Shown in pieces: positions 1 to 64,000 of a stretch of 64,000 bases of DNA (positions are counted from its first letter, which is position 1; each line of letters begins with the position of its first letter). The notes under the pieces are model-generated. The model made no database searches, was not told where the DNA came from, and saw nothing but the letters and a program-made list of their open reading frames with translations. The position numbers were made by a program, and so were the translations under genes. Origin of the DNA: Photobacterium phosphoreum (lineage in GTDB: Bacteria > Pseudomonadota > Gammaproteobacteria > Enterobacterales > Vibrionaceae). The stretch covers positions 883,604 through 947,603 of the forward strand of contig NZ_MSCQ01000001.1 of assembly GCF_002954725.1 (NCBI RefSeq), written 5' to 3'.

Positions 1-104
1 ACATAGCATTGATTAACGTCACCGCCTTGAATTGCTTCTCGTTCATTTATTTTGAACTGTCGACCAAGTACTTCCGACAACTGGTGAGAAATAGCCTGCC
101 ACAT
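1..104 (-). CDS. Fructosamine kinase family protein (YniA-like), N-terminal fragment
   Basis: The window edge cuts this gene. The visible 34 residues start at an ATG preceded by a strong GGAGG and read MWQAISHQL...LGRQFKINERE, ending in GGDVNQCY. A GGDIN(x)xY strand near the N terminus is typical of fructosamine-3-kinase/YniA proteins, an aminoglycoside-phosphotransferase-like fold that phosphorylates ketosamines on glycated molecules. The gene is divergent from yqfB. The family call rests on a short N-terminal stretch, so the catalytic residues cannot be checked here. Confidence 0.7.
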   Translation of the reverse strand, partial: MWQAISHQLSEVLGRQFKINEREAIQGGDVNQCY

Positions 105-385
105 AGCATCCTCCACGCCTTAAATTGGACTAGATAAAACTTGTCTATCAACATCTTAGTTCATTTCATATGGATATATCTGTGAAGTCGATACTATTTT
201 AAGTAATCCACTACCGGATTTTGATTCAACCTATTGAAAATAAGCAATATACTTATTTTTATGTTGAAGTTGGAATATTATTTATCTTAGTTAAATCTTT
301 ATTTTTGTTTGTGATTGTCCGTTTACTTTTAAATATTTGCAGTTACTCTAAGCCGAAAATTTATTTGGTAATAAAAGGCACCATC

Positions 386-712
386 ATGAGCACTACAATA
401 ATTCCTACAGAAATGACGTTTTTTGCACGCTTTGAAAGTGACATCTTGTCAGGAAAAAAGACCATTACTATTCGTGATGAAGCTGAAAGTTATTATGTAC
501 CCGGTACCACTGTTGATGTGTCAACGTATGAAGATGGACGCTGGTTTTGTCGTTTAAACATCTTAACTGTTGAGCCGATAGCATTTAATGATTTGAATGA
601 TTTTCATGCACAACAAGAAAATATGACATTAGCTGAGCTTAAAGCCGTTATTCACGATATTTATCCTGGTATTGAGCAGCTGTACGTCGTGAATTACGCC
701 TTAGTGAAGTAG
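386..712 (+). CDS. yqfB: N4-acetylcytidine amidohydrolase, ASCH domain (YqfB)
   Basis: A 108-aa ASCH-fold protein very similar along its whole length to E. coli YqfB (103 aa), which hydrolyses N4-acetylcytidine to cytidine and acetate. The block FFARFESDILSGKKTITIRDE places Lys25 and Thr28 at the catalytic Lys21/Thr24 of E. coli YqfB. Glu78 in QQENMT matches catalytic Glu74. The ATG at 386 is chosen because it gives the family length; an open frame continues upstream to 221 but encodes a hydrophobic stretch with no counterpart in the family. The gene is monocistronic and sits just upstream of the thrS promoter. Confidence 0.93.
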   Translation: MSTTIIPTEMTFFARFESDILSGKKTITIRDEAESYYVPGTTVDVSTYEDGRWFCRLNILTVEPIAFNDLNDFHAQQENMTLAELKAVIHDIYPGIEQLYVVNYALVK

Positions 713-726
713 TACTATAAAAAGTT

Positions 727-780
727 AGGGTGATTCTTTGCAATATATTGTTACCGTTTGTATAGTGTCACCCTGTTTTT
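727..780 (+). terminator. Probable yqfB terminator overlapping the thrS promoter
   Basis: AGGGTGA (727-733) can pair with TCACCCT (768-774), followed by GTTTTT. The 34-nt loop is long for a terminator. The loop contains the predicted thrS promoter, so the two signals share the same DNA. Confidence 0.5.
738..766 (+). promoter_or_regulatory. Predicted sigma-70 promoter of thrS
   Basis: TTGCAA (738-743), a 17-bp spacer and TATAGT (761-766) give a near-consensus sigma-70 promoter. Transcription would start around 773, leaving a leader of about 135 nt before thrS. Confidence 0.65.
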
Positions 781-876
781 GCCTTAGCATGTTGCTCTGT
801 ATTGCGGCATCAAGGTAAAAATGTTTTTTCCATAAAAGCTTCTCTAAAAGCTTTATTAACTCAACATGTGCTACTT

Positions 877-889
877 GGTGTGTGGCACC
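877..889 (+). promoter_or_regulatory. Candidate ThrRS operator hairpin in the thrS leader
   Basis: GGTG (877-880) and CACC (886-889) enclose the loop TGTGG, 19 nt before the thrS start. The RNA loop begins UGU, a threonine anticodon. In E. coli thrS is autoregulated through leader hairpins that mimic the tRNA-Thr anticodon arm. The stem is only 4 bp, so this is a suggestion by analogy. Confidence 0.25.
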
Positions 890-908
890 ACTGTTTAAGG
901 ATATTTAA

Positions 909-2840
909 ATGCCTGTTATTACTCTTCCTGACGGTAGTCAACGTCAATTCGACGACGCTGTATCAACGATGGATGTTGCACTTTCAATCGGTCCTGGTCT
1001 TGCGAAAGCAACCATTGCAGGGCGTGTTGATGGTGTTCGTGTTGATGCTTGTGATCTGATCGAAAATGATGCAAGCCTAGAAATCATCACAGCAAAAGAT
1101 GATGTTGATGGTCTTGAAATCGTTCGCCACTCATGTGCACACTTGCTAGGTCATGCAATTAAGCAATTGTACCCTGAAGCAAAAATGGCGATCGGTCCTA
1201 CGATTGACAATGGTTTTTACTACGATATCGATCTAGAGCAATCTTTAACTCAAGAAGACCTTGATGTTATTGAGAAGCGCATGCTTGAACTAGCAAAAAC
1301 TAAGTATCAAGTTGTGAAGAAAAACGTAAGCTGGCAAGAAGCGCGTGATGCGTTTGATGCGCGTGGCGAAACGTACAAGATTGAAATCCTAGATGAAAAC
1401 GTTGCTCGTGACGATCGTCCAGGCTTATACCATCATGAAGAATACATTGACATGTGTCGTGGTCCACACGTACCACACATGGGTTTCTGTCAAAACTTCA
1501 AACTATTAAGCGTTGCTGGTGCATACTGGCGCGGTAATAGTGATAACAAGATGCTACAACGTATCTACGGTACGGCATTCCACGATAAGAAAGCATTAAA
1601 AGCGCATCTAACACGTTTAGAAGAAGCTGCAAAGCGTGACCACCGTAAGATTGGTAAGCAACTTGATTTGTTCCACATGCAGCAAGAAGCACCAGGCATG
1701 GTATTCTGGCACCATAACGGTTGGACTATCTTCCGTGAGCTAGAAGTGTTTGTTCGTGAAAAACTGAACGAATACGATTACCAAGAAGTAAAAGGCCCAT
1801 TAATGATGGACCGTGTACTTTGGGAACGTTCTGGTCACTGGGATAAGTACGCTGATGCAATGTTCACAACAAGTTCAGAGAACCGTGAATACGCAATTAA
1901 GCCAATGAACTGTCCTGGTCATGTACAGATCTTTAACCAAGGTCTAAAATCATACCGTGATTTACCATTACGTATGGCTGAGTTTGGTTCTTGTCACCGT
2001 AATGAGCCTTCTGGTTCACTTCACGGTATTATGCGTGTACGTGGTTTCACCCAAGATGATGCGCATATTTTTTGTACAGAAGCACAAGTACAACAAGAAG
2101 TTACATCTTGCATCGAAATGGTGTATGATACATACAAGACATTCGGTTTTGATAACATTGTTGTTAAATTATCTACTCGTCCTGAAAAGCGTGTGGGTTC
2201 TGATGCAATGTGGGACAAAGCTGAAGCCGATTTGATTACCGCGCTTGAGTCAATGGAAATTCCATTTGACATTCAAGAAGGTGAGGGTGCATTCTACGGT
2301 CCTAAGATCGAGTTCACTCTTCACGATTGCCTTGATCGCGCATGGCAGTGTGGTACTGTTCAACTTGACTTCGCATTACCTGAGCGTTTAGGCGCTACAT
2401 ATGTAGGTGAAGACAACGAACGCCATACGCCGGTTATGATTCACCGTGCAATTCTTGGTTCACTAGAGCGCTTCATCGGTATTCTTATCGAAGATTACGC
2501 AGGCTTCTTCCCAACATGGTTGGCGCCTCAACAAGCTGTAGTGATGAATATTACTGACTCTCAAGCAGAATATGTGCAAGAAATTGTAGAAAAATTGAAA
2601 AAAAGTGGAATTAGAGTCAATGCGGACTTGAGAAATGAGAAGATTGGCTTTAAAATCCGCGAACATACTTTGAAGCGAGTGCCTTTCATGCTCGTTTGTG
2701 GCGACAAAGAAGTCGAAGCAGGCGTAGTAGCAGTTCGTACTCGCAAGGGTAAAGATTTGGGTAAATTTAAGATTGATGAACTTGTTGCATTTATGCAGGA
2801 AGAAATTAGCAGTCGTAAGCTCAATATTGTGGAGGAATAA
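909..2840 (+). CDS. thrS: Threonyl-tRNA synthetase
   Basis: Cytoplasmic class II synthetase that charges tRNA-Thr; 643 aa against 642 in E. coli. Domains in order are a TGS domain (about 1-61), the N2 editing domain with [10 protein letters not shown] and CRGPHVPH, a catalytic core (about 240-535) with the NCPGH zinc-site cysteine, motif 2 [15 protein letters not shown], the HIF histidine and the motif 3 region [12 protein letters not shown], and an HGTP anticodon-binding domain to the end. The ATG at 909 follows AAGGA. The stop lies 3 nt before the infC AUU codon, and the thrS tail carries the infC ribosome-binding site, so the two genes are one operon. Confidence 0.98.
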
Positions 2841-2843
2841 GGT

Positions 2844-3395
2844 ATTAAAGGCGGAAAAAGAACCCAGGCACCAGTTAAGCAAAACGCGCATCGTCTAAAT
2901 GAAGAAATTCGTGGCGTACGTGAAGTTCGCCTAACTGGCCTAGATGGCGAATCAGTTGGTGTTGTTTCTATTGAAGAAGCAATGAATGTTGCTCTTGATG
3001 CTGGTGTGGATCTAGTTGAAATTAGCCCTAATGCCGAGCCACCAGTCTGTCGTGTGATGGACTATGGCAAGTACCTGTTCGAGAAGAGCAAGGCTGCTAA
3101 AGAGCAAAAGAAGAATCAAAAACAAATCCAGATCAAGGAAGTTAAATTCCGACCTGGTACAGACGAAGGCGATTATCAGGTAAAACTACGCAACCTGAGT
3201 CGCTTTTTAGAAGAGGGCAACAAGGGCAAAGTCACACTACGTTTCCGTGGTCGTGAAATGGCCCACCAAGGCATTGGTATTGAGCTTCTTAATCGTATTA
3301 AGGCAGAACTTGAAGAGATTGCGATCTGTGAAAGTTTCCCTAATCGTGTAGAAGGTCGTCAAATGACCATGATGCTTGCCCCAAAAAAGAAGTAA
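2844..3395 (+). CDS. infC: Translation initiation factor IF-3 (AUU start)
   Basis: 183-aa IF-3, which binds the 30S subunit, discriminates initiator tRNA and start codon, and prevents premature subunit joining. The start is ATT at 2844-2846: GGAGGAATAAGG lies just upstream and the in-frame reading [21 protein letters not shown] matches the IF-3 N terminus. The first in-frame ATG, at 2982, would delete 46 residues of the N-terminal domain. The AUU start is known in enterobacteria and lets IF-3 repress its own translation. The C-terminal domain includes [15 protein letters not shown] and ends APKKK. It follows thrS in the same operon. Confidence 0.97.
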
Positions 3396-3414
3396 TAACG
3401 GCATTCAAGTAGCT

Positions 3415-3443
3415 AAAAAGCGCTGCTCTTAGTAGCGCTTTTT
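3415..3443 (+). terminator. Hairpin with T-run between infC and rpmI
   Basis: AAAAAGCGCT (3415-3424) pairs with AGCGCTTTTT (3434-3443) around a 9-nt loop. It has the form of an intrinsic terminator or attenuator. In E. coli this interval includes part of the L20 operator that represses rpmI-rplT translation, so a regulatory role is possible. Confidence 0.6.
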
Positions 3444-3496
3444 GTTCGCCCTATTACTATGATTATTAACTATCAACAATGCGGAGTTATCATCTC

Positions 3497-3691
3497 ATGC
3501 CAAAGATGAAAACAAATCGTGGCGCTGCTAAGCGCTTCAAGAAAACAGCTGGTGGCTTTAAGTTTAAGCACGCTACTAAGCGTCACATTCTGACTAAACG
3601 TACTACTAAGAACAAACGTCAGCTTCGTCCAAATGCAATCCTTCCTAAGTGTGAAGTGGCTGCAGTTGCTCGTATGCTTCCGTTCGCTTAA
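3497..3691 (+). CDS. rpmI: 50S ribosomal protein L35
   Basis: 64-aa basic ribosomal protein with the L35 signature [17 protein letters not shown] and [11 protein letters not shown]. The ATG at 3497 is chosen over an ATG 18 nt upstream because it has GGAG at a good distance (3483-3486) and gives the exact family N terminus. It is a structural component of the large subunit and is translated ahead of rplT. Confidence 0.97.
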
Positions 3692-3737
3692 TCGTTTTTA
3701 GTTTTATATTTTTTTTAATTTTAGTTAGGAGTCTCCT

Positions 3738-4091
3738 ATGCCTCGCGTAAAACGTGGTGTACAAGCGCGTGCACGTCACAAGAAAGTTCTTAAACAAGCT
3801 AAAGGTTATTACGGAGCACGTTCACGTGTTTACCGTGTAGCTTTCCAGGCTGTTACTAAAGCTGGTCAATATGCTTACCGTGACCGTCGTCAGAAGAAAC
3901 GTACTTTCCGTCAACTTTGGATTGCTCGTATCAACGCTGCTGCACGTCAAAATGGTATGTCTTACAGCCGTCTAATCAACGGTCTTAAGAAAGCGTCTAT
4001 CGAAATCGATCGTAAGATCCTTTCTGATATCGCTGTATTTGACAAAGCTACTTTCACTGTTCTTGTGGAAAAGGCAAAAGCTGCACTGTAA
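3738..4091 (+). CDS. rplT: 50S ribosomal protein L20
   Basis: 117-aa L20, the same length as most bacterial homologues, beginning [19 protein letters not shown]. It binds 23S rRNA early in assembly of the 50S subunit and, in E. coli, represses the rpmI-rplT mRNA. A good ribosome-binding site (TTAGGAG) precedes the ATG. A strong terminator follows and ends the thrS-infC-rpmI-rplT block. Confidence 0.98.
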
Positions 4092-4112
4092 TTTCAGTCT
4101 AGTTTTAAGTTG

Positions 4113-4140
4113 AAAAGGAGAGCCTCGGCTCTCCTTTTTT
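4113..4140 (+). terminator. rplT terminator
   Basis: AAAAGGAGAGCC (4113-4124) pairs with GGCTCTCCTTTT after a 2-nt loop, followed by further T residues. Confidence 0.92.
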
Positions 4141-4277
4141 CGTATTTCGTATATAGCTTTTATGTTTTTACTAATGCCACTACGTCTTTGATCTAATAAT
4201 GAGTATTATTTCGTTATTTTCTACAGTAAATTCCAACAAGGATAGTAGGGATTCTATGCTTTGTTTTTCTTTGTTTG

Positions 4278-4760
4278 CTAAAGTTGTTTTAACATCCAAA
4301 CATCACAACCGCCGTGTAGGGTGCCTGTTAATGGCATTTCTAGATGAGTAAAGCCTAATCTTTCATATAAGCGTACGGCTGATTGCATGCTAGAGAGAGT
4401 ATCTAAATAACATTCCGTGAAACCTTTTGTTTTTGCGTATTCTAAACATAGAGTTGAGAGTTTCTCCCCTAAACCTAGCTTGCGACCTTCAGGTAATAGA
4501 AACAGTTTTTTTAGTTCGCAGATCGTGTTGCTGTTATTAAAAGGAGCGATACCGCATCCACCGACAAGTTCGCCATCGACTAATGCGATTAAATATAAAC
4601 TGCTAACACCATCATGGTAAAAACGACTCATATTCAAAACTTCGGCATCTGATGGGCCAAATCCTTCGCCTACCGCACCAAATTCAGCACCTACTTGCTT
4701 AATTATCTTGCAGAGTTCCATGTCAAAATCTGCCGTTATAGATATTACATTAATGTCCAT
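4278..4760 (-). CDS. GNAT family N-acetyltransferase
   Basis: 160-aa single-domain GNAT acetyltransferase that would transfer acetyl from acetyl-CoA to an unknown amine. The acetyl-CoA loop (motif A) is visible as LKKLFLLPEGRKLGLGEKL, with the R-x-x-G-x-G pyrophosphate loop. The C-terminal half has SAVRLYERLGF, the usual GNAT motif B. The ATG at 4760 is preferred over one at 4778 because AGGA lies 9 nt before it and the upstream ATG has no ribosome-binding site. It is convergent with rplT and stands alone. The substrate cannot be read from the sequence. Confidence 0.85.
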   Translation of the reverse strand: MDINVISITADFDMELCKIIKQVGAEFGAVGEGFGPSDAEVLNMSRFYHDGVSSLYLIALVDGELVGGCGIAPFNNSNTICELKKLFLLPEGRKLGLGEKLSTLCLEYAKTKGFTECYLDTLSSMQSAVRLYERLGFTHLEMPLTGTLHGGCDVWMLKQL

Positions 4761-5000
4761 CGCTTCTTGTCCTACCATTACTTATGTATTTTTTGAGTTT
4801 ATTCCAATACCAATAACGAGCTGATCGTAAAAAGAAAGTATTAGATTTCTTATTTCGTTCGCAACCTCATTGTAGGGAATGACGAAAGAGGAGTACAAGT
4901 TCATTAAGCTACAACAGTCTGGATTGATCTGAATGATAGGGAGAGTATTTCACAAGTACATAAAAAGCAATATTTCGCATGCTCAGGAATAAAAGGCATA
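4761..5000. other. Intergenic region, nothing recognised
   Basis: AT-rich stretch upstream of the GNAT gene that must hold its promoter. I see no coding potential and no clear -35/-10 pair. Confidence 0.4.
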
Positions 5001-5041
5001 AAAAAACCAGTCATTCATCAATAATGAAAATGACTGGTTTT
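5001..5041 (-). terminator. Terminator of the small membrane protein gene at 5066
   Basis: AAAACCAGTCATT (5003-5015) pairs with AATGACTGGTTTT (5029-5041). On the minus strand the stem runs into TTTTTT (5006-5001). Confidence 0.85.
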
Positions 5042-5065
5042 AAAAAAGAGGTGAGGTGTTAGTGC

Positions 5066-5317
5066 TTATGTACGTGCGTAGCGTTGATTACGTTTTTTGT
5101 TTGCTGTTGCTAAGGTCTTAAGTAAAAACGCTAGAAAACCAACAAATAATGCGTTGAAGCCCATAAAGAAGACAAGATTAATGAAATTGAAACCCTCTTC
5201 TGGCGCGATCGGCATTGCTGATGCTAGGCCATAATTACCAAGCAGTAATAGAGCAGTACAAAGAATCGCAGCGATAGTTGAAATTTTAGAAAGAGCAGCA
5301 AGATCTTTAGTATTCAT
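5066..5317 (-). CDS. Small two-TM membrane protein, paralogue A
   Basis: 83-aa protein with two predicted membrane helices: one around ISTIAAILCTALLLLGNYG and one around LVFFMGFNALFVGFLAFLL, followed by a basic tail (KKRNQRYART). I do not recognise a family with a known function. It clearly shares ancestry with the next gene: both have LxALxKIS, LGNYG, SxMPI, GFN(A/F)(L/M)FVGFLA in the same order. The ATG at 5317 is chosen because AGGAAC sits 6 nt upstream; an upstream ATG at 5347 has no such site. It sits against the coding direction of the flanking rplT and pheS. Confidence 0.7.
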   Translation of the reverse strand: MNTKDLAALSKISTIAAILCTALLLLGNYGLASAMPIAPEEGFNFINLVFFMGFNALFVGFLAFLLKTLATANKKRNQRYART

Positions 5318-5500
5318 AATATGGTTCCTAACATTGATATTGATCATAATTTACACTTAAAAATGTAATATTAAAACCAATTTGATAGAAAAAGATCGTA
5401 TTTATCACAGCTTTGTTACATATAAAGCGCCTCAAGATTTAGAATCAAATGCGTTGAGACGCTAATATAAAGATATAAATCAGTGGATTAGTGTTATTAA

Positions 5501-5776
5501 TTATGCGTGGCTATGAGTAAGGTACTGCTTCATTTGTCGTTGTGACTGTTTTACTCTCCAAACGAGACAAGCAAGAAAACCAACAAACATGAAATTAAAT
5601 CCCACGTAGTAGATAACATGAATGAAATCGATATGCGTTTGATTCGTTAAGTGATCTTTCATTTCAATAGGCATGCTTAATGACATTCCATAATTGCCTA
5701 ATATGACTAACGCAAGGCAAAGTAGGGAAGCAAAAATACTTATTTTAATTAAGGCTGATAAAAATTGGGCATTCAT
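5501..5776 (-). CDS. Small two-TM membrane protein, paralogue B
   Basis: 91-aa paralogue of the protein encoded at 5066-5317, with the same two-helix plan: IKISIFASLLCLALVILGNYG, then VIYYVGFNFMFVGFLACLV, and a polar, His-ending tail (THSHA). The loop between the helices is longer and carries extra polar residues (KDHLTNQTHIDF). The start at 5776 gives the same N terminus (MN) as paralogue A; a longer frame to 5821 has no counterpart. The two genes are 183 bp apart on the same strand, so they probably arose by tandem duplication. Function unknown. Confidence 0.68.
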   Translation of the reverse strand: MNAQFLSALIKISIFASLLCLALVILGNYGMSLSMPIEMKDHLTNQTHIDFIHVIYYVGFNFMFVGFLACLVWRVKQSQRQMKQYLTHSHA

Positions 5777-6041
5777 GATGATTATTCCAAAGTAAATATC
5801 GCTGAAATTTACTTTTTTCATTCTATTTTAGAAAGAGAGAAAAATGGAATATAGGTGTGCGAAATCTGTTTTATAGTCTACAGATGCTGACCATTAGTGT
5901 ACTGAAAAAGTACAAATTCATATTTTAATGGCAAAAGACGTTTTTTTTTCATCCAAAGTTACTGTTTTATTACGATTCAATTTGGATTTAGACGCTGCTT
6001 TCTTTAGTATGTATCGTTATGCGATTTTATATCTCCCTTAA

Positions 6042-7055
<1,014 letters not shown>

Positions 7056-7075
7056 GCACTAGGGGCTAGAAATCT

Positions 7076-9475
7076 ATGAAATTCTCTGAATCTTGGCTAC
7101 GCGAGTGGGTTAATCCTGCAGTAAACAGCGAAGAGCTAGCTCACCAAATCACAATGGCTGGTTTGGAAGTTGACGGTATTGAAGCAGTTGCTGGTGAATT
7201 CACCGGCGTTAAAGTGGGTCAGGTTGTTGAGTGTGCTCCACACCCAGACGCTGACAAGCTGCGCGTAACTAAAGTTGATGTAGGCGCTGAAGAGTTGCTA
7301 GACATCGTTTGTGGCGCATCTAACTGTCGTCAAGGCATTAAAGTTGCTGTTGCAACTGTAGGTGCTGTTCTTCCTGGTGATTTTAAAATCAAGAAGGCAA
7401 AATTACGCGGTCAGCCTTCTCACGGTATGCTTTGTTCTTTCACAGAACTTGGTATTGATATTGAGTCTGACGGCATCATGGAATTAGCGGCAGATGCAGT
7501 ATTAGGTACTGATTTCCGTGAATTCCTTGGTCTTGACGATGTGACTATCGATGTTGACTTAACAGCTAACCGTGCTGATTGTCTAAGCATTGCTGGTCTT
7601 GCTCGTGAAGTGGGTGTTCTTAACCGCGCTGAAGTGACAGAACCACAGTTTGATATTGTTGCGCCAACAGCGGCTGATACTATTTCAATTGAAGTTAAAG
7701 CTCCTGTTGCATGTCCACGTTACCTTGGTCGTATCGTTCGCAATGTGAACGTACAAGCTGAAACACCATTGTGGATGCAAGAGAAGCTACGTCGTTGTGG
7801 TACTCGCTCAATTGATCCAATCGTAGATATCACTAACTACGTATTGCTTGAAATGGGCCAACCAATGCACGCTTTCGATCTTGCTAAGATCGATGGTGGT
7901 ATTGTGGTACGTATGGCAGAGCAGGGCGAAAAGCTGACTCTTCTTGACGGCAATGAAGCAGAATTAAACAGTAATACATTAGTGATTGCTGATAACACTC
8001 AAGCACTTGCAATTGCAGGTATCTTCGGTGGTCAATTCTCAGGCGTGAGTACTGAAACGAAAGACGTATTGCTTGAGTGTGCTTTCTTTGCACCTGATGC
8101 AATCCGTGGTCGTGCACGTAGCTACGGTCTACACACTGACTCTTCACACCGCTTTGAGCGTGGTGTTGATGCAACGCTACAAATGAAAGCAATGGAACGT
8201 GCGACAGCACTTATCATTGAAATCTGTGGTGGTGAAGTTGCGCCAATCGTTGAAGCTGAATCAGAAGCTGATTTACCTAAAGCGGCAACGATTGAACTAC
8301 GTCGTAGCAAACTAGATCGTCTATTAGGTCATGCTATTGCTTCTGAAGAAGTCGTAGAAATCCTAACGCGTCTAGGTTGTGATGTTGAAACAACAGATGC
8401 TGGCTGGAAAGCAACCGCACCAGCATGGCGTTTCGACATGGCGATTGAAGAAGATCTAGTGGAAGAAGTGGGCCGTATTTTCGGTTACAACAATATCCCT
8501 AACCAATCGCCAGTCGCTGCACTAAGCATGAACTTACATAAAGAAGCGAATCTACCGCTGAAACGTGTACGTGATTTGTTAGTTGATCGTGGTTTCCAAG
8601 AAGCGATTACTTACAGCTTTGTAGAGCCTGAGCAACAAAAACTCATCGTGCCTAATATTGAGCCATTAGTTCTGCCTTTCCCTATTTCTGCGGATATGTC
8701 AGCAATGCGCTTAAGCCTATGGACTGGCCTACTAAATACAGTAGTGTTCAACCAGAAGCGTCAACAACCACGTGTACGTTTGTTTGAAGCTGGCTTACGT
8801 TTTGTACCAGAGCAAACTGCTGAAAATGGTATGCGTCAAGAAATGATGCTTGCGGGTGTTATTGCGGGTACACGTAGTGATGAGCATTGGGACATTGAAA
8901 CTAACACTGTTGATTTCTTTGACCTTAAAGGTGATTTAGAAGCAGTACTTGAGCTTACAGCAAAAAATGCTTATAGCTTTAAAGCGGCTCAACACCCAGC
9001 ACTTCATCCAGGTCAAACAGCAGCGATTGTTGTTGATGCAGGTCTTGAAACTGAGCGTGAAGTTGGTTTTATTGGTACTGTTCACCCTGAGCTTGAGCGT
9101 AAGTTTGGTCTTAATGGCCGTACGATTGCATTTGAAGTTGAGTGGGATGCAATTAATAAGCGTGACTTGCCTGAAGCTGTCGCTTTATCTAAGTTCCCTG
9201 CTAACCGTCGTGACATTGCGGTTGTAGTGAATGATAATATTGCTGCAAATGATATTGTTGCGGCATGTCATGATAATGGTGGCGAGCTATTAAAAGCCGT
9301 TAATCTATTTGATGTTTACACTGGTAAAGGTGTAGATGACGGTCAGAAGAGTCTTGCGATTGCGCTAACATTGCAATCAACTGAGCGTACATTAGAAGAA
9401 GCTGATATTGCAGCAGCAGTAGAAAGTATTGTTAATGCATTGGCTGAAAAATTTGATGCGTCACTTCGTGATTAA
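7076..9475 (+). CDS. pheT: Phenylalanyl-tRNA synthetase beta subunit
   Basis: 799 aa (795 in E. coli). Domains in order are the N-terminal [11 protein letters not shown] segment, an EMAP/OB tRNA-binding domain (about 40-150, [15 protein letters not shown]), the B3/4 editing domain (about 210-390, with the SHRFERGVD region), the B5 DNA-binding-like domain (about 400-475), a catalytic-like domain without active-site residues, and a C-terminal ferredoxin-fold anticodon-binding domain (about 705-798, [14 protein letters not shown]). It partners with PheS. A terminator follows, so ihfA has its own promoter or depends on read-through. Confidence 0.97.
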
Positions 9476-9510
9476 AAAAACGTCGTAATCAAATTTAAGT
9501 CTTTGTTTTA

Positions 9511-9541
9511 GAAAAGCAGCCTTTATAGGCTGCTTTTTTTT
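9511..9541 (+). terminator. pheT terminator
   Basis: AAAAGCAGCCT and AGGCTGCTTTT form a stem with a short TTAT loop, followed by a T-run. Confidence 0.9.
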
Positions 9542-9931
9542 GATCTATATCTAAAAAATAATAACAGCTTGATAAATAGTTATATTTTCTATTTGTCAGG
9601 CATGAAGTAGAGTTTTTGACTGTATATTGCTGTTTTTTTAGTGTTTTAGTGCTGTTGTCGGTATTGACAAGATCAACTTGATGCATTGTTTTAGCGAAAT
9701 TGTGCAACTAAAGTGGTGTGAATTGACATGAAGTTAACGTAAAAAAGTTGGCGAAAATCAGCGAGTTGGCTTAGACTGAGTCTAGTTGATAGTGAGAGGG
9801 ATAATATAGTCCCGTAGTTTTTGCAGTTTAGAATTACATCTCTAATTAACATATACCTTATTCACAGTGGCATACTTTTTATATGTAGGTATGAACACTA
9901 TCCATTCAACATAGTCTTGAGGGAGTTATCT
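9542..9931 (+). promoter_or_regulatory. ihfA upstream region with a 13-bp palindrome
   Basis: This 390-bp AT-rich stretch separates pheT from ihfA. It contains the palindrome TAGACTGAGTCTA (9772-9784) and several weak -35/-10 candidates, such as TTGACA at 9664 and 9724. I cannot fix the promoter. In E. coli ihfA is autoregulated by IHF, but no convincing IHF site was found by eye. Confidence 0.35.
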
Positions 9932-10228
9932 ATGGCGCTCACAAAAGCCGATTTGGCTGAGAACCTGTTTGAAAATGTTGGATTAAGCAAACGGGACGCC
10001 AAGGATACGGTGGAAGTCTTCTTTGAAGAAGTTAGGAAGGCTCTAGAAAATGGTGAGCAAGTTAAATTATCTGGTTTTGGTAATTTTGATTTGCGTGACA
10101 AAAATGAGAGACCTGGAAGAAACCCTAAAACGGGTGAAGATATTCCTATCTCAGCACGCCGTGTCGTTACATTCCGTCCTGGTCAGAAGCTAAAAGCTCG
10201 TGTCGAAAGTTTAGAAGTTAATAAATAA
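9932..10228 (+). CDS. ihfA: Integration host factor subunit alpha
   Basis: 98-aa DNA-bending protein of the HU/IHF family (E. coli 99 aa). It forms a heterodimer with IHF-beta and shapes nucleoid structure, recombination sites and sigma-54 promoters. Diagnostic residues are [14 protein letters not shown] at the start and [24 protein letters not shown], the beta arm with the intercalating proline. The ATG at 9932 follows GAGGGAG; an open frame continues upstream to 9821 but lies outside the family. IHF is a usual helper at sigma-54 promoters such as those predicted at 53-61 kb, though no direct link is shown. Confidence 0.97.
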
Positions 10229-10257
10229 ATCTTTCACAAATTTGCTGATCTGAACTG

Positions 10258-10292
10258 AAACCCAAGTAAATGTATTTTTACTTGGGTTTTTT
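10258..10292 (+). terminator. ihfA terminator
   Basis: AAACCCAAGTAAA pairs with TTTACTTGGGTTT, followed by T residues. Confidence 0.9.
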
Positions 10293-10424
10293 ATTATCTG
10301 CTTTTGCGATATCACTTGTAGCACGTCTATATTAAACATAGTAACGTTATTATTTCTTATCTCTAGGATGATATAAGAATGGGTAGATGGCGCTTATTTA
10401 AATGAACAACAAGGAGGTTGTAAT

Positions 10425-11486
10425 ATGACTTTAATCGAAGAAATAAAACGAGGGCAGTTTCTCAAAGCAACCTGCGATTTTTCGCAGCCTTTTGTTGCTG
10501 GTGAGTGGGTATTAGAGTCGGGTTTACATTGCCAGCTTTTATATCGTGGAGTGCTACAAATTACTCCGAGAGAATTAGCCAGTGATACGAAAGATATTGT
10601 ATTGTCTTCTGGGATCCATGGAGATGAAACGTCGCCAGTAGAACTTGTTCAGCAAATAGCATCAGGTATCGTGTTAGGGCAGATTCAACCCGTGCATCGC
10701 TTATTGTTAATTATTGCCCATCCAGAAGCGATAAATCATCAACAACGATTTATGACAGAAAATATGAATCGACTGTTTCAAATTAGAAATGTTGAGAAAA
10801 ATAACGAGTGTCGGATTGCTAATGCGCTTCAATTGGCGATTAACAGCTTTTATGGTACCTCTATCGCTATAAGACCTGAACGCTGGCATCTTGACTTACA
10901 TTGCGCCATTCGGCCATCACAGCACGATACCTTTGCAATTAGCCCATATACAGATAAACAAACGCGCAGTAATAAATTGTTTAGCTTTATTCATCATGCC
11001 AAATTAGACGCTGTCCTACTTTCTAATACACCGTCACCAACATGTGCTTGGTATAGCGCTGAATATCATGGCGCTCAGGCACTGACTGTAGAATTAGGGC
11101 GAGTCGGTAAGCTTGGTCATAATGATTTCCGTTTATTAGCGCCATTTCGACACGCCATATTACAGCTCATCACTGATGTTGCTTTGCCGATTATTTGGAC
11201 CAGTGAAGTTGAGGTGTATCAAGTGAGCCGCACGATTGTTAAACGACAAGCTGAATTTTATTTTACGTTTAATGATGACGTGGCTAATTTTACTTTTTTT
11301 GCCGAAGGTGATGAATTTGCCGTAGATGGCAGTCAAACGTATAGCGCCAGTACTGGTGGCGAGGCGGTTGTTTTCCCTAATCGGCATGTCATACTCGGCC
11401 AACGGGCTGCGTTAATGGTAAAAAAAGCCAACTTGATTTTTGATGAGCAAGTTCGAGTTTGTGCTAAAAATAACGCATCATATTGA
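10425..11486 (+). CDS. astE: Succinylglutamate desuccinylase
   Basis: 353-aa M14-type zinc hydrolase that cleaves N-succinylglutamate to glutamate and succinate, the last step of the arginine succinyltransferase pathway. Zinc ligands are visible as HxxE in GIHGDETSP (His65, Glu68) and His159 in DLHCAIRPS. The catalytic glutamate is probably in LTVELGRVG. An excellent AAGGAGG precedes the ATG. The other ast genes are not adjacent, as is usual in Vibrionaceae. It could be confused with aspartoacylase relatives, but length and motifs fit AstE. Confidence 0.93.
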   Translation: MTLIEEIKRGQFLKATCDFSQPFVAGEWVLESGLHCQLLYRGVLQITPRELASDTKDIVLSSGIHGDETSPVELVQQIASGIVLGQIQPVHRLLLIIAHPEAINHQQRFMTENMNRLFQIRNVEKNNECRIANALQLAINSFYGTSIAIRPERWHLDLHCAIRPSQHDTFAISPYTDKQTRSNKLFSFIHHAKLDAVLLSNTPSPTCAWYSAEYHGAQALTVELGRVGKLGHNDFRLLAPFRHAILQLITDVALPIIWTSEVEVYQVSRTIVKRQAEFYFTFNDDVANFTFFAEGDEFAVDGSQTYSASTGGEAVVFPNRHVILGQRAALMVKKANLIFDEQVRVCAKNNASY

Positions 11487-11586
11487 TAAGTAGCTTTAAT
11501 ATTGAAGTTTTAGCGGTGTTCCTTTTTATTATAGAAATAGCAAGGTATGGTATTTAGTCTTACTCTTTTGAGCGTAATAAGTATTG

Positions 11587-12579
11587 ATGTTGTTAAATGA
11601 ATTATTATACCGACAGCAGCAACGGTGGCGTACTTGCTTAATTGTCTCATCGTTATTATTGGTCGCTATTTGTGTGTTTGCTGTCGCTGTTGGTGAGATC
11701 TGGATTTTACCTTGGGCGCCTGATGGTGCACTTCAGCAACAATTGTTGATGCAATTACGTATACCACGAGTATTAGCCGCCTTGATTGTTGGTGCGGCAC
11801 TGGCTAGCTCTGGTGCGGTATTGCAGGTGCTATTGGGTAATCCATTAGCAGAACCTGGTGTGTTGGGTATTTCAGGTGGTGCTAGTTTAGCGGTTGTATT
11901 GTTATTGTTCCTTGCTCCTATCACACCCACTCCCTTTCTTACCATGCTTGCCGCGATGACGGGCGCATTATTGTTTACCCTGATCTTAGTTGGATTTTCT
12001 CGACGACAAAAAGTCTCTATGGCACGATTATTATTAATTGGCGTTGCGTTAGGTATTTTTTCGGGAGCAGTGGTGACATGGGCATTTTATTTTAGTGATG
12101 ATTTAAGTATGCGCCAACTTATGTATTGGTTAATGGGTAGTGTTGGTGGTGTGAGTTGGGGACAATTATCACTGCTATTTGTTATTGTGCCAGTATTAGT
12201 AGTGCTTTGTATGCAGGGTAAATCATTGGATGTGATGATGCTTGGTGATGTCGCGGCTCGCCAATTAGGCGTTGATGTTAGGCGCATTCGGTGGCTGTTG
12301 ATCTTAATGGTATCGTTATTAGTTGGCTGTTCGGTAGCATTGGCTGGTGTTATTGGGTTTGTTGGTTTAGTTGTACCGCACTTATTACGGTTACAGTTTG
12401 GTACTGAAAATCGGTATTTACTGCCTCTTTCTGCTATTTGCGGTGGAATATTATTAGTATTAGCTGACACCTTATCGCGGGTTTTATTAGCAGATGCTGA
12501 CTTGCCTATTGGTGTTGTGACAACGTCATTGGGTGCTCCCGTGTTTATTTGGATGTTAATGCGTTCGCAGTTGGATTAA
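11587..12579 (+). CDS. btuC: Vitamin B12 ABC transporter permease
   Basis: FecCD-family inner-membrane permease of about 330 aa with some ten membrane helices, the expected length for BtuC. Family signatures include [41 protein letters not shown] and the C-terminal [15 protein letters not shown] that docks on the ATPase. The start may be ATG at 11587 or TTG at 11584; neither has a clear ribosome-binding site. btuD follows with no gap. The periplasmic binding protein gene btuF is not in this neighbourhood, and no cobalamin riboswitch is seen in the 100 bp upstream. Confidence 0.9.
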
Positions 12580-13386
12580 ATGATGGCAACAATGTTTGAA
12601 AAAAGTGACAGTTCAACGACTGAGTTAATATTAACAGCCCAAAATATTGCTTTTGTATCACGACTATTGCCGATGTCATTAATGCTTTATTCGGGGCAGA
12701 TTACCCATGTTATTGGGCCTAATGGCAGTGGTAAAAGCACTGTGTTATCCATTTTGTCGGGTTTATTTGATTATGAAGGACGGATTAAATTACTGAGTGA
12801 TGATTTAGCGGATTATGATTTACCATCACTAGCACATGTACGCAGTTATTTATCACAACAAGATAAACCCAGTTTTTCTATTCCGGTGTTTCAATATTTA
12901 TCACTTGCCGTATCCGCTTTACATGATGTGGATATGGCACAATTACAACTAACATTAGATGAGATTTGTCAGCGTTTAGATATTCAAGATAAGTTATCAC
13001 GTAATATTCAGCAGTTATCTGGAGGAGAATGGCAACGGGTACGACTTGCTGCTGCCTGTTTACAAGTGTGGCCTTCGATAAATCCTCAAGCAAAGCTATT
13101 ATTGCTAGATGAACCGGCAGCTGCCTTAGATATAGGCCAAGAAGCGGCGATGTATCAATTAGTTCGATCAATTGCTATGCAAGGAATAGCCGTAGTGATG
13201 GTGAATCATGATTTAAATAGAACCTTACGCGAAGCGGATAACGTAGTGTTGTTAGATCACGGCCGCTGTATTGCATGTGGTGGTGTTGAACAAGTTATGA
13301 CGGTAGATCGTTTACAGGCTGTTTTCAAAACAGGTATTCATAGAATAGATCATCAAGGTTTGCCATGCTTGGTGTTTGTTGATTAA
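12580..13386 (+). CDS. btuD: Vitamin B12 ABC transporter ATP-binding protein
   Basis: 268-aa ABC ATPase that powers BtuC. Motifs: Walker A GPNGSGKST, signature LSGGEWQRV, Walker B LLLLDEPAAALD and the switch histidine in VNHDLN. Its ATG directly abuts the btuC stop codon, which indicates translational coupling. Length and partner gene identify it as BtuD rather than an iron-siderophore ATPase, although the two families are close. A hairpin terminator follows. Confidence 0.9.
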   Translation: MMATMFEKSDSSTTELILTAQNIAFVSRLLPMSLMLYSGQITHVIGPNGSGKSTVLSILSGLFDYEGRIKLLSDDLADYDLPSLAHVRSYLSQQDKPSFSIPVFQYLSLAVSALHDVDMAQLQLTLDEICQRLDIQDKLSRNIQQLSGGEWQRVRLAAACLQVWPSINPQAKLLLLDEPAAALDIGQEAAMYQLVRSIAMQGIAVVMVNHDLNRTLREADNVVLLDHGRCIACGGVEQVMTVDRLQAVFKTGIHRIDHQGLPCLVFVD

Positions 13387-13460
13387 AAAACGTTGATTAA
13401 CGAAACGTTGATTGATGAAAAGTTGTTGAATTGTTTGATATTTATTCAGTAATAAGTAAC

Positions 13461-13502
13461 AGCCATTATCGTTTGAATACTAACGATAATGGCTGGTTTT
13501 TA
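13461..13502. terminator. Terminator between convergent btuD and the yidE-like gene
   Basis: AGCCATTATCGTT (13461-13473) pairs with AACGATAATGGCT (13482-13494) around an 8-nt loop, followed by GGTTTTT on the plus strand. On the minus strand the tail is less T-rich. Confidence 0.85.
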
Positions 13503-15161
13503 TTATCCAATCCAGAGTAGGATCGCCAGTATTTGCGGCGATAAAATACGCAAACACATTACTAATGGATAAACGGTAGCATAAGACAGAGCGGCAGCGC
13601 CATTCGTTGGGTGCAGTCCATTTGCAAATGCCAGTGCTGGTGGATCGGTCATTGATCCCGCTAACATGCCACACATTGAAAGGTAATTAAGTTCGCCAAA
13701 TATGCGAGCAATACAGCCAGTAATGATTAAAGGAATAAATGTAATTAATGCACCGTAAGCCATCCAGCTAAAGCCATCGCCATTAACTAAAGTATCAATG
13801 AAACCATTGCCTGATTTTAAACCAACCACCGCTAAAAATAATACAATTCCTATTTCACGTAGTGCTAAGTTAGCACTGGGAGGCATAAACCAATACAGTT
13901 TACCGATGCTACCAATACGAGCCAGTATTAACGCAACAATTAATGGTCCGCCGGCAAGACCTAGTTTAAGTGCTGCTGGGAATCCTGGTAAGTATAAAGG
14001 GATTGATCCTAATAAAATGCCTAACCCAATTCCAATAAAAATCGGCAGCATCTGAACGTGCTGTAGTTTTTGTTCAGCATTACCTACCATACCGCTTACC
14101 GCTGCAATGGCATCTTTACTACCAACAAGGTTAAGAATATCACCAAATTGGAGTGATGTATGGCTATTAGGTATCAGCTCAACACCTGCTCGATTGAGTC
14201 GAGAGATCACCACATCATATTTTTCTTTTAATTCTAATTCGCGAATTTTTTTGCCTAATACAATTTCATTGGTGACCACTAAACGTTCAACTTGTAAATC
14301 AGTACCTTTAGTTGAAAGGGAAATATCGACAATATCACCAATAACCAATCGCGCTTTTTCAAGTGCAGCTTTTGTTCCGACTAAATGTAAAACATCATTG
14401 AGCTCAATCGGGGTCGATTCTTTCGGTATTGACAGTTGATTGCCGCGTTTTAAACGTGAACAAATAATCGCACCTTCGGTGATTGCTGGAATTTGAACAA
14501 ATGTAAGACCATTTAAATTAGGGTTACGAACGGCAATATTGAGTGTTTGTAAGCCTTCTTTTTTGTCACCGCTATTGGAGTTATAAACGATTGCCTCTTG
14601 ATCAATATTCACTTTAAAGATCAATCGTAATAGCCACATTGAAATAAGAATACCGCAAATACCAAAAGGGTAAGCAACCGCATAGCCCATACCCGTTATA
14701 TCTAATAAATCTGCGGATACGCCAAGCTCGGATAAAATTTGCTGTCCAGCACCTAATGCTGGGGTATTTGTAACAGCGCCTGAATAAATACCCAAAAGGA
14801 TTGGAAGTGGAACATCAAAAATAATATAAAGCAGAACCGCGACAACACAGCCTAAGAATACAACCAGTGCAGCAAAACCATTTAGTTTTAAACCTGAACT
14901 TCGTAAAGAAGCAAAAAAGCCCGGCCCTACTTGAATACCAATGGTATATACAAATAAAATCAAACCAAACTCTTGGATAAAATGTAAGGTATGCGCATTT
15001 AATGTAATACCCATAGCTTCGGTATAGTGCCCAACGATAATGCCGCCAAATAGTACGCCACCAATACCTAAACCAACGCCTTTTATTTTCCAGCTTCCCA
15101 TCCATAAACCAAGTACAGCTACCAGCGATAATATACTGATAGATAACGCAATATCACTCAT
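13503..15161 (-). CDS. yidE: Putative transporter, AspT/YidE/YbjL family
   Basis: 552-aa inner-membrane protein closely resembling E. coli YidE (553 aa), beginning [22 protein letters not shown]. It has two five-helix AspT/YidE/YbjL duplication domains (about 10-190 and 375-552; [21 protein letters not shown] and [15 protein letters not shown]) flanking two soluble RCK_C/TrkA-C regulatory domains (about 200-280 and 290-365). AspT relatives exchange an amino acid for its decarboxylation product, but the substrate of YidE is not established. The ATG at 15161 is used in place of an in-frame TTG 6 nt upstream. Confidence 0.88.
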
Positions 15162-15407
15162 TCTCAATACATCCTTGTTAGTGTAACTTCATTTTATATA
15201 CTTAGATGTACATTTGTACGACAAATAAGGTTTGGATGTTATTGCTTTTTTATAAAAATGGGGCGGAGTATGAATAATTTACTGCAAATAGGATGACGAT
15301 GACGATATTTAAAAGAGAAGTGTAGTCAGATGGTTGTTATTGGAGTAGGCCTTAATAAGGCGCGTTGTATTTTATCGGTTATTGTTGTTGTGAGTGTCTT
15401 TTAGATG
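15162..15407. other. Intergenic region upstream of the yidE-like gene
   Basis: AT-rich DNA with a short CGATGA repeat near 15293-15306. It must hold the yidE promoter. Nothing else is recognised. Confidence 0.3.
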
Positions 15408-15435
15408 AAAAAATACCTGCCAAATAGCAGGTATT
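15408..15435 (-). terminator. Terminator of the DsbA-like gene
   Basis: AATACCTGC (15412-15420) pairs with GCAGGTATT (15427-15435). On the minus strand it is followed by a run of T. Confidence 0.85.
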
Positions 15436-15459
15436 AATTATTGAATACTCAAATAAGGA

Positions 15460-16080
15460 TTATTTGTTTTTTAAGTAATCGATGGTATTTGCTAAATCTT
15501 GTAAGCTCTTATGTGCGCTGGTATTGACTAAGTATTTACCATTCACTAAAAAAGCAGGTACAGATTCTAGTGCTGCGTTACGCACGATATCTTCAGATTG
15601 CTGGAACATCTTAAAGACTTCTTTTTGTTGAGCTTCTGTTAGCTCATAAGGGCTTTTTAAGTTGTTATCATGGAAAATCTTATCAAGTGCTGTTTTGCGT
15701 TGATCAACAGACATATCTTTTGGTGAATCTTGTACAAACGCAAATAATTGTTCCATTAATGCATGGCTTGGGTTGTTGTCTGTTTGTACCATCGCAGCAT
15801 AGAAGATAAAGGCGGCTTTTTGTGCGCTTTCATTAAAAATAACGTGAACTTGCTTGATATCGCTGTTCGTTAGTTTTTTAATTTCTGGCAGGATACTTTC
15901 CATCTTACGACAGTGACCACAAGAAAGAGAAAATATTTCTGTAACGCCTTTCATTTCTGGCATTGGGGTCGGGATCACTGAGTATTGATCACCTTCTTGT
16001 GGTGTTTTTGAGTCAGAACATCCTGATAGTGCAACCACAGTAAAGAGTAGAACAAAAAAAGCTTGATAAATACGTTTCAT
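15460..16080 (-). CDS. DsbA-like thiol:disulfide oxidoreductase lipoprotein
   Basis: 206-aa thioredoxin-fold protein. Residues 1-21 form a lipoprotein signal peptide ending in the lipobox LSGC, so the mature protein should be tethered to a membrane by Cys21. The active site is CGHC (54-57), unlike CPHC of E. coli DsbA. An alpha-helical insertion follows, and the cis-proline loop is visible as ESVPAFLVNGKY. It would exchange disulfides in periplasmic proteins. It is a stand-alone gene, so the housekeeping DsbA is probably elsewhere and this is a second, lipid-anchored member. Confidence 0.85.
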   Translation of the reverse strand: MKRIYQAFFVLLFTVVALSGCSDSKTPQEGDQYSVIPTPMPEMKGVTEIFSLSCGHCRKMESILPEIKKLTNSDIKQVHVIFNESAQKAAFIFYAAMVQTDNNPSHALMEQLFAFVQDSPKDMSVDQRKTALDKIFHDNNLKSPYELTEAQQKEVFKMFQQSEDIVRNAALESVPAFLVNGKYLVNTSAHKSLQDLANTIDYLKNK

Positions 16081-16315
16081 ATTTTAGTTCTTTTATAAAA
16101 AATAATTACGACATTATGTCGATAATTTTCTGTAAATGCATCGACAAAATGATAAAAAGCCATAAAAAATGTGCTACTTAATTTATTTATGTACAAATGC
16201 TAAACGTTTATTAGTCTTGATTCATTATCTATAATAGAGAGCGAAGATCTCCGTGTGTTACACCTTATAATCAGCTATTATTAGCGGCTTTTTTGCCGCA
16301 TGTGAGTGTTAATCG

Positions 16316-17668
16316 ATGTACATTGGATTTGATTATGGAACCGCGAATTGTTCGGTTGCAGTGATGGAAGACAGTAAACCTAAACTTTTACCGTTAGAGA
16401 AAAATAATCAATATATTCCGTCGACCTTATGTGCACCGACGCGTGAAGCTGTGTCTGAATACTTATACCGCTTTATGGGGATAGCCCCGTCAGATAGTGT
16501 TGGTGAGCAGGTTTTACGTCGTGCTGTTGCCTTTAATCGTGAAGAGGATATCGAGGTTGTTGCAGGTGATCTGCAATTTGGTCAGGCGGCGCTTGATCTC
16601 TACCTTGATGATCCTGAAGAAGTGTATTACGTCAAATCACCGAAGTCTTTCTTGGGTGCGAATGGTTTACGTGATGGCCAAATTAGTTTTTTTGAAGATC
16701 TCGTTTGCGCAATGATGGTTAATATTAAGCGAACCGCGGAACAAAGCTTACAACAAGATATCACCAGTACCGTTATTGGACGTCCAGTTAACTTTCAGGG
16801 AATTGGTGGCGAGAGTGCAAACCAACAAGCTGAAGGCATCTTAGCGCAAGCCGCGAAACGAGCAGGGTTTAAAAATGTATGTTTTCAATTTGAACCCGTT
16901 GCTGCTGGGCTTGAGTATGAATCAACATTAACTGCGGATAAAACCGTGTTGGTGGTCGATATCGGTGGTGGTACGACTGACTGTTCGTTAATTCAAATGG
17001 GGCCTAACTTTCGGCATCTTACGGATCGTAGTTCAAGTTTATTGGCGCACAGTGGTCAGCGTGTGGGCGGTAATGATCTTGATATCCATTTAGCGTTTAA
17101 GCAATTAATGCCTCAATTTGGTTTAGGCAGTAAAACGGTGCGTGGTATTGATATGCCGTTTAATCAGTTTTGGAATCCGATTGCGATTAATAATGTTGCA
17201 GCACAGACTGAATTTTATGGTGATGCGAATTTACGAGCGTTAGAAAAACTTCGACATGATGCAGCAAACCCACAATTATTGTCACGGTTAATTCATGTTT
17301 ATCATGAGACACTGGGCTATCAAATTATCCGTTATGCAGAAGAAGCGAAAATTGCGTTATCCAGTCAAGCGAAGCACACTGTGAATATGGCCTTAATGCA
17401 AGATTTATTTGAGGTGGATATTTCAGCTCAGCAATTGGAAGAAGCAATAGAAACACCAAAAGAAAAAATGCGTGATCTTGTGATTGAAGCGCTGGCACAG
17501 AGTCAAGTTAAGCCCGATGCTATTTATATGACAGGGGGAACAGCACGTTCGCCTATTTTACGTCAATGTATTGAACAACAATTACCGAATATTCCTATTG
17601 TAAGCGGCAGTTACTTTGGCTCAGTAACGGCAGGCTTAGCCCGTTGGGGTGAACGTTGTTATGGTTAA
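16316..17668 (+). CDS. yegD: Hsp70-like chaperone YegD
   Basis: 450 aa, identical in length to E. coli YegD, a DnaK-like protein reduced to little more than the actin-like ATPase domain. ATPase motifs: FDYGTANCSVAV (phosphate 1), EPVAAGLEYE (connect 1), VVDIGGGTTDCSL (phosphate 2) and TGGTARSPIL (adenosine). No beta-sandwich substrate domain of DnaK type follows. YegD binds neither DnaJ nor GrpE by any rule visible here, and its client is unknown. A small GC hairpin (16284-16299) lies in the leader. It is one of three divergent Hsp70s in this window. Confidence 0.93.
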   Translation: MYIGFDYGTANCSVAVMEDSKPKLLPLEKNNQYIPSTLCAPTREAVSEYLYRFMGIAPSDSVGEQVLRRAVAFNREEDIEVVAGDLQFGQAALDLYLDDPEEVYYVKSPKSFLGANGLRDGQISFFEDLVCAMMVNIKRTAEQSLQQDITSTVIGRPVNFQGIGGESANQQAEGILAQAAKRAGFKNVCFQFEPVAAGLEYESTLTADKTVLVVDIGGGTTDCSLIQMGPNFRHLTDRSSSLLAHSGQRVGGNDLDIHLAFKQLMPQFGLGSKTVRGIDMPFNQFWNPIAINNVAAQTEFYGDANLRALEKLRHDAANPQLLSRLIHVYHETLGYQIIRYAEEAKIALSSQAKHTVNMALMQDLFEVDISAQQLEEAIETPKEKMRDLVIEALAQSQVKPDAIYMTGGTARSPILRQCIEQQLPNIPIVSGSYFGSVTAGLARWGERCYG

Positions 17669-17703
17669 TAGAACAATGAATAGATAAAAATCAATCATTC
17701 ATT

Positions 17704-17732
17704 CAATGCCTGCTCTCATGCAGGCATTTTTA
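17704..17732 (+). terminator. yegD terminator
   Basis: AATGCCTGC (17705-17713) pairs with GCAGGCATT, followed by TTT. Confidence 0.85.
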
Positions 17733-17743
17733 ATATGGAAAGC

Positions 17744-18055
17744 CTACGCAGGTTTGGGGGCATAGGCAGAGCACCAACCATTCATATTAACTGACTTTCC
17801 TGGGAATATGGCGCAAGGTTGCCAATCACTATCATTGGATGTATTTCGAATTAAGAGGCAGTTTTTACATTGCTGACCTTTAACTTTTGAATTATTAACA
17901 TATTTTAACGTGCTGGCTTGTGGGTTGTTTTCTTCTAGGTGAGGAAGTTCATCTGCATGAACAGATCGTATAATTAATTTATTACCTAGCGTTAAGCCAA
18001 TAATACCGCCAGCCGTTAATTGTAGAAAGCGTCGTCGTGATGATTTTTTGATCAT
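17744..18055 (-). CDS. High-potential iron-sulfur protein (HiPIP), Tat-exported
   Basis: 103-aa protein. The twin-arginine signal SRRRFLQLTAGG lies near the N terminus, with likely cleavage around residues 33-34 (VHA-D). The mature part has four cysteines (63, 66, 81, 95) in the CxxC-x14-C-x13-C arrangement of HiPIPs and the conserved GWCSAYAPK ending. HiPIPs carry one [4Fe-4S] cluster at high potential and shuttle electrons in the periplasm. The Tat signal fits export of the folded, cluster-loaded protein. The ATG at 18055 follows AAGGA. No redox partner gene is adjacent. Confidence 0.9.
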   Translation of the reverse strand: MIKKSSRRRFLQLTAGGIIGLTLGNKLIIRSVHADELPHLEENNPQASTLKYVNNSKVKGQQCKNCLLIRNTSNDSDWQPCAIFPGKSVNMNGWCSAYAPKPA

Positions 18056-18583
18056 GATCCTTTCCTTATTCGTTATATTGAATAATTTTATTGGCATTGC
18101 CGATATAAGTAAAAATAAGCGTCCTGATCGTAATTTATAACATTACAGATATTAGCTTGTATAAATAATAGTATAGAGGAATTAAACAAACCAGAAGAGG
18201 TGTTATTTGCAGGCCTGCTTGTGATAGTGATTATTATTATCATTTGGTTGTAATTATATTTATCTGCTAAATAAATGCGAATAATATAAAACAGCATATT
18301 TGAACGATGTTTTAATGCTATAACTTATTGTTTATAATGTTATTTAAATAAATATCCTTTAGTGGTATTTAATATTTCATTTTCGGTGTCTTTATTTATT
18401 GTTTTATTTCAGTCTTAATGTAAGAAAATGCATAATAATTATTAACTGCTTTTTATTTATATTCATTACTAATAAAACGTTATAGCGATATTACTCTTGT
18501 TATTTCACATTGGGGCGAAATAACGGATAAGAAATATACGTTGTTAGATTAGTTTTACTTGAAACCTTGCAAGGAAACAGCAT
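18056..18583. promoter_or_regulatory. Long intergenic region before the peptide transporter
   Basis: AT-rich stretch holding the divergent promoters of the HiPIP and POT genes. The inverted repeat GTTATTTC (18499-18506) / GAAATAAC (18517-18524) with a 10-bp spacer lies 59 bp before the POT start and could be an operator. A 69-codon open frame on the minus strand (18088-18297) has no ribosome-binding site or family resemblance. Confidence 0.3.
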
Positions 18584-20062
18584 ATGTCTGACGAGAACGT
18601 ATTCAAACAGCCAAAACCGTTCTATTTGATATTTTCAATTGAATTCTGGGAACGTTTTGGTTTCTATGGCATGCAAGCTATTTTAACTGTGTATATGGTT
18701 AAAATTCTTGGTATGTCAGAGACCGCTTCTTTTACATTATTTGGTGCATTCTCAGCCTTAGTTTATGGCTCTGTTGCTATCGGTGGATGGGTAGGAGACA
18801 AGGTTCTAGGAACCAAAAGAACCATCAAATTAGGTGCGATGGTACTTGTTGTTGGTTATGCGTTACTAGGTTTATCAGCAACTAGTGGCTATGGCGGTTC
18901 AGATCTTATTTATATAGCCATGGGCTTTATTACCATGGGTAATGGCTTATTTAAAGCTAACCCTTCAAGTTTATTAGCGAAAGTGTACGGTGAAAATGAT
19001 CCTCGCTTAGATGGTGCATTCACAATGTACTACATGGCAATCAACTTAGGTTCGTTTTTTTCGATGCTATTATCGCCATGGATTGCAGAAAAATTTGGTT
19101 ATGACATTGCTTTTGGTGTAAGTGCGGCAGGTTTGGTTATTACACTTATCAATTTCTATATTAGTGGCCATATTGTAAAAAGTGTTGGCTCTAAGCCTGA
19201 TATGAAACCGGTTAATAAAATATACTATTTAGGTGTTTTAGTCGGTGCCATTATATTGAGTTTTGTCAGTGCGATTTTGTTGCAACATCTATTTTATGCA
19301 CATGCTATTTTGATTGTGGTTGGTAGTACAATTGTTGGGTTATATTTTAAAGAACTCTTCTCAACCTCGGGCATTGAGCGCGCAAAAATGTTTGTTGCTT
19401 TTGTGTTGATGTTGCAAGGTATTGTATTTTTCGTTCTTTACTTCCAAATGCCAACATCGCTTAACTTCTTTGCGATCCATAATATTTCACATGACTTATT
19501 TGGTATACATGTTGCGCCAGAACAGTTTCAAGCTCTTAACCCATTATGGATTATGATTGCGAGTCCTGTGTTAGCGATGGTTTACAATAAATATGGCGAT
19601 CGTTTTTCAATGCCATTTAAGTTCGCACTAGGTATGGTGCTATGTAGCTTGTCATTCTTAGTGTTAGTACTTGGTGCTCATTTTGCTAACAGTGACGGTA
19701 TTGTAGATTCAAATTGGTTGATTCTTTCTTATGGCTTCCAATCTATTGGTGAGTTATTCGTATCGGGTCTTGGTTTAGCGATGGTTGCTCAGCTTGTACC
19801 ACAACGAATGATGGGTTTTGCAATGGGGATGTGGTTCTTAACATCAGCAACAGCAGCCGTTATTGCAGGCTGGGTTGCAACGTTAACAGCGGCACCTGCA
19901 AATGTAATTGAACCTCACCAAACGCTAATGTTATATAGCCATGTCTTCGGTATTATTGGTTACTCTACTGCTGGTATTGCTATTTTCACGATGATTATTG
20001 CACCTAAGTTAACCCGTGTTATGCGTGGTGAAGATACACCTGCAAAGGTTACGACTGCATAA
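18584..20062 (+). CDS. POT family proton-dependent peptide transporter
   Basis: 492-aa inner-membrane transporter of the proton-dependent oligopeptide (PTR2) family with about 14 helices. The proton-coupling motif ExxERFxxYG is visible as EFWERFGFYG near residue 22. Other family marks are GGWVGDKVLGTKRTI after helix 2 and the FxxFYMAINLGS-like stretch MYYMAINLGSFFSM. It takes up di- and tripeptides with protons and resembles the E. coli DtpA/DtpB group; which of the two cannot be decided here. AAGGAAAC precedes the ATG. A terminator follows. Confidence 0.92.
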   Translation: MSDENVFKQPKPFYLIFSIEFWERFGFYGMQAILTVYMVKILGMSETASFTLFGAFSALVYGSVAIGGWVGDKVLGTKRTIKLGAMVLVVGYALLGLSATSGYGGSDLIYIAMGFITMGNGLFKANPSSLLAKVYGENDPRLDGAFTMYYMAINLGSFFSMLLSPWIAEKFGYDIAFGVSAAGLVITLINFYISGHIVKSVGSKPDMKPVNKIYYLGVLVGAIILSFVSAILLQHLFYAHAILIVVGSTIVGLYFKELFSTSGIERAKMFVAFVLMLQGIVFFVLYFQMPTSLNFFAIHNISHDLFGIHVAPEQFQALNPLWIMIASPVLAMVYNKYGDRFSMPFKFALGMVLCSLSFLVLVLGAHFANSDGIVDSNWLILSYGFQSIGELFVSGLGLAMVAQLVPQRMMGFAMGMWFLTSATAAVIAGWVATLTAAPANVIEPHQTLMLYSHVFGIIGYSTAGIAIFTMIIAPKLTRVMRGEDTPAKVTTA

Positions 20063-20088
20063 TTATTGCGAAGGTGACAGGTTTAAAT

Positions 20089-20129
20089 AAAACGGATGCC
20101 GACTGATCAAGTCATTGGCATCCGTTTTT
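20089..20129 (+). terminator. POT transporter terminator
   Basis: AAAACGGATGCC (20089-20100) pairs with GGCATCCGTTTT (20117-20128), followed by T residues. Confidence 0.88.
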
Positions 20130-20148
20130 ATTTGGGTGTAATAATGCA

Positions 20149-20220
20149 GAGCAGGGAGAGCAGGGAGAGCAGGGAGAGCAGGGAGAGCAGGGAGAGCAGG
20201 GAGAGCAGGGAGAGCAGGGT
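20149..20220 (+). repeat. 9-bp tandem repeat (GAGCAGGGA)x8
   Basis: Eight consecutive copies of GAGCAGGGA with a period of exactly 9. Seven are identical and the last ends in T. The array lies in the intergenic space 20 bp after the POT terminator, is purine-rich on one strand and is much more GC-rich than its surroundings. Such arrays change copy number by replication slippage. No start codon or ribosome-binding site links it to a protein. Confidence 0.95.
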
Positions 20221-20536
20221 GTATCGTTGAATCATCTATCGTTATCGTATAATTACAGGGTTATTTGTACTCTTTATTTTGGTCGAAGCCAGAGAAGTGC
20301 CATAAATTTAAATTAAACTGAAAAGAGATCATTCGGCTGTATTTATTTAGACAAATTAACTATGCCACTTCAGCCATTATATCTAGATACTGAATTATAT
20401 TGGTGTTGCTGCTGAAGAGCCAGAGAATGCGATACAGAAGGATAAGTAAGAAAGGTTGATAAGAGGGTAAGATATAATATGAATCGCTCATGGCAAGCGA
20501 GAAGCCGTTTAATAAGTACTAATATTAACAACAAAC
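20221..20536. other. Intergenic region, no gene recognised
   Basis: DNA between the minisatellite and the AGCS terminator. A 61-codon minus-strand open frame (20370-20555) runs into the terminator hairpin and looks spurious. Confidence 0.4.
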
Positions 20537-38115: not shown

Positions 38116-39120
38116 CTACTTTCCAGCAGCTTCAATGTATATTTTCTTATGACAATTACCATAAAAAGGACGTCCCTTAGGACCCGACTCAAGTAATTCT
38201 TGGACACTATTGTTAACATTAAATGACTTTCCGATATTTAATCGGACTTCATTTAAATATTTTCCCTGGCTACAGGCTAAGCTAATCCGATCTACTGCAT
38301 CGGTACCAAAGTGTGAAATAAGATTCTTTTTAAAGCTGGATGTTGAGACATTATTACCAATATTAGCTTTTATAAATTGACTGATTGCAGAAGCATCTAC
38401 TTTTTCGACTAATTTGGTTGCGGTTAAAAAATAGTTGTTAGCGTCAAGGTTTTGACAGGCGCCATGCTTTTTCCACTGATATTCACCAAAGGTTTTTTGA
38501 TAATAAAAATTGGGCATCCAAGGTGCAATTTCTTTAATTGTCGAAGCAGAAAGATCTAATTGTGCATAACGATCACAATAGCCATATTTAGTGCCACAAC
38601 TGGTTTTATTTGGCCATAATCCATGCAGTGTTAAATTGGTGATATTTAATTTTCCATCGTTAATTGCCGTACACTCTGGTTTATTGCCTTTATACTTAAA
38701 GTGTTCACAAAATCCGGGTTGCCACGTTAAGGCTAATACGTATGAGTCAAAATCATTACGGGTATTACAGCTTTTAGATGATGTATTTAATGATGACAAA
38801 GAGGGCTTAACGGTTAGCTCTTGATTAAACTGCGCGGTACCACAAGATTTACTGACCCAACGCATAGCGGGGGAGGCATTTGGAATAAGTAGTTGTACCC
38901 AATCAAAGTCTTTTTTATTAATGGCTTTTATTGCATATTGGTGCTTATTTACCAGTTGGGTGTTGTCAGGGTTGGTTTGTTTTCGAAAAGATTGATAGGC
39001 TTCGCAATGACCGTTTGAGGTAAAGCTACCAGAAGATCGAATTGATGCGTTTGCAACAAAACTAGAAAAAGAAAGCATACTACCGATAATTACGGTAACT
39101 AAAATAGAATTAGGACGCAC
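38116..39120 (-). CDS. Periplasmic ribonuclease T2 family protein (RNase I-like)
   Basis: 334 aa with a signal peptide (about 1-25, cleaved near ANA). The C-terminal 210 residues form an RNase T2 domain with both catalytic blocks: LTLHGLWPN (His166) and EYQWKKHGACQN (Glu213, His219). These enzymes cut RNA through a 2',3'-cyclic phosphate. E. coli RNase I is 268 aa; here about 95 extra residues precede the domain, with their own cysteine pair (Cys39, Cys93), and look like a separate small domain. It may degrade external RNA for nutrition. Confidence 0.9.
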   Translation of the reverse strand: MRPNSILVTVIIGSMLSFSSFVANASIRSSGSFTSNGHCEAYQSFRKQTNPDNTQLVNKHQYAIKAINKKDFDWVQLLIPNASPAMRWVSKSCGTAQFNQELTVKPSLSSLNTSSKSCNTRNDFDSYVLALTWQPGFCEHFKYKGNKPECTAINDGKLNITNLTLHGLWPNKTSCGTKYGYCDRYAQLDLSASTIKEIAPWMPNFYYQKTFGEYQWKKHGACQNLDANNYFLTATKLVEKVDASAISQFIKANIGNNVSTSSFKKNLISHFGTDAVDRISLACSQGKYLNEVRLNIGKSFNVNNSVQELLESGPKGRPFYGNCHKKIYIEAAGK

Positions 39121-39580
39121 AGTCTACCTATGACTAAATGATAAATTAATGCTAACTATAGTTGAATATTACATTTTTATTAAGAGGTATAAGAGAGATC
39201 AGAGAATGTTTGAATGTGATATTGAGCCAAAAATCGGGTCAAAAAAGAACATTAACTCACGTTAAAATGAATAAATTGACGATTTTTTTAAATTAGTGTT
39301 CACAATAAAGCTAACTCAGAGTAATATCCACCGAAGTGGCGTCCCCTGCTACACGAAAATGAAAAGATCAATTATAATAAATAGAGTCTTTAATGTGTAT
39401 AAACACTTAAAGAGTGTCGGTAAATAGATACCGATCTCATTTATTCATCTGAGGTTATTAATTTCATTTAGCTAAATATAGAACAATGTTAATTTTTCTG
39501 ATTAAAATTGATCATTTTATCAATGCATGCTTTGCCAATACTGTGTTAAAGCAAATTTGTATTATTATCCGAGGTTATTA
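39121..39580. other. Intergenic region with a 12-bp direct repeat
   Basis: AT-rich. GAGGTTATTAAT occurs at 39451-39462 and again at 39571-39582, exactly 120 bp apart; the second copy is the ribosome-binding site and start of the next gene. A GC-richer island around 39330-39352 might be part of a leader or small RNA, but no promoter or terminator is clear. Confidence 0.3.
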
Positions 39581-39895
39581 ATGGACAGTTTCGCTGCTGC
39601 AGAAAAAGCGCTCAGTGCGATGTTAAAAAGTGTAGAAGCTACAGGTGAGGTAAAGGAAGCCCGTGTTGACTACCGTCAAATTTTAATTGATTTTGCTGAT
39701 GAAGTACCAGGTCGACAAAAAGCAGTAATCAAACGTATTCCTCTACAAAAAATCAATAACCTAATTGCTGTTTTACATGAATTCAAACAAGAATCACGTC
39801 ACTCTCGCATGATTGAACTTTTAGCTATGATGGATAAAGACGGTGTTTCACCACACGAACTTGTTATTGAAGAGTTATCTGACGAAGCAGAATAA
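39581..39895 (+). CDS. Small acidic helical protein, unknown function
   Basis: 104-aa soluble protein, rich in charged residues and predicted mostly helical (AAAEKALSAMLKSVEATGEVKEAR; QKINNLIAVLHEFKQESRH; acidic end EELSDEAE). GAGG lies 8 nt before the ATG at 39581. A longer frame to 39527 has no ribosome-binding site. The size and charge resemble small nucleoid or regulatory proteins, but no DNA-binding motif is recognised and I do not assign a function. Confidence 0.65.
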   Translation: MDSFAAAEKALSAMLKSVEATGEVKEARVDYRQILIDFADEVPGRQKAVIKRIPLQKINNLIAVLHEFKQESRHSRMIELLAMMDKDGVSPHELVIEELSDEAE

Positions 39896-40272
39896 TGATA
39901 TCTATCAATAGTTAAGCCTAATATTTTAATGCTCAATCATGGCAATATAATTGTGCCTATATTAGTGATGTTTTAATGCTATATTTATTATGTAACTTTG
40001 GTTACAGCCTTCTTATTTTAATATAGTAAGTTGCATTTTTATATTAACTTCTATTTAGTATACAGAGCTAATTATATTCGCTCTGTATACTCCTGCCTTA
40101 GTTCGAATTATTGAAAATTAACGGGATTTATTATCCAGCCCATTTTCTCATATCAGATAATTAAACGTCGTTTTATTTTTTTTGCCTATTTTGTAACCCT
40201 TTAATTTATAAAGCGACTTGTTTATGTTATTAATGAACATTGTTTCGATTAATTAGTCCCTAAGGATTTTAC
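39896..40272. other. Intergenic region with two inverted repeats
   Basis: Contains TGTAAC-TTTG-GTTACA (39991-40006) and the 12-bp perfect inverted repeat AGTATACAGAGC (40057-40068) / GCTCTGTATACT (40080-40091) with an 11-nt spacer. The second lacks a T-run, so it is not a standard terminator. The promoter of the ABC operon should lie to its right. Confidence 0.4.
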
Positions 40273-41145
40273 GTGGGTAATATAAACTGTGATGAACCTT
40301 TTATTAAAGCACGGCACATTACTAAGTCGTATCATGGTAAAAAAGCATTAGAGGACATCAGCTTTAATTTAGCTAGTGGGCAAATTCTTGGCTTACTCGG
40401 CCATAATGGGGCGGGTAAATCAACGTTGATTAAAACCTTATTGGGGATGCACAGTTGCGCGGGTGAATTGAGTATCTTTGGTTTGTCACCTGAAAAGCAC
40501 CGTGAAAAAATAGTTGAATATCTTGCTTATATTTCTGATGTTGCCATGTTGCCAGATTGGATGACAGTAAAGCAATTAATAGCGTATACCGAGGGCGTAC
40601 ACGACCATTTTGAACCCCAAAAAATGCAGCAATATTTAGATCAAACTAATATTAATGTTAACAGTAAAATAAGAACATTATCAAAAGGTATGAAAGTGCA
40701 ATTACACCTTGCACTTGTAATGGCAACAAAGGTGAATGTGCTTATATTAGATGAGCCAACTCTAGGGTTAGATCTCATGTATCGCTCGACATTTTATCGC
40801 ACTCTGATGGCGTGGTTCAATGAGGGTGATCGCGCATTAATTATTGCAAGCCATGAAGTCAATGAAATTGCGCACTTGCTAACAGATGTGTTGGTACTTA
40901 AAAATGGTCAAACAGTTTTGCAAGCCTCTTTACCAACATTAGCCGATGAGTTTGTTATTTTGTCTGTTAATGAAGATAATATTGTAGCAGCGAAGCAATT
41001 AAATCCGTTAACCGTCAATTGTCAATTAGGGCAATATCGATTGTTGTTTGAAGGGGCTGATGTATCGAGATTAACCCAACTAGGCGATGTTAGCCAACCC
41101 AGTCTTGCAGATATATTTTTAGCTAAACAGCAGGAGACGGTGTAA
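40273..41145 (+). CDS. ABC transporter ATP-binding protein
   Basis: 290-aa ABC ATPase. Walker A GHNGAGKST, signature LSKGMKVQL, Walker B VLILDEPTLGLD and the switch His in ASHEVNE. The last 70 residues are a small accessory domain seen in ABC-2 exporters of the CcmA/YtrB type. It starts at a GTG preceded by AAGGA. The stop overlaps the next start (TAATG), so the two are coupled as one exporter. Substrate unknown. Confidence 0.88.
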   Translation: MGNINCDEPFIKARHITKSYHGKKALEDISFNLASGQILGLLGHNGAGKSTLIKTLLGMHSCAGELSIFGLSPEKHREKIVEYLAYISDVAMLPDWMTVKQLIAYTEGVHDHFEPQKMQQYLDQTNINVNSKIRTLSKGMKVQLHLALVMATKVNVLILDEPTLGLDLMYRSTFYRTLMAWFNEGDRALIIASHEVNEIAHLLTDVLVLKNGQTVLQASLPTLADEFVILSVNEDNIVAAKQLNPLTVNCQLGQYRLLFEGADVSRLTQLGDVSQPSLADIFLAKQQETV

Positions 41146-41975
41146 TGAAGCAAAGCTATGTGTTGCTTAAAACGGAAGTATTAGAGCATAAAATTATTAC
41201 ACGGTTACCCTTATTTTTGGCATTATTTGCTACGTTAGTGGTCGTAATAGTATTGAGTAATATTAATGATTTTTCTTTTAATATACAGATGAATGGTATT
41301 GATGGTTGGCAACCACCGATCACAACGTCATCCTTTGCTGGTGTCGTCGGCGCAGTATCTTTTTTTGTGGCTGGTATTGTGTCATTACTGAGTTTTTTTA
41401 CTTACTCGGCAAGAGCACTGGCAAAAGAGCGTAAAGAGGGTAGTTTAGCTTTTTGGCATTCTATGCCGGTGAGTGACACTAAAGCGATCGCGATTAAATT
41501 ATTAGTGGCATTAGTCATTATTCCATTGTTTTCATCATTACTTTTATTATTTATTGATGTCACAGTATGGATTGTTGCGATGTGGGTAATGCCTGCGGAT
41601 ATGTTGATTGAAAATTCACTCTCTCTTATTGCAATAGGGGTACATTGGGGACAATTTATTTCAATGATGGCAGCGATGAGCTTAGCGTTATTGCCAATTG
41701 CTTGCGTTATCTTTTGTGCTTCTCAGTTAACTGACCATCCATTATTAGTGTTGTTTGTTGCCGTAACGTTGGTTAAGTTTGTCAGCTATATGCTGTTTGA
41801 TTCAATGGCTATCGGTTCTTGGCTAAACCGTGTCAGTAATTTGGCGTTTAATATTTTAACCAGTAATCATCCGTGGCAAACATTAGTAAGCTTAGGTCCG
41901 ATAACATTATTTGGATTATTGATTATTGCGGTAGGATTATTTAAGGTCAGTATTTATTTACGAAGCGGTGATTAA
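41145..41975 (+). CDS. ABC-2 type transporter permease
   Basis: 276 aa with about six membrane helices and a loop after the first helix carrying polar residues. The stretch SARALAKERKEGSLAFWHSMPVSD after helix 2 is the usual coupling-loop region of ABC-2 permeases (KERKxGSxxFWxSxPVSD). It forms the membrane half of the exporter encoded with the ATPase gene at 40273. A terminator follows directly. Confidence 0.85.
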   Translation: MKQSYVLLKTEVLEHKIITRLPLFLALFATLVVVIVLSNINDFSFNIQMNGIDGWQPPITTSSFAGVVGAVSFFVAGIVSLLSFFTYSARALAKERKEGSLAFWHSMPVSDTKAIAIKLLVALVIIPLFSSLLLLFIDVTVWIVAMWVMPADMLIENSLSLIAIGVHWGQFISMMAAMSLALLPIACVIFCASQLTDHPLLVLFVAVTLVKFVSYMLFDSMAIGSWLNRVSNLAFNILTSNHPWQTLVSLGPITLFGLLIIAVGLFKVSIYLRSGD

Positions 41976-42011
41976 ACGTAACTGTATAATAGTAATATTA
42001 ATAAATTTATT

Positions 42012-42045
42012 AAAAAGAGAATGTAGTGATACATTCTCTTTTTTT
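42012..42045 (+). terminator. Terminator of the ABC exporter operon
   Basis: AAAAAGAGAATGTA pairs with TACATTCTCTTTTT around a GTGA loop, followed by T. Confidence 0.92.
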
Positions 42046-42125
42046 GCCTCTAATTAAACCATGATTATTTTATTTCATATATACATGATGTATATCGGTT
42101 CAATTATAAATAATATATTTAATAA

Positions 42126-42329
42126 TTAAGCAGCAGACACTGACTCAATGTATTGTACTTCATTCTTATATTTACGAACATTGCGAGATAGCGTGCCTTT
42201 TGGTAACTCATAACGCTTCTCAGCTTCGTAGCTTGATAGACCATCAAACACTACGGCTGCAACAGCAACACGCTGGTTTTCTGATTTGAAGATACGTTGT
42301 GCGATTAAATCATATTGTGTATTAGTCAT
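42126..42329 (-). CDS. Small helix-turn-helix protein, TrfB/KorA-like
   Basis: 67 aa. The segment AAVVFDGLSSYEAEKRYELPKGTLSRNVRKY is a helix-turn-helix much like that of the plasmid repressor KorA/TrfB (ARGVLVDGKPQ...LTRGAVSQAVHRVW). In KorA this binds an operator; here the protein lacks KorA's dimerisation tail. The ATG at 42329 follows AGG and gives the KorA-like N terminus; a frame to 42389 is unlikely. There are no plasmid genes around, so it may be a domesticated regulator. Its targets are unknown. Confidence 0.7.
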   Translation of the reverse strand: MTNTQYDLIAQRIFKSENQRVAVAAVVFDGLSSYEAEKRYELPKGTLSRNVRKYKNEVQYIESVSAA

Positions 42330-42612
42330 AGTCTTGCCTATTTGAATTTTTGAGAGTGGGATTATGGTCGTTCCAATACGTCCACTCATGCTTGAAAAAC
42401 GGTTGACCTGTTATTTATATAACAAGTAAACAAATGCTGTTAGCAAGACAATAGCAATGTGAACCTTAACAGAAGATTAATAGAATTATTTTTGTGCTTC
42501 AATTGAGAGTTTAAAATGAAAAAATGAGAATTATTGCAATTTTTTTTAATCAGTAAGTCAGTAATTGCGCATTATTTTTAAATAAGAAATATTAGATTGA
42601 ATATATGAGTTA
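42330..42612. other. Intergenic region upstream of the KorA-like gene
   Basis: AT-rich DNA holding the promoter of the KorA-like gene. No other structure recognised. Confidence 0.3.
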
Positions 42613-42642
42613 AATAAAGGGAGGCTACTGCCTCCCTTTATT
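42613..42642 (-). terminator. Terminator of the DUF2760-Hsp70 operon
   Basis: AATAAAGGGAGGC (42613-42625) pairs with GCCTCCCTTTATT (42630-42642), a 13-bp stem. On the minus strand the tail TTTATTTAA is moderately T-rich. Confidence 0.8.
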
Positions 42643-42660
42643 GCATTATATTGAAATTAA

Positions 42661-45525
42661 TTAGCCAATCAGACGCAATCCATTGGGTAATGCATCACCG
42701 AATACGCGTTTAGTTTCTGCTTCTGTCAATATTTTGACCTCTGAAACCATCTCGATCCAGCTTTCTGGTGCTTTACTTTGTTTTAATTTATTAATGACTT
42801 GTTGGCGTAACTCATCGTTGATATCTAATGTGCGATCACCTGTCATGCGCGTCATCATGACTGCCGCAAAGCCAATGTATGATTCTTTACGCCAGTCATA
42901 TGTCATCAGTTCAGGTAAACAGTAAGAAACATGCTCTGCAGACAATAAGTTATGCGTACTGCCATAAAAAGGCGAACGGGTTGCGATGCGACCAATTGCC
43001 CACCAATGTGCTTGCGCATATTGAGTTTTTTGAAGACGATCAAATAACCATTCAATTAATTGGAGCTTCTTATCAAACGGTAAGTGCTCTAAAGAGGCTG
43101 CTAAGCGCACCATATCTTCATAGCTACGTTCTTGGAGTTCTTTATTCAGCTTCGCGTTACGCGTTGCGCCAGGCGTAATGTACTTAGCAAGATCTTTATA
43201 GATAAGCAGTTGCTGCTCTTGGGTTAAGCCTCCTGCAACACGACGCCAGAATGTCCACCAATCACACCATGTTTGGGTATTGGTATCGAATTGAATACCA
43301 TGTTGATATAACTGCCAGATTTGTTCCATGCGGAATTCATCAGCGGGGTAGCCAAAGCCAGGGCGCATAGTAAAGCCAGTAAGCTTTAACCAGTTACGTT
43401 CATGGAGGTCTGAACGACGACGACGTTTTTTACTGTCTAGTAACGCATTCGCAAGTTCACGTAAACACGGCGTTTCCCATGCATCACGTTTACCTAATAT
43501 TTTATCAAGATCGTTTCGCAGTGTTTTAACCGCTTTATTATCTGTTGTTTTACTGCCACCAAAGACTTTCTTTACCGCATCAATCGCTTCTGGCATCCGC
43601 GCGGGAAGTTCACTTTCAGCTAACGTGCTATCACCTTTATTACGGTTTAAGCGAGCTAGATCTTTACGAATAGCAAATTCAACTTTCCAACGCTTGCTAT
43701 CATCGGTAAGACTTACCGCTTCAATTTGCAGCGTGCCGACTTCTGTTAGCTGGCAAGCCAATGTCACTTCTTCACGATCTTTCTGATTTGCAGCGAGTTG
43801 ATTACGATCACGATCACTGTCTAAGGTCGCAATAAAAGGCGGTAGGCTCACATAACCATCACCGATGATTTCAATCAGTTCACCGACATCATGCTGTTTC
43901 TCATTGGTTGATGAGACTAAGTTAAACCGTACTGGCTCGCCCAGCGTTAGTGCAAATTTACGGTGAGTTAGGGTGACTTCGATACCTTCTTCAATCCCTT
44001 TTGGCAATAAGCAGATCCCTTGTTTGGTGCCTTTATTTTCACCAATGGTTAAAAAGAATGAACGGGCTGAACCACCACCAATTTTTAGTTGTGCACCATG
44101 ACGTGCTTTAGCATAAGCGACAGCGCCAAAAGCGACAGCTAAATCAGGATGAAGGTTTTTCAGTTCAGTAACAGGAGCACCGCGCCAACGAGAGATAATA
44201 TCTAGCGTACGGGCTGAAAGTAGCGGGCTGTTAAAAACACCACCATTGAGCAGTACGGCAACTGGAATTGCAGGTTGATCATCACTAATAACGATTGAAT
44301 CTGGATGATGAAGGTTAAAATCATTAAACGCTTCACGACATACATTATCATGCAGATCAATAAACTGTGCGACATGCTTACTAATAGCAGGATCTGCCGC
44401 ATAAGGTAGCCCAAATTCGACCATAGCTGCTTGGCGTTGATTTGGTTGGTCAGTGAATGCTGTTATTGGAAAAAAGCCATCAAGGGCGATGCTATGCACT
44501 TCTTCACGATTTAGCTCAATACTTTTAGCACCACCAATCAAACGCGAGCCACTGCCTAGCATCGTCACTTTAGCGTTGTCTGGCGCATTGCCTGATAATA
44601 ACTTTTCTTTTACTTTACGTGTTTGTTGAATCAGCTTTGATAACGCGGCAGGGCTGAGTTTTTTAGATTCGCCATGTAAGCGTTGTTCGGCAACGTGTGC
44701 TAATGCTAAATCGAGATTATCGCCACCTAACATTAAGTGATCGCCAACACCGATACGATCAAGAGTTAATTTACCTTGATCACTGCCAACTTTGATAAGA
44801 CTTAAATCGGTTGTACCACCACCGACATCACACACCATTAATAATGGAATGTCTTTTAATAACTCATCGGCTTGTTGGCGATTTTGTGCATACCAGTCGT
44901 AACAAACCGCTTGAGGCTCTTCAAGTAACAGTACTTTATTTAAACCCGCTAGTTCAGCTGCTTCTAATGTTAGTGCGCGTGCAGCTTCATCAAAAGAGGC
45001 TGGAACAGTGATCACAACTTCTTGCTGTGCTAGTTTGTCGTTTCTATGATGATAGTCCCATGCTTGACGCACATGATTAAGGTAGCTTGCACTAGCAATA
45101 ATGGGAGAGACTTTCTTTACATCAGACGTTGAAGCCGTTGATGACCACGGTAAAATGGCTTCGTTACGATCAACATGCTGATGAGATAACCAACTTTTAG
45201 CACTGACAACTTGGCGGCCTTCAACTTTCGCACCTAATTCACGTGCAAATTCACCAATAATCACACTTGGAATTTCACCCGCGACAGGTTCAGCATTCCA
45301 AGGCAATACCAGTTGTGTTGAATCCATTTCGCCTTCCGCTGGATGATAACGAAATGACGGTAATAGTGGTTTACGCGCAACTTCACCCGGTGCAATTAAT
45401 TGATCAATTTCAAAAAGATGCATCGGACTTGTTTCTAATGTATCCGTAATTTCACTATAAGCGACAACGGTGTGTGTCGTACCAAGGTCAATACCAACAA
45501 GGTAGCGCGGAGAAGATGAAGACAT
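42661..45525 (-). CDS. Non-canonical Hsp70 with a large C-terminal extension
   Basis: 954 aa. The N-terminal actin-like ATPase has all Hsp70 motifs: GIDLGTTHTVV (11-21), TVPASF (173-178), EEPQA (202-206), DVGGGTTDLS (233-242) and LNGGVFNSPLL (426-436). A beta-rich region similar to the substrate domain follows (about 480-640). The last 300 residues are all-helical, Trp-rich (TWCDWWTFWRRVAGG) and do not match DnaK's lid; I recall this region being annotated as DUF3731. It is a paralogue of the 611-aa Hsp70 encoded just upstream, with which it shares SAKSWLxH and LPWNAxP. It has no signal peptide, so it is cytoplasmic. Client and cochaperones are unknown. Confidence 0.88.
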   Translation of the reverse strand: MSSSSPRYLVGIDLGTTHTVVAYSEITDTLETSPMHLFEIDQLIAPGEVARKPLLPSFRYHPAEGEMDSTQLVLPWNAEPVAGEIPSVIIGEFARELGAKVEGRQVVSAKSWLSHQHVDRNEAILPWSSTASTSDVKKVSPIIASASYLNHVRQAWDYHHRNDKLAQQEVVITVPASFDEAARALTLEAAELAGLNKVLLLEEPQAVCYDWYAQNRQQADELLKDIPLLMVCDVGGGTTDLSLIKVGSDQGKLTLDRIGVGDHLMLGGDNLDLALAHVAEQRLHGESKKLSPAALSKLIQQTRKVKEKLLSGNAPDNAKVTMLGSGSRLIGGAKSIELNREEVHSIALDGFFPITAFTDQPNQRQAAMVEFGLPYAADPAISKHVAQFIDLHDNVCREAFNDFNLHHPDSIVISDDQPAIPVAVLLNGGVFNSPLLSARTLDIISRWRGAPVTELKNLHPDLAVAFGAVAYAKARHGAQLKIGGGSARSFFLTIGENKGTKQGICLLPKGIEEGIEVTLTHRKFALTLGEPVRFNLVSSTNEKQHDVGELIEIIGDGYVSLPPFIATLDSDRDRNQLAANQKDREEVTLACQLTEVGTLQIEAVSLTDDSKRWKVEFAIRKDLARLNRNKGDSTLAESELPARMPEAIDAVKKVFGGSKTTDNKAVKTLRNDLDKILGKRDAWETPCLRELANALLDSKKRRRRSDLHERNWLKLTGFTMRPGFGYPADEFRMEQIWQLYQHGIQFDTNTQTWCDWWTFWRRVAGGLTQEQQLLIYKDLAKYITPGATRNAKLNKELQERSYEDMVRLAASLEHLPFDKKLQLIEWLFDRLQKTQYAQAHWWAIGRIATRSPFYGSTHNLLSAEHVSYCLPELMTYDWRKESYIGFAAVMMTRMTGDRTLDINDELRQQVINKLKQSKAPESWIEMVSEVKILTEAETKRVFGDALPNGLRLIG

Positions 45526-45658
45526 GCTGACTCCATAAAATAATTAAGATGAGAAAATAGCCAGATAGGAAACGCTTGATGTGCCAGTTTTTGCGGGTAG
45601 GAAATAGGTGAGTGTGTACCCCTGACAGGTTTCATTGGCTGGTTGTTAGATAAATAAA

Positions 45659-45680
45659 CGGCGCACTATAAAGTGCGCCG
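45659..45680 (-). terminator. Hairpin between the two Hsp70 genes
   Basis: CGGCGCACT (45659-45667) pairs with AGTGCGCCG (45672-45680) with a 4-nt loop. On the minus strand it is followed by TTTATTTATC. It could end part of the transcripts and lower expression of the 954-aa Hsp70 relative to the 611-aa one. Confidence 0.6.
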
Positions 45681-45692
45681 TTGTGCGAGCAA

Positions 45693-47528
45693 TTACGCTT
45701 CGCGAACGTCAAATTCGACTTGCCATTTCTGACCGTTATCGGTCGCAATGGCTTCAAGGCATAACATGCCAAGTTCTGTCACATGTGACGCCAGCTTAAC
45801 AGGGATCACTTCACCAGCAGTACGACCCTCAGACACAGGTAGTGTCATTTGAATCGTTGGTAATTCTTCCATTTCTTCTGGTTGCCACCAATCAAGGTGC
45901 GTACCTGCAACATCGTCACGACGTACTGTTGAACCAAAGAACTTAAATTGTACTGGTTGGCCGATAATCAAACCAAATTCTTGGCTTGGTACATCGGCTT
46001 GGCTGCCTTCTTCCATACCAAAAGGAGCAACACATAATGCTTCTAGTGGTGGCTCTATGCCAGGAATAGCGGGCATTGCACTTTCAATACCGACGTAGTA
46101 ACTACTTGCGATACCACCACGAATACGTACACCTTTACCGCGACGTACAAAACCGTAGTATGAAGCGCCACTTGCTACCGCAAGATCAAGATCAAGCCCA
46201 GTAAGTAGTTTAGCTTCAGTAGAACCTGCTGTTGTTAGCCAGCCATTAATCGTTGTTAACAGACGATCTGACAGCAATGATGATTTAAGTACGCCACCAT
46301 TGAACAAAATAGCGGTTGGGCGAATAAAGCCTTCATGCTGTTGTTCATATTGTGCAAACAATTCTTCAACTGCTTGGCTTTGACGACTTAAGAAGCCAGC
46401 AACATGACGCGATACCGCCGCATCTTGTGCGTATGGCAGACCCATTTGGGTTAACGCGCCACGTGCTGTTTGTACAGGTAATTCACCAATAGTTGTTTGA
46501 GGGAAGAAACCTTCAACCAACGTTTGCTGTACTTCTTCTTGTGTTAATTCTGTTTGTAACGTGCCACTTAGTAGTTTAGAACCACGGCTTGGAACAACAA
46601 TCGGCATTGATTGTAATTCAGCGTCGTTAAGTAGTGCTTCTTTAGCATCACGACAAGCATGCGTAATGGCGAGTACTTGCCACGGCTGTAATTGCTTACC
46701 TTCTTGCGCTAGCTTCATCTTTAAGCGATAAGCTAGAGCAAGATCCATGTTATCACCACCCAGTAGGATGTGATCACCAACAGCAACACGATTAAGGGTT
46801 AAGTTACCGTCTTCTTCTGTAACTGCAACTAATGATAAATCCGTTGTACCACCACCGATATCAACCACAAGAATGATATCGCCAACAGCAACTTGGTCAC
46901 GCCAGTTGTCATCATTGTTCTTGATCCAGCTATAAACAGCTGCTTGTGGTTCTTCAAGCAAGGTTAAGTGCTTAAAGCCAACATTGCGTGCTGCTTCTGC
47001 GGTTAGTTCACGCGCAGCAGGATCAAAAGAGGCCGGTACGGTAATCGTTACATCTTGATCACAAATAGGCGTTTCAGGATGTTGGAAATTCCACGCATCA
47101 GCCATGTGTTCAAGGTACTTCTGTGTCGCCTCTAATGGCGAGACTTTTACAACTTCTTCTGGGCTATTAAGTGGCAAAAATGCTTCACGACGGTTTACAC
47201 CACCGTGACAAAGCCAACTCTTGGCACTGGAAATAAGACGGATAGGAGTCTTACTTCCTAAGTTTCGCGCCATAGCACCAACAATGGCATTAGGTTTTGC
47301 ATTCCAAGGAAGTGCAGTATCACCTTCTGCTAGCTCTGATTCATGAGCTTGGTACATAAATGACGGTAATTGATTTTTATCTTCCACATTACCAGGAGTG
47401 GTCAATTGTGGAATTGTCATGACCGTGACATCAGCGTTTTCAGTTTCAAGATCGACATAAGAAAGCACACAGTGTGTTGTGCCTAAGTCAATACCTACGC
47501 TGTAGCGATGTTGTTGTGTGTCTTGCAT
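45693..47528 (-). CDS. Non-canonical Hsp70, short form
   Basis: 611 aa. ATPase motifs: GIDLGTTHCVLSYV (12-25), TVPASF (163-168), EEPQAAVYSW (192-201), DIGGGTTDLS (223-232) and FNGGVLKSSLLSDR. It aligns with the first 600 or so residues of the 954-aa protein and stops after the beta-rich segment, without a helical lid. It has no EEVD-like tail. Its ATG overlaps the DUF2760 stop by one base (TAATG), so the two are translationally coupled and probably act together. Confidence 0.88.
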   Translation of the reverse strand: MQDTQQHRYSVGIDLGTTHCVLSYVDLETENADVTVMTIPQLTTPGNVEDKNQLPSFMYQAHESELAEGDTALPWNAKPNAIVGAMARNLGSKTPIRLISSAKSWLCHGGVNRREAFLPLNSPEEVVKVSPLEATQKYLEHMADAWNFQHPETPICDQDVTITVPASFDPAARELTAEAARNVGFKHLTLLEEPQAAVYSWIKNNDDNWRDQVAVGDIILVVDIGGGTTDLSLVAVTEEDGNLTLNRVAVGDHILLGGDNMDLALAYRLKMKLAQEGKQLQPWQVLAITHACRDAKEALLNDAELQSMPIVVPSRGSKLLSGTLQTELTQEEVQQTLVEGFFPQTTIGELPVQTARGALTQMGLPYAQDAAVSRHVAGFLSRQSQAVEELFAQYEQQHEGFIRPTAILFNGGVLKSSLLSDRLLTTINGWLTTAGSTEAKLLTGLDLDLAVASGASYYGFVRRGKGVRIRGGIASSYYVGIESAMPAIPGIEPPLEALCVAPFGMEEGSQADVPSQEFGLIIGQPVQFKFFGSTVRRDDVAGTHLDWWQPEEMEELPTIQMTLPVSEGRTAGEVIPVKLASHVTELGMLCLEAIATDNGQKWQVEFDVREA

Positions 47529-48238
47529 TATAGTTCTACCTCAGCGGCTGCGATGATATGTACATCATGGCCTTCTGCCAATTTAGGCAATTTAACATTT
47601 GTCACTTTCCAACCGCGATGGATCAGAGTGCCATTAAAAGGTGCTTCACCTACTACGTTACCTGTTAGGCGTACTTCAGAGGCATTAAACCCTTGGGGTA
47701 GGGTAATACGTGATTCTTCTTCTTCAGCGCGAACAGGTGCGAAAGTAAAGTACTCATTAAGTACCTTTTGACCGCCTTCATGAATAACACGAGCGGCAGC
47801 ACCGATATCAGCATCTGCAAAGCCTTTAAGATCTTCTTGCATAAAATCAATAAAGCGTGCGTCTTGTTGTAAAAGTGACAGTAGTTGTAAAGCTGAATCT
47901 GGTGTTGATGTTTTTAGTTTAGGTTCAACTTCGACTTCAACGATTCTTTCAACAATTTTTTCTACTTCAACAATTTTTTCAACAGGCTTCTCAACAATCT
48001 TTTCTACGATTATTTCGACGGGTTTTTCAATCTCAACGATTTTCTCTACTTCAATCTCTTTTTCAACAATTTTTTCGATCTCAACAGGTTTACCTTTTTT
48101 CGTTAGATACATTAACAAAAAGATCACTGCTAATGCGCCTAAGATTGCGTGCCCCATGTCGATACTCGTTGGCATCGCCGACAAATCTACGTGCATCGCT
48201 GATAATTCAGTGAGCATATTGGAAAAATCAAAAGCCAT
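47528..48238 (-). CDS. DUF2760 membrane-anchored protein with a charged repeat spacer
   Basis: 236 aa. One membrane helix (about 29-46, HAILGALAVIFLLMYLT) is followed by a low-complexity spacer (51-105) built of Glu/Val/Ile/Lys units such as VEKIVEIEKPVE, then a compact domain (112-236) that matches DUF2760 as I know it (LLSLLQQDARFIDFMQEDL, AARVIHEGG, ending VHIIAAAEVEL). The spacer may form a long rod or coiled coil holding the domain away from the membrane on the cytoplasmic side. It is the first gene of a three-gene operon with two Hsp70s, suggesting that it recruits them to the membrane or is their dedicated partner. Confidence 0.85.
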   Translation of the reverse strand: MAFDFSNMLTELSAMHVDLSAMPTSIDMGHAILGALAVIFLLMYLTKKGKPVEIEKIVEKEIEVEKIVEIEKPVEIIVEKIVEKPVEKIVEVEKIVERIVEVEVEPKLKTSTPDSALQLLSLLQQDARFIDFMQEDLKGFADADIGAAARVIHEGGQKVLNEYFTFAPVRAEEEESRITLPQGFNASEVRLTGNVVGEAPFNGTLIHRGWKVTNVKLPKLAEGHDVHIIAAAEVEL

Positions 48239-48672
48239 ATTTGTTTACTCTTAGCGGTTAAAGGTCGATTCGTGAAACGTTCTGTTAGAATCAGCTTCAA
48301 ATAATTGCATGAATATTAGCATAGACCTTTTACAAAGGTGTTATCTATACAAGGTTTTATCTTCTAAAATCTCGAATAAAAGGTCTCTTCGCTTAAATTA
48401 CAGTCAAAATATTAAGTTAAATACAATGAAATTCTGCGTAATTTTTAACTGAAAATATTGTTGTTTTTATATATGGAGGCTGATGAAAACAATTTCAAGC
48501 TAACTGTTTGTATTAAAAGATCAACCTAGATTAAATTGTGATAGATAACAGAAGAGCTGAAACTTTACTTGAAATTTGTTGTTCAGTGATGGTTCAATAC
48601 GGCAATTGGCAGTGAGTTGCCTAAACTACTAGAGAGACTAGTGGTTTATTTCTTTATAAAATAGGTCAAGAT
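48239..48672. promoter_or_regulatory. Divergent promoter region of the DUF2760 operon and yajD
   Basis: 434 bp without genes. It must contain promoters in both directions. I looked for a sigma-32 heat-shock promoter before the DUF2760 gene and did not find a convincing one. Confidence 0.35.
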
Positions 48673-49026
48673 ATGTCGTCTGATTATACTGGCAGCAGTG
48701 CCGCTTATGCTCGACAAGAAGCGGGCTACCGTGAAAAAGCATTAAAAATTTATCCTTGGGTATGTGGGCGTTGTTCGCGTGAGTTTGTTTATTCAAATCT
48801 GCGTGAGCTAACGGTTCACCACGTCGATCACGACCATACTAATAACCCTCAAGATGGTAGCAACTGGGAGTTATTATGCTTATTTTGTCATGATCATGAA
48901 CACGAGAAATACACCGATGCAGATAATGGTCAGGGCAGTGTGATTCGTGCCGGTGAAGATGATCACCAAGCCGCGACATTTAATCCGTTTGCTGATCTTA
49001 AAGCGATGATGGCGAAGAAGAAATAA
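48673..49026 (+). CDS. yajD: HNH nuclease family protein YajD
   Basis: 117 aa, closely similar to E. coli YajD (115 aa). The core YREKALKIYPWVCGRCSREF contains the first zinc CxxC, ELTVHHVDHDHTNN is the HNH histidine strand, and LLCLFCHDHEHEKY the second CxxC with the final His. Such zinc-stabilised HNH domains cut DNA, but YajD's role in the cell is not established. It ends NPFADLKAMMAKKK like the E. coli protein. It is monocistronic and followed by a terminator. Confidence 0.95.
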   Translation: MSSDYTGSSAAYARQEAGYREKALKIYPWVCGRCSREFVYSNLRELTVHHVDHDHTNNPQDGSNWELLCLFCHDHEHEKYTDADNGQGSVIRAGEDDHQAATFNPFADLKAMMAKKK

Positions 49027-49076
49027 CGTGATTGTTGTGAGACATTATTATTGCTGTTGTTGATAATAGTGGTAAT

Positions 49077-49137
49077 AAAAAGCCAGCATATCCATATGAA
49101 TCGTTTTTAGAATCGATCTCTGGATGCTGGCTTTTTT
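49077..49137. terminator. Bidirectional terminator between yajD and the M50 gene
   Basis: AAAAAGCCAGCAT (49077-49089) pairs with ATGCTGGCTTTTTT (49124-49137); an inner GATTC/GAATC stem is possible. Confidence 0.88.
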
Positions 49138-49164
49138 AGGGCTTAGTTTCTCTGTTTTTTACGA

Positions 49165-50259
49165 TTACGTGCCTAAAATTTGTAGCGGTAGGCTAAGTAA
49201 ACTGTCACCTAAGCTAGCAAAATAAGCAATAATACCGATGAAGGCGGCAACTAGGCTGACATACCATACGGTAGAGAAAATTTGACCGTAGCGATCTAAA
49301 GGCAATAGATGGCTTTGATGACGTTGTCGCCATTCAAAGATGATTTCTAAACTACCCATAATCAGTAGAAAACCAAATAAGGTCAGTCCTAAACGGTAGC
49401 TTAAAATTACGCCAGCAACTGCCGCCAATGCACAAGCAATAATGCCAATTTTACTGTTCATCGAAAAACTAATGCTTTTTAGAACATGACCACCATCAAG
49501 CGGTAGAATCGGCAATAAATTAAACAGATTTAACAGTGCATTAAAGACCGCTAAGCCTGCAAAGAACATTTCCCCTGTGATCCAATAAGCAATCATGCAC
49601 GCTAATGACATGATTAAACCAAAAGCTGGCCCCATGATTGAAATCACCACATCTTGCCAGCGAGTGTTAATTTTTTCATCGCTTAATGCTAATCCGCCAA
49701 AGAAGGGGATTAAGTAAATACCTTTGGTTTTCATGCCAAAATATTTCATGGCGCGAATATGGCCGTATTCATGGAACACTAAACAAGCCAGTAAAGCCAA
49801 TGCAAATTGAATCGAAAATAACCATGAATAAGCGGCTAGACTTGCTGACGCGAGCACGACTTTAATTAATTTAGCACTTTTGAGTGCTTTCATGCCCAAT
49901 GATGCTAGGCCAATCAAGCTGAATCTTTTTTCTGGTGTTATCGGTTGTTGTGGTTGTTGGCGTTCAATGTCTTTGTCATTTCGCTCACCTTGCGCCACCA
50001 TTTGCTGATCAGCACTGACTTGATAATGGATCAGAAACGGCTGCCAACTCAGGGTGCCATTGAGTTGGCATTGAATGGTTTGTTCATTATTTGAAAGTTC
50101 AAATTGGTGCGTAAATTGATTTGTATCGGTTGGTGCTGCGGCAATTTGCGAGACTAGCGTGTTATCCCAAAATAATTGTTGCCATCCAGCCATTGAGCCT
50201 TCAAGTCGCAACGGCTTACCTAAAAAATCGATAGCCAATAGTTCCAATGCATTATCCAT
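49165..50259 (-). CDS. Site-2 protease family (M50) membrane metallopeptidase
   Basis: 364 aa. The first 110 residues are a soluble domain. The membrane part has the zinc motif HEYGH (163-167) within a helix and the second ligand in NLLPILPLDGGHVL (Asp255), which is the site-2 protease arrangement. Site-2 proteases cut substrates inside the membrane. No PDZ domain is visible, so it is unlike RseP. It is 79 bp downstream of sypR on the same strand but is probably not part of the polysaccharide pathway. Substrate unknown. Confidence 0.88.
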   Translation of the reverse strand: MDNALELLAIDFLGKPLRLEGSMAGWQQLFWDNTLVSQIAAAPTDTNQFTHQFELSNNEQTIQCQLNGTLSWQPFLIHYQVSADQQMVAQGERNDKDIERQQPQQPITPEKRFSLIGLASLGMKALKSAKLIKVVLASASLAAYSWLFSIQFALALLACLVFHEYGHIRAMKYFGMKTKGIYLIPFFGGLALSDEKINTRWQDVVISIMGPAFGLIMSLACMIAYWITGEMFFAGLAVFNALLNLFNLLPILPLDGGHVLKSISFSMNSKIGIIACALAAVAGVILSYRLGLTLFGFLLIMGSLEIIFEWRQRHQSHLLPLDRYGQIFSTVWYVSLVAAFIGIIAYFASLGDSLLSLPLQILGT

Positions 50260-50338
50260 AGAGTAAAGAAAGATAGTGGGATTATACGGAAAAATAATTA
50301 TTGGACGAGCTTATGTTACGGGTTGTTACATATTCTCG

Positions 50339-51025
50339 TTATTGCCCTTGGCTTGAAAACACAACTTTTATGGTTACGACGAGAATATAGATATCGGTTT
50401 TTAACCAGCTTGAGAATGAGTTAAGTGATAGCGCATAGCTATGATCAAAGCCGACTTTTGAGCGTACGTCATCAATACACGTATCATATCCTTGATTTAT
50501 TTGGGCTAAGCCTGTAATACCGGGCAATACCCCATAAGTGCGTTCGCTAAAATAGGGAATTTCATTTTCTAATTGTTGATAAAAGGAAGGTCTTTCTGGA
50601 CGAGGTCCGACTAAAGACATATCACCACGCAGTACATTGAACAGTTGTGGTAATTCATCAATACGTGTACGGCGTAAAAAGCGACCAACTGTCGTGATGC
50701 GTTGATCTTCTTTGCTGGCAAGAATAGCGCCAGTATGGGCTTCTGCGTCATTTTGCATACTTCTGAATTTTATCATTTCAAAAATATGAATTTTATCAGG
50801 TGTTGATTTACCAACCCGTAATTGACGATAAAAAACATCACCTTTGGAATCGAGCTTAATGGCACAAGCTATTAACGGAAAGAAAGGTAATACAATAATT
50901 AACATAATCAATGTAAGGCTAAGATCAAAACTACGTTTAGCAATCATTACAGAACGATAAATTCGTGTACCTTTTGTTTTACAAGGTGAGCCAAGTAGTG
51001 CCACTTTAATGTTATTGATACACAC
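50339..51025 (-). CDS. sypR: Sugar-1-phosphate transferase, polyprenyl priming enzyme (SypR)
   Basis: 228-aa bacterial sugar transferase (PF02397 type) that links the first sugar phosphate to undecaprenyl phosphate. One re-entrant or membrane helix is present (SLTLIMLIIVLPFFPLIACAIKL). The catalytic region includes DVFYRQLRVG, IFEMIKFRSM, RRTRIDELPQLFNVLRGDMSLVGPRPERP and the PGITGLAQI loop. There is no WcaJ-like N-terminal four-helix domain. The GTG start overlaps the sypQ stop by 14 nt. Last gene in the syp-like cluster, as in V. fischeri. Confidence 0.9.
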   Translation of the reverse strand: MCINNIKVALLGSPCKTKGTRIYRSVMIAKRSFDLSLTLIMLIIVLPFFPLIACAIKLDSKGDVFYRQLRVGKSTPDKIHIFEMIKFRSMQNDAEAHTGAILASKEDQRITTVGRFLRRTRIDELPQLFNVLRGDMSLVGPRPERPSFYQQLENEIPYFSERTYGVLPGITGLAQINQGYDTCIDDVRSKVGFDHSYALSLNSFSSWLKTDIYILVVTIKVVFSSQGQ

Positions 51026-52196
51026 GATTTAATAATCCCATTAATTTACGGAAAAGATAGTTTATTCCACCAATAAAATTAGCAGTATGTCCGGTAATAA
51101 GATAAGCCACTATTTGGAAAATCTTATGTGAACATATACGAGGAAGTATGACACCGAGAATGCCTACAACATAGCCAACTGTTTGACAAATAAAAGTAAA
51201 GAGAAAGAACGGAGAGTTTATTAATAACCATGATCCAATATAAGCCATTAGCATAAAATAGGGCATGGTAATACGTAATCCTTTACCAGAAAGGAAGGTA
51301 AAAGCGGTACCTTTATATTTAGGATTAAATAAACTAAATAAGCGAATGAGTTGTTGAAAATTGCCGGCGGAAATACGTAAACGGCGAGAGAAATCATCTC
51401 TTCTATCAACATAATCAAGTTCAACAGCGCAAATAGTTGGGTCATAAATAGCGTGATAGCCTTGCTCAACAATACTCATTGGCAAAATGAAATCATCGTT
51501 AATAGTATCTTTATCTAACGGTACGAATAGTGCGCTTCTAAACAGATAAAATGCGCCATGTGCACCTAAACTGTTACCAAATGTAGCTTCTTGCTGCTTA
51601 ATCTTTGTTTGGTAGTCCCAATATTGCCTTTCACCGAAAGAGCTTGGGGTTAGTAATCGATAAGTTGCGTTTACTACGCCTATTTTGCTATTTTCAAAGT
51701 GTTTCGCTGCAATTAATAACGCATCATAGGAAATTAATGCAGAGACATCACTGAGTGCAATAATATCACTATCGTATTGAGGGATAAACTGATTGAGGAT
51801 GGCGACTTTGCCTTGATTTTTGTGCTGCGATAAAATTTCTATATGCGTATCTGAACATAAGGCTTCTTGAATAGTATTATTCGCAATTTCCACAGTGTTG
51901 TCACTGCAACCATCACAGGCAATAATGACTTTTAGTTTATCGGTAGGATAATCAAGGTAGGAGATATTACGTATTTTTTCAGCAATCCATCGTGCTTCGT
52001 TATAAGCAGGAATAATAATGGTTATTGTTGGTAAAATACAATCTTGGCTATTTTTGGCAAAATTTCTAGGTGTTGGGGATACTGTACGTTGGGGATGACG
52101 TTTAGCGTACCAATTTAACAACATTGGATAAAGTACATGATGATAAATGACAGCAAAGAGGCTAAACGATGTCATTATAGAGAGAAAGATGATCAT
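51012..52196 (-). CDS. sypQ: Glycosyltransferase family 2 (SypQ)
   Basis: 394 aa. A GT2 (GT-A fold) domain with TIIIPAYNEARWIAEKI, the ACDGCSDNTVE nucleotide-sugar loop, the ALSDVSALI metal-binding site, and a DDFILPMSI acceptor region followed by the RRDDFSRRLR (Q/RxxRW-like) segment. A membrane helix precedes it, and two or three follow near the end (about 300-360), as in processive synthases. Position and family match V. fischeri SypQ. It overlaps sypP by 4 nt. Confidence 0.88.
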   Translation of the reverse strand: MIIFLSIMTSFSLFAVIYHHVLYPMLLNWYAKRHPQRTVSPTPRNFAKNSQDCILPTITIIIPAYNEARWIAEKIRNISYLDYPTDKLKVIIACDGCSDNTVEIANNTIQEALCSDTHIEILSQHKNQGKVAILNQFIPQYDSDIIALSDVSALISYDALLIAAKHFENSKIGVVNATYRLLTPSSFGERQYWDYQTKIKQQEATFGNSLGAHGAFYLFRSALFVPLDKDTINDDFILPMSIVEQGYHAIYDPTICAVELDYVDRRDDFSRRLRISAGNFQQLIRLFSLFNPKYKGTAFTFLSGKGLRITMPYFMLMAYIGSWLLINSPFFLFTFICQTVGYVVGILGVILPRICSHKIFQIVAYLITGHTANFIGGINYLFRKLMGLLNRVYQ

Positions 52197-53281
52197 AGGT
52201 TTTCTCCTGAAAAGTAAAGTTGTTCATAAGCTTTTGTCATCGTTTGAGCATGGTTATGTGTCAGAATAAATTCCCGCGCATCATAACTAATAGTATGGTG
52301 TGGCATTGATTGAATAGCAGCAGATAAAGTGACTGCAGTATTATTATCAACCAAAAGACTATCAGTACTTAATGTTTCACTTACTCCCCCGACATCATTG
52401 GCAATACAGGGTATACCGCAAGCTTGTGCTTCAAGTGTTGATAGCGGAAAACCTTCGTTATCAGAGGGAAGGCAAAATAGATCAAGTGCTTGATAAAAAG
52501 TAGGCATATCATCAATGTGGCCTAAAAAGTGTACTCGACTATCTAGTTTATATCGGTGCACTAATTGCTGTAATTCTTCGAATTTTGAGCCTGATCCTGC
52601 GAGTAATAAATGAAATGAAGCAGGTAATAATTGCAAGGCTTCTATTAGGTGTTGTTGTCCTTTAACCGTTTCAAAGCGTGCAGCATTGCCGATAACGGTT
52701 GCATGGGCAGGGAATGAAAGTTGAAGTTTATCGCGAGCGTGATATTTATTACCAATCGTGAACCTTGACGGATTGATACCATTTTTTATCGTATAAATGG
52801 GGTAGGTTTTAAATATACTACGTACTTTTTTACGAACAAAATCAGCATCAGCAACCACTAGTGGTGTTGATAATTGTAGCGCGATAAATTGTATTAATTG
52901 ATGCTTGTAACTATTCAAGTGCCAAGCGTCATGTTCGGTATGAATATGCTTTATTCGGTTGCTGTTAAATTGAATCGCGCAGCTGGTATAAAGTAAAGGA
53001 CCAATGTGATGAGAATGCACAATATCAGCTTGATAGTCTTTAAAGACTGAGCGTAGTTTTTTTATCGTTGAATATGATATTCCTTGCGGTTTATTTAGGC
53101 TGATAATTTGATGCTTAAATGGAACTAAATGAGCCCAATTATTTACGATGTGCTGTAGTGTGCCTTCCATGCTGCAAACAAAAACGCGATAGCCAGGATC
53201 GCTAAACGACAACATATTCAATACCATTGTTTCCAATCCGCCAGGGGATAAATGTTGTACAACATGAATAATGGTTTTCAT
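52193..53281 (-). CDS. sypP: Glycosyltransferase family 4 (SypP)
   Basis: 362-aa GT-B enzyme. The N-terminal acceptor domain shows HHLSPGGLE-type glycine loop (VQHLSPGGLETMV). The C-terminal GT4 donor domain has GNAARFETVKGQ, LLLAGSGS and the E(x7)E motif in DNEGFPLSTLEAQACGIP. It adds one sugar to the lipid-linked unit. The ATG at 53281 has GGAG 6 nt upstream; a GTG at 53284 is possible. A sigma-54 promoter is predicted just upstream, as reported for sypP of V. fischeri. Confidence 0.88.
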   Translation of the reverse strand: MKTIIHVVQHLSPGGLETMVLNMLSFSDPGYRVFVCSMEGTLQHIVNNWAHLVPFKHQIISLNKPQGISYSTIKKLRSVFKDYQADIVHSHHIGPLLYTSCAIQFNSNRIKHIHTEHDAWHLNSYKHQLIQFIALQLSTPLVVADADFVRKKVRSIFKTYPIYTIKNGINPSRFTIGNKYHARDKLQLSFPAHATVIGNAARFETVKGQQHLIEALQLLPASFHLLLAGSGSKFEELQQLVHRYKLDSRVHFLGHIDDMPTFYQALDLFCLPSDNEGFPLSTLEAQACGIPCIANDVGGVSETLSTDSLLVDNNTAVTLSAAIQSMPHHTISYDAREFILTHNHAQTMTKAYEQLYFSGENL

Positions 53282-53307
53282 CACACACTCCTTATTACGT
53301 ATGGATA

Positions 53308-53326
53308 ATGCATGGATTGTGCCATT
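53308..53326 (-). promoter_or_regulatory. Predicted sigma-54 promoter of sypP
   Basis: The minus strand reads TGGCAC (-24, 53324-53319), 5 nt, then ATGCA (-12, with GC at the invariant place). This is close to the consensus TGGCAC-N5-TTGCA and about 30 bp before the sypP start. Confidence 0.8.
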
Positions 53327-53373
53327 AAAAAAACATTTATATTCAATGGGTTATTTTATTGGTAATGAAATTG

Positions 53374-53385
53374 TCAGAATGAGAA
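53374..53385 (-). promoter_or_regulatory. Candidate SypG-binding enhancer of sypP
   Basis: The minus strand reads TTCTCATTCTGA. This matches the TTCTCANNNTG core reported for SypG-binding elements in V. fischeri. It lies about 50 bp upstream of the -24 box. Confidence 0.6.
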
Positions 53386-53448
53386 TGAATATAATAGGGG
53401 TTTATTATACTTTGAACTAAACGAAGACAGTATTTGAAGATGGCATTG

Positions 53449-54894
53449 CTATTGAGGTTTGTTTATTTTTCCTGGTTGTTTTGGTATACGGCTTAGTATG
53501 GGAATAGTACTCAACATAGCAATTTGATCTTTGCGTCGAATACTGGTGTCACAAATTTCAGCTAGAAATGCTAATCCTGTTCCTAAACCTATCCCCCCAA
53601 TAAATCCGGCAATGAAAAAAAAGTAAGAGGGTAAGTTTGATGGGCTTGTTGGTGTATAAGGACGATCGATAACTTTTATACGTTTTTCTTGTTCAAAAAT
53701 ACCTAATGAACGGGTTAATTTTGCCATCTCGAAACGGTTGACAAGATCATTATATAATTGACGTTTCGAGGCTAAATCGCGTTGTAATTGCGCGAGTTGC
53801 TTTTCGTTTTGACTAAAACTGGCGACTTTAGTTTCTATTTCAGTAATGATGACTTTTAATACGCGAGTTTCTTCTTCTAGAGCATCAACTTTCGCTGTCG
53901 CCTTTTGAAGTTCCTCTAGTTGAGATAATAAAATCGGTGGTGATTTGGATGCATCGTTAACGCTATTACTACTGGCAATATCCCATAGTTGCTCAGTACT
54001 TAATCCTGCTGGTTTTTGTGAAAGCAATCGAGCACGTTCTTTTTGTAATCGCTTTAAATTTCGTAACCGCCCTTGTATCTGACTGTGTTTAGAGGTGTAT
54101 TTCGCTTGTAACAAGGTCAGTTCAGCTCGAATAGTAATGATTTTTTCTTCTAATTTACCGATGACAGGGTTGGTTTTTGATAGCTGTAAATCTATTGAAC
54201 CCAATCGTTTTTTCGCGCCAGCAAGCTCTGCTTGACGCTCATATAAACGCTGTTTGAGTTTTGCTAAACGATCTAAGATAGATATCTGCATTTCTGGGTG
54301 AGTTGTATTTTCTTTGTTTTTGAAATCAACTAATTGATCTTCTGCTATATCAAGTTCCTGACGTCTAAACTCAATGTTTTCAGAGAGGAATTGACTGGAA
54401 TCGGTCATTGAAGAACGTTCAGGAGCCAGTAATTGATCGATAAAATAGTAACTGACGGTTTCTAGTGTTGTTTTCATATTATCAGGGCTGTTTGAACGAT
54501 AATCTATTCGAATGAGATCTTTACCTACCATTCTAACTGTAAGGTTTTTGGATAATTTAGCAATCGCATTATCAATCGCTTGTGGTGACATTGATGTGTG
54601 GGTATGACCAATCTCTTTTGCGACAAGGCCTAAAATGTGGCGACTATGAAGCAGTGTTTGTAGTGCACTAAGACGTTCTTTTAACATTGTAGAAACAGCG
54701 AGATCTTCTAAAAAAGGGTTCATTTTTGCGGTTTCTTGAATCAACATACTGGTATGTGACTCATAATGTTTTGGTGATATTTTAGCAATAATAAGCCCAA
54801 TAAACGGCATGATAATGATCGGAATAACAATCATATAGCGTCGTCGCCATGCAGAGGTCAATATAATAAAAAATCGCTGGCTTAATGAAATCAT
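53449..54894 (-). CDS. sypO: Chain-length determinant (Wzz/GumC-like) protein (SypO)
   Basis: 481 aa. A Wzz domain begins at residue 1: an N-terminal membrane helix (MIVIPIIIMPFIGLIIAKI), a long periplasmic coiled-coil region (about 150-385) and a second helix near the C terminus (LPSYFFFIAGFIGGIGLGTGLAFLAEI), preceded by the Pro-rich RPYTPTSPSNLP. No tyrosine kinase domain follows. It controls glycan length and export. The start is placed at 54894, where ATGA overlaps the sypN stop by 4 nt, in place of an ATG 15 nt upstream. Confidence 0.9.
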   Translation of the reverse strand: MISLSQRFFIILTSAWRRRYMIVIPIIIMPFIGLIIAKISPKHYESHTSMLIQETAKMNPFLEDLAVSTMLKERLSALQTLLHSRHILGLVAKEIGHTHTSMSPQAIDNAIAKLSKNLTVRMVGKDLIRIDYRSNSPDNMKTTLETVSYYFIDQLLAPERSSMTDSSQFLSENIEFRRQELDIAEDQLVDFKNKENTTHPEMQISILDRLAKLKQRLYERQAELAGAKKRLGSIDLQLSKTNPVIGKLEEKIITIRAELTLLQAKYTSKHSQIQGRLRNLKRLQKERARLLSQKPAGLSTEQLWDIASSNSVNDASKSPPILLSQLEELQKATAKVDALEEETRVLKVIITEIETKVASFSQNEKQLAQLQRDLASKRQLYNDLVNRFEMAKLTRSLGIFEQEKRIKVIDRPYTPTSPSNLPSYFFFIAGFIGGIGLGTGLAFLAEICDTSIRRKDQIAMLSTIPILSRIPKQPGKINKPQ

Positions 54895-56042
54895 AGCGCA
54901 TCTAGCCATTGTTCAAGTTGTTGTGCTTTTACATCCCATGTTTGTTGCTTACTTAATGCAATTTGTTGTAAACGTTTACTTGTTTCAATAGTGTCTATTG
55001 TTTGAGTATTATGCCAAGACGTTTTTATGGATTGCAGGATCATACTAAACTCTGTTGCGTTTCGAGCAATATCAACCACTGATTTATAAGGAAGAACTGC
55101 GGGAAAGGAGGTACTGATTATTGGTGTGCCAGTGGCTAAATATTCTAATAATTTTAATGGATTACATGATTTTATTTGAGCATTATTAATAAAAGGTAAC
55201 AGGCTTACTTGCCAGTGCTGACTATATTGTGGCAACGAAGAGTGTGGTTTTTCACCTAACAGATAAAGGTTATTATGATTTAGCAATGGGGAATTGCTAA
55301 ATGTGTTTTTCCCGATGAAAACAAAATTCCAATCAGGATTATTAGCAATAATGTTATTTAATAAATCATAATCGAGCCAATGCGATAAGCTGCCATAAAA
55401 TCCAGCAATAGGACGAGCATTATTAGGCAGATCATAAGCACGAGAAACTGGGTGGTTAAATAGTTTAAAATCAACACCGTGAGGTAAATATTGTGTCTTT
55501 TTTTTAGGGAATTTATTATATAACACCATACTTGCAGTGAGTATCAGATTAGCTTTAGCAACCAAGGTAATTTCATGCTGAGTCACGGTTGTATGGTCGA
55601 CTCCTGTTAATGCATTAAAATCATCGCCACAATAATATATAACGCCATATTCACCGAGCGCTCCACAAAGATCTGCCACTGTCGGCAATGATGCCCATAA
55701 AATCGGTTGATATAATTGTGTTTGCTTTAAGATAGGAATTAATTGGTAACAAATGAGCTTTTTAGCTATCCAGCGGGCAAATTTACTTTTAGGTGCTGGA
55801 ATTGTTTTTAGAGTGATAGTTTGAAAAGGTGCAGTGGGCGAAGAAGATACTGCCTGTGTTTTCGGTTGCGTGAGTTTGTCATAAACCCGTTTGATATCGT
55901 GCAAGGTAAATTGTGGCTTACGCAAGCCAATAGAATTAACCCAAATAATTTTTCGGTTGGGCGCAAGGTGTTTGATCAAGTGCTGAGTGCTTGACGGTAA
56001 TTGCCCCCAATCTTCAGCAAAAACAATGAGATCATGTTTCAT
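54891..56042 (-). CDS. sypN: Glycosyltransferase (SypN)
   Basis: 383 aa. A GT-B-like glycosyltransferase with weak similarity to family 1/4 enzymes: N-terminal LIVFAEDWGQLPSSTQHLIK, GFYGSLSHWLDYDLL at the start of the donor domain, NWNFVFIGKNTF and the donor motif CNPLKLLEYLATGTPIIST. There are no membrane segments. It overlaps sypM by 4 nt, and the next gene sypO starts within its stop. Identification as SypN rests on position. Confidence 0.82.
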   Translation of the reverse strand: MKHDLIVFAEDWGQLPSSTQHLIKHLAPNRKIIWVNSIGLRKPQFTLHDIKRVYDKLTQPKTQAVSSSPTAPFQTITLKTIPAPKSKFARWIAKKLICYQLIPILKQTQLYQPILWASLPTVADLCGALGEYGVIYYCGDDFNALTGVDHTTVTQHEITLVAKANLILTASMVLYNKFPKKKTQYLPHGVDFKLFNHPVSRAYDLPNNARPIAGFYGSLSHWLDYDLLNNIIANNPDWNFVFIGKNTFSNSPLLNHNNLYLLGEKPHSSLPQYSQHWQVSLLPFINNAQIKSCNPLKLLEYLATGTPIISTSFPAVLPYKSVVDIARNATEFSMILQSIKTSWHNTQTIDTIETSKRLQQIALSKQQTWDVKAQQLEQWLDAL

Positions 56043-56788
56043 GACGTATCCTTATTGTGTGAAGATAAGGTACGAAAGGCTATTTTTTTTATCGCTTTTG
56101 CGGGATTACCTGCAATTAAGGTATAGGGTGGAAAACTTTTGGTGACTACACTGCCTGTCGCAATAATTGATCCTGTGCCGATAGTAACATTACCCATAAT
56201 ACTGACTCGTGTGCATACCCAAACATCATTTTCTAAAATGATATTGCCGATTTGTTGTGGTAAATCAGCCAATCCTTGTGCGCGTAAATGAGGATCAATG
56301 GGGTGTCTAGGATAGCCACATAGAAAGCCTTGACTCGCAATACGAACATTATCGCCAATAATGATTTTGTTACCTACTGCAATCGTTGTTTGCCAGCCAA
56401 TATCGACGTTGTTACCTATATTGAGTGTGGGATTGATAGAGTCTGTACGACCTGAAAAGGTGGTTTTTCCTGAAATTCGGCAATTATCACCAATAGTCAT
56501 AATGAGCGGACCACTAAAAAAAGGTAAGCCATTATCGAGCTTGGTGTATTTGCCATAACAATGTAAACGGCCTTTAAACGCGGGCAGATAATAAAAGAAA
56601 TGAATAATATAGTGCCATAATGTAGTGAATATTTGATGGAGAGAATAAAGCGTGGAATAACACCACTGTGGTAAAGGTAGTTCAAAACAACGTATAAATG
56701 AGATAAGACGATATAAGGCCATAGGGAAAGAGTGTTGGCTGTTTTTAAGCCATTTTTTACATTGAGTAAAAGAGAATAAATACATCAT
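56039..56788 (-). CDS. sypM: Left-handed beta-helix acyltransferase (SypM)
   Basis: 249 aa with hexapeptide-repeat (LbH) structure: MTIGDNCRISGKTTF, NIGNNVDIGWQTTIAVGN, IIIGDNVRIASQGFL, NDVWVCTRVSIMGNVTIGTGSIIATGSVV and the cap AGNPAKAIKKI, typical of sugar O-acetyltransferases. The first 75 residues have no repeat and may contact a membrane or partner. It would acetylate a sugar of the repeat unit with acetyl-CoA. GGAAGGGA precedes the ATG. A sigma-54-like promoter lies upstream, as for V. fischeri sypM. Confidence 0.88.
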   Translation of the reverse strand: MMYLFSFTQCKKWLKNSQHSFPMALYRLISFIRCFELPLPQWCYSTLYSLHQIFTTLWHYIIHFFYYLPAFKGRLHCYGKYTKLDNGLPFFSGPLIMTIGDNCRISGKTTFSGRTDSINPTLNIGNNVDIGWQTTIAVGNKIIIGDNVRIASQGFLCGYPRHPIDPHLRAQGLADLPQQIGNIILENDVWVCTRVSIMGNVTIGTGSIIATGSVVTKSFPPYTLIAGNPAKAIKKIAFRTLSSHNKDTS

Positions 56789-56821
56789 CGTTATCCCTTC
56801 CTTTATATACCTTCTTTATAC

Positions 56822-56840
56822 TTACATAGACTGTGCCAAT
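56822..56840 (-). promoter_or_regulatory. Predicted sigma-54 promoter of sypM
   Basis: The minus strand reads TGGCAC (-24, 56838-56833), 5 nt, then ATGT (-12). The -24 is perfect; the -12 lacks the usual GC, so it is weaker than the sypP and sypI promoters. Confidence 0.6.
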
Positions 56841-56885
56841 AATTTTTATAATATTATCAAGTTGTTATTTTAAAGGTTTAGTGAT

Positions 56886-56900
56886 TTCTCAAATTGAGAA
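56886..56900. promoter_or_regulatory. Candidate SypG enhancer palindrome upstream of sypM
   Basis: TTCTCAAATTGAGAA, a perfect 15-bp palindrome around a central A, 48 bp upstream of the -24 of the predicted sypM promoter. Both arms carry the TTCTCA half-element of SypG sites. Confidence 0.6.
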
Positions 56901-56906
56901 TAATAA

Positions 56907-58295
56907 TTAACTACTTATTTTGCATAATGCTTGTTTCGAAATATTACTAATTGCAATGGCCAATGCCGCTAAAATATAAATTGGCCAAGTAAAACCTTGG
57001 GTGAGAAAAGTTCCTGATACTATGGTGCCAATCAGGCCAGCATAGACACCTTGCGCACTGGCATAAATAATGGGGTTTATTTTATTTTTATGGGTTTTCA
57101 GGTTTGCCAAAGTAAGTTTAATATTCTTAATAAGAATAACAATTAAGCTGATAAAAATGATTAATCCTATAAAGCCTGTTTCAGCTAATACAGAAAACCA
57201 AGTACTGTGAACGGCATGATTGAGTCCATCCCAATGGGTACTAAAAAAGAAGTAATTAGGATAAAAATTGCTTAAACCTACCCCCGTAAAAGGGTGCTCA
57301 AGCGCCATGTAAAAAGCGGCTTGCCATGCATATAAACGTCCCATTGATGATGCATCAATACCAACTTCAGCACTGCCTCCTGATGTTCTATCGGCTATTC
57401 CCGCAAGGGTAAAAAGCATGATACCAATAATCGTACTGCAACTAAGTAATAATAATTTAGATTTAACACGTTGCATGCCATAAATACCAAAGACTGCAAT
57501 CATGCCCAGTAGTCCTCCACGGCTTTGAGTGATAATAACCGCAATGAATAGGATAATTGTCGTAATCAGTCCAAATAAACGGTATTGCCAAGATAATTGT
57601 GGTGTCAGTAATAGTGCAATTGAAAAAGAAATTGGAAACATAAGCACTAATGCTAAATCATTTGGATCACCCAGCATTGATCCAATATCACGACCGATTG
57701 TTGCACGAGTTCCCTCAACTAATCCAATGCCTTCAATTCTATTATAAATGGCGGTGATTGCGACAACCATTCCAGAGAAAATGATGGCTTGTAAAGTAAG
57801 CGTTAATTGACTGGGTTTTTGAATTAAAATAGCTATCGAGAAGGTCATAATAATGATTTTCCAATACGTATTTTTAAAACTTTCAAAGGCGAGAGGGCGA
57901 TCTACAGCAAAGACAATACCTACCATAATAATCAACATGAATGTGGTAATTAAGGTGAATTCACGACACCAAAAAAGCTGGATATTACGTTGAATAAATA
58001 TTTGCCACATAAATGCAGCCAGTGAGATTATCGATAAATATTTAGGTATTTTAAAATCATATAAAAAAGGAAAAACTTCATGTAATCGAAAAAATGAAAA
58101 TAAAATAAACAGTAACACAATAAAAAAAGGATGATTAAAACTATAGTAAGCGCCTATCGGTATTACACCAATCGTAATAATTAATATTGGATGAGGTAGG
58201 AAATACCATATTATGCCGATAATGAAAGACAATAAAAGTGTTATAAGCCAATACGATGGTAGTGCTTTTGGTGGAGAATGATCAGATAGCATCAT
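56907..58295 (-). CDS. sypL: O-antigen ligase/polymerase-like membrane protein (SypL)
   Basis: 462 aa with about 12 membrane helices and a large periplasmic loop before the last ones, as in O-antigen ligase/Wzy proteins. The Wzy_C signature region is RLYAWQAAFYMALEHPFTGVGLSNFYP, followed by HAVHSTWFSVLAETGFIGLIIF. It polymerises or ligates the repeat units in the periplasm. It overlaps sypK by 14 nt and ends just before the sypM promoter. Confidence 0.88.
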   Translation of the reverse strand: MMLSDHSPPKALPSYWLITLLLSFIIGIIWYFLPHPILIITIGVIPIGAYYSFNHPFFIVLLFILFSFFRLHEVFPFLYDFKIPKYLSIISLAAFMWQIFIQRNIQLFWCREFTLITTFMLIIMVGIVFAVDRPLAFESFKNTYWKIIIMTFSIAILIQKPSQLTLTLQAIIFSGMVVAITAIYNRIEGIGLVEGTRATIGRDIGSMLGDPNDLALVLMFPISFSIALLLTPQLSWQYRLFGLITTIILFIAVIITQSRGGLLGMIAVFGIYGMQRVKSKLLLLSCSTIIGIMLFTLAGIADRTSGGSAEVGIDASSMGRLYAWQAAFYMALEHPFTGVGLSNFYPNYFFFSTHWDGLNHAVHSTWFSVLAETGFIGLIIFISLIVILIKNIKLTLANLKTHKNKINPIIYASAQGVYAGLIGTIVSGTFLTQGFTWPIYILAALAIAISNISKQALCKISS

Positions 58296-59736
58296 TATCT
58301 CCTATGATTTTTTTTGATTTATTTATGCTTGGAAAGATAACTAAGCGGCTCCAAAAAGCGTAACTTAATAAAATGAGAAGCGATAAAATAGCACTTGATA
58401 AATGGAATACTATTGTTTGTTGAAATTGGCTTAATCCTATAGATATAGCACTGATAGTAAACAAAACAGCGATTTTATTGAGAGCAAAAGGAAAATGAAA
58501 ACACCGCTGGGATAACCAATAAGTGCTTAATGTTCTAATACTTTGCGCAACCATTAATGCACTAAGCACGCCATTAACTTTATATTCTGGCGTCAGTACG
58601 ATAATGAGTGTTACTCCAACGACAGTTGCAAGGCAATTAATCACTAATAATTTTTTTGTTTCTTGTTTAATGAGTGCCCCCATATTAATCAGCTCATTAA
58701 GCTCTTTAATTGCAAAAATGATCACTAAAACTACCACTATATCTTTTGCGGCGTGATAGGTTTCAGGCATAAACCAATCAATAAAAACAGGCGAGAAATA
58801 ACATACACAGATAGTTAAGCTACAGAGTAAAACAATACTAATATGAGTAATTTGTGTGGTGGTATTTACACCATTGTTAGATAGATATTCAAACCGTTTT
58901 GGCATCCACCACATACCAAATGGTTGCATCAATAATACTAAGATTAAGGCAAATTTAAATGCGACGGCATACAGTGCGACATCATTGAATGAAACATAGA
59001 AAATCAAGAACCAGCGTTCCAACCCATTGAGACCAAAAATAATCAAGCCGCTGAACATCAGTGGCAAACAATAAGTGAAATATTTATGTGTAGTATTAAT
59101 ATTAATATGGTAGTTAATACACGCTTTTTTATTTGTTTGATATTGCAAATAGATGATCACGACCACTTGCAACATGGCACTAATAAATCCTGCTAAAATT
59201 ACGGCTTTTACACCAAAGCCATAATGGAGCACAATCATAGTTAAGAGCGCATGAAACAGTGCTCTGCCGGTGGTGATATAAAAAAACAGCAGTGCCTTTT
59301 CTTGCATTCTTAATGCCGATAAAACAACCATGGTGACAGCTTCAAAGGCCAATGGAAGTAATAATAGTTTAAGTTCCAGTGTCGAGGTTTGTAATTGACT
59401 AAGTTGACTTAATAATGGACAAATTAACCAAATGATAGGTAGAGCAATAGCCGCCATAATCATACTAATAATAAAAATATCTGCGGTAATTTGGGGTTGC
59501 TGGCTTTTTTTTGCAGTACCTGAAAAACGGTATAACGCTTCATGTAACGATAAACCAAAAATAATACTGATAATAACGGAGATGGTAACCAGAATTTCTA
59601 AGCGGCCTAATTCTGATTGAGATAAATGGGTTGCGATATATGGCAGCATGATAAGTGACACTCCCTTCATAAGCACGATGCTAGTGCTATAGAGAATGAT
59701 ATTTTTAAGTGGCGTCGCTAAAGGCCATATGCGCAT
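58282..59736 (-). CDS. sypK: Oligosaccharide flippase, Wzx/MATE-like (SypK)
   Basis: 484 aa with about 12-14 membrane helices in a polysaccharide-transport (PST/Wzx) pattern, beginning KNIILYSTSIVLMKGVSLIMLPYIATHLS and containing GLNGLERWFLIFYVSFNDVALYAVAFKFA. It would flip lipid-linked repeat units to the periplasm. The gene follows the glycosyltransferase at 59746 by 9 nt and overlaps sypL, so the three are one operon. Confidence 0.88.
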   Translation of the reverse strand: MRIWPLATPLKNIILYSTSIVLMKGVSLIMLPYIATHLSQSELGRLEILVTISVIISIIFGLSLHEALYRFSGTAKKSQQPQITADIFIISMIMAAIALPIIWLICPLLSQLSQLQTSTLELKLLLLPLAFEAVTMVVLSALRMQEKALLFFYITTGRALFHALLTMIVLHYGFGVKAVILAGFISAMLQVVVIIYLQYQTNKKACINYHININTTHKYFTYCLPLMFSGLIIFGLNGLERWFLIFYVSFNDVALYAVAFKFALILVLLMQPFGMWWMPKRFEYLSNNGVNTTTQITHISIVLLCSLTICVCYFSPVFIDWFMPETYHAAKDIVVVLVIIFAIKELNELINMGALIKQETKKLLVINCLATVVGVTLIIVLTPEYKVNGVLSALMVAQSIRTLSTYWLSQRCFHFPFALNKIAVLFTISAISIGLSQFQQTIVFHLSSAILSLLILLSYAFWSRLVIFPSINKSKKIIGDNDAI

Positions 59737-59745
59737 ATAGCTAAC

Positions 59746-60888
59746 CTATACCGATGTGGAATTGGGTTGACAAAGGGTGGCTATGATTACGGCATAACAT
59801 TGTTCGGCTTGATAATTTTGAGCTAATATTGCGGCTTCAGTGCCTAATATCGAAAGTTGTTGGGGGTTGTTGCTGATATAGTCTATTTGCTGCTGGAGTG
59901 ATTTACGATCATTAGAAATATATTTTAAACAGTTTTTTTTGTGCGTTAGCTGAGTATCCCAAAAAGCACCATCTTTGGGAATAATGATACACATACCAGC
60001 AAATAATGCTTCTAAAATAGACAGTCCGAAAGGTTCTTTGTCACTGGTTGAAATGAATATATTACTGCTTGCACGAATACTATCGATTGATAATGGCTGC
60101 TGATACCAGGTTATAGACTCAATAGGTTGAGGAGCAAGAGTGATCGGTAATGTGGTGTTTTGAGGCACAAGGTAACAAATATTGGTTGGGATTCTTTGAT
60201 TTACCGCTGTTTTCCTTATGACTTCGAGCAGCAAGTCGAGTCCTTTCCACTTTAAAAGCGAAGCCGCCCAAAATAATGTTGGCGTATGGTATTGGCACAA
60301 CGAAGGGGCACGCTCTTTTGCTATGCCATTTATAAACGGTAAAAAGTGGCCTGATGATAATAACTGTTGACATTTTTGGTCGCGAATTTTGGGTTTACGT
60401 TTTCGCCAACGATGCTGTATTACTGCAATAATTGAAGCGTAAGCACTGTGTAAATAAAACACATTGTCTGCTTGATATAAGCATAATCCACATGAACGTG
60501 AAATACTGATATTACCATGAATGAACTGGGCTACTTTGTATCTTAATAACCACTTTAACAGGTAAAGGGGCATATCATTTCCTGGGCAAGATGCACCAAC
60601 AGCAACATTTATTGAGCCATGAAGACAACGTACATACAAAATCCACCAACAAAAATAGAACTGTCTTAACCAATAGCCATTACCAACATCACTAATAGGC
60701 AACCATGATGGATAAGGTAACGATATAATATTGGCTTGTTTCATCTGCCATGATTGAGGATCTGACGTTAAGATAGTTAGACGATGTTGTTGGCGATCAA
60801 TAAGGTTTAACACTTCGCGAGTAGCGAATTTAGACCCACCAGTGTAGCAAATAGGGTCAAAAACAAAGATATGATGATCATGAGCCAT
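59746..60888 (-). CDS. sypI: Glycosyltransferase family 4 at the sypI/sypJ position
   Basis: 380 aa. N-terminal Gly-rich loop (DPICYTGGSKFATREVLNL) and a GT4 donor domain (LFWAASLLKWKGLDLLLEVI, STSDKEPFGLSILEALFAGMCIIIPKDG with the E-x7-E pair). V. fischeri has two glycosyltransferase genes here, sypI and sypJ; only this one is present. The name sypI is given because the gene directly follows the predicted sigma-54 promoter; sypJ is an alternative. GGAAGGA precedes the ATG. Confidence 0.85.
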   Translation of the reverse strand: MAHDHHIFVFDPICYTGGSKFATREVLNLIDRQQHRLTILTSDPQSWQMKQANIISLPYPSWLPISDVGNGYWLRQFYFCWWILYVRCLHGSINVAVGASCPGNDMPLYLLKWLLRYKVAQFIHGNISISRSCGLCLYQADNVFYLHSAYASIIAVIQHRWRKRKPKIRDQKCQQLLSSGHFLPFINGIAKERAPSLCQYHTPTLFWAASLLKWKGLDLLLEVIRKTAVNQRIPTNICYLVPQNTTLPITLAPQPIESITWYQQPLSIDSIRASSNIFISTSDKEPFGLSILEALFAGMCIIIPKDGAFWDTQLTHKKNCLKYISNDRKSLQQQIDYISNNPQQLSILGTEAAILAQNYQAEQCYAVIIATLCQPNSTSV

Positions 60889-60936
60889 GACGTCCTTCCG
60901 TATACTGATATAAATGCACTAAGCTATGAATATAAT

Positions 60937-60955
60937 AAGCAAAAGGAGTGCCAAA
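60937..60955 (-). promoter_or_regulatory. Predicted sigma-54 promoter of sypI
   Basis: The minus strand reads TGGCAC (60953-60948), 5 nt, then TTGCTT (60942-60937), a near-perfect -24/-12 sigma-54 promoter about 50 bp before the ATG. Confidence 0.85.
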
Positions 60956-61020
60956 TTTATTTATCTTAACCATTTGAAAATGAATATTTTTTTTAATAGT
61001 GGTAACTATTTAAATCGTTA

Positions 61021-61036
61021 TTCTTAAATTGAGAAT
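61021..61036. promoter_or_regulatory. Candidate SypG enhancer upstream of sypI
   Basis: TTCTTAAATTGAGAAT, a near-palindrome; on the minus strand it reads TTCTCAATTTAAGAA. It lies about 70 bp upstream of the -24 box, and one mismatch separates it from the element before sypM. Confidence 0.6.
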
Positions 61037-61040
61037 AAAA

Positions 61041-62063
61041 CTAATGATTATAGATATCGAGTAAACGAGGGATAACCACACGTGATGAATAGTGTTGTTC
61101 AATCATATGTTGAGCTCGTTTTTGTATTTGACTTCGGTGTAGTTGGCTTAATTGAGACCAATGAATAATAGCTGCAACCAGTTGATGTGGTTCAGTAATC
61201 CAACCATTAATATTAGATTGAATAAGCTGGTGGATATTACCTACGGGTGTAGCAATAACAGGAATACCGCGTCCCATAGCTTCAAGTGCAACCATTGGTA
61301 GGCCTTCATAACGAGAACAAATCACCAGTAAGCCAATATGCTGCCATATATTATCCATTGATTGTTGTTGACCATGAAATAGTAGGTTAGATGGTGCTTG
61401 TTGACGCAATGCTGGCTCTAAAGGGCCATTACCATAAATATGGAAGTTAAATTGTGGTAAACATCGAGCGAGATCGACAAATCTGTCAGGGGCTTTTTCA
61501 GCACTTAATCGACCCACAAAGGCAATTTGTTGGCCATGAGAAACTGTCAGTTGTTCAGTATTTATAAAGTTATTAATAATTTCCGTTTTAAATGGAATAC
61601 GTTGTTTTATATCATCACTTACGACTAAATTAGCGTGATTTAAATAGGCGCTCCATCGATCTATAGCATCATATAGTTTTACTTTTCCTGTGGGAATTTC
61701 TCCCGCATGAAAGGTATTAATAAATCGTATGTTAAGAGAAGAAAATAAGAGACACAACCGTATTAAGCGACAATAAATAGCCGCTTTGTAACCATGAGAA
61801 TGAATAACATTGGGTGGGTTTTTTAAGGTGAATTGCAGTAATGAACGTACAGAACCGGATAAAAACTGATAATTAATATGAGCATGGTTAAGTAAATGGA
61901 TTAAGGGGTGTTGTTTGTGATAGCGGCGTAAAAAAATAATATCAACGTCATGCTGCAGTAGGGTTAGACCTTTAGCGAGTTGTAGGATATGTGATTCAAT
62001 ACCCCCGATATTTTTACTATCAATAACTAGCCAAATGCGCAGTGGCTTAATCTGACTCTTCAT
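61041..62063 (-). CDS. sypH: Glycosyltransferase family 4 (SypH)
   Basis: 340-aa GT-B enzyme. N-terminal IDSKNIGGIESHILQLAKGL, C-terminal IAFVGRLSAEKAPDRFVDLA, NFHIYGNGPL and CSRYEGLPMVALEAMGRGIP with the E-x7-E donor motif. Its ATG overlaps the sypG stop by 17 nt, so it is coupled to the regulator gene. Its stop falls 5 bp before the enhancer-like element of the next transcription unit, the same arrangement as sypH in V. fischeri. Confidence 0.87.
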   Translation of the reverse strand: MKSQIKPLRIWLVIDSKNIGGIESHILQLAKGLTLLQHDVDIIFLRRYHKQHPLIHLLNHAHINYQFLSGSVRSLLQFTLKNPPNVIHSHGYKAAIYCRLIRLCLLFSSLNIRFINTFHAGEIPTGKVKLYDAIDRWSAYLNHANLVVSDDIKQRIPFKTEIINNFINTEQLTVSHGQQIAFVGRLSAEKAPDRFVDLARCLPQFNFHIYGNGPLEPALRQQAPSNLLFHGQQQSMDNIWQHIGLLVICSRYEGLPMVALEAMGRGIPVIATPVGNIHQLIQSNINGWITEPHQLVAAIIHWSQLSQLHRSQIQKRAQHMIEQHYSSRVVIPRLLDIYNH

Positions 62064-63522
62064 AAGAATCCCAAACTTGTTTTTTTCTGTATAACGTCGA
62101 TGGGCTTAGTTCGAGAAGTACTGCTGCATTTAGAACATTACCATCGCAATAATCAATAGCATTTTCGATAACTTCACGCTCTATATCAGCCATAGGACGA
62201 ATGAGGTGAGTATTAATTGCTTTTTTGTCATCAGGTTCACTTTTTAAAGTCGTCATTGTATGTAATGGTGGTTCTATATTTGTTATTGGCTTGATTGGAG
62301 TAATGTTATTGAGTTTTATGTGTTGCTTATCAGGTGTTTTTGCCGTTGTTTTAAAACTATTAAGTGGTTCTGGTAGATGCTCCATTGATATATGAGTGTT
62401 ATTATGAAGTACAACAATATTGCGAATAATATTTTGTAATTGGCGTACATTACCGGGCCAAGAATAATGGCAGAGTTTTAATTCAACATTACGTTTTATG
62501 GCCTCAAATTTTTTATGATCTTGTTTGGCAAATTTCTTTAAAAAGAAACGAGCAATATCAAGAATGTCAGTACCTCTATCGCGAAGTGGAGGCATTTTAA
62601 TGGGGACAACATTGACACGATAATAGAGATCTTCACGGAATCGTTTTTCATTAAGTTCAACCAGTGGATCACGGTTAGTCGCACAAATTATACGTAAATC
62701 TGTAGCAATTTCTTTACTGCCACCAAGAGGGGTAAAGCGCCCAGTTTGTAGAAAACGAAGTAATTTTTTCTGCATTTCTAATTCCATTTCACACAATTCG
62801 TCTAAAAAAAGTGTTCCTCCGTTTGCGAGCATGGCTGCACCTTTACGATCGGTGGTTGCGCCAGTGAAAGACCCTTTTAGATGACCAAAAATTTCACTTT
62901 CCATTAAATCTCGAGGTATCGCACCACAGTTAATTGCCACAAAAGGTTTGTTGTAGCGTTGGCTTTTATAATGAATAGCTTCTGCACAAACTTCTTTACC
63001 TGTGCCACTCTCTCCTGAAATAAAAACACTGGCATTGGTTGGCGCAACGGCATCTATCATTTTATAAACAGCCTGCATTGGTAAGCTCGATCCTATAAAA
63101 CCTTGATACTTATTGCGATTGAAATCATTTTTAATATCTTCGACTATTCCTTCCAGTTTGTTGTGCGCAAGGTGGTTTTTAATCGAGGTTTTAAGGCGGT
63201 TTGCTTGGATTGGTTTTTCTAAAAAATCATTTGCACCACTTTGAATCAGTGTGACTGCAATATCGATAGTGCCATGAGCTGTTGCTATGATTACTGCTGT
63301 TGGGATCTTTTGATCTCGAATCCACTGTAAAATTTCTTCGCCTGATATATCAGGAAGCTTGAGATCTAAAATAATTAATTGTGGTGGGTTCTTCACTATA
63401 AATTTTTTAGCATCTTCACCTGTTGTAACATGAAAGAACTCATAAGGTTCATCTTTTACATATTGCTTATAAAGAATCGCTAATGATGTTGAATCTTCTA
63501 CTAAAAGTACTTTTTGTAGCAT
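62047..63522 (-). CDS. sypG: Sigma-54-dependent response regulator (SypG)
   Basis: 491 aa. Receiver domain 1-120 with acidic Glu9/Asp10, phosphoacceptor Asp53 (LIILDLKLP) and Lys103 (FLEKP). AAA+ sigma-54 activator domain about 143-370: Walker A GESGTGKE (170-177), sigma-54 contact loop GSFTGA (217-222; the more common form is GAFTGA), Walker B GGTLFLDE. C-terminal Fis-type helix-turn-helix (GNVLNAAVLLELSPSTLYRKK). The order regulator-glycosyltransferase-flippase matches SypG of V. fischeri, which activates syp promoters with sigma-54. Its kinase is not in the window. AGGA precedes the ATG. Confidence 0.92.
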   Translation of the reverse strand: MLQKVLLVEDSTSLAILYKQYVKDEPYEFFHVTTGEDAKKFIVKNPPQLIILDLKLPDISGEEILQWIRDQKIPTAVIIATAHGTIDIAVTLIQSGANDFLEKPIQANRLKTSIKNHLAHNKLEGIVEDIKNDFNRNKYQGFIGSSLPMQAVYKMIDAVAPTNASVFISGESGTGKEVCAEAIHYKSQRYNKPFVAINCGAIPRDLMESEIFGHLKGSFTGATTDRKGAAMLANGGTLFLDELCEMELEMQKKLLRFLQTGRFTPLGGSKEIATDLRIICATNRDPLVELNEKRFREDLYYRVNVVPIKMPPLRDRGTDILDIARFFLKKFAKQDHKKFEAIKRNVELKLCHYSWPGNVRQLQNIIRNIVVLHNNTHISMEHLPEPLNSFKTTAKTPDKQHIKLNNITPIKPITNIEPPLHTMTTLKSEPDDKKAINTHLIRPMADIEREVIENAIDYCDGNVLNAAVLLELSPSTLYRKKQVWDSYEESD

Positions 63523-63832
63523 AGTAACATCCTGTTTATAGAGACGGTTTAACGACTAATTTTTATTTATTGTTAATTTTAGTGTTATTTTTATCCTAAT
63601 TTGTACGATTAGCGACAAAATATTATCGGCAGTAAAATACTAAAATGGGTTATTAAATAATGATTTAAGAACATTATAATATGCTAATACTTACCTTATT
63701 ATTTATTATAGCTGCTTTTAAAATGCTTGTTTAAGAATACACGGATGTGAAAATTCTATTTTGAGCTAGTTGATATTTACTATAAATGAAGGAAATAATA
63801 GGAATATGCTTTTAACATACAACGATAGTCAG
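63523..63832. promoter_or_regulatory. Intergenic region upstream of sypG
   Basis: 310 bp, AT-rich. No TGGCAC-type sigma-54 promoter is seen, so sypG may be read from the operon upstream or from a sigma-70 promoter. Confidence 0.35.
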
Positions 63833-64000
63833 TTATTTTTTCTCAATCAGCAATAATAGGGCATCGTCATTAGGAGGAGTGCCAGCTAATGCATCAAAAA
63901 CCTGCATTATTTTATCAAGTGCTACATTGAGTGGTAAATTTGCGGTTATGATTAAATGCTTTTTTATCGCACATTCAAGTGTTTCTCGTTCTGTAATCGT
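63833..64000 (-). CDS. C terminus of a PP2C/SpoIIE-type phosphatase (SypE-like)
   Basis: Only the last 55 residues are inside the window. They end LDKIMQVFDALAGTPPNDDALLLLIEKK, the usual end of an RsbU/SpoIIE-type PP2C phosphatase, where the DD pair is a metal ligand. SypE of V. fischeri is a response regulator with such a phosphatase domain. The gene lies directly upstream of sypG on the same strand. In V. fischeri sypF lies between sypE and sypG, but here no sypF is present in that gap. Confidence 0.6.
   Translation of the reverse strand, partial: TITERETLECAIKKHLIITANLPLNVALDKIMQVFDALAGTPPNDDALLLLIEKK

Follow-up and report, generated by a model that had tools for sequence, protein, structure and literature searches.

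A conserved proteobacterial cassette of a DUF2760 protein and two lidless Hsp70-like ATPases, probably a membrane-tethered stress chaperone machine

Results

A DUF2760 protein and two Hsp70-like ATPases, for which we coined the names HspA and HspB in this analysis, form a conserved unit in many proteobacteria (Gamma-, Beta- and Alphaproteobacteria), and the three proteins very likely make up a membrane-tethered stress Hsp70 machine. In the window, meaning the whole stretch of 64,000 nucleotides of Photobacterium phosphoreum DNA that was analysed, the cassette lies on the minus strand, with the DUF2760 gene first (47528..48238, 236 aa; PF10816 E 4.6e-55), followed by hspA (45693..47528, 611 aa; PF00012) and hspB (42661..45525, 954 aa; PF00012 and PF12531), whose product is a paralogue of HspA at 39% identity over ∼600 aa. 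The C-terminal DUF3731 domain of HspB spans residues 705–952 (42670..43413, minus strand; PF12531 E 1.5e-102), and with 185 bits for DUF2760 and 343 for DUF3731 against a curated cut-off of 25, both families are assigned. The three minus-strand reading frames called by the initial annotation are thus all present, as is its TAATG junction, at which the DUF2760 stop and the HspA start have one base in common. The closest named records are those of P. iliopiscarium (L057) and P. kishitanii (L061), in which the three proteins are 96–98% identical to those of the window.

We ran the genome survey proposed with that annotation, and rare co-occurrence is not what it returned: DUF2760 is present in 19 of 249 Pseudomonadota genomes (7 of 132 genera), the HspA profile (E ≤ 1e-40) matches the identical 19, and DUF3731 occurs in 18 of them, the exception (G026) being a contig that stops after HspA. 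In one further genome (G053) the cassette genes, located by tblastn, are split over two contigs and HspB lies in two frames, and neither DUF2760 nor DUF3731 occurs in any of 14 well-known control genomes. A named genome collection holds at least 510 candidate stretches that encode a relative; because the best 80 of these were retained, the sample leans to near relatives. HspA comes next after DUF2760 in all 80 loci and HspB next in 79, the other (L064) stopping after HspA. At one locus (L040, genome G082) ∼2.9 kb separate HspA from HspB, with ORFs that by eye resemble a cation antiporter and a porin. Gene-tree distances of the three genes correlate at 0.93–0.96 over 46 loci, as expected for linked genes; an analysis of inter-protein covariation was discarded, with Neff at 24 and top columns that resemble clade-splitters.

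The DUF2760 protein has a predicted transmembrane helix at residues 28–46 (48101..48157, minus strand; hydropathy 2.01 over 19 residues at 28, helical in the structure model), an E/V/I/K-rich spacer at residues 50–109 (47912..48091, minus strand; pLDDT <50), and a conserved C-terminal domain at residues 112–236 (47531..47905, minus strand; block-mean pLDDT 75–95 over 111–236). This domain is modelled as helices followed by six short strands and ends in ..AEVEL, and the DUF2760 alignment has 25 invariant columns in 19 sequences. The membrane anchor and the Glu/Val/Ile/Lys spacer first described are both seen in the model, but the spacer's composition is not a defining feature of the family, being E/V/I/K-rich in Vibrionaceae and replaced by Pro/Ala-rich or short linkers in other lineages. 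Acidic residues precede the helix and Lys/Arg follow it, so that by the positive-inside rule the C-terminal domain would face the cytoplasm. A hydropathy cut of 1.6 was passed by 54 of 80 DUF2760 proteins (that of the window plus 79, with L086 excluded for a broken frame). The 26 under the cut comprise 25 from Oxalobacteraceae and one (L071) whose start is probably miscalled; six of the 25 were inspected and carry amphipathic stretches instead (moment 0.42–0.63). By eye, DUF2760 proteins of the f34 genomes have two hydrophobic stretches. The description of the protein as membrane-tethered accordingly fits most members examined, and we infer that different ways of attachment to the membrane seem to have been kept alongside an unchanging C-terminal domain.

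In fold comparison with the PDB, the model of DUF2760 matches GrpE (PF01025) alone, and weakly; its order of helices and then a small beta domain may correspond to that of GrpE, a possible likeness that the initial annotation did not raise. By contrast, DUF2760 has no significant sequence similarity to GrpE: the PF01025 profile gives no match at E 1e-3, a profile–profile comparison does not rise above permuted controls, and the best hit of a PDB profile search (E 0.51) was taken as chance. GrpE also has a long N-terminal paired helix, the stalk, and DUF2760 has instead a transmembrane or amphipathic anchor and a disordered spacer. Going by the model, the anchored DUF2760 protein may stand in for GrpE, by which Hsp70 is recharged; that it serves the machine as a GrpE-like exchange factor is the weakest step of our reading, and we judge it slightly less probable than its converse.

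HspA and HspB match PF00012 at E 6.7e-17 and 3.4e-19 in the NBD part only (68.9 and 61.4 bits against a cut-off of 20.6). All 14 HspA/HspB rows, which come from seven loci and include both window proteins, retain the residues aligned with DnaK T11, K70, E171, D194, T199 and D201, in agreement with the initial view that no ATPase motif is lost. HspA appears to consist of the NBD and an SBD-beta-like region, ending just past the part that aligns, weakly, with DnaK SBD-beta. In HspB, DUF3731 apparently follows the SBD-beta-aligned region, where DnaK has its lid. The reported lack of a DnaK lid therefore holds, in the alignments, as an absence of alpha-helical lid sequence from HspA and the presence of DUF3731 at that place in HspB. 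A Trp-rich C-terminal extension was likewise confirmed, with 12 Trp in the last 300 residues of HspB versus 7 in the first 654; the best hit of DUF3731 in a PDB profile search (E 0.29) was taken as chance. Against the NCBIfam DnaK equivalog the two proteins score 60.4 and 54.5 bits, far under the cut-off of 648.

DnaK R167, N170 and D393 we take to be contacts for DnaJ or carriers of the allosteric signal. N170 is replaced by E in 14 of 14 HspA/HspB rows, the D393 position is not D and the VLLLD interdomain linker is absent in the same 14, and R167 is changed in 9 and kept in 5, in neither window protein. With these contact positions and the linker changed, it is plausible that something substitutes for the J-protein, and DUF2760 could be an anchor or adaptor that recruits HspA and HspB and replaces the J-protein, through hydrolysis stimulation or client delivery, rather than an exchange factor. 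Its position beside HspA in 80/80 loci (the best 80 of at least 510) and the conservation of an AEVEL-type tail at its C terminus would suit such a role; however, Pfam finds no J-domain on DUF2760, and the fold matches are to GrpE only and not to J-proteins. We consider this explanation unlikely.

In the tree, HspA sequences fall on one side (99/96) and the HspA/HspB pair splits from DnaK and HscA at 100/100; just 8% of bootstrap trees recover HspB as a single group, whose root falls where long branches come together. YegD, which formed a very long branch in the first tree, was left out of the second. Every main lineage that was sampled has both kinds, which makes an old duplication probable. 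The P. angustum ‘DnaK-related protein’ VAS14_01896 of PMC3706606 was considered as a cassette member and rejected as probably a different gene, since fragments of its peptide occur in none of 238 cassette proteins taken from the 80 named loci.

The three genes had been described as coupled in one operon, which in the window holds for the first junction and not for the second. With script-picked starts, 61 of 79 loci show an overlap of 4 bases or 1 base between DUF2760 and HspA. In the window HspA and HspB are 167 bp apart, with a terminator-like hairpin between them (45657..45682, minus strand; 11 pairs, 7 of them G–C, then a T-rich stretch). The HspA–HspB gap is ≤20 bases, or the genes overlap, in 31 of 37 loci outside Vibrionaceae, but most Vibrionaceae do not have the three genes as one tightly coupled unit. 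Of 43 Vibrionaceae loci, 36 have such a hairpin between HspA and HspB, with 5′ stem strands of 21 different sequences, compared with 1 of 2150 mononucleotide shuffles; none is found in the 37 other loci, just 6 of which have a gap >30 bases. Among the seven Vibrionaceae loci that lack one by our rule, the gap is very short in two, and L070 and L071, at the least, can form a different type of strong hairpin. Since the gap is ∼55 bp in some loci, leaving scant space for a promoter of its own, the hairpin would act as an attenuator that keeps HspB below HspA in Vibrionaceae. A 13-pair palindrome 3′ of the HspB stop (42613..42642; on the minus strand with respect to HspB, listed by the scan on the plus strand only) perhaps marks the transcript end.

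Eukaryotic Hsp110 is an exchange factor and partner of Hsp70, and HspB could play this part towards HspA, leaving DUF2760 merely as a tether. Two old paralogues retained side by side, the large extra C-terminal domain of HspB and the lower HspB level that the hairpin suggests in Vibrionaceae all agree with such a division of labour, and the likeness, drawn from the general description of the eukaryotic pair, is that two related Hsp70-fold proteins may cooperate. Yet HspB keeps the full ATPase set, and the Thiodictyon plasmid pTs485 has DUF2760 and HspA without HspB, and we regard exchange by HspB as quite improbable.

A link to stress is supported by promoter patterns in Vibrionaceae. A sigma-32-like site, CTTGAAA..CCTCCATATA, lies 261 bp upstream of the DUF2760 ATG (48470..48499, minus strand) and scores 12 of 13 with a simple pattern scorer (CTTGAA, 12–17, CCCCATNT; maximum 13). 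Scores ≥11 are reached by 27 of 44 Vibrionaceae DUF2760 upstream regions versus 5 of 348 intergenic regions elsewhere in these loci; because the rows are related, we attach no probability to this enrichment. Outside Vibrionaceae such sites are not above background (2 of 37 loci at ≥11, by eye, versus 33 of 1620 random segments). As a control, the best site of the organism's own dnaK scores 12 and sits before grpE, and that of the second dnaK scores 10, a loose comparison in which 1500 bases, grpE included, were scanned versus 300 elsewhere. The cassette is thus apparently under heat-shock control in Vibrionaceae. By eye, the Vibrio site often contains TATGCTAxTAT, a motif that might serve the housekeeping sigma factor as an extended −10.

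In V. cholerae the cassette locus appears to be VC1373–1375, judging from product names in PMC5816637 and PMC9201469. PMC10328515 reports that HapR binds between VC1375 and VC1376 and that it activates the promoter of VC1375, both in vivo and in vitro, the latter with housekeeping polymerase. PMC5636140 gives a log2 value of −2.68 for VC1374 in a comparison that involves a vc1639 mutant. Control by HapR/LuxR as a family trait was rejected, with no enrichment at score ≥8 (6 of 44 versus 64 of 306) for a pattern from 15 sites in PMC10328515.

Heat-shock-type promoter sites also argue against the notion that HspA and HspB are not chaperones but actin-like filament proteins of the MreB type for which DUF2760 is the anchor, a notion we find highly improbable: both have weak MreB_Mbl matches (E ∼1e-6; a YegD-like protein of the window, 2e-10), but their HSP70 matches (E 1e-17 to 1e-19) and HscA-type NCBIfam matches (1e-23 to 1e-27) are far stronger or stronger still, and both have an SBD-beta-like region.

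Within Vibrionaceae DUF2760 occurs in 161 of 197 genomes (6 of 13 genera), and an order-level survey found it in 35 of 247 genomes. Among 72,556 plasmid records 11 match (Burkholderia, Caballeronia, Bradyrhizobium, Comamonadaceae, Thiodictyon), and among 50,697 phage records none does. Of four plasmid regions read from the 11, three have the full set, including that of the conjugative B. barranii plasmid pCC829_3. The fourth, pTs485, is the one clear exception seen to the three-gene unit, DUF3731 occurring nowhere on the plasmid record, which was the extent of the search. A YajD-type HNH nuclease, an M50 peptidase and an ABC transporter recur beside the cassette in Photobacterium, and other genes do so in Vibrio and in Oxalobacteraceae. 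As the recurrent neighbours are lineage-specific, no constant fourth partner was recognised and a conserved extra partner gene was rejected, with crude ORF calls in G+C-rich loci making a missed partner possible there. The cassette is also most improbably a defence or other accessory system: on pTs485 it adjoins genes annotated as anti-phage, it occurs on a conjugative Bradyrhizobium plasmid and it is patchy in Pseudomonadota, but it is common in Vibrionaceae and absent from the phage records, its neighbours vary by lineage, and PADLOC gives just weak PDC-M61B matches, in the ATPase part, for the three proteins, on which ground we rejected defence.

Discussion

Studies of bacterial Hsp70s have concentrated on DnaK, HscA and HscC, whose partners are soluble, and DUF2760 and DUF3731 were mentioned nowhere in our literature search, which left most subscription journals outside, so that a description elsewhere is possible. 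We propose that the products of the cassette form a dedicated Hsp70 machine that is regulated by heat shock and works at the inner membrane, on its cytoplasmic side. DUF2760 would be both tether and co-chaperone, its cytoplasmic C-terminal domain being held by a helix, either transmembrane or amphipathic, and by a flexible spacer. This domain would bind the NBDs of both Hsp70s, its most likely role being that of a GrpE-like nucleotide-exchange factor, and ATP cycling would thereby take place at the membrane. HspA, as a lidless Hsp70, would bind clients briefly, and its paralogue HspB, held at a lower level in Vibrionaceae by the intergenic hairpin, would have DUF3731 in place of the lid. Of the roles first suggested, folding is what the Hsp70 homology by itself points to, stress agrees with the promoter sites, and secretion finds no support here.

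A more far-reaching version would be a self-contained, J-protein-free machine of the membrane surface, in which two lidless Hsp70s work with DUF2760 as exchange factor, whether as a very remote relative of GrpE or as a protein that came to the GrpE fold independently, to keep inner-membrane or new membrane proteins folded in heat. We regard this version as doubtful, and its J-protein-free part is weakened because R167 is kept in some HspA/HspB rows.

If the proposed machine is real, it would be an undescribed, membrane-associated branch of bacterial protein quality control that heat shock apparently regulates, and a GrpE-like membrane exchange factor would test which parts of the Hsp70 cycle, among them the lid, the linker and the J-protein, are dispensable. 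The exchange-factor reading predicts that DUF2760 binds the NBDs and speeds nucleotide release. Compared with DnaK and its partners DnaJ and GrpE, the cassette has in common an NBD with aligned ATPase residues, a region aligning with SBD-beta and heat-shock-type promoter sites; it differs in the missing lid sequence and VLLLD linker, in the changed N170 and D393, and in having two paralogues in one cassette with a membrane-tethered partner. In being divergent Hsp70-superfamily ATPases besides the main DnaK, HspA and HspB also resemble HscC and YegD; the YegD-like protein that the window encodes at 16316–17668 differs in its length of 450 aa and in having Pfam matches to the ATPase part only.

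Hsp70-superfamily and GrpE genes beyond the cassette

Besides the DUF2760/HspA/HspB cassette and a YegD-like gene, the source genome carries two dnaK-like genes (C1 and C2), one hscA-like gene and a single grpE, which adjoins the first dnaK, with the dnaK, hscA and grpE names assigned partly from size and score. The YegD-like gene encodes a 450-aa Hsp70-superfamily protein (window positions 16316–17668; PF00012, E = 3.7e-22) and lies within the same window as the cassette. Elsewhere in the Pseudomonadota, some genomes possess a divergent second GrpE scoring ∼50–72 bits; these include four cassette-bearing genomes (G018, G026, G030 and G053) and likewise several genomes without DUF2760.

At the cassette locus of G053 (L054), HspB is spread over two reading frames, reflecting an error in the assembly or else disruption of the gene. 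On the Thiodictyon plasmid pTs485 (L150), DUF2760 and HspA are present and HspB is absent, and the pair adjoins genes annotated as anti-phage (DUF1156 and phospholipase D-like) as well as a TIR-domain gene.

Other genes of the window

In a minus-strand run of ORFs at ∼50339–63522, one product is a group 1 glycosyl transferase and another, judged by eye, is a sugar transferase. The run looks like a polysaccharide locus; within it, the ORF at 53449–54909 had no Pfam match at 1e-5. Positions 28141–32739 encode a 1532-aa protein with DUF4092 and Peptidase_M60 (enhancin-like) domains.
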